Source: a virus. Taken from it: 27,629 nucleotides of DNA. The stretch is taken from the IMG/VR virus record IMGVR_UViG_3300000115_000141, positions 1 through 27,629 of that record; one strand, given 5' to 3'. Of the stretch, positions 1-27,629 are shown piece after piece; the stretch's first letter is position 1, and the number at the start of each line of letters is the position of its first letter. Under the pieces are notes generated by a model that saw nothing but the letters and a program-made list of their open reading frames with translations, searched no databases and was not told the origin of the DNA. A program made the translations under genes and the position numbers.

Positions 1-77
1 CCATGTAGTCAATTATTTATTTCAGGCATATGCGAATAAACCGTTTGACATGGTCGGGAAAGTCTGAAACTGATCTG

Positions 78-176
78 TGCCCGTCAGGCATAGGTGGGAC
101 TGGCCTGTGCCAAAGCGGAACAAGTCCGATGGTAGCGACTCGACACGAAGGGGGGGCCGAAAAAATGGCCCGGCCC
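78..176. other. structured non-coding DNA upstream of the terminase genes
   Basis: Three potential stem-loops lie in this GC-rich stretch. TGCC (78-81) can pair with GGCA (87-90). Alternatively GGCATAGG (87-94) can pair with CCTGTGCC (104-111) over a 9-base loop, with a single U-G wobble in RNA. A third hairpin pairs GGGCC (154-158) with GGCCC (167-171) around an A-rich loop, and is followed by a (TA)6 run at 177-188. The first two are mutually exclusive because both use 87-90. A TTGACA hexamer lies upstream at 45-50 but I see no good -10 partner. Its place just before the small terminase gene would suit a packaging (pac) site or a leader/small RNA. That role is inferred from position only. 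Confidence 0.35.
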
Positions 177-218
177 TATATATATATAACAAGCCCTCCT
201 CTAAAATTTTTCAAAAAA

Positions 219-250
219 TATCATATTTGATAATACATAAGCATTATGTA
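219..250. promoter_or_regulatory. two inverted repeats overlapping the candidate promoter
   Basis: TATCA (219-223) is mirrored by TGATA (228-232), and TACATAA (234-240) is a perfect inverted match to TTATGTA (244-250) with a 3-base spacer. The second dyad fills the space between the proposed -35 and -10 hexamers. This is where a repressor or activator would bind to control late transcription. No regulator gene is in the window, so an operator role is inference. Confidence 0.35.
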
Positions 251-254
251 ATAT
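227..254 (+). promoter_or_regulatory. candidate sigma70-type promoter for the late operon
   Basis: TTGATA (227-232) and TAATAT (249-254) are separated by 16 bases in a very AT-rich stretch. TATACT (252-257) is an alternative -10. Transcription would begin near 261, giving a leader of about 40 bases before the small terminase gene. This is the only convincing promoter-like arrangement I see in the window, and it sits ahead of a long co-directional gene block. It is a consensus match by eye, and AT-rich DNA yields such matches by chance. Confidence 0.4.
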
Positions 255-303
255 ACTCACATCGTGCCTTGTCAGTCCGGCCTTTGTCCGATATTCTGCC
301 GGG

Positions 304-930
304 ATGACAAATCGTATTTCAAAAGGCCGGTACGGGGACGACAACGACCCTAAGGTTATTGAGGCTGAGAAGCGTCGTCTGGCTGATGCTGAAGAATTTA
401 ATAAACTACCCGAGTTTATGTCCAGACCCGAGGCATTCAACGACCCGTCTCAAAAAATGAGGAGGATGCAGATGACATCTCTCCCCTTCCGTTTGTCTCC
501 TATGCAGTATAAGTTTGCGTACGAGTTCATCGAGACAGGCGATGCTTACGCAGCTTATCTGAATGCCGGGTATCAGGTCGAGGGTAAGAAACCATTCCAG
601 ATCAGGGGGAGGGCCAAGGAACTTCTGGCAGTCCCGAAGGTCAACGCATTTGTCGAACACATCAGGAATAAAGCAATGGAAAAACTTGTAATCAATATCG
701 ACGAGATTGTCGAGAAGTTTCTGACAACCTATCATCAGGCGATGGCATCAGAAGACTTCACCAATGCCAACAGGTCTCTTGAGAATCTTGGCAAACATCT
801 GGGCATGTTCATCGAAAAGTCACTTGTCGAACAGAAGATCACCATGTCTACTGATCAGCTAGATGCCGAGATCGCCAAGTATCAAGGTATTATTGATGCA
901 TCGATCAATGGGACAAAGACACTTAACTGA
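304..930 (+). CDS. terS: terminase small subunit
   Basis: 208 aa. The small terminase subunit binds phage DNA at the packaging start site and hands it to the large subunit. The core, about residues 58-125, has the typical order: SPMQYKFAYEFIETGDAYAA followed by NAGY, then a run ending in ELLAVPKVNAFVEHI. This is the helix-turn-helix pattern of the Terminase_2 type (a 'P-Q-x-F-x-x-x-Y/F' helix, then AxxxAGY, then LLxxPKV). The C-terminal part is helical, as expected for ring formation. The ATG at 304 is the first in frame after the AT-rich region, but it lacks a well-spaced Shine-Dalgarno; the next in-frame ATG (418) would still keep the DNA-binding core. The stop overlaps the start of the large subunit (TGATG). 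Confidence 0.85.
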   Translation: MTNRISKGRYGDDNDPKVIEAEKRRLADAEEFNKLPEFMSRPEAFNDPSQKMRRMQMTSLPFRLSPMQYKFAYEFIETGDAYAAYLNAGYQVEGKKPFQIRGRAKELLAVPKVNAFVEHIRNKAMEKLVINIDEIVEKFLTTYHQAMASEDFTNANRSLENLGKHLGMFIEKSLVEQKITMSTDQLDAEIAKYQGIIDASINGTKTLN

Positions 931-2477
931 TGTCTCTGACTGAGACCCCGCCACCACCAGAAGTTCTTCTCAGTCTGATGAAAGCTCGTGCAGCACAGTC
1001 TGCACACAATGATTTTGCATCTTATGTGAAGATGATGGCCCCGCTGATTGTCCCAGACTTTAAGTGGGGGCGACATATCGATGTTATGTGTCGCGAACTA
1101 CAGCGTTGTGTCGATCAGGGCGGTCAGCGTCTGATGATCTTCCTCCCACCACGGTCTTCAAAGTCCCTGATCTCGTCCAGACTCTTCCCGTCGTGGTACA
1201 TGGGGCGTAATCCTGTCCATGAAATCCTGACAATCAGCCATAATGAGCAGCTATCCTCAGACTTTGGCCGTTCTGTCCGTGATTTGGTAGCGACTGAGGA
1301 GTTCGAGGAGGTATTTGAGGGGGTCAAGCTCCGTAAAGATGCCAAGGCTGCGGGTAAATGGAAGACAAATAAGGGTGGATCGTACTTTTCTGCGGGTGTT
1401 CACTCCCAGATTGCCGGTCGCGGTGCCCACGTTGCCATTATCGACGATGCAATGTCTGAGGAGGATGCTTTCAGCGATTCCGGGCGTGAATACGTCAAGA
1501 ACTGGTACCCATCCGGCCTACGTACCCGTCTGATGCCCGGCGGGTCTATTGTTATTATCAACACCCGGTACCATGACGATGATCTGTGCGGGTGGCTCCT
1601 CCGAAATCAGGGTAATGAGGAGGTAGAGACTAAGCCGTGGAAGGTTATCAAGATACCTGCATGGGTTGACGAAGAATGTGGTGAGCTTCTCGGACTCCCG
1701 ATAGGATCATCGTACTTCCCGGAGTGGAAGTCGGACGAACTACTCCGTCAGGATGAGGCAGAGATCAGATCGAATAATGGGGCCAAGTATTGGCAGTCCC
1801 TGTACATGCAGAACCCTACCCCTGATGATGGTGGTATCATCAAGATGGGATATCTCAAGCCATGGACAGACCAAGAGCCACCCGATTGTGAATTTATCAT
1901 CCAGACTCTTGACACGGCGTTCTCGACGCGACAGACAGCCGATGAATCGGTCATCCAGACGTGGGGGATATTCCATCAGAAACAGACAGACAGCACCGGT
2001 ACTGAACATATTGTCTCCAATCTGATCCTGCTTGGGAACGAACACGGCAGGTGGGAGTATCCTGAACTTCGTGCCCTTGCACAGGATGAGTACGACCACC
2101 ACCGTCCTGATCTGATGGTGATTGAGAAGAAGGCGTCTGGTCAGTCCCTGATTCAAGACCTCCGACGTGCCGGTCTCCCCATCATGGAATACAGTCCTGA
2201 CCGGGACAAAGTATCAAGGGTCAATGCATCAACACCATTCATGGAATCTGGGCGTATCTGGATACCGGCAGACAAGTCGTGGGCAGATGATCTACTCTCA
2301 CAGGCTCTCCGCTTCCCCGGAGGCAAACATGATGATATGGTAGATGCCATGACCATGGCCGTACTCTATGTCCGCGACTCGTGGAGAATTGAACACCCTG
2401 ATGATCCCGAGTGGGAAGACGAAGCACCCAGAAAGAAACGTGGCGGTTATTGGGTACTCCCCGGCTCCGGCGTATAA
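930..2477 (+). CDS. terL: terminase large subunit (packaging ATPase and nuclease)
   Basis: 515 aa, full length for the family. It is the motor that drives DNA into the prohead and cuts the concatemer. ATPase domain: Walker A-like LPPRSSKS at 72-79, Walker B AIIDD at 169-173, and coupling motif NTRYH at 211-215. Nuclease domain (RNase H fold): first acidic residue in LDTAFS (D328), second in VIEKK (E399), and the last Asp cluster in GGKHDDMVDAM (D468, D469, D472). All expected catalytic positions are present, so it should be active. The start at 930 overlaps the terS stop, implying translational coupling. The Arg/Lys-rich C-terminus is the usual portal-docking end. The next gene begins 8 bases after the stop. 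Confidence 0.95.
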   Translation: MSLTETPPPPEVLLSLMKARAAQSAHNDFASYVKMMAPLIVPDFKWGRHIDVMCRELQRCVDQGGQRLMIFLPPRSSKSLISSRLFPSWYMGRNPVHEILTISHNEQLSSDFGRSVRDLVATEEFEEVFEGVKLRKDAKAAGKWKTNKGGSYFSAGVHSQIAGRGAHVAIIDDAMSEEDAFSDSGREYVKNWYPSGLRTRLMPGGSIVIINTRYHDDDLCGWLLRNQGNEEVETKPWKVIKIPAWVDEECGELLGLPIGSSYFPEWKSDELLRQDEAEIRSNNGAKYWQSLYMQNPTPDDGGIIKMGYLKPWTDQEPPDCEFIIQTLDTAFSTRQTADESVIQTWGIFHQKQTDSTGTEHIVSNLILLGNEHGRWEYPELRALAQDEYDHHRPDLMVIEKKASGQSLIQDLRRAGLPIMEYSPDRDKVSRVNASTPFMESGRIWIPADKSWADDLLSQALRFPGGKHDDMVDAMTMAVLYVRDSWRIEHPDDPEWEDEAPRKKRGGYWVLPGSGV

Positions 2478-2485
2478 TCCGACCC

Positions 2486-3859
2486 ATGGCTGACGACGAC
2501 ATCAGAGGATTGCTAGGATCAGTACAAGATTACTTTGTCAGGGGTGGTCTTGACGAAGACGCACGTTACGTGCTCGGGCCACACGCCTACGAAGGAATGT
2601 CCAAGTTTGCATCACTGGCAAACTTTATTGGTCCCGGCGCGGACATAAAAGACGTTGCTAGTGAATCTGCAAAAGTTATGGAGGGAGACCTCGCAGCTTT
2701 TGCCGGACTTCCTGCTTCACTAGCCATGATGGCCGTTCCCGGATCAAAGAGTGGTGTCCAAGAAGGTGCAGAAGGACTATCTGGACTTTTTTACCGAGGG
2801 TCGTCTAATCTTGACGAACTTGCCGGAAAGTATTCACTTCCAAAGGAAGGCGCGTTAGGTGGTGGTGGCGTGTACGTGACACCAGACACTGACTATGCCT
2901 CCAATTATGCCGTACAGACAGCACTCGGTGAACCAAAGACTGGTGGTTTTGTCGCTCCGCTAAATGTAAAATTTGACAATCCTTTAATTATTGATATAAA
3001 AACAGCGCAAGAAAAAGTAGCACCAGAATTAAAAGTTCTTAAAGCCCTTGGTCTGTCAGATGACAAAGCCGCTGATATGCTTGAAAGCGCCTATGAAAAA
3101 ACAGGTGGTCTTACAAATCAAATTAGCAGCAGGGCAAAAAAACAAGGCTTTGACGGAATTGTTTTGCGAAACGAAGATGGTACAATTCAGGAAGCAATAT
3201 CTTACAATACCCAGAACATACGTTCAGCATTTGAAGAAGTTGTAGATAAAAGTCGTGTCGCCAATCCCCAGAAACCTCCCATTATACGTCTCCGGGGCGG
3301 GGCGAGAAATAGTGATCCAGATCAGAGGGGCTATGCTGAGACCAGAAAAAGCGGGACGGCGGTAGACAGACAAGTACTAAAAAAAGATGATTCAATGTCC
3401 GTCCCGCCTATTGATAATCCTTCTTTAAAGCTGGAAGAATTTGACGCAGGGATGGGGTTTCATCAACTATCTACCCCCGACAACAGCGTTAATTTGATAG
3501 GTGGAACGCCGGTACGAGGGTCGTCAGATTACACCGTATTACACTATGGTGTTGCAGACGAGTCTGGAAAAAATCTTGTCGGAAACGTAAAGCTCCGCCG
3601 AGATGCTACGACTGGTCAGATTAACGGTATCGTTGATATTGAAATTAAACCAGAGCACCGAAAGCAAGGACACGCTAAAAAAATACTCGAAGCGTTACGA
3701 GCCTCTACGGAAGGGGCAGACCTCAACATTTTTGATATTCAGAACACCAAGTATTTTACTAACTATGCAAAAACACTTCCGTCTTATAAAATTAAACAGT
3801 TCAAGAAAGGCGGCTCTGTCGTCGAACGATCTAACAATTACGAACCGAAGGTAATCTGA
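2486..3859 (+). CDS. putative ADP-ribosyltransferase / GNAT-like acetyltransferase fusion
   Basis: 457 aa from the ATG at 2486. The N-terminal ~100 residues are uncharacterised. Residues ~100-250 resemble the ART-PolyVal type of mono-ADP-ribosyltransferase: FYRGSS (102-107), GGGGVYVTPDTDYASNYA (125-142), then LNVKFDNPLI (159-168), GFDGIVLRNEDG (221-232), QEAISY (235-240, candidate catalytic E236) and NIRSAF (244-249). After a Pro/Arg-rich linker, residues ~345-435 look like a GNAT acetyltransferase: a beta strand (VDIEIKPE, 383-390) leads into RKQGHAKKIL (392-401), which matches the acetyl-CoA-binding R-x-x-G-x-A pattern. The tail KKGGSVVER (440-448) recalls tails of other phage proteins. The DNA becomes clearly AT-rich around 2950-3260 compared with terL and portal, suggesting a separate origin. 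It could be a virion-delivered effector, a virion-modifying enzyme, or a degenerate protein. ART fold is fairly likely; GNAT is less certain. Confidence 0.6.
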   Translation: MADDDIRGLLGSVQDYFVRGGLDEDARYVLGPHAYEGMSKFASLANFIGPGADIKDVASESAKVMEGDLAAFAGLPASLAMMAVPGSKSGVQEGAEGLSGLFYRGSSNLDELAGKYSLPKEGALGGGGVYVTPDTDYASNYAVQTALGEPKTGGFVAPLNVKFDNPLIIDIKTAQEKVAPELKVLKALGLSDDKAADMLESAYEKTGGLTNQISSRAKKQGFDGIVLRNEDGTIQEAISYNTQNIRSAFEEVVDKSRVANPQKPPIIRLRGGARNSDPDQRGYAETRKSGTAVDRQVLKKDDSMSVPPIDNPSLKLEEFDAGMGFHQLSTPDNSVNLIGGTPVRGSSDYTVLHYGVADESGKNLVGNVKLRRDATTGQINGIVDIEIKPEHRKQGHAKKILEALRASTEGADLNIFDIQNTKYFTNYAKTLPSYKIKQFKKGGSVVERSNNYEPKVI

Positions 3860-6294
3860 TGTCACTCATCGAAAATTATGGACCGAACATTCCTATGGGA
3901 GTGGCAGAAGAACTCGAAGACGGTAACCTCTCCGGCCCCGAGTTCGAGATGGAGATGGATGACATCGACATCGAAGGGATGAGCCTGTCCCCGGAAGACA
4001 TGGATTTTATGTCGGCCATGCAAGACGAAGTTGTCGCAGAAATTGAAATCCCACACTTTGCCAACCTTGCCGAATATCTTGGCGATGAAGAACTATCAGA
4101 TGTTGCTGAGAAAGTCATCGAAGGATTTGATGCCGACAAGGATAGCAGGGCAGACTGGGACGAGACACTGACCCGTGGTCTTGATCTTCTCGGCCTGAAG
4201 TTTGAGGAGACCGGGACGGCCTTCGAGGGATCGTGTGCGGCAACACACCCGCTTATTATTGAGTCGGCAGTCAAGTTCCAGTCGAAGGCGTCTCAGGAAA
4301 TTCTCCCATCTAATGGGCCTGTCCGGACACAGATCATCGGTGATCCTGACTCCCAGATTGTCCAGCAGTCGAACCGTGTCCGAAAGTTTATGAATTATGA
4401 ACTGACCGAGATGATGCCCGAGTACTTCGACGAGATGGAGCGGATGCTTTTCCATCTTCCCATCGTCGGGTCGGCAATCGTCAAGATGTATTACGATGCA
4501 GGTCTGGCCCGTCCGACAGCAGAACACATCCCGATTGATCAGTTCTATGTAAATTATTCAGCAACTGATCTCCGCCGGGCAGACCGGTACACCCATGTCA
4601 TCTACAAGTCTCCGGTCGATCTCCGCAGAGACATCCGTGCCGGGATGTACGCAGACATTGAAGACCTCTCAGACGAGCCTGACGGGCAGGGCAGATCAGA
4701 CAATGAGATTTCATCCAAGATTGATGAGATCATGGGTCTGGCCGGGAACATGTCTGAAGACCCGGAGTACACCCTCCTTGAGCAACACTGCTACATGGAA
4801 CTCGAAGATGATGATCGGCCTTATCCTTACATCATCACCGTAGAAGAATCGTCCCGGTCGGTCCTGTCGCTCCGGCGCAACTATCGTGAAGATGATCCTC
4901 TCTCAGAAAAAATGATTCACTTCACCCACTATCGTTATGTCCCCGGTTTTGGATTCTACGGTCTCGGCCTGATCCATCTGATCGGGAACCTGACCATGAC
5001 GGCCACCTCTGCGATGAGGGCGCTTGTCGATGCCGGACAGTTCGCCAACCTCCCCGGAGGATTCAAGGCGAAGGGTGTCCGTGTTGTCGGTGATAACGAC
5101 CCGATCAGCCCCGGTGAGTTCAAGGAAGTTGAGGCACTCGGGATGGACCTGAACAAGGCCATCGTCAATCTCCCGTACAAAGAACCGTCCCAGACACTCT
5201 TCCAACTACTCGGGTTTGTCTCCGGCGCAGCCGAGAAGTTCGCCGACCAGACAGATCAGGTTGTCTCAGACGCAGCATCGTACGGTCCTGTCGGGACAAC
5301 CATGGCCTTGCTCGAAGCATCGGCCAAGTTCTTCACAGCAGTTCATAAGCGTCTCCACCATGCCCAGCGTCAGCAGTTCAAGATTCTGGCCCAGATTAAC
5401 GAAACCTTTGTCCCGGTGAACGGCTACCCGTACGCCACCCCTGAAGGTGATATGACAATCTTTGCCCAAGATTTTGACGGCAGGGTTGATGTTCTCCCCG
5501 TCTCGGACCCGAATATCCCGAGCCGGGCACACCGATTGTCCCTGTCTAGTCTGGCCCTCCAGCTATCAGCACAGACACCCCCGGGGACATTTAATACCCC
5601 CGAACTTATCCGTCAGGTTCTTGAGGCAGCAGACTTCCCGAACATTGATCAGGTCATCCCGAAGAAGCAGGAAGCCCAGCCGGGTGATCCTGTCACGGAT
5701 ATTATGAATGCCACAAAGGGAATGCCTATCGCAGCCTTCCCCGGTCAGGATCATGAGGCACATATTCAGGTCAAGACAAACTTCTTGTCCGACCCGACAT
5801 CGGGTGCATCCACCGCCCTGAAACAGTTCGTCCCGATTATTCAGGCCAACATTCAGGAACATATGATGCTCCGGTACAAGACACAGATCGAGGGTGTGGT
5901 TGCCCAGACTGTCCCCCCAGAGCAGTACCAGATGGCTGTCCAGCAGGGAATGCAGGACGCAATCATCGCAGAAGCAGCGGCCCGTGTTGCCACGGCTAAT
6001 CAGCAGATTGTCTCGGGCGGCACACCAGAACAGCAGCTTGTTGCACTTCAGGGAGAGCGTGTCCGTCTTGATGAGGAGAAACTACAACTCGACGCTATCA
6101 AGGATGCGGCCAACATTGCAACCAAGAACCGTCAGCTAGACCTGAAGGAAGACCAGCAACGGATGGTCGCCCTCAAGGACGGCATCAAGATTATGTCTGA
6201 CAAGGAGGAGGCCGAACTTGATCGTGAAGAAGATCGTCGTAAAATGCTGCTTGATCTCCTTGCTGACGTTGCTAAATCTGGCACCCTAGAGTAA
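3859..6294 (+). CDS. portal protein
   Basis: 811 aa, in the size range of large P22-like portals. The portal dodecamer forms the DNA channel at one capsid vertex, anchors the terminase during packaging and later holds the tail. The acidic N-terminus (~100 residues, many Asp/Glu) precedes a core with ESAVKFQSKASQEILPSNGP (about 135-154) and a run containing IPIDQFYVNY, both familiar from portals of podovirus-like marine phages. The last ~85 residues (from about 725) are a charged Gln/Glu/Lys-rich coiled coil, comparable to the helical barrel of P22 gp1. The start overlaps the previous stop (TGATG) after GAAGG. Position after terL supports the call. Confidence 0.85.
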   Translation: MSLIENYGPNIPMGVAEELEDGNLSGPEFEMEMDDIDIEGMSLSPEDMDFMSAMQDEVVAEIEIPHFANLAEYLGDEELSDVAEKVIEGFDADKDSRADWDETLTRGLDLLGLKFEETGTAFEGSCAATHPLIIESAVKFQSKASQEILPSNGPVRTQIIGDPDSQIVQQSNRVRKFMNYELTEMMPEYFDEMERMLFHLPIVGSAIVKMYYDAGLARPTAEHIPIDQFYVNYSATDLRRADRYTHVIYKSPVDLRRDIRAGMYADIEDLSDEPDGQGRSDNEISSKIDEIMGLAGNMSEDPEYTLLEQHCYMELEDDDRPYPYIITVEESSRSVLSLRRNYREDDPLSEKMIHFTHYRYVPGFGFYGLGLIHLIGNLTMTATSAMRALVDAGQFANLPGGFKAKGVRVVGDNDPISPGEFKEVEALGMDLNKAIVNLPYKEPSQTLFQLLGFVSGAAEKFADQTDQVVSDAASYGPVGTTMALLEASAKFFTAVHKRLHHAQRQQFKILAQINETFVPVNGYPYATPEGDMTIFAQDFDGRVDVLPVSDPNIPSRAHRLSLSSLALQLSAQTPPGTFNTPELIRQVLEAADFPNIDQVIPKKQEAQPGDPVTDIMNATKGMPIAAFPGQDHEAHIQVKTNFLSDPTSGASTALKQFVPIIQANIQEHMMLRYKTQIEGVVAQTVPPEQYQMAVQQGMQDAIIAEAAARVATANQQIVSGGTPEQQLVALQGERVRLDEEKLQLDAIKDAANIATKNRQLDLKEDQQRMVALKDGIKIMSDKEEAELDREEDRRKMLLDLLADVAKSGTLE

Positions 6295-6330
6295 TCTTTG
6301 CCCTGTTGGGCCTCTTAAAAGGAATATAAC

Positions 6331-7809
6331 ATGGCAATTCAAGACGATATTGTGGCGATGCTGTCGCAAGTCAGTGATGGTGGAAATCGGGCAACGTCCG
6401 CTGGTAAAGAAGGCGAAGATATGTACAGCCGCATATCTGAACTTATTACTGATAAAGACAACATGTATGCAGCCCAGCGAGAACTCGGTCCGCTTTTTGA
6501 TCCGATGCAGTTTGGCAGTCTTGAAGAGCAGATGCGACAAGACCCGCTGACAGGTGGGAGTGTTGCAGATATTATCCGCAAGTATATGGATGATGCCGGG
6601 GACGGCGCAGTTCTTCCCGACACATCTAATGCACGTCCCGACACATCTAATGCACGTCCTCGTTCAAAACCAGATGCTCCTATTATTATTGAAGAGCTTC
6701 CTCCTATTCCAGTTCGGTCTCTGCCCGGTGCAGGTCCGGGCGAGGCCGGGATGATGACGGTGGACGACAACGCCGCCGCCATGCAGGGTCAGGGTATGGA
6801 CGAAATTCGGGAAGAATTTATGTCGAAGTCTCCCCGACTTCAGGAACTTCTGGCTCAAGAATCAATGGATGGTGCCCGAAATGATCCGGAACTTCGTGAA
6901 CGTGCTGCTGATTTACAAATAGCCGCAATTGCTAATATGGAGAAACAAGCCCGTCAGGAAGGTGTCTACGGTTCTCAAGCCGCCCGTCTCCGCGCCGCTG
7001 CCGGTGAAAACACAGGATTGTCTGGAATAGAACTGGCAGGACGTACAGGCCGTGAAGCAACTCCGGAAGATGAGATAAATGCTCTTCTTACGGGTGCCAC
7101 AGCAGGAACGTTTAGCGGCCCAGTTGCTGGACAAATGCTTATCAGAATGTCCGCCCCGTCTATTTCCCGCCTTGCAATGCGTCTTGGCATCGGACGAATC
7201 TCCCCACAAGAACTTGCCCGGAATCCGGTTGTGCGTAAGCAGATTGAAGAACAAATTCGTCTTGCCCTGCCCAAGCCAACTCCGGGAGCACCTTCTTCCT
7301 ATGTCGCCCCAGCTTCTCGTGTAGGTGCCCGTTCTCCGCGTCAGCTAGACGCAGCAAGTGCTGCCAGAGCAGCAGGACGTGGTGAAAAGACCGGCCCAGC
7401 CATTCGTATTGACCCGTCCCCGGCCCAACGACTCGGCTCAACACAGGGCAGTGGTAGCCGGATCGACCAGATTATTAATAGTGGTGGCCCTATCGGAATG
7501 GCCCGGGGCATGTCTGTCCGCGACAACATTCTGCGTAACTACGCCATGATGGCAGATGGTGGTTCTGGATCAGACGCAGCAGATGAAACTGTTTATCAAC
7601 AAATGCGTCGTTTAAAATCTGATTTTGGAAAAGATAAAGCTATTCGTCTGATGCGAGAAATACATCCAGACTATCAATTTAGTGATTCTGGTCTGGTAAT
7701 ACCGCCGGGAGACCCCTCAAACCGTGATCTGTATTCAGATAATGTTAATCAGTTAGGGGTAAATAATGCCCCAATCGAACTTCTCCGAAATTATCTTCGA
7801 AATAAATAA
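6331..7809 (+). CDS. large helical phage protein of unknown function
   Basis: 492 aa. I do not recognise the family. The ATG at 6331 follows AAAAGGA at good spacing. Residues 1-90 are mixed charged helices. A low-complexity Pro/Ser/Arg region contains the exact tandem duplication PDTSNARPDTSNAR. Then come an acidic helical segment (EIREEFMSKSPRLQELL) and an Ala/Arg/Gly-rich stretch. The C-terminal ~70 residues (YQQMRRLKSDFGKDKAIRLM onward) look more compact and are coded by AT-richer DNA than the middle. There is no signal peptide or clear membrane segment. Its place between portal and capsid assembly genes, and its Ala/Gly-rich build, would suit an internal or ejected virion protein, but this is inference. 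Confidence 0.7.
   Translation: MAIQDDIVAMLSQVSDGGNRATSAGKEGEDMYSRISELITDKDNMYAAQRELGPLFDPMQFGSLEEQMRQDPLTGGSVADIIRKYMDDAGDGAVLPDTSNARPDTSNARPRSKPDAPIIIEELPPIPVRSLPGAGPGEAGMMTVDDNAAAMQGQGMDEIREEFMSKSPRLQELLAQESMDGARNDPELRERAADLQIAAIANMEKQARQEGVYGSQAARLRAAAGENTGLSGIELAGRTGREATPEDEINALLTGATAGTFSGPVAGQMLIRMSAPSISRLAMRLGIGRISPQELARNPVVRKQIEEQIRLALPKPTPGAPSSYVAPASRVGARSPRQLDAASAARAAGRGEKTGPAIRIDPSPAQRLGSTQGSGSRIDQIINSGGPIGMARGMSVRDNILRNYAMMADGGSGSDAADETVYQQMRRLKSDFGKDKAIRLMREIHPDYQFSDSGLVIPPGDPSNRDLYSDNVNQLGVNNAPIELLRNYLRNK
6616..6657 (+). repeat. exact 21-bp tandem duplication inside the coding sequence
   Basis: Two adjacent identical 21-base units (6616-6636 and 6637-6657, each starting cccgacacatc and ending gcacgt) encode PDTSNAR twice. 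The length is a multiple of three, so the frame is kept. Perfect identity suggests a recent slippage event. Confidence 0.95.
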
Positions 7810-7820
7810 GGAATTATGTC

Positions 7821-8054
7821 ATGACCGAAAACGCAATGCCAAAGCAGAAGCCAAAAGCACCGCCACGTAGTTCTGTCAATTCAGAGACCGGGGCGACTCG
7901 TGGCTTTGAAGAAATTAAAATTTATTCTGTTGATGAAGAAACGGGGGCAACTCGCGGTCCGTCCGGAACGGACAACTTCACCAGCGGGAAGCAGCCTGTG
8001 AATAAAGCATCGGGTGGTCGCCTCGGCTATCGCTCCGCCCGTCAACCCAAATAG
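7821..8054 (+). CDS. small basic hypothetical protein with two ETGATRG motifs
   Basis: 77 aa, starting at the ATG at 7821 after AAGGA. It is polar and Lys/Arg/Gly/Ser-rich with no membrane segment, and looks disordered. The motif ETGATRG occurs twice (residues 22-28 and 40-46, period 18), and the C-terminus is basic (GGRLGYRSARQPK). I do not recognise the family. It lies between the 492-aa gene and another small gene, in a run of three short proteins before the co-chaperonin. Confidence 0.65.
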   Translation: MTENAMPKQKPKAPPRSSVNSETGATRGFEEIKIYSVDEETGATRGPSGTDNFTSGKQPVNKASGGRLGYRSARQPK

Positions 8055-8063
8055 GAGGCCATC

Positions 8064-8213
8064 ATGGCTAAGATTAAAACATCTAAAACATTTGGCAACA
8101 CTGCCAAGATTCCTCAGTCAGACTTTAGCGTCCGGGCTGATCTTGAGGTTCTTCGTATGTCCCCAAAATCTGCTTATCAGATTAAAAAAGGTAAGTCCAA
8201 TCGGTCTAAGTAG
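8064..8213 (+). CDS. 49-aa basic hypothetical protein
   Basis: The ORF starts at the ATG at 8064 with a strong AGGAGG (8053-8058) five bases upstream. It encodes 49 residues beginning MAKIKTSKTFGNTAKIPQSD and ending KKGKSNRSK: soluble, Lys/Ser-rich, no Cys. The good ribosome binding site and tight fit between neighbours support a real gene. Function is unknown. Confidence 0.6.
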   Translation: MAKIKTSKTFGNTAKIPQSDFSVRADLEVLRMSPKSAYQIKKGKSNRSK

Positions 8214-8248
8214 GCCGTCCCCCGTCTTCCCCACGTAACGGAGAACCA

Positions 8249-8437
8249 ATGTATTACGAAGACATAAAGAAACAAATAAAATCTCAGATTATTGAGTACG
8301 AGAAACTCCTTGGATCAGGAGCACCAGAAGACTATTCTTCCTATCGTCAATACGTTGGCACCATCTCAGGATTGAAGTGGTGTCAGGATTTGGTCGCACA
8401 AATCCAGAAACGTACAGCGGAAGGAGATGACGACTAA
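8249..8437 (+). CDS. 62-aa hypothetical protein
   Basis: The ATG at 8249 follows CGGAGAACC. The product is a short, mainly helical protein: MYYEDIKKQIKSQIIEYEKL, then a small loop (GSGAPEDYSSY), then a second helix (TISGLKWCQDLVAQIQKR) and an acidic end. It looks like a helical hairpin, a shape found in many small phage assembly or inhibitor proteins. Its stop overlaps the next start (TAATG), so it is probably translated together with the co-chaperonin. No function is assigned. Confidence 0.7.
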   Translation: MYYEDIKKQIKSQIIEYEKLLGSGAPEDYSSYRQYVGTISGLKWCQDLVAQIQKRTAEGDDD

Positions 8438-8856
8438 TGGTAATGGAACCAAAGATGGCAGGAGCCATCAGTAATGCCGACTGGGCACAGGACGATAAAG
8501 TGGCGGACCCGTCCCCGCTCCCGGTAATTCCGGGCTACCGTATCTTGATCAGACCTCTTCAGGTTCAGAACAAGACAAAAGGCTCGATACTACTCCCTGA
8601 CAGTTTTCAAGATGACATCAACTACCTGACCACGGTAGGTCGTGTTGTTGCTGTCGGCGATCTTGCATACGAAGACAGTGAAAAGTTTTCAAAAGGACCG
8701 TGGTGCAAGGTCGGAGATTTTGTCTGTTACGGCAAGATGACCGGGAACAAACTTCGGTACAAGGGCGTAAACTTTATCCTGCTCTATGATGATCAGGTAA
8801 TCATGAAAATTGAAGACCCGTCGGATGTTGATCCGATGTTTAATATCGCCTCATAA
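8437..8856 (+). CDS. GroES-like co-chaperonin
   Basis: 139 aa, longer than bacterial GroES (about 97) because of an N-terminal extension of ~30 residues. The Cpn10 fold is readable: GYRILIRPL (33-41) is the first strand; NKTKGSILLPDS (45-56) is the mobile loop that docks on GroEL, with ILL at the place of the usual hydrophobic tripeptide; VGRVVAVG (67-74) is the next strand; then VGDFVCYGK (92-100) and YKGVNFILLYDDQVIMKIED. It would cap the host GroEL chamber to help fold the coat protein, as gp31 does for T4. It sits directly before the scaffold and coat genes, which supports that role. Start at 8437 overlaps the previous stop; ATG 8443 is an alternative. Confidence 0.8.
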   Translation: MVMEPKMAGAISNADWAQDDKVADPSPLPVIPGYRILIRPLQVQNKTKGSILLPDSFQDDINYLTTVGRVVAVGDLAYEDSEKFSKGPWCKVGDFVCYGKMTGNKLRYKGVNFILLYDDQVIMKIEDPSDVDPMFNIAS

Positions 8857-8877
8857 GCGTAACCTATGGAGACAGCA

Positions 8878-9873
8878 ATGGCTGATGATGATTGGAACGA
8901 AGTTGATACTACGGCAGTATCAACAGACGAAGACAAAGTAGAGTACGAGCTTGAAGAAGAGCCTGTCAAAGAAGAAAAACTAGAAGTTGAGAAAGACACT
9001 GAAGAAGTTATCGAGGTAGACGAAGACGCCCCCGATCCTGATCCGGTAGAAACTGCCCCGGAACTAAACGGTGTTGAGACAGACGGGGCGCAGAAACGCA
9101 TCCGTCAGCTTGTCCGGCAACGTAAGGAACGTGAAGAGCAGATCATCGCACAACAGATGCAGGTCGCTGCCCTTGAGGAAAAACTTCACCAGACAGAGCA
9201 GAAGAACGCCCAAGTCTTCAAGAAAAACTATGACGTGACTGAACGTCAGCTTCAGGAAAAGACCGAGATGGCGCGTCAGGCTTATCTCCGGGCGTACGAT
9301 GATGGCGATAAAGAAGCCATGTTAGCTTCTCAGGAAGCCATGATGGATGCCCGTCAGAACATAAGTCTTGTCAAGCAGGGTCGTCAGGATGTTGAAAAAT
9401 ATTCTGAAGAACTTGTAAAACACGCCGAGACGGCTAATAATCAACAGGTAGCCCAGCAGCAACAGGCGTACGACCCGAAAGCTGTTGAATGGGCAGAGAG
9501 TAATACATGGTTCGGGCAGGATCAGGTAGCCACAGCCGCAGCACTGGCGATTGACGCAACGCTGAAGAATGAAGGTTACGATCCGACGGACGATAATTTT
9601 TATAGAGAAGTTGACAAGCGTTTACGCTCAGAACTTCCTAACAAGTTCGGGGCTGCTCCTGCCCCGGCAACACAGGAGCAAGTGGTTGGGGGACAGTCGC
9701 GTAAGTCGCCCGATTCTGTAGGTAAGAAAGGTAATCGGAAGGTTAAGTTGACCAAGTCTGATATTGATCTTGCAACTAAATGGAATATACCACTTGAACG
9801 CTACGCCAAAGAAAAGGCAAAAGCAGACAAAGCAACAGAGACGGGCGATTATACGTCCATCAATGTTGGTTAA
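8878..9873 (+). CDS. candidate capsid scaffolding protein
   Basis: 331 aa from the ATG at 8878, which has TGGAGA six bases upstream; an in-frame ATG at 8866 would add only four residues and lies within that ribosome binding site. The first ~70 residues are extremely acidic (Glu/Asp). They are followed by a long charged coiled coil (about residues 75-200, e.g. QKRIRQLVRQRKEREEQIIA) and a basic C-terminus (GKKGNRKVKLTKSDIDLATK). Acidic N-terminus, coiled coil and basic coat-binding tail are the usual plan of scaffolding proteins such as P22 gp8. Position two genes before the major capsid protein agrees. No protease is nearby, so the scaffold may leave intact as in P22. Confidence 0.7.
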   Translation: MADDDWNEVDTTAVSTDEDKVEYELEEEPVKEEKLEVEKDTEEVIEVDEDAPDPDPVETAPELNGVETDGAQKRIRQLVRQRKEREEQIIAQQMQVAALEEKLHQTEQKNAQVFKKNYDVTERQLQEKTEMARQAYLRAYDDGDKEAMLASQEAMMDARQNISLVKQGRQDVEKYSEELVKHAETANNQQVAQQQQAYDPKAVEWAESNTWFGQDQVATAAALAIDATLKNEGYDPTDDNFYREVDKRLRSELPNKFGAAPAPATQEQVVGGQSRKSPDSVGKKGNRKVKLTKSDIDLATKWNIPLERYAKEKAKADKATETGDYTSINVG

Positions 9874-9889
9874 CGCGGAGGACGAAAAC

Positions 9890-10363
9890 ATGAGTGAAGC
9901 ACGTAAAAGCCGAGTAGAGGAAGAGCGTTTCGACGAAGAGTTCACAGAGCCAAACTGGTTGTCAATCCCCGATTCTGTAGTTGATCGGTTCAAAGATGAA
10001 GGTATGGTCCTCCGATGGATCAGGATCACGATCAATGGACAAGATGATTACAAGAACGTAGGCGACCGGCAAAATGATGGCTGGACTTTTGTCGAACCAA
10101 ACGATGTTCCCGAAATGATGGTAAATTCTCGTATCGTGGACGAGGGACGATTTGAGGGTTGTGTTGTTCGTGGTGACGTAGCACTTGCGAAGGCTTCTGC
10201 AAAACGTATGCAGAGCCGACAAGAGTACTATCAGAACCGTTCTCGAACAATGATGGATAATGTTAATGCCCAGTTGATGAATCAATCAAACTCGGCAATG
10301 CCTATTCATAACAATTCTAAGTCGAGTGTAACTAGAGGAAGGACGCCTTCCTTTAATGATTAA
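9890..10363 (+). CDS. conserved phage virion/assembly protein, function unknown
   Basis: 157 aa starting at the ATG at 9890, preceded by GCGGAGGA. The open frame extends upstream, but that part overlaps the scaffold gene and does not read like protein. Features: acidic N-terminus, IPDSVVDRFKDEGMVLRWIR (about 27-46), DDYKNVGDR, GWTFV, and VRGDVALAK near the middle. The tail is Asn/Ser/Gln-rich and probably disordered. This set of short motifs is familiar from proteins lying between scaffold and coat genes in podovirus-like phages. A structural or assembly role is likely but unproven. Confidence 0.75.
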   Translation: MSEARKSRVEEERFDEEFTEPNWLSIPDSVVDRFKDEGMVLRWIRITINGQDDYKNVGDRQNDGWTFVEPNDVPEMMVNSRIVDEGRFEGCVVRGDVALAKASAKRMQSRQEYYQNRSRTMMDNVNAQLMNQSNSAMPIHNNSKSSVTRGRTPSFND

Positions 10364-10374
10364 GGAGTATCATT

Positions 10375-10953
10375 ATGTCTGGCTTGTCAAAAGCACTTAA
10401 TGGCTTCGTCCCTTCGCGTCGTCGTGGTTCGGGTGCTAACAGCACCGGCTCCAGTCGTTATCGGGTTGCAAACAGCTTTGGTAGCAACATCTTTTACGGC
10501 GATCTTGTGAAATTGGACGGTGGCTTTATTGAAGTTATCACCACAACCACGGACTATTCCACCGGGGTATTTCAGGGTTGTGAATATATTGATCCAGTCT
10601 CGAAGCAGCCCACCTTCTCGAATTATTATCCGAGCGGTGTTTCTTCGGCGGTTGGAAATGTTACGGCATTCGTTGTTGACGATCCTGCCGCAACATACAT
10701 TGTTCAGGCCGACGCCTCGGTATCCGTTGGCGACGTTAACCTGAACTTTGACGTAACTCTTGGGGCGGGTTCCTCCTTTACCGGTGTTTCCGGTTTTGGT
10801 ATCATAGCCACTTCCCGAGTTGAAACAACTGCAATGGTCCGTGTCCTTGACATTTATGGTGAGCCGGGCAATAACTTTAGTGATGCAAATCCTAAAGTTG
10901 AGGTTCGTCTCGTCCAGCATGTTGACGCTGACGTATCTTCGCACGACGCATAG
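10375..10953 (+). CDS. putative capsid accessory (decoration-like) protein
   Basis: 192 aa; AAGGAG lies directly upstream of the ATG at 10375. The protein is mostly beta-strand with many Ser/Gly/Val/Thr residues. After a basic, Ser/Gly-rich N-terminus (FVPSRRRGSGANSTGSSRYR) comes a predicted beta-rich domain (FGSNIFYGDLVKLDGGFIEV, later TGVFQGCEYIDP). Its place directly before the major capsid gene, in a strongly translated stretch, fits a head decoration or minor head protein. I cannot assign a named family. Confidence 0.65.
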   Translation: MSGLSKALNGFVPSRRRGSGANSTGSSRYRVANSFGSNIFYGDLVKLDGGFIEVITTTTDYSTGVFQGCEYIDPVSKQPTFSNYYPSGVSSAVGNVTAFVVDDPAATYIVQADASVSVGDVNLNFDVTLGAGSSFTGVSGFGIIATSRVETTAMVRVLDIYGEPGNNFSDANPKVEVRLVQHVDADVSSHDA

Positions 10954-10967
10954 GGGAGTAATTAACA

Positions 10968-11882
10968 ATGGCTATTAACCGCAGTAATATTGCAAAGGAA
11001 CTGCTCCCCGGTCTTAACGCCGTCTTCGGTGTTGAGTACGGTGATGTAAACGACGAGCAGCTTCCTCTTTATGATGTCGAGAACTCTGATCGTTCTTTTG
11101 AAGAGGAAGTTCTCTTCACCGGGTTCGGTTCGGCCCCGACTAAAACAGAAGGCTCGGCGGTCCAGTTCGACACCGCGCAGGAATCGTACACCTCACGTTA
11201 CAACCACGAGACTGTCGCCCTTGCATTTTCCGTCACGGAAGAAGCAATGGAAGACAATCTTTACGACACCTTCTCGAAGGTTCGTTCCCGTGGTCTGGCC
11301 CGTGCGATGGCGAATACCAAGCAGGTCAAAGCTGCTGATATCTTCAACAATGGTTTTGCCGCTGGTGACTTTGCCATCGGTGACGGTCAGGCGTTCTTCA
11401 GCGCCTCGCATCCGACCATTGCTGCTGGTACACAGTCTAACCTTGCCGCCGCTGCTGATCTTTCAGAAGCAGCTATGGAGACTATTCTTACGAACATCCA
11501 GCTTATCGAGGATGATCGTGGTATTCTGATCGGGGCCGGGGCCAAGTCGCTCCATATCCCCCCGGCACTTCAGTTTACCGCCGAGAAGATTCTTATGTCT
11601 CCGGGTACAACGACTGGTGCATTCGCAAAGAATGACATCAATGCCATCCGTTCGATGGGTGCTGTACCGGGTGGTTATTTCGTGAACCGTCGTTTCACGG
11701 ATGTTAACGGCTACTTTGTCAAGACTGATGTTCCGAACGGTGCGAAGATGTTCGTCCGTACGCCGCTTCAGACGAAGATGGAAGAAGACTTCGACACTGG
11801 TAACCTGCGATTCAAGGCTCGGGAGCGTTACAGCTTCGGCGTCTCTGATTGGCGTGGTTACTTTGGTTCTCAGGGTGCGTAG
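10968..11882 (+). CDS. major capsid protein (HK97 fold, Mu gpT-like family)
   Basis: 304 aa with a good GGGGAG upstream of the ATG at 10968. The N-terminal arm (INRSNIAKELLPGLNAVFG) is followed by an acidic segment, the strand/helix region HETVALAFSVTEEAMEDNLY, and SRGLARAMANTKQVKAADIF, the spine helix with a conserved pattern in Mu gpT-type coat proteins. GQAFFSASHPT and LHIPPALQFTAEKIL match the P-domain/A-domain pattern of that family. The C-terminus ends in RFKARERYSFGVSDWRGYFG, typical of HK97-fold coats. It is the last gene before a strong terminator, consistent with high expression. No N-terminal delta domain or protease site is seen, matching the separate scaffold gene. Confidence 0.88.
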   Translation: MAINRSNIAKELLPGLNAVFGVEYGDVNDEQLPLYDVENSDRSFEEEVLFTGFGSAPTKTEGSAVQFDTAQESYTSRYNHETVALAFSVTEEAMEDNLYDTFSKVRSRGLARAMANTKQVKAADIFNNGFAAGDFAIGDGQAFFSASHPTIAAGTQSNLAAAADLSEAAMETILTNIQLIEDDRGILIGAGAKSLHIPPALQFTAEKILMSPGTTTGAFAKNDINAIRSMGAVPGGYFVNRRFTDVNGYFVKTDVPNGAKMFVRTPLQTKMEEDFDTGNLRFKARERYSFGVSDWRGYFGSQGA

Positions 11883-11921
11883 TACACGTCCTTGTTAAGC
11901 CAATTTTGGTGTGTGATAATC

Positions 11922-11950
11922 GGGGGGCTGGGAGACTGGCCCCCCTTTTT
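11922..11950 (+). terminator. intrinsic terminator after the major capsid gene
   Basis: GGGGGGC (11922-11928) pairs perfectly with GCCCCCC (11939-11945) around a 10-base loop and is followed directly by five Ts (11946-11950). This is a textbook Rho-independent terminator 40 bases after the coat gene stop. It would set a boundary between the capsid genes and the accessory/tail genes; partial read-through is likely because I see no strong promoter right after it. Confidence 0.9.
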
Positions 11951-11954
11951 ATAA

Positions 11955-11967
11955 GACCTGTCAGGTC
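11955..11967. promoter_or_regulatory. 13-bp perfect palindrome between terminator and next gene
   Basis: GACCTG-T-CAGGTC is a perfect dyad lying 4 bases after the terminator T-run and immediately before the ribosome binding site (GGGAG, 11968-11972) of the next gene. In RNA it could form only a small 4-bp hairpin; on DNA it could be a protein-binding site. Role unknown. Confidence 0.4.
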
Positions 11968-11978
11968 GGGAGAATTAA

Positions 11979-12278
11979 ATGTCAACAAATATCAATTATG
12001 CTTATGCAGCAGCAACTGCCACGGGGGATGCTGCCGGTCTTACAAAACCCATGTTAAAAGTACAGAATGATGTGTCGTTGTCTGACACACGTATTCAGGG
12101 AGTCCATGCTACTGGTGTCGGTGTTTTTACTATTTCAGACGAAAACGCCACAAAGATTAAATTTAATAGCGTAGCAGACGCCGAGATTTATATTGCTGAT
12201 TCTGGGGTACGTTTTGACGGTGCAGTTACAGTAGTCATGCCAACCACCGCCTCTACCGTTGCTGTCCAGTACGGCTGA
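11979..12278 (+). CDS. small beta-rich protein, possible virion accessory
   Basis: 99 aa; CGGGAG precedes the ATG at 11979 at good spacing. The sequence is Ala/Thr/Val-rich with no charged clusters: MSTNINYAYAAATATGDAAG, then alternating strands (GVGVFTISDENATKIKFNSV) and a hydrophobic end (AVTVVMPTTASTVAVQYG). It has no signal peptide, membrane helix or Cys. The all-beta appearance and location after the coat gene suggest a decoration or fibre-associated protein, but I do not recognise the family. Its stop overlaps the next start (TGATG). Confidence 0.6.
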   Translation: MSTNINYAYAAATATGDAAGLTKPMLKVQNDVSLSDTRIQGVHATGVGVFTISDENATKIKFNSVADAEIYIADSGVRFDGAVTVVMPTTASTVAVQYG

Positions 12279-12553
12279 TGGCTATTGATTATCGTGGCGA
12301 GAAGTTCTCCGGATACAATAAACCGAAGCGGACTCGCGGCCACCCAAAAAAATCTCATGCTGTTCTTGCCAAGGATGGGGACAAGGTAAAACTTATCCGG
12401 TTCGGACAGCAAGGTGTCAGCGGCTCACCTAGAAAAACAGGCGAGTCTGACTCGTCTCGTAATCGTCGAAAGTCTTTCAAGGCCCGTCATGCCAAGAATA
12501 TTAAAAGAGGCAAGATGTCCGCAGCCTACTGGGCAGATAAGGTTAAATGGTAA
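12278..12553 (+). CDS. small basic conserved phage protein (RFG / SFKARHA / YWADKVKW motifs)
   Basis: 91 aa, very basic. The order VKLIRFGQQGVSGS, then RRKSFKARHAKNI, then AAYWADKVKW at the C-terminus is a pattern I know from many short phage proteins of unknown function ('RFG..., SFRARH..., YW..K.W'). No ribosome binding site is visible; the start lies on the previous stop (TGATG), so translation is probably coupled. Nucleic-acid or coat binding is possible from the charge, but the role is unknown. Confidence 0.7.
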   Translation: MAIDYRGEKFSGYNKPKRTRGHPKKSHAVLAKDGDKVKLIRFGQQGVSGSPRKTGESDSSRNRRKSFKARHAKNIKRGKMSAAYWADKVKW

Positions 12554-12557
12554 ACCC

Positions 12558-12785
12558 ATGGATAGTATCAATCTTCCTATTGCCACCGTTGTTATCATTC
12601 TCATCCAACTCGGGGGTGGTATATGGTTTGGATCAAACATATCATCTCGCGTCTCCGCAGTTGAAAATAGACTTGAATCTTCAGAAATTTTGCCTGTCGG
12701 ATCAGCGGGTAAAATTTCGGAGATGTCTGACCGACTCGCCCGTATTGAGACTAAGCTGGAGCTTCTGATGGAATTTAATAAATGA
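12558..12785 (+). CDS. small membrane protein with coiled-coil tail (possible lysis accessory)
   Basis: 75 aa from the ATG at 12558. Residues ~5-27 (LPIATVVIILIQLGGGIWFG is the core) form one membrane segment; the rest is a polar heptad-like helix (SRVSAVENRLES and MSDRLARIETKLELLMEF). This is the layout of small phage holin-like, spanin-like or antiholin proteins. Its stop overlaps the start of a multi-span membrane protein (ATGA), so the two are probably translated together and may act together. There is no lipobox Cys, so a lipoprotein spanin is unlikely. Confidence 0.65.
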   Translation: MDSINLPIATVVIILIQLGGGIWFGSNISSRVSAVENRLESSEILPVGSAGKISEMSDRLARIETKLELLMEFNK

Positions 12786-13120
12786 GAAAGTATCTGAATA
12801 AATTTTCAGAGACTTTTACACAGGCGTTTGTATCGTGTGCCACCATGATGGTTCAGGGTGATTTTCTGGCCCTGACCACCAAACATGCTTATGCGGCGTC
12901 TAAGACAGCGGGACTTACAGGGGGTGCGTCTGTTATTTTAATTTTATGTATGGGACGTATCCCAAATCCGCTGGTTCTGGCATGGGCTGTCGGCGTCTTA
13001 ACAACTGTGGCAGACCTGATTGTCCACCCTTCGCATTTTGGTAGTTCGATCACTGAAGCTGCGGCAACGGGTTTAATGGCCGCTATTCTGTCATACGCAA
13101 CAACAAAAATTATACGATGA
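12782..13120 (+). CDS. putative holin (multi-span membrane protein)
   Basis: 112 aa. An amphipathic N-terminus (RKYLNKFSETFTQAF) leads to hydrophobic segments at about residues 17-27, 42-60 (GLTGGASVILILCMG), 64-82 (LVLAWAVGVLTTVADLIV) and 90-108. The FTQAFVSCATMMVQGDFLAL region resembles phage proteins often annotated as holins. A holin forms lesions in the inner membrane to time lysis. The pairing with the upstream single-span protein fits, but no endolysin is in the window, so the call rests on topology and resemblance. Confidence 0.6.
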   Translation: MRKYLNKFSETFTQAFVSCATMMVQGDFLALTTKHAYAASKTAGLTGGASVILILCMGRIPNPLVLAWAVGVLTTVADLIVHPSHFGSSITEAAATGLMAAILSYATTKIIR

Positions 13121-13380
13121 CAATTCGCAGATCAAACATTTCGGCACAGGTTACCAGAGGAAAATCCAGAATGGCAAAGCCTGTTAAGTTAAAAACTGGC
13201 GGCAAACCAAAATCAAAGGTGAATGAAGCTGGGAACTATACCAAACCATCGATGCGTAAAAACTTATTTAACAAAATCAAAGCCGGTGGTAAAGGCGGTA
13301 AACCGGGCCAGTGGTCGGCACGGAAAGCACAGATGTTGGCAAAAGAATACAAATCTAAAGGTGGGGGCTATCGAGACTGA
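13117..13380 (+). CDS. small basic protein with GGKPGQWSARKAQ motif
   Basis: 87 aa, overlapping the previous gene by ATGA. An internal ATG (M19) offers a shorter 69-aa form and is preceded by AGAGGAAAATCCAGA, so the true start may be there. The C-terminal half has NYTKPSMRKNLFNKIKAGGK followed by GGKPGQWSARKAQMLAKEYK and GGGY. This 'GGKPGQWSARKAQ...YK..GGGY' signature is common in small phage and environmental virus proteins (I believe the DUF5872 type, from memory). Strong positive charge suggests nucleic-acid or capsid interaction. Function unknown. Confidence 0.75.
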   Translation: MTIRRSNISAQVTRGKSRMAKPVKLKTGGKPKSKVNEAGNYTKPSMRKNLFNKIKAGGKGGKPGQWSARKAQMLAKEYKSKGGGYRD

Positions 13381-13634
13381 TGGCCCTGAAGAAGTCACAG
13401 AAGTCGCTCAAGAAGTGGACCGGGCAGAAGTGGCGGACCAAGTCCGGAAAACCATCGACGCAAGGATCGAAGGCGACCGGGGAGCGTTATCTTCCGGAAA
13501 AGGCTATCAAAGCCCTGAGTTCAAAAGAGTACGCCGCAACCTCCAAGGCCAAACGGAAAGGGACAAAGCGCGGAAAGCAGCATGTCTCACAGCCCAAGAA
13601 GGTTGCAAAAAAAACAAAGAAATATAGAAAATGA
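13380..13634 (+). CDS. Lys-rich small conserved protein (SLKKWTxQKWRTKSGKP type)
   Basis: 84 aa with about 24 Lys and 5 Arg against only 3 Glu. The pattern LKKWTGQKWRTKSGKP, then GERYLPEKAIKALSSKEYAA, then RGKQHVSQPKKVAKKTKKY is one I recognise from short proteins in many large and environmental viruses; its role is not known. The start shares bases with the previous stop (TGATG), with a GGTGGGGG stretch upstream. The charge and length would suit a DNA-binding or DNA-compacting protein, which is inference. Confidence 0.7.
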   Translation: MALKKSQKSLKKWTGQKWRTKSGKPSTQGSKATGERYLPEKAIKALSSKEYAATSKAKRKGTKRGKQHVSQPKKVAKKTKKYRK

Positions 13635-13810
13635 CCTATGTTTTTATTATTGTAACGATGTATGCAGGTTTAATTCACGAAATCACAACCACTGGATTTC
13701 CTAGCGAAGAGACTTGTTACGAATACGCGGCAGGAGCGTTAACCGCATTTAACTCAGTTGGTCATAAAATTATTCAGGCCGACTGTCAGCTTATAGATAA
13801 AGGAGCATAA
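13631..13810 (+). CDS. 59-aa exported-looking protein with two cysteines
   Basis: The start overlaps the previous stop (ATGA). The N-terminus MTYVFIIVTMYAGLIHEITT is hydrophobic and could be a signal peptide or single anchor. It is followed by FPSEETCYEYAAGALTAF and an end with ADCQLIDKG. The Cys pair (C29, C52) in a 35-residue helical remainder fits a small disulphide-bonded periplasmic protein, a shape common among tiny phage proteins with 'F.S.E.C' patterns. Function unknown; an effect on the host envelope is possible. Confidence 0.6.
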   Translation: MTYVFIIVTMYAGLIHEITTTGFPSEETCYEYAAGALTAFNSVGHKIIQADCQLIDKGA

Positions 13811-13812
13811 CA

Positions 13813-13929
13813 ATGGCTATGAAACCCCGGATGAAGAAAAAGACTATGATGCGCGGCGGCGGTAAGGTAAAACCTCCTAAGAAAATGATGCGTGGAGGCA
13901 AGACTGGTGCAAGGAAGACCCGTAAGTGA
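13813..13929 (+). CDS. 38-aa highly basic microprotein
   Basis: The ATG at 13813 has AAAGGAG upstream (overlapping the end of the previous gene). The product contains about 11 Lys and 5 Arg and no acidic residue, and repeats an MMRGG core: TMMRGGGK and KMMRGGK (about residues 11-18 and 24-30). I recall similar 'MMRGGK' microproteins in marine phage genomes. Probably a nucleic-acid or virion-bound peptide. Its end overlaps the start of the next gene. Confidence 0.6.
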   Translation: MAMKPRMKKKTMMRGGGKVKPPKKMMRGGKTGARKTRK

Positions 13930-14473
13930 TTACATTCTCGATATTCAAAAATGGACCCGTGAAGTTCTGTCTGTCCCTTCTGAAGAGTTGGGCGGACAGC
14001 CTCCGTGCCCTTACGCACAAGGCACGTGGGATGCTGGACTTGTCGCTGTCGGTATTTGCCACAGTCTGGATGATGTCACTGACGCTCTTGATTTTTTTCC
14101 CGCTAGTAGTAGTGATGTTTTCATCGCTGTTCTTCCTGATGTTGAAAGACCTTCTGCTGAAGAACTGGCCCGTTATGTGGAAGAAAAGAACACAGGTCTG
14201 GTGGCAGAAGACATGTGGCTTATGGCGTACCACCCAGAAGACGATCCATCCGAATACGGATTAGATTATCTGGACGTTGAGTGGGAGCCTGTAGTACCTG
14301 AAGAGTACAGCATGATCTTTATTCAGTATCTTTCAAAGTTGAGGGACGCATCTTATAATCTTGAACAGCAGGGCTATTATGATAAGTGCCCATGGGGGAC
14401 GTACCGTGACCTCGTCCATCGCCGTAACGAGAAAGCAGTAGCTCATGACAAGTTCAGGCCAGACGACATTTGA
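13907..14473 (+). CDS. conserved phage protein with CPYA motif, function unknown
   Basis: 188 aa from GTG 13907, chosen because GGAGG (13894-13898) lies 8 bases upstream; GTG 13892 is an alternative adding five residues. The region WTREVLSVPSEELGGQPPCP followed by YAQ is the hallmark of a family I recognise from cyanophages and other marine phages ('W...VLS....LGG.P.CP(F/Y)A'). Further on are DVFIAVLPD, EELARYVEEKN, HPEDDP and a helical C-terminus (DLVHRRNEKAVAHDKF). It is soluble, with Cys in CPY and later in DKCPWG. No function is known to me. It overlaps the basic microprotein by 23 bases and the next gene by 29. Confidence 0.75.
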   Translation: MQGRPVSDYILDIQKWTREVLSVPSEELGGQPPCPYAQGTWDAGLVAVGICHSLDDVTDALDFFPASSSDVFIAVLPDVERPSAEELARYVEEKNTGLVAEDMWLMAYHPEDDPSEYGLDYLDVEWEPVVPEEYSMIFIQYLSKLRDASYNLEQQGYYDKCPWGTYRDLVHRRNEKAVAHDKFRPDDI

Positions 14474-15116
14474 TCTTACAATTGACGATGTGATCGAACA
14501 GGCTTTTGAGCAGGTCGGCGGTCAGCCTATCAGCGGTGAGGAAGCCCGGTCGGCACGTATATGTCTTAACCTGCTGATGACAGAGTGGCAGAACCGTGGT
14601 GTTCTCCTCTGGAAACTTGCAGATACCCCGGTGACTGTCAGCACGTCTGTCACCGAATATACTCTTAATTCAGATATTATTGATAGTCTCCAGACTACTA
14701 TTACTGTGAACGGTAATGATCTGGAGATGAATCGAATTACTTATCAAGACTATATGAAGCTGCCTGACAAGTCACAGACAGGTCGTCCCACACAGTTCTC
14801 GTTTCTCCGGGGGAAAGACAATGTCAGCATGGTTGTCTGGCCGACTCCTGAACAGACCTACACCATGAACCTACTGGCAATGACTCGGATACAGGATGTG
14901 ACAGCCTCCGCGATCCAGACATCTGATATGCCATTCCGTTTTCTCCCCCCGCTTGTTGACGGACTGGCGTACAAATTGTCATCCCGCCGTCCCGGCATTG
15001 ATTCAGGAAGGATCGGCTTTCTCAAGCAGCAGTACGAGGAATCGTTTGCATTTGCTCTTGAAGAAGATCGTCAGCGTACGTCGATGTTTATCCGTCCCCG
15101 TCTTGGACCTCTCTGA
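14445..15116 (+). CDS. head-completion / tail accessory protein (P22 gp4-like)
   Basis: 223 aa. The start MTSSGQTTFDLTIDDVIEQA is typical of the family that binds under the portal ring, closes the filled head and offers a platform for the tail. It is followed by RICLNLLMTEWQNRGVLLWK, where the W-Q-N-R-G region is well conserved, then a beta-rich middle (TVSTSVTEYTLNSDIIDSLQ) and RPTQFSF and MVVWPTPEQTYTMNL. Length and helix-then-beta order match P22 gp4-like proteins. It overlaps the upstream gene by 29 bases; the alignment of its N-terminus with family members supports this start. The stop overlaps the zinc-ribbon gene. Confidence 0.8.
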   Translation: MTSSGQTTFDLTIDDVIEQAFEQVGGQPISGEEARSARICLNLLMTEWQNRGVLLWKLADTPVTVSTSVTEYTLNSDIIDSLQTTITVNGNDLEMNRITYQDYMKLPDKSQTGRPTQFSFLRGKDNVSMVVWPTPEQTYTMNLLAMTRIQDVTASAIQTSDMPFRFLPPLVDGLAYKLSSRRPGIDSGRIGFLKQQYEESFAFALEEDRQRTSMFIRPRLGPL

Positions 15117-15403
15117 TGGCTACAGGTCGGCGGTCAAACGCTATATGCGACAGGTGTGGGTGGCGGTGTAAGTACATCGAGCTTCTCAATGAAGTTGAGG
15201 TAGGTGTCTGGGTCTGCTCAGAATGTTATGACGGGGCATTCAATGCAGTTAATCATCCACAGAATATGACGAATTCGGACACCACAGATGATCCATCTCT
15301 TGATCATCCCCGACCTGATACGACGGCAGATACGTCAGCAACAGATGATTCGTGGACGCCAGATATGTCGTCTCCGTCGTATCATAACGGACAGGAAGAT
15401 TAG
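15116..15403 (+). CDS. small zinc-ribbon protein
   Basis: 95 aa. Residues ~10-45 contain CDRCGWRCKYIELLNE and VCSECYDGAF: two C-x2-C pairs (plus an extra Cys in the first knuckle) separated by a short hairpin, the plan of a zinc ribbon, followed by NHPQN. Similar small zinc-ribbon proteins occur between neck genes in many phages. The last ~45 residues are low-complexity Asp/Thr/Ser/Pro, probably disordered. It starts on the gp4-like stop codon (TGATG). A structural or assembly role at the neck is inferred from position. Confidence 0.75.
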   Translation: MATGRRSNAICDRCGWRCKYIELLNEVEVGVWVCSECYDGAFNAVNHPQNMTNSDTTDDPSLDHPRPDTTADTSATDDSWTPDMSSPSYHNGQED

Positions 15404-15405
15404 TC

Positions 15406-16062
15406 ATGGCACTTAACTACGCACAGCTACGAACCAACATAATTGAATCTACGGAAAATGACGGGGCAGAGTTTGAGTCTCAGCTTGATCAGTTTATCGG
15501 ACGTGCAGAAACAAGGCTGACTATTGATATTGACGATGCAGGTCTGACCCAGCATCAGTACACACAGGTTGTTGCGTCTGATCCGTTCCTTGGATTGCCG
15601 ACCGGATTTACGATTGTCGAGTCTGCCAACATAACGGCTGACGGGACACGTATCAATCTGCTTAACAGAAACGTAGACTTTATTGCCGACTACTGGCCGG
15701 TACGTACATCTGTCGGGACACCAAAGTATTACGGTCTCTGGGACGACAATACCATCATCGTCGCCCCTACACCTGTCTCAGCATTCCCGATTGAACTGGC
15801 GTTTGTTGTGGCACCGACGGCCATAACTTCTGTTAACCCGACAAACTATTATACTGCTGAAACACCTAACGCCCTGTTCTATGCGTGTATGGTCGAGGCA
15901 GAGCTTTTTAACAAGAACTACGAAGTTGTTAAAATTTGGTCTGAACTTTATACTAAAGAAATTGAATTGCTCCGTAACCGTGCCCGTCGCGCCCGTCGTG
16001 ATGATCTGGAGCCGCGCAACCAACAGGCAAACAACGCCAATACACTTACCGGAGGCTCATAA
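15406..16062 (+). CDS. phage neck/adaptor protein
   Basis: 218 aa; AGGA precedes the ATG at 15406. The N-terminal helical part, LNYAQLRTNIIESTENDGAE then LDQFIGRAETRL, and the beta-rich middle, LPTGFTIVESANI then PKYYGLWDDNTIIVAPTP, are the usual layout of adaptor proteins next to gp4-like head completion proteins. The C-terminal third is a long helix ending in an Arg cluster (LLRNRARRARRDDLEPRNQQ). It would link portal complex and tail. The stop overlaps the next start (TAATG). Confidence 0.75.
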   Translation: MALNYAQLRTNIIESTENDGAEFESQLDQFIGRAETRLTIDIDDAGLTQHQYTQVVASDPFLGLPTGFTIVESANITADGTRINLLNRNVDFIADYWPVRTSVGTPKYYGLWDDNTIIVAPTPVSAFPIELAFVVAPTAITSVNPTNYYTAETPNALFYACMVEAELFNKNYEVVKIWSELYTKEIELLRNRARRARRDDLEPRNQQANNANTLTGGS

Positions 16063-16487
16063 TGGCTATTACTTCAGGAATTTCTATCTCGTTCCGTTCT
16101 CAGATTATGCTTGGTGAGCACGATCTTGATACGGACTCAATTAAACTTGCACTCTATTCTAGTTCTGCTTCTCTGTCGGACGGTACCACGGTCTATACCA
16201 CGTCGAACGAAGTTGTCGGGACAGGCTATTCAGCCGGTGGTGTGGTGCTGACAGGCATTGATGTTACGACTGACTCGTCAGTGGCTGTTGTATCAATCAC
16301 AGATGCGGTTGTCACAGCATCGACGATTACGGCACGTGGTGCCCTTATTTATAATGCATCTCAGGCAAATAAAGCAATTGCCGTATTTGATTTTGGTGCA
16401 GACAAATCTTCTACCGCAGGTGACTTTACAATTCAGTTCCCGGCTGCTGCTGCCGCAACGGCGATCATCCGCATTAAATCTTCGTAG
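16062..16487 (+). CDS. conserved beta-rich virion protein
   Basis: 141 aa with GGAGG upstream of the ATG at 16062. The pattern MAITSGISISFRSQIMLGEH, LALYSSSASLSDGTTVY, NEVVGTGYSAGGVVLTG, ARGALIYNAS, AVFDFGADKSSTAGDF and a hydrophobic C-terminus (AAAAATAIIRIKSS) is one I know from many phage genomes, usually between neck proteins and the first tail fibre. The fold appears all-beta. Its exact place in the virion is not known to me; tail or neck is likely. Confidence 0.75.
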   Translation: MAITSGISISFRSQIMLGEHDLDTDSIKLALYSSSASLSDGTTVYTTSNEVVGTGYSAGGVVLTGIDVTTDSSVAVVSITDAVVTASTITARGALIYNASQANKAIAVFDFGADKSSTAGDFTIQFPAAAAATAIIRIKSS

Positions 16488-16496
16488 GACCGGCCT

Positions 16497-19235
16497 ATGG
16501 CACTGGTTCTTAAAGACAGAGTCAAGGAACAGACTACAACGACAGGAACAGGTACCGTTACTCTGGGCGGCGCTGTATCTGGATTTGATACATTTGCATC
16601 TGTCGGGGACGGCAATACAACTTACTATGCCATTGTCAGCCAGTCTGCCAATGAATGGGAAGTTGGTCTTGGGACGTACACAGCATCTGGGACGACATTG
16701 TCCCGTGACACCATCCTTGAATCATCAAACTCTGACGCGGCTGTAAACTTCTCAGCCGGGACAAAGGATGTTTTTGTTACCTATCCGGCAGATAAATCTG
16801 TGTATGCAGATGCGGCTGGGACAGTAAATGCAGGTGCTATTGCTGCTACATCGCTTACCCTAACTACTGATCTTGCTGTAGCAGATGGTGGTACAGGAGC
16901 CTCGTCGTTAACGGACGGTGGTGTACTTTTAGGATCAGGAACTGGTGCTATTACTCCGATGGCCGTCCTTACTGATGGGCAGATGATTGTTGGTGATGGT
17001 TCAGGTGATCCAGTTGCGGAGAGTGGCGCAACGCTGCGTACGTCGATTGGCGTTGACCCCGCAGGAACAGACAACTCAACAAACGTCACCCTTGCAGGAT
17101 CGCTAGACTATCTGACGATCATTGGGCAGGAGATTACTCGTGGTGCGGTTGTACTAACAACTGATATTTCAGGAACACTTCCGATTGCCAACGGCGGTAC
17201 TAACGCTACCAGCGCGGGTGCGGCGCGAACCGCTCTTGGTGCAGCAGCATCTGGGGCGAACTCTGACATCACCTCGATTACAGGACTGACAACAGACCTG
17301 ACCGTTGCACAGGGTGGCACTGGTGCTGGGACGTTTGCAGCCAACGGAATTTTGTTTGGCAACGGCACGAGTGCGATTGGCGCTACTGCCGTAGGAACTA
17401 GTGGTCATGTTTTAACATCAAATGGGTCTGGGGTAGCTCCGACATTCCAAGCCGCTGCTGCTGGTGGTGCAACAGACATTGATGGCCTGTCTGATGCCTT
17501 AACCAATTCCAGCGGCGGTACTGTTGGCCTCGGAACTGGCGCTCTTGCGGCAGACGACGGTTCTGCGAACCTAAATACTGCACTGGGTTTTGACGCGTTA
17601 AATGATGTAGTTACTGGTTCGCGAAATGTTGCGGTTGGTCATTCTGCGGGATCAAAGGTGACGAGTGGAAACAATACATTTATTGGGGAGAGGGCGGGAC
17701 AGCTCCTCGTCACCGGCTCGGAGAACACGGCAGTAGGCGGTGCTGCGATGATTTCAGCCATCACAGGTAACGGAAATTCTGCGTTCGGTTACGGGGCTTT
17801 AGGCGGCGGCAGTGGCACTTCAATGGGTCAAAACGTCGGGGTAGGTTACCTCGCCGGTTATCGTGTCACTACTGGTGATGGAAATACGATTGTTGGATAC
17901 GATAACGGTGCTACCAATCTTTTAACTACGGGCAGTAACAACATTGTTTTGGGCAATCTGACAAGTGCCTCTAGTGCCACAGTATCGAATGAAATCACGC
18001 TTGGCAACACTAGTGTAGATAAGTTCCGCATTCCCGGTATCAATTTTATAATCAAAGATTCTACTGCGACTGAGGATTACGTTCTTACAGTCGATGCTTC
18101 CGGTGAAGCGGGTTGGGAAGCTGCTGGTGGTGTAACAGACATTGATGGCCTGTCTGATGCCCTGACTAATTCAAGCGGTGCAACCATTGGCCTCGGAACT
18201 GGTGCTCTTGCAGCAGACGATGGCAGCGCGAACAACAATACTGCCTTGGGGTATCAGGCACTTAATGACGCTACAACATCCTCGCGTAATGTAGCCGTTG
18301 GTTATCAGGCACTGGACAATCTGACTACAAGTTTTGGCTATAGCACAGCCGTTGGTTATCAGGCTCTCGACGCAGTAACGACTGGATACGGCAATACTGC
18401 AATTGGCGACAGTGCTTTGAAGACTATCACCACCACACATCACAACACTGCTCTGGGCCGAGATGCTGGTAGTTTAGCTACTGAATCAAATTCCGTCATG
18501 ATCGGGAAGGGTGCCGGTAAAAAAGCCATGACCGGCAGTGTAGTAATCGGGTATGATGCGCTTGAAAGTTCCTCCAACTCCAAGACTGCGACTGCGATAG
18601 GCTACACTTCGCTTAAAGCTAACACAAACGGGGATAATAATACTGCGGTAGGCTATGAAAGTTTAATCCTCAATACAACAGGCAGTAAGAATACCGCACT
18701 CGGTTATACAGCAGGTAATACTACAACTACTGGTTCCAACAATACATTGCTTGGCTATGATGCTGAAGCCTCTAGTGCCACAGTATCGAATGAAATCACG
18801 CTCGGTAATGCTTCAGTAACATCGTTCCGTATACCGGGTGTGGGCTTTTATAGCCTCAATGGCAATGTGGGTATTGGGACATCGGCTCCTGCCAAGCAGC
18901 TATCAATTACCAAGTCTGCTCTTGCCACGATCAATACTCTAACTGATGGGGCAACAATTACTCCTGACTTTGATGCAGGACAAAACTTCTCTGTCACTCT
19001 TGCCGGTAATCGAACACTGGCTAATCCAACAAACATTGATGCAGGTCAGACAGGTTCAATCTTTATAACGCAGGATGGAACAGGCAGTCGTACACTGTCG
19101 TTCGGCTCGTACTGGGACTTTGCCGGTGGTACAGCGCCTACACTATCCACAGCCGCAGGTGCTGTTGATCGAATTGACTACATCGTCAGGACAGGAACGT
19201 CCATACACGCAGTAGCTACTCTCAACTTATCATAA
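16497..19235 (+). CDS. long tail fibre with YadA-head-like repeats
   Basis: 912 aa. The N-terminal ~105 residues (ALVLKDRVKEQTTTTGTGTV, YYAIVSQSANEWEVGLGTYT, KDVFVTYPADKSVYADA) form a module found at the start of many phage fibres, probably the virion anchor. Residues ~120-330 are Gly/Thr/Ala-rich fibre shaft (DGGTGASSL, NGGTNATS). From ~345 to ~780 come repeated NTALGYQAL / NVAVGYQAL units of about 14-20 residues, like the left-handed beta-roll of YadA-type trimeric adhesin heads. The block TDIDGLSDALTNSS onward occurs twice, and TSF/DKFRIPG segments close both copies. Residues 802-912 form a C-terminal domain shared with the fibre at 23536. It should be a homotrimeric receptor-binding fibre. 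Confidence 0.85.
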   Translation: MALVLKDRVKEQTTTTGTGTVTLGGAVSGFDTFASVGDGNTTYYAIVSQSANEWEVGLGTYTASGTTLSRDTILESSNSDAAVNFSAGTKDVFVTYPADKSVYADAAGTVNAGAIAATSLTLTTDLAVADGGTGASSLTDGGVLLGSGTGAITPMAVLTDGQMIVGDGSGDPVAESGATLRTSIGVDPAGTDNSTNVTLAGSLDYLTIIGQEITRGAVVLTTDISGTLPIANGGTNATSAGAARTALGAAASGANSDITSITGLTTDLTVAQGGTGAGTFAANGILFGNGTSAIGATAVGTSGHVLTSNGSGVAPTFQAAAAGGATDIDGLSDALTNSSGGTVGLGTGALAADDGSANLNTALGFDALNDVVTGSRNVAVGHSAGSKVTSGNNTFIGERAGQLLVTGSENTAVGGAAMISAITGNGNSAFGYGALGGGSGTSMGQNVGVGYLAGYRVTTGDGNTIVGYDNGATNLLTTGSNNIVLGNLTSASSATVSNEITLGNTSVDKFRIPGINFIIKDSTATEDYVLTVDASGEAGWEAAGGVTDIDGLSDALTNSSGATIGLGTGALAADDGSANNNTALGYQALNDATTSSRNVAVGYQALDNLTTSFGYSTAVGYQALDAVTTGYGNTAIGDSALKTITTTHHNTALGRDAGSLATESNSVMIGKGAGKKAMTGSVVIGYDALESSSNSKTATAIGYTSLKANTNGDNNTAVGYESLILNTTGSKNTALGYTAGNTTTTGSNNTLLGYDAEASSATVSNEITLGNASVTSFRIPGVGFYSLNGNVGIGTSAPAKQLSITKSALATINTLTDGATITPDFDAGQNFSVTLAGNRTLANPTNIDAGQTGSIFITQDGTGSRTLSFGSYWDFAGGTAPTLSTAAGAVDRIDYIVRTGTSIHAVATLNLS
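17471..18802 (+). repeat. internal duplication within the long tail fibre gene
   Basis: A 28-base sequence is repeated exactly at 17471-17498 and 18134-18161 and opens two similar blocks encoding TDIDGLSDALTNSSG and GLGTGALAADDGSAN. A 35-base sequence is repeated exactly at 17967-18001 and 18768-18802 and lies near the end of each block (encoding ASSATVSNEITLGN). The fibre head was therefore built by duplicating a block of about 0.7 kb. Confidence 0.85.
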
Positions 19236-19245
19236 GGAAAAATCA

Positions 19246-19470
19246 ATGGATAATGAAGTAGAAACACCGGAGCAGATTGCACAGCATTATACGTCTGCCA
19301 TGGATAGCGTCACGCTGCTCGAAAAGGTTGCCGCTGATCCTGACGCATACACGGATGATCCGACAGTCGTGGAGCGAAACGTCGAGCATCTTGAAATTGT
19401 GGTTGGCTGGGATTTTTGGACGGACGAAGACCTGACACCGTTTCATAATGCAATCGCATCTAATACTTAG
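19246..19470 (+). CDS. small acidic conserved phage protein
   Basis: 74 aa; AAGGAAAAAT precedes the ATG at 19246. It is acidic and helical with RNVEHLEIVVGWDFWTDEDL followed by TPFHNAIAS at the C-terminus, a pattern seen in small proteins next to tail fibre genes in other phages. It may be a fibre-associated or assembly protein; the role is unknown. It sits between two fibre-type genes. Confidence 0.7.
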   Translation: MDNEVETPEQIAQHYTSAMDSVTLLEKVAADPDAYTDDPTVVERNVEHLEIVVGWDFWTDEDLTPFHNAIASNT

Positions 19471-19478
19471 GAATAACA

Positions 19479-20561
19479 ATGTTTGGGATGTCGTCGTTCT
19501 CAGAACTTCCGTTTTCAACGGAACAGAGTCAGACGGCGGCTGTAGCATTAGTAGGACAGTCTCTTGATGCGGTAACGGGTACACTTACCATTACCGGCAA
19601 GGGACTTGTTACTCTTACCGGACAGTCAGTAGATATTCTTGAAGGTACAGTTACTACTGCTATTTCAGCAAGTGTTTCTCTTACCGGTCAATCTCTCGAC
19701 ATCGATGAAGGTACAGTTACAGTTACTACTAAAGCTGTAATTCCTCTTACCGGACAATCTCTCGACATCGATGAAGGCACCATTACAGTTGCTACTGAAG
19801 CTGTAATTCCTCTTACCGGACAGTCCCTCGACATTAATGAAGGTACAGTTACTACTGATATTTCAGCAGATGTTCCTCTTACCGGACAATCTCTCGACAT
19901 CGATGAAGGCACCATTACAGTTGCTACTGAAGCTGTAATTCCTCTTACCGGACAGTCTCTCGATATCGATGAAGGCACAGTTTCAATTGTCATACATCAT
20001 ACGGTTACTCTTACCGGACAATCTGTTGATGCTGATACTGGAACTATTTCTATTTCTGGGGAAGCGTCTACCACTTTAACTGGTCAGTCAGTTGATATTG
20101 TTGAAGGCACACCAACGGTTGCTATAAATACGTCTGTTCCTTTAACGGGACAGTCTCTCGACATCGATGAAGGCACAGTACAAATTCTTCAGTCAGTTGT
20201 AGTTACGCTGACAGGGGAGTCTGTTGATGCTGATACTGGAACTATTTCTATTTCTGGGGAAGCGTCTACCACTTTAACTGGTCAGTCAGTTGATATTGTT
20301 GAAGGCACACCAACGGTTGCAGCAGATGCTACTGCCGTAGTAACAGGACAGAGCCTGTCTACCGAGTACGGTACGCTGACAATTACCGGTACAGCGAACG
20401 TCTTTCCAACTGGGCAGTCTGTTGATATAGTACTCGGACAATACCCTGTTTGGATTGTCGTCCCTGTCGGACCAGACGATGTTTGGACGACGGTATCGAC
20501 AGGAGCAGCAGATGCGTGGACCACGGTAACTGCCGGTCCCGGAAACACATGGATAAATTGA
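19479..20561 (+). CDS. tandem-repeat structural protein (fourteen 22-residue TGQS repeats)
   Basis: 360 aa. After a 22-residue N-terminus, residues 23-330 are fourteen units of exactly 22 residues with consensus PLTGQSLDIDEGTxTVxxxAxI. Strand-turn-strand spacing and invariant G at the turns suggest a repetitive beta structure (solenoid, or stacked small beta domains). The last 30 residues carry two DxWTTVxxG motifs (DDVWTTVSTG, DAWTTVTAG) and end in NTWIN, perhaps a capping or anchoring segment. Similar Gly/Thr/Val repeat proteins occur in marine phage tail regions without known function. The location among adhesins suggests a virion surface or host-binding role. Confidence 0.75.
   Translation: MFGMSSFSELPFSTEQSQTAAVALVGQSLDAVTGTLTITGKGLVTLTGQSVDILEGTVTTAISASVSLTGQSLDIDEGTVTVTTKAVIPLTGQSLDIDEGTITVATEAVIPLTGQSLDINEGTVTTDISADVPLTGQSLDIDEGTITVATEAVIPLTGQSLDIDEGTVSIVIHHTVTLTGQSVDADTGTISISGEASTTLTGQSVDIVEGTPTVAINTSVPLTGQSLDIDEGTVQILQSVVVTLTGESVDADTGTISISGEASTTLTGQSVDIVEGTPTVAADATAVVTGQSLSTEYGTLTITGTANVFPTGQSVDIVLGQYPVWIVVPVGPDDVWTTVSTGAADAWTTVTAGPGNTWIN
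19545..20468 (+). repeat. 66-bp tandem repeat array, 14 units
   Basis: The array encodes the 22-residue units. Some copies are identical at DNA level over long runs: 85 bp at 19741-19825 and 19873-19957 (offset 132, two units), and 101 bp at 20022-20122 and 20220-20320 (offset 198, three units). Others differ by many synonymous changes. Long perfect copies indicate recent unequal recombination or gene conversion, so unit number may vary between relatives. Confidence 0.95.
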
Positions 20562-20574
20562 GGCGTAACGACGC

Positions 20575-22959
20575 ATGGTATTTCAAAACGACATTCTGGC
20601 AGGTGCATCAGGCAGCATTCCTACATATCAGATTGATCAGTCGATCCGGTTTAATTCAGCCGACTCTCCTTATCTGACAAAGACATTTGGGGCTGATGGC
20701 GGGGATACATGGACCTTCTCTCTATGGATTAAAAGAGGAAAGATAACCAGCGGAGGTAACTGGTACTTTTTCAGCGAGGCGGGGGGCAGCGGCATCGGGT
20801 TTGTGGACGGCACAGACAAACTTCGTTTCTATAATGCCTCGTCTGTCGTGGATAGCACTCAGGTGTTTCGTGATGTCGGCGCGTGGTATCACTTTGTGTT
20901 TTCCAACAATGCCGGGACAGTGACGATCACCGTGAACAACACGGCGGTTGAAATTGGTTCGACGACAGCTACCCTGTTCAACCGTAACAACGCTTGGCAC
21001 ATCGGTAGCTACAACGATGGGGGCAACAACTTCGATGGCTACATGGCCGAGATGCATTGGGTTGACGGCACTGCACTAGCCCCCACCGACTTTGGCGAGA
21101 CCAACGACGATGGTGTATGGGTGCCGAAAGAATACACCGGATCATACGGCACCAACGGCTTCTACATCACAGGCGAGGACAGTGCTGATCTGGGCGCAGA
21201 TTACTCCGGCAATGGCAACGACTTCACCTCGTCAGGATTAACTACTTCTAGTCAGGTAAATGATTCACCGACTGACAATTATTGTGTTATGAGTCCTCTT
21301 GTTCAAAATCGTGATGGTGGTATAACAAACAGTGATGGCATTAGGGCTGCTAATCTTGAGCTATATAGACCTAGCGCCAGTGCAAACTCTTTTGGTTCTG
21401 GCACTATGGCTGTCTACGGCGGAGTAGGCAGTTCAAAACTGTATTACGAAGTTTATACAACTTCGTATCCCGGCGGTAATGTTCTTCAGATGTATATTGA
21501 AGAAGCTACTAATTCTAGCAATAGTCAACCAACAAATTCATTCGGCCTTAATCAGCGACACACAACAAGCGCATACAGGATATTTGTTTATCCGGGCGGC
21601 GATGAAACACCCGCATCGTGGACTTCAGAATTTGGTCAGGGTGTTTATGTTGGACTTGCTGTGGATTTTGCCAATGATGTAATTTCTGCCAATGTCGATG
21701 GTACAGAAATTTTCTCGTATGATGCAACAGAACTTGCAGCATTGTCGGGTATTACTACTGACACATTCGCAGGACGCTGGTGGCGGCCAAAGATTCAAGT
21801 TGCTAACGATCAGCCAACGACAATTGATGTTAATTTCGGCCAGAATGCCTTCCAGAACGCCCCGACAGGTTATGTCGGATGGTCAACGTCTGCAATTTTA
21901 ACGCCGACGATCAAGGACGGCACGGCTAACTTCCAGACAACGCTGTATACGGGCAATGGCACAGCTATTGGCTCTGGTGGTAAGGCGGTATCTCAGAGTG
22001 AGAACAGCACATTCCAGCCTGACCTTGTGTGGATTAAAGAGCGAAATGGAGCAGCAGATCACGCTTTATATGATGCTGTTCGTGGCACTACAAAAGACCT
22101 CGCTTCTAATAATAATAGTACAGAAACAACTGAAACTGAAGGTGTAACAACATTTGGATCGGCTGGATTTACTGTCGGTAATCTTGCCAAGGTAAACACC
22201 AGCAGCGACACTTATGTTGCATGGCAGTGGAAGGCCAACGGCAGCGGCAGCAGCAACGAAGACGGAACGATCAACACTACTGCAACCTCTGCAAATACAA
22301 CGGCTGGGTTCAGCATGTCCACCTACACAGGCAACGGCTCTGCAAGTCAGACAGTTGGACATGGGCTAGGTGTTACGCCCAGCGTAGTCCTAATTATGCC
22401 TCGCAGTAACGGCGATCACAAGTTGATCTCAAACTGGGAGTCCGGCGTTACAGCGTTCACCGAGAAGCTGCTCTTGAACGATATTCAGGCCGCAGATTCT
22501 ACAGGCACTACCCAGATTATCGGAGGGTCTTCCACCACGTTTACAATTGGCACTGACCCCGGCATCAACGGAAGCGGAAGAACCTACGTTGCCTACTGTT
22601 GGGCCGAAGTCGAAGGCTACAGCAAAATGGGGACGTACACCGGCAACGGGAGTACCGACGGCCCCTTTATTTTTACGGGTTTCAAACCTGCTTTTGTCCT
22701 GTTCAAAAAAACAAGTGGAACAGATTCATGGGAACTTTTTGATAATACACGCCCCGGTTATAATGCTACTGGTCTTGGGTTACTTCCAAATACTACGGCG
22801 GCTGAAGCAACCGGACGTAATATTGATATTTTATCAAATGGTATTAAGCAGCGAAATACCAATGGTACTACAAACGAATCCGGTAACACTTACGTCTTCA
22901 TGGCATTTGCCGAACACCCCTTTGGAGGCGATGGTGTCGCCCCTGCCACGGCTCGATAG
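20575..22959 (+). CDS. LamG/SPRY-like carbohydrate-binding tail protein
   Basis: 794 aa. Residues ~20-175 look like a LamG/concanavalin-type jelly roll (IRFNSADSPYLTKTF, WTFSLWIKRG, WYHFVFSNNAGTVTITVNN, GYMAEMHWVDG). A linker with YSGNGNDFTSSGL and QVNDSPTDNYCVMSP follows. Residues ~275-435 resemble a B30.2/SPRY-type domain (KLYYEVYTTS, GVYVGLAVDFANDVISANVD, IDVNFGQNAF). Residues ~445-790 hold two related segments starting LYTGNGTA and TYTGNGSA with PDLVWIKER and PAFVLFKKT; I believe this matches the DUF7483 type. Base composition shifts sharply near 21240, at the junction after LamG, indicating mosaic assembly. It probably binds host surface glycans. Confidence 0.75.
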   Translation: MVFQNDILAGASGSIPTYQIDQSIRFNSADSPYLTKTFGADGGDTWTFSLWIKRGKITSGGNWYFFSEAGGSGIGFVDGTDKLRFYNASSVVDSTQVFRDVGAWYHFVFSNNAGTVTITVNNTAVEIGSTTATLFNRNNAWHIGSYNDGGNNFDGYMAEMHWVDGTALAPTDFGETNDDGVWVPKEYTGSYGTNGFYITGEDSADLGADYSGNGNDFTSSGLTTSSQVNDSPTDNYCVMSPLVQNRDGGITNSDGIRAANLELYRPSASANSFGSGTMAVYGGVGSSKLYYEVYTTSYPGGNVLQMYIEEATNSSNSQPTNSFGLNQRHTTSAYRIFVYPGGDETPASWTSEFGQGVYVGLAVDFANDVISANVDGTEIFSYDATELAALSGITTDTFAGRWWRPKIQVANDQPTTIDVNFGQNAFQNAPTGYVGWSTSAILTPTIKDGTANFQTTLYTGNGTAIGSGGKAVSQSENSTFQPDLVWIKERNGAADHALYDAVRGTTKDLASNNNSTETTETEGVTTFGSAGFTVGNLAKVNTSSDTYVAWQWKANGSGSSNEDGTINTTATSANTTAGFSMSTYTGNGSASQTVGHGLGVTPSVVLIMPRSNGDHKLISNWESGVTAFTEKLLLNDIQAADSTGTTQIIGGSSTTFTIGTDPGINGSGRTYVAYCWAEVEGYSKMGTYTGNGSTDGPFIFTGFKPAFVLFKKTSGTDSWELFDNTRPGYNATGLGLLPNTTAAEATGRNIDILSNGIKQRNTNGTTNESGNTYVFMAFAEHPFGGDGVAPATAR

Positions 22960-22969
22960 GAGAAGAACA

Positions 22970-23536
22970 ATGTGGACATATAATGGTAAAGTAATTAAAG
23001 AAGGCCGGGCATGGACGGATGATAACGGTGTCCAGCATCCGGCCAACTGGGGTATCTGGTCTGAGGACGAGAAGGTTGCTCACGGTCTTGTCTGGGTAGA
23101 TTCCCAGCCACAGCCTGACAGTCGTTTCTATTGGTGGTCCCAGAACTCTGATGGTACATACACCAGCACCGAACGTGCGCTGGAGGATGTGAACGAGGTT
23201 GACGACAACGGCGACCCGCTTCTGGACGCTGACGGAGTTCAGACGGTAACTCTCGGTCTAAAATCTCAGTGGATTGCCCAGACAAAGCAGACACAGGGCA
23301 GTCTTTTGTCTCAAACTGACTGGGCGTATACTAGGAAGCAGGACACAGGCACTGCTGTTCCCACAGATATTCAGGAGTATCGGGACGAGGTTCGTCTGGC
23401 ATCAGATAGCATTGAAAATCAGATTAGTCAGGTTGTTAATCTTGATGCTTTCAAGACTCTATTTGAAACACCTGTTGATGGTGACGGCATCCCGACGGGC
23501 AACGCCCCGATCTATGACTGGCCGGAGACAATTTAA
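22970..23536 (+). CDS. tail fibre assembly-like protein
   Basis: 188 aa from the ATG at 22970, with AGGAG at 22958-22962. The N-terminus (TYNGKVIKEGRAWTDDNGVQ, HPANWGIWSEDEKVAHGLVW) and the C-terminal helical part, LLSQTDWAYTRKQDTGTAVP with DIQEYRDEVR, are typical of proteins next to fibre genes; the 'L..TDW...R..g..vP..i..YR..vR' run resembles tail fibre chaperones. The longer open frame upstream overlaps the lectin-type gene in another frame and does not read like protein. It probably helps fold or attach an adjacent fibre. Stop and next start overlap (TAATG). Confidence 0.7.
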   Translation: MWTYNGKVIKEGRAWTDDNGVQHPANWGIWSEDEKVAHGLVWVDSQPQPDSRFYWWSQNSDGTYTSTERALEDVNEVDDNGDPLLDADGVQTVTLGLKSQWIAQTKQTQGSLLSQTDWAYTRKQDTGTAVPTDIQEYRDEVRLASDSIENQISQVVNLDAFKTLFETPVDGDGIPTGNAPIYDWPETI

Positions 23537-24450
23537 TGACTGCTACGTACACCACCCGAATCAGGCTGACCAAGCAAGGAACCGGCGATAATGACTCAAC
23601 GTGGGGCGTAGTCCTGAATGATGAGGTTATTGACCTTACTGATTATGCTATTGCCGGATACACCACAATTAGTCTAGCAGCCGGAGATGTCAGCCTGACA
23701 ATTAACGATGGGGCGGCTGATGAGGCTCGTTCTGCAATGCTCGAACTTACCGGGACACTGACAGGAGATAGGGGTGTATACCTCCCAACAAATATTAGCA
23801 AAAGTTATATTGTTAAAAATGATACGTCCGGGGCATACAGTACAACTGTTCTAATTAACGGAGGGACTGGTTCTGCTATTCCGCAAGGAGCGTCTGTTAT
23901 TGTTTTCACAGATGGTACTACGGTTACTCCGGCAACAGACTCGACAGGTCTTGGGCTTGGCACAGCAGCAGAGCTAAACTTCGGAACATCTATTAACGAG
24001 CTTATCCCTGTATCTTCGGCTGATACCAGATATGCAAACGTGTCTTCTGACGAGACAATTACCGGGGCGTACACGTTCACATCAACAACGTCTTTTAATA
24101 CTACAGAAGTTATTGCATCTGCTACTCAGGCGTATTCAAAACCAGTCTCGGTGGCAGTCGCATCATCGGCTGTGTCTCTTGATTTTTCGACAGGTAATAA
24201 CTTTACAACTATTCTGAATGGTAACGTGTCTATTGCAAATCCGACCACCCCGCAGCCGGGTCAGTCAGGAATTATTTATATCCGACAGGACGGGACCGGT
24301 AGCAGGACAATGTCATTTAATAGTAACTGGGACTTTGCCGGAGGAACCGCACCTACACTTTCTACTGCTGCAAGTGCAGTCGATGCTCTGATTTATAATG
24401 TCCAGACATCGACGGCTATTAGTGCATTCGTACAACAGAATTTGAGTTAA
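23536..24450 (+). CDS. second tail fibre protein
   Basis: 304 aa. The N-terminus, TTRIRLTKQGTGDNDSTWGV then LNDEVIDLTDYAIAGY, followed by ARSAMLELTGTLTGDR and a VIVFTDGTTV strand, matches the common virion-anchoring module of phage fibres. A short shaft (about 140-200) contains ADTRYANVSSDETITGAYTF, a motif seen before fibre tips. Residues 204-304 are homologous to residues 802-912 of the long fibre upstream (shared core QDGTGSRT, WDFAGGTAPTLSTAA, AVD), so both end in the same tip or trimerisation domain. Likely a short fibre complementing the long one. Confidence 0.75.
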   Translation: MTATYTTRIRLTKQGTGDNDSTWGVVLNDEVIDLTDYAIAGYTTISLAAGDVSLTINDGAADEARSAMLELTGTLTGDRGVYLPTNISKSYIVKNDTSGAYSTTVLINGGTGSAIPQGASVIVFTDGTTVTPATDSTGLGLGTAAELNFGTSINELIPVSSADTRYANVSSDETITGAYTFTSTTSFNTTEVIASATQAYSKPVSVAVASSAVSLDFSTGNNFTTILNGNVSIANPTTPQPGQSGIIYIRQDGTGSRTMSFNSNWDFAGGTAPTLSTAASAVDALIYNVQTSTAISAFVQQNLS

Positions 24451-24452
24451 AC

Positions 24453-26261
24453 ATGGCAGGAGTTCTCTCAGAACTTACATTCGCCGCCCCCGGATTTAAT
24501 CGGGAGAACACCCGGTATGCCGAACAGGGCCACTGGTACGACGGTGACCATGTCCGCTTCCGTGACGGTACCCCTCAGAATATACGAGGATACGAGCGTC
24601 GTGGTGCTATTTTTGACGGGACACCGCGAGACACAATTACATGGGCTGATTTTAATTCATCACGTCTGATTGGCTTTGGTACTGAGAAAAAACTGTACCT
24701 GTACGAAGGCGGCCTAAATTACGACATCACGCCTATTGTATCTGTCGTATCTGTTACCAACGCTCTTAACACTGTGACCGGGTCAACCCGTATTGTTGTG
24801 TCGGCCACCGGCATCGGTGTTGAAGACGGTAACTATGTTGCCTTCACATCACAGACAGTTACGGTAGGTGGCAACATCTTCCTGACAACAATTGGTGACG
24901 CGTACGAAGTATCAGTAATCGGTGCCGGATCATTTGCCGTGGATGTTTCAACAACCGCAGCAGCAACATCAGCATCAGCAGGTGGGGACATCACTATTCA
25001 CCGGCTGCTCCCGGCAGGACCATCTGTATCTCAGCCCGGCTTTGGTTGGTCGGCAGGTACTTACGGATTGTCTACGTACGGGACGCCCCGGACAACATCT
25101 AACATCACGGTAAACATCAGGCAGTGGAGTCTTACCAACTGGGGTGAAGACCTTCTGGCAAATCCTCGTGGTGGACGTATCTATCAGTGGGATGCAACCG
25201 GGGCTAACAGTGCAGAGACCCGTGCAGTACTAGTCACCGCCTCGCCGTCAATTAACAATTCTATTCTTATTACCCCGGACAGCCAGTTTGCAATCAGTCT
25301 GGGATGTACCGATCAGGCAGGAGATTACGATCCTCTTCTGGTACGCTGGTCTAGTCAGGAAGACTACAACGATTGGACGGCCTCTGCGACCAACACAGCA
25401 GGGTCTAATCCGCTCGGGACAGGATCACAGATTGTTGGTGGGATGCATAGTCGTCAGGCTGTTATGATCTGGACAGACACGGCAACCCATACGATGCAGT
25501 ATGTTGGTGGTCCTTTTGTCTTCCGTTTCCGACACATCGGTGACAACACTGGACTTATTGCCCAACACGCCGCAACAGAATTTAATGGTATCCCATTCTG
25601 GATGGGTGAGGATAACTTCTTTGTCTGGCAGGGTGGGGCTGTCCAGACTCTTGACTGTACTGTCCGTCGTTATGTTTATGACAACATAAACTTTACACAG
25701 CAAGACAAGATTTTTGCGGGGATTAACGCGGAGTTTAACGAGATTACATGGCTCTACCCATCAGCAGGTTCGCTGGAGTGTGACTCGTACGTCAGCTACA
25801 ATCCTCTTGAAAACTATTGGGTCTACGGGACTGGTACGTTTACAACGTGGGCAGACAGGGGAATCTACGACACTATCATTACTGGTGGTGCTGATAGCTA
25901 TCTGTACAATAACGAGCCGCAAGATGTTTACACGGCTAACGGTCAGCCGCTCGTCTCGTACCTTGAGTCTGCATCGTTTGAAATTGAGTCGGGCAATAAA
26001 ATGATGTTGATCAGAAGGCTGGTCCCTGATGTTTCAATTTCTTCTGGTGGGGATGTGTCATTCACCATTAAGACAAAGAGGTACCCACAGGCTACTGAGG
26101 AGACAGTAAAGGGTCCGTATACTATTCAGCCGGGGACAGAGAAGATTGACTTCCGTGCCCGTGGACGACAGGCCCGTATTAGAATTGACTGTTCAGTAGG
26201 TGGGACAGACTGGAAGTACGGTTCGATGCGTCTCCAGATACAGCCTGACGGTGGTCGATAA
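24453..26261 (+). CDS. tail tube / DNA stabilisation-like protein (possible P22 gp10-type beta-propeller)
   Basis: 602 aa. The N-terminus SELTFAAPGFNRENTRYAEQ, then WYDGDHVRFRDGTPQNIRGY, is followed by repeated blade-like beta segments (LIGFGTEKKLYLYEGG, WSLTNWGEDLLANPRGGRIY, AVMIWTDTATHTMQYVGG, NEITWLYPSAGS). It ends in a strand-rich domain (DFRARGRQARIRIDCSVGG, SMRLQIQPDGGR). The 'WxxxDxLxANPRGGxIYxW' type motif recurs in short-tailed phage proteins. The overall plan, many short strands reading out measured values plus a C-terminal beta domain, resembles P22 gp10, which plugs the channel under gp4. The structural role is fairly sure; the gp10 equivalence is inference. Confidence 0.65.
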   Translation: MAGVLSELTFAAPGFNRENTRYAEQGHWYDGDHVRFRDGTPQNIRGYERRGAIFDGTPRDTITWADFNSSRLIGFGTEKKLYLYEGGLNYDITPIVSVVSVTNALNTVTGSTRIVVSATGIGVEDGNYVAFTSQTVTVGGNIFLTTIGDAYEVSVIGAGSFAVDVSTTAAATSASAGGDITIHRLLPAGPSVSQPGFGWSAGTYGLSTYGTPRTTSNITVNIRQWSLTNWGEDLLANPRGGRIYQWDATGANSAETRAVLVTASPSINNSILITPDSQFAISLGCTDQAGDYDPLLVRWSSQEDYNDWTASATNTAGSNPLGTGSQIVGGMHSRQAVMIWTDTATHTMQYVGGPFVFRFRHIGDNTGLIAQHAATEFNGIPFWMGEDNFFVWQGGAVQTLDCTVRRYVYDNINFTQQDKIFAGINAEFNEITWLYPSAGSLECDSYVSYNPLENYWVYGTGTFTTWADRGIYDTIITGGADSYLYNNEPQDVYTANGQPLVSYLESASFEIESGNKMMLIRRLVPDVSISSGGDVSFTIKTKRYPQATEETVKGPYTIQPGTEKIDFRARGRQARIRIDCSVGGTDWKYGSMRLQIQPDGGR

Positions 26262-26266
26262 GAGCA

Positions 26267-26419
26267 ATGACCTTAGTAGAAGCTATTATAAAATCATGGC
26301 CTATAGTTTTAGGAATAATTACTTTGATTATTGTACTAGCTAAGATGCACGGTGATATAGAAATACTGAAAGAAAAAGTAAAAACTTTGTTTGATCTTTG
26401 GAATAAGAATAATGGCTGA
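26267..26419 (+). CDS. 50-aa single-span membrane protein (holin-like)
   Basis: Starts at the ATG at 26267, five bases after the previous stop, and overlaps the next gene by 8 bases. Residues ~11-25 (WPIVLGIITLIIVLA) form one membrane segment, followed by an amphipathic helix KMHGDIEILKEKVKTLFDLW. The form (short N-terminus, one span, charged helix) resembles small haemolysin/holin-like (XhlA/Bhl-type) phage proteins. The DNA is markedly AT-richer than the flanking genes. A lysis or membrane role is likely, but it could also be a membrane-bound ejection factor. Confidence 0.6.
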   Translation: MTLVEAIIKSWPIVLGIITLIIVLAKMHGDIEILKEKVKTLFDLWNKNNG

Positions 26420-26690
26420 GGTATACCCAGAATTATTTGTGGCGTTCAATCAGTTTACTGATCCGCAGATTATTCAACTGCACCGTATTCTGACAGACTA
26501 TGTGAGTCAGCTTAATCTGTCTCTCCAGCAGAGGGACGACCAAGTAGATTCGACACCGGCAGAGCAGGTGGCAGCGGTAAACGACACGTCCGCAGTACAA
26601 AGCCCACAAGAAGGCGATGTGCGGTACGACAGGGCAACTTCCAAGTATCAGGGGTACGTCCCTGCCACTGGTTGGGTAGACTTCCACTAA
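26412..26690 (+). CDS. small virion-associated protein of unknown function
   Basis: 92 aa from ATG 26412, which overlaps the end of the membrane protein gene. The N-terminal half is helical (VYPELFVAFNQFTDPQIIQL, LHRILTDYVSQLNLSLQQRD); the second half contains PQEGDVRYDRATSKYQGYVP and ends GWVDFH. The 'GDVRYD..T.KYQGY....W..F' ending resembles tips or trimerisation ends of phage fibre proteins. The short helix-plus-tip form suggests a small trimeric virion part. Exact role unknown. Confidence 0.6.
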   Translation: MAEVYPELFVAFNQFTDPQIIQLHRILTDYVSQLNLSLQQRDDQVDSTPAEQVAAVNDTSAVQSPQEGDVRYDRATSKYQGYVPATGWVDFH

Positions 26691-26705
26691 CGGATATAAT
26701 GAATT

Positions 26706-27629
26706 ATGGATTATTATAGATCACAACCGCCGATGGCCGGACTTTCCTCTGCACTTGCAATGCAGGGACGCATGGGTGACTCAACACTTGTCCATATGAA
26801 TCCGATGGAAGTCGAGATGTTGAAGACAATGTCCCCGGACGGCAGTCTGTCGATCAACCCTGAGACTGGTCTGCCCGAGGCTTTTAAGCTGAAAGACCTT
26901 GCAGCGTTTGCCCTTCCGATTGCTGCGAGTGTTGCTTTCCCAATGTTAGCCCCTGCTGGTCTTACTGCTGCGCTAGGCGGAGTTGGTACAGCGGCTGTTG
27001 GTGCAGGTTTGGGTGGCTTTGGTGCAGGACTCATTCAGGGTAAAGGCGTAGGTGACTCACTAATTCAGGGCGGTCTGTCCGGACTTATGTCGTACGGTCT
27101 CGGTTCTGCTATGGGTGCCTTTGCCCCTGCTGCTCCGGGTGCAAACATTCCGACAGCTACTGGAGCACCTATAGGACCAGATGTATTCGGAGAATCAACA
27201 GCATCAATGTTAGGTAACGTACAGCCAGAAGTAGGCAGTCTTACTACTGTAGGAGGAACAGAAACTCCCGGTTTCTTTGGTCGTCTTGGCGAACAACTTT
27301 CTACACCTATTGCGTCTGAAACACTTGGCGGGGCTACATATGGCAGTGCCCTTGGTGCAGGTGGTTCAGGTCTGTTATCTTCCGCTCTCCTTGCCCCTGA
27401 AGAAATGCCGTACGGCATTGACGGTATGTCTGACATGGACGCTTACTATAATAGTCGTATTCCTGATCTTGAGGCAGGTCGTCGTCGCGGCAGGGCTGCT
27501 GCACGGGGTCTTAACTATCCTCCATCAGGCGGCAGTGCTGCTGATTACTACAGCATGGCAACATCTCCCGGCGGCTTTGGTACGTTCTATGCTGCCGAGG
27601 GCGGATTAGTTCCTAACGCATACGGCGAT
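26706..27629 (+). CDS. Gly/Ala-rich internal virion-like protein (3' end cut by the window)
   Basis: 308 residues are visible from the ATG at 26706 and there is no stop before the window ends. Residues ~24-60 contain GDSTLVHMNPMEVEMLKTMS and SINPETGLPEAF, a motif pair I recall from phage internal or tail proteins. Next come a hydrophobic Gly/Ala-rich segment (LAAFALPIAASVAFPMLAPA, GVGTAAVGAGLGGFGAGLIQ) that could insert in membranes, and a basic patch (GRRRGRAAARG). The last visible part includes YAAEGGLVPNAYG. Ejected or pilot proteins that help DNA cross the envelope often have such membrane-active stretches. Inference only; the missing C-terminus could carry the decisive domain. Confidence 0.65.
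   Translation, partial: MDYYRSQPPMAGLSSALAMQGRMGDSTLVHMNPMEVEMLKTMSPDGSLSINPETGLPEAFKLKDLAAFALPIAASVAFPMLAPAGLTAALGGVGTAAVGAGLGGFGAGLIQGKGVGDSLIQGGLSGLMSYGLGSAMGAFAPAAPGANIPTATGAPIGPDVFGESTASMLGNVQPEVGSLTTVGGTETPGFFGRLGEQLSTPIASETLGGATYGSALGAGGSGLLSSALLAPEEMPYGIDGMSDMDAYYNSRIPDLEAGRRRGRAAARGLNYPPSGGSAADYYSMATSPGGFGTFYAAEGGLVPNAYGD

Follow-up and report, generated by a model that had tools for sequence, protein, structure and literature searches.

An in-register 22-residue repeat protein encoded among the tail-fibre genes of an SU10-type phage and its relatives

A gene for a protein built of in-register 22-residue repeats, designated REP (19479-20561; 360 aa), lies within the tail-fibre cassette of a genome fragment from an uncultured phage. 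REP probably serves as a structural component of the tail-fibre apparatus in a short-tailed phage of the SU10 type, with conserved ends as anchors, an exposed beta-rich rod and a length set by misaligned recombination. The fragment, hereafter the window, is the whole 27,629-nt stretch that was analysed, from IMG/VR virus record IMGVR_UViG_3300000115_000141, which is classed among the linear records in IMG/VR terms; all window features described below lie on the plus strand. A fixed register, differences in unit number, concerted change of units, conserved synteny and conserved ends with a variable middle were all observed. In the proposed mechanism, the N-terminal peptide and the GQYPVWIVVPV/W-repeat end would anchor REP in the virion or on a partner fibre, and the beta-rich units between them would form an exposed rod or stalk, the length of which would be set by the unit count. 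Misaligned homologous recombination, by unequal exchange or gene conversion, would add, remove or overwrite whole units, and would change the length and surface sequence of REP with frame and fold unbroken. Such a mechanism is ordinary for tandem repeats; the family is new.

REP was identified as an open reading frame whose homologues have conserved ends. It begins with a conserved 22-residue peptide (MFGxSSFSELPFST; 19479-19544), defined by alignment and found in eight of the nine relatives compared, where it was 57-100% identical. The peptide is followed by an array of 14 units, each 66 bp or 22 aa long (19545-20468), which was detected by TRF with scores up to 608. An initial annotation of this DNA had described fourteen in-register units, and all 13 spacings counted from nt 19545 were indeed 22 residues, with the qualification that 13 units are full and the 14th is half-degenerate. 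Only the first half of unit 14 is a repeat unit; its second half is the motif GQYPVWIVVPV (20436-20468), which closes the array and was delimited by conserved columns in the alignment. The first ten residues of this motif were invariant in 14 aligned sequences, and loci L032-L034 carry one change there. The W-rich C-terminus (20469-20558) was defined by its W spacing, with W-W steps of 11, 11 and 11 when the W of the motif was counted. The proposal that this ending is a second, distinct repeat was correct, as its period is 11 residues versus 22 for the array.

Relatives of REP were collected by scanning contigs. The window protein detected 15 loci in viral contigs and the alignment detected 19, including four new contigs, while a scan of genome contigs added one locus, L036. 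This short contig is a fragment of a closely related phage; it was assigned to an uncultured MAG labelled Aureispira and is possibly misbinned. A divergent relative, L035, gave 44 loci as query, its own contig included (L042). The resulting set held 62 sequences, the window and 61 loci, with L035, L083 and L084 left out. Forty of the 62 were kept, the 22 dropped being near-duplicates and L074; these 40 still hold close relatives, and one of them, L003, is incomplete.

The 22-residue register was maintained across the family. Unit spacing in the 40 proteins was 22 in 302 of 308 cases; three spacings were 23 and the rest (45, 46 and 294) were gaps. The decoder that produced these values is blind to spacings under 22, and a second decoder, based on a 14-column core and permitting any spacing of at least 14, returned 299 of 308 spacings at 22 and none shorter. 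Glycine was near-invariant at unit positions 5 and 13 (97% and 99% of 348 units). Unit number varied from about 4 to 16 across the 40 proteins, although the decoders disagreed by one unit in some and all loci are assembled contigs, in which tandem arrays can be collapsed. The window has 14 units, L036 has 11, L004-L008 have eight, and L009, L010, L014-L016 and L032-L034 have five. The W tail advanced in steps of 11 only (one to five steps) in 30 of 35 proteins, the exceptions being L041, L044 and L046 with one step of 10, L069 with a single step of 15, and L077 with none. REP of the window has the sequence marks of the family: the 22-residue period, two near-invariant glycines eight residues apart, and the period-11 W repeat. 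By these marks, the 22-residue TG-repeat/W-tail proteins are a broad and poorly catalogued phage family, defined here.

Neither the window protein nor the scanned relatives had a convincing match in Pfam, PHROG or NCBIfam. The best NCBIfam match, a KGR RiPP model, scored 19 bits where the cut-off is 50, and the best Pfam match had E=0.14; both were attributed to chance or composition. The W tail of L053 passed the cut-off of the Pfam Spt5 nonapeptide-repeat model (26.5 versus 25.4 bits), which was taken as composition. PHROG matches (best E=9.3e-5 for the window protein and 2.2e-6 for L036) were short and to groups of a function unknown to PHROG, and L009 and L053 gave weak matches to the tape-measure profile phrog_16297 through their W tails. 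Among the titles listed in literature searches, none concerned a phage repeat protein of this kind, from which absence from print is not claimed, and these searches brought up no virion proteomics or microscopy of any family member.

DNA identity between the units of REP ranged from 36 to 100%, and the exact 85-bp and 101-bp copies reported beside diverged units were present as described. The 101-bp block occurs at 20022-20122 (copy A) and 20220-20320 (copy B), a shift of 198 bp or three units, and the 85-bp block occurs at 19741-19825 and 19873-19957, a shift of 132 bp or two units. As a control, synonymous codons were permuted with the protein held fixed, and whole-unit shifts were scored in 200 shuffles. 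The longest exact copy in the shuffles was 29 bp, and none of the 200 reached 85. Because the shuffles gave at most 29 bp, the copies in REP are recent or homogenised and were not imposed by the protein sequence.

Comparison with close relatives pointed to exchange between units. Unit order is common to the window and L003 over the portion present in L003, which is truncated by the contig end. Copies A and B of the 101-bp block differed from one another at 0 of 101 positions in the window and at 1 of 101 in L003. Between the window and L003, the A copies differed at 3 of 101 positions and the B copies at 4 of 101, and three of these substitutions were common to A and B. It is very unlikely that the same three substitutions arose independently in both copies, and homogenisation between units three apart, after the split of window and L003, would explain the concerted change. 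A Gln/Glu difference between the copies immediately beyond the block persists in both the window and L003, so the homogenised tract must have been short. The earlier suggestion of recombination between units that keeps the register was thereby supported by the same three substitutions in both 101-bp paralogues. At six sites in the 85-bp tract, L036 agrees with L003 while the window has the base of the other copy, and among sites at which L036 and L003 agree, the window differed at 6 of 80 inside the tract versus 1 of 60 outside. These counts are, at most, suggestive of a second 85-bp copy (19873-19957) overwritten by the first in the window lineage, with a polarity that is not firm.

REP lies within a cassette of fibre genes. 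The window carries genes for small and large terminase, an SU10-type portal (PF23899, E=2.5e-9), a GroES-like cpn10, a capsid protein and two SU10-type adaptors (14445-15116 and 15406-16062, together 14445-16062; PF24175, E=1.1e-16 and 5.4e-10), followed by the fibre cassette; families of the SU10 portal and adaptor are both present. Upstream of REP are genes for a phrog_644 protein (16062-16487; PHROG match), a tail-fibre protein of 912 aa with conserved ends and a divergent middle (16497-19235; phrog_23837, virion structural, and phrog_4636, tail spike) and a 74-residue product of a small ORF (19246-19470) with homologues in L008, L036, L077-L079, L081 and L082. Downstream are genes for a virion/fibre protein with a lectin-like Laminin_G_3 domain and DUF7483 (20575-22959; the LamG protein), a protein that weakly resembles tail-fibre assembly proteins (22922-23536, with the start chosen by us; phrog_4912, E=1.3e-4), a second tail-fibre protein (23536-24450; phrog_12796, tail fibre, E=4.8e-7) and a virion structural protein (24453-26261; phrog_3287) that is, by position, a candidate tail nozzle. 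A homologue of the phrog_644 protein in Gordonia phage Sixama is annotated as a minor tail protein. Because its gene sits in this cassette, we infer that REP is exposed on the virion surface. The two window fibres (16497-19235 and 23536-24450) have their last 89 residues in common (62% identical), a C-terminal domain on different bodies.

The position of REP was conserved in the wider family. Among 41 loci examined, with L074, L083 and L084 left out, the phrog_644 gene lay 6-50 nt upstream of REP in 36, and in 30 of these 36 a domain homologous to the N-terminus of the second window fibre (23536) lay 12-119 nt downstream. Both neighbours were present in 30 of the 41 loci, an arrangement that is typical of the family but does not define it. 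L077-L079, L081 and L082 had no phrog_644 match upstream, and four of these have at most 1.1 kb of upstream sequence. The window subgroup departs from the typical order in that REP is not directly between phrog_644 and the fibre, and, in the window itself, the LamG and fibre-assembly-like genes follow REP in the same cassette. Within 18 close relatives, a fibre gene with the 16497 N-terminus lay between phrog_644 and REP in 16 (L003 and L036 have too little upstream sequence), and the LamG gene directly followed REP in 16 (L015 is cut and L036 differs). The stretch from REP to the structural protein is largely replaced in L036, where, of the window genes in that stretch, only the N-terminal domain of the second fibre was recognised (72% over 130 aa). 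The L036 cassette carries different genes, one of which has a collagen-like Gly-Pro stretch.

The window has SU10_portal and SU10_adaptor families in common with the SU10-type podophage tail (Kuravirus). As given in the available text of PMC9509320, gp11 of SU10 is the adaptor, gp12/13 and gp16 are fibres and gp17 is the nozzle; the fibre genes of the window likewise lie between the adaptor and candidate nozzle genes, as the SU10 numbering suggests. Unlike the window phage, SU10 is not described as having a 22-residue repeat protein in the available text of that paper. Phage tail fibres and tailspikes whose shafts are beta-helical or built of repeats resemble REP in their conserved ends, variable body and cassette position.

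A direct tblastn search of named phages with the window protein gave no match, as the low-complexity filter probably masks this query, and relatives were used as queries. The wider-family query, with the low-complexity filter, identified members in at least 4 of 50,697 records: DSL-LC04, HTVC023P, a Manatee Spring phage and 023Pt_psg01. All four proteins are annotated as hypothetical. When the family profile was applied to four named-phage records, it matched HTVC023P gp68 (E=4.5e-15), 023Pt_psg01 (E=1.1e-11) and, weakly, HTVC027P (E=8.8e-4), and gave no REP match in Roseobacter phage CRP-902, where the phrog_644 gene adjoins a fibre. The homologous repeat proteins of Pelagibacter phage HTVC023P (gp68, QGZ17697.1), 023Pt_psg01 (URG13121.1) and DSL-LC04 (WJZ48131.1) adjoin tail or fibre genes, and their units are more diverged than those of REP. 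Unlike REP, the DSL-LC04 protein and HTVC027P gp68 have several interspersed GWG-type elements. REP of DSL-LC04 lies directly between the phrog_644 and fibre neighbours, as does the weak match in HTVC027P. HTVC023P gp68 lies directly before a 'putative tail protein', so that only the downstream fibre-like gene is adjacent, and the phrog_644 homologue is about 9 kb away.

Divergence within the cassette was concentrated in particular segments. Between the window and L004, the adaptors, phrog_644 protein, second fibre and structural protein were 92-98% identical, whereas the REP body was 55% identical between ends at 71% and 88%. The first fibre had ends at 90% and 76% and a middle at 34% (over 81 of 671 aa), and the LamG protein was 46% identical. 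As far as these alignments indicate, conserved ends with divergent or replaced middles match the behaviour of host-recognition cassettes. In L076 (3363-4763), a Laminin_G_3 domain (E=2.7e-16), of the same lectin-like family as in the LamG neighbour gene of the window, lies between the few recognisable repeats and hints at an adhesive role for the family. It is possible, though speculative, that the proteins are a widespread family of adhesive stalks. Recombination would then adjust their reach in discrete increments of 22 residues, so that phage populations would have a standing pool of fibre lengths, and lectin domains could be inserted into the stalk.

The greater divergence of the REP body than of its ends would also be expected of a variable surface whose unit sequence is shuffled by recombination, perhaps favoured by changes of host or receptor, with length as a by-product. 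Overwriting of units in place with their number kept, as in L007 compared to L005 and perhaps in the 85-bp tract, agrees with such a display. We nevertheless consider it unlikely, as ordinary homologous recombination suffices and no diversification machinery was named in a Pfam scan of 19 proteins of the window, itself a fragment. The L007 protein (5001-5681) has eight units like that of L005, but in place of units 3-6 it seems to carry a pair that was duplicated internally; exact copies two units apart reach 40 bp.

REP length was found to differ by whole units among close phages. L053 and L054 are 99.9% identical, with 1.2-kb flanks 100% identical; they differ by 66 bp, or 22 aa, in the W tail (REP of 434 and 412 aa) and by nearby substitutions. 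L049 and L053 have nearest flanks that are 98.7% identical upstream (1.2 kb) and 97.4% identical downstream (1.07 kb), and their REP proteins of 258 and 434 aa differ by 176 aa, or 8 x 22. L049 has nine units and L053 has 16, plus a longer W tail. Of 22 pairs whose upstream and downstream flanks were each at least 98% identical, 21 had REP proteins of equal length, window and L002 included, although these pairs share members and are not independent. As judged from these comparisons, unit-number change happens over lineage time and is not fast or rampant. The suggestion that protein length may change was supported by near relatives (97-99% identical flanks) that differ by whole units, while the 'ongoing' recombination of the initial annotation holds over lineage time and not as a rampant process, since 21 of the 22 closest pairs have the same length.

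The equal lengths in these 21 pairs, together with the strict register, could also reflect a molecular ruler, as first suggested, in which some virion part has to match a partner in length, the number of units determines that length, and the number is therefore fixed for each phage. L049 and L053, which differ in unit number, also differ distally in the next fibre, a point in favour of such a ruler. However, the lengths of REP and the downstream fibre were unmatched (258 and 870 aa in L049, 434 and 765 aa in L053, 324 and 1213 aa in L048), and in the five relatives with eight units the interval from the phrog_644 gene to REP ranges from 2125 to 3563 nt. Furthermore, the downstream fibres of L053 and L054 are 100% identical while REP is 434 versus 412 aa, although this difference lies in the W tail. 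Arrays and neighbouring fibre genes thus vary in length independently of each other, and a ruler is disfavoured as quite improbable, with other partners still conceivable. The downstream fibre of L049, L053 and L048 keeps its N-terminal part, while its distal part and length (870, 765 and 1213 aa) are changed.

Short-read assembly might itself have made the repeat copies or unit numbers, as every locus comes from an assembled contig and assemblers are known to have difficulty with exact copies of 85-101 bp. This is very improbable given that an identical array is present in contig L002, where 6 of 11,080 bases differ from those of the window, none of them within the REP ORF, that L003 and L036 have much of the same unit order with substitutions of their own, and that L053 and L054 differ by nearby substitutions besides the 66 bp. 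Curli repeats are similar in length to the 22-residue unit, yet a secreted, curli-like amyloid subunit is extremely unlikely, as REP has a fixed place among tail genes and the window protein and nine relatives had no curlin family among their Pfam matches with E as high as 5, in a search whose HMMER filters remove most matches with E above about 0.1. Curli genes do occur in HTVC023P-type pelagiphages, according to the available text of PMC9599517.

The fold of a tail-fibre REP was assessed by structure prediction. The AF2 model of the window protein was all-beta, with about two strands per unit and a pLDDT of 57.9, and was best around residues 71-130, the site of near-identical units; for a relative with diverged units the pLDDT was 40.2. 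The structural matches of the weak window model were beta-helices (Z up to 24.7), tailspikes among them. According to the available text of PMC11795689, AF2 over-predicts solenoids for near-perfect repeats; given this bias and the weak model, the beta-helix Z-scores were not taken as proof. In contrast to known tail fibres and tailspikes, REP has a fold that is a tentative prediction: the family profile had no sequence match to solved structures up to E=1, L050 matched them only at E of at least 0.22, and a Foldseek search of BFVD yielded nothing at E of 1e-3 or below. At pLDDT values of 57.9 and 40.2, the beta-solenoid is no more than a candidate fold. That the register runs unbroken across diverged units nevertheless favours an ordered, periodic structure over a loose linker.

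Genes of the fibre cassette decide much of phage host range, and many are unannotated. The 22-residue register and 11-residue W tail allow hypothetical proteins to be named, one from a cultured SAR11 phage included. L049, L053 and L054 are natural length variants in close phages and could be used to ask whether REP length affects adsorption; adhesion as the function of REP and any selection for length are conjectural.

Other features of the window were noted. Between the terminase and portal genes, the ORF at 2411-3859 resembles a polyvalent-protein ADP-ribosyltransferase and a GNAT acetyltransferase, below the curated cut-offs. The GroES-like co-chaperonin gene (8437-8856; PF00166, E=4.3e-11) lies in the head cluster, and such a gene is also annotated in HTVC023P, HTVC027P, 023Pt_psg01 and CRP-902. 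A perfect 21-bp tandem repeat of 2.1 copies is present at 6615-6659, inside the ORF at 6331-7809.
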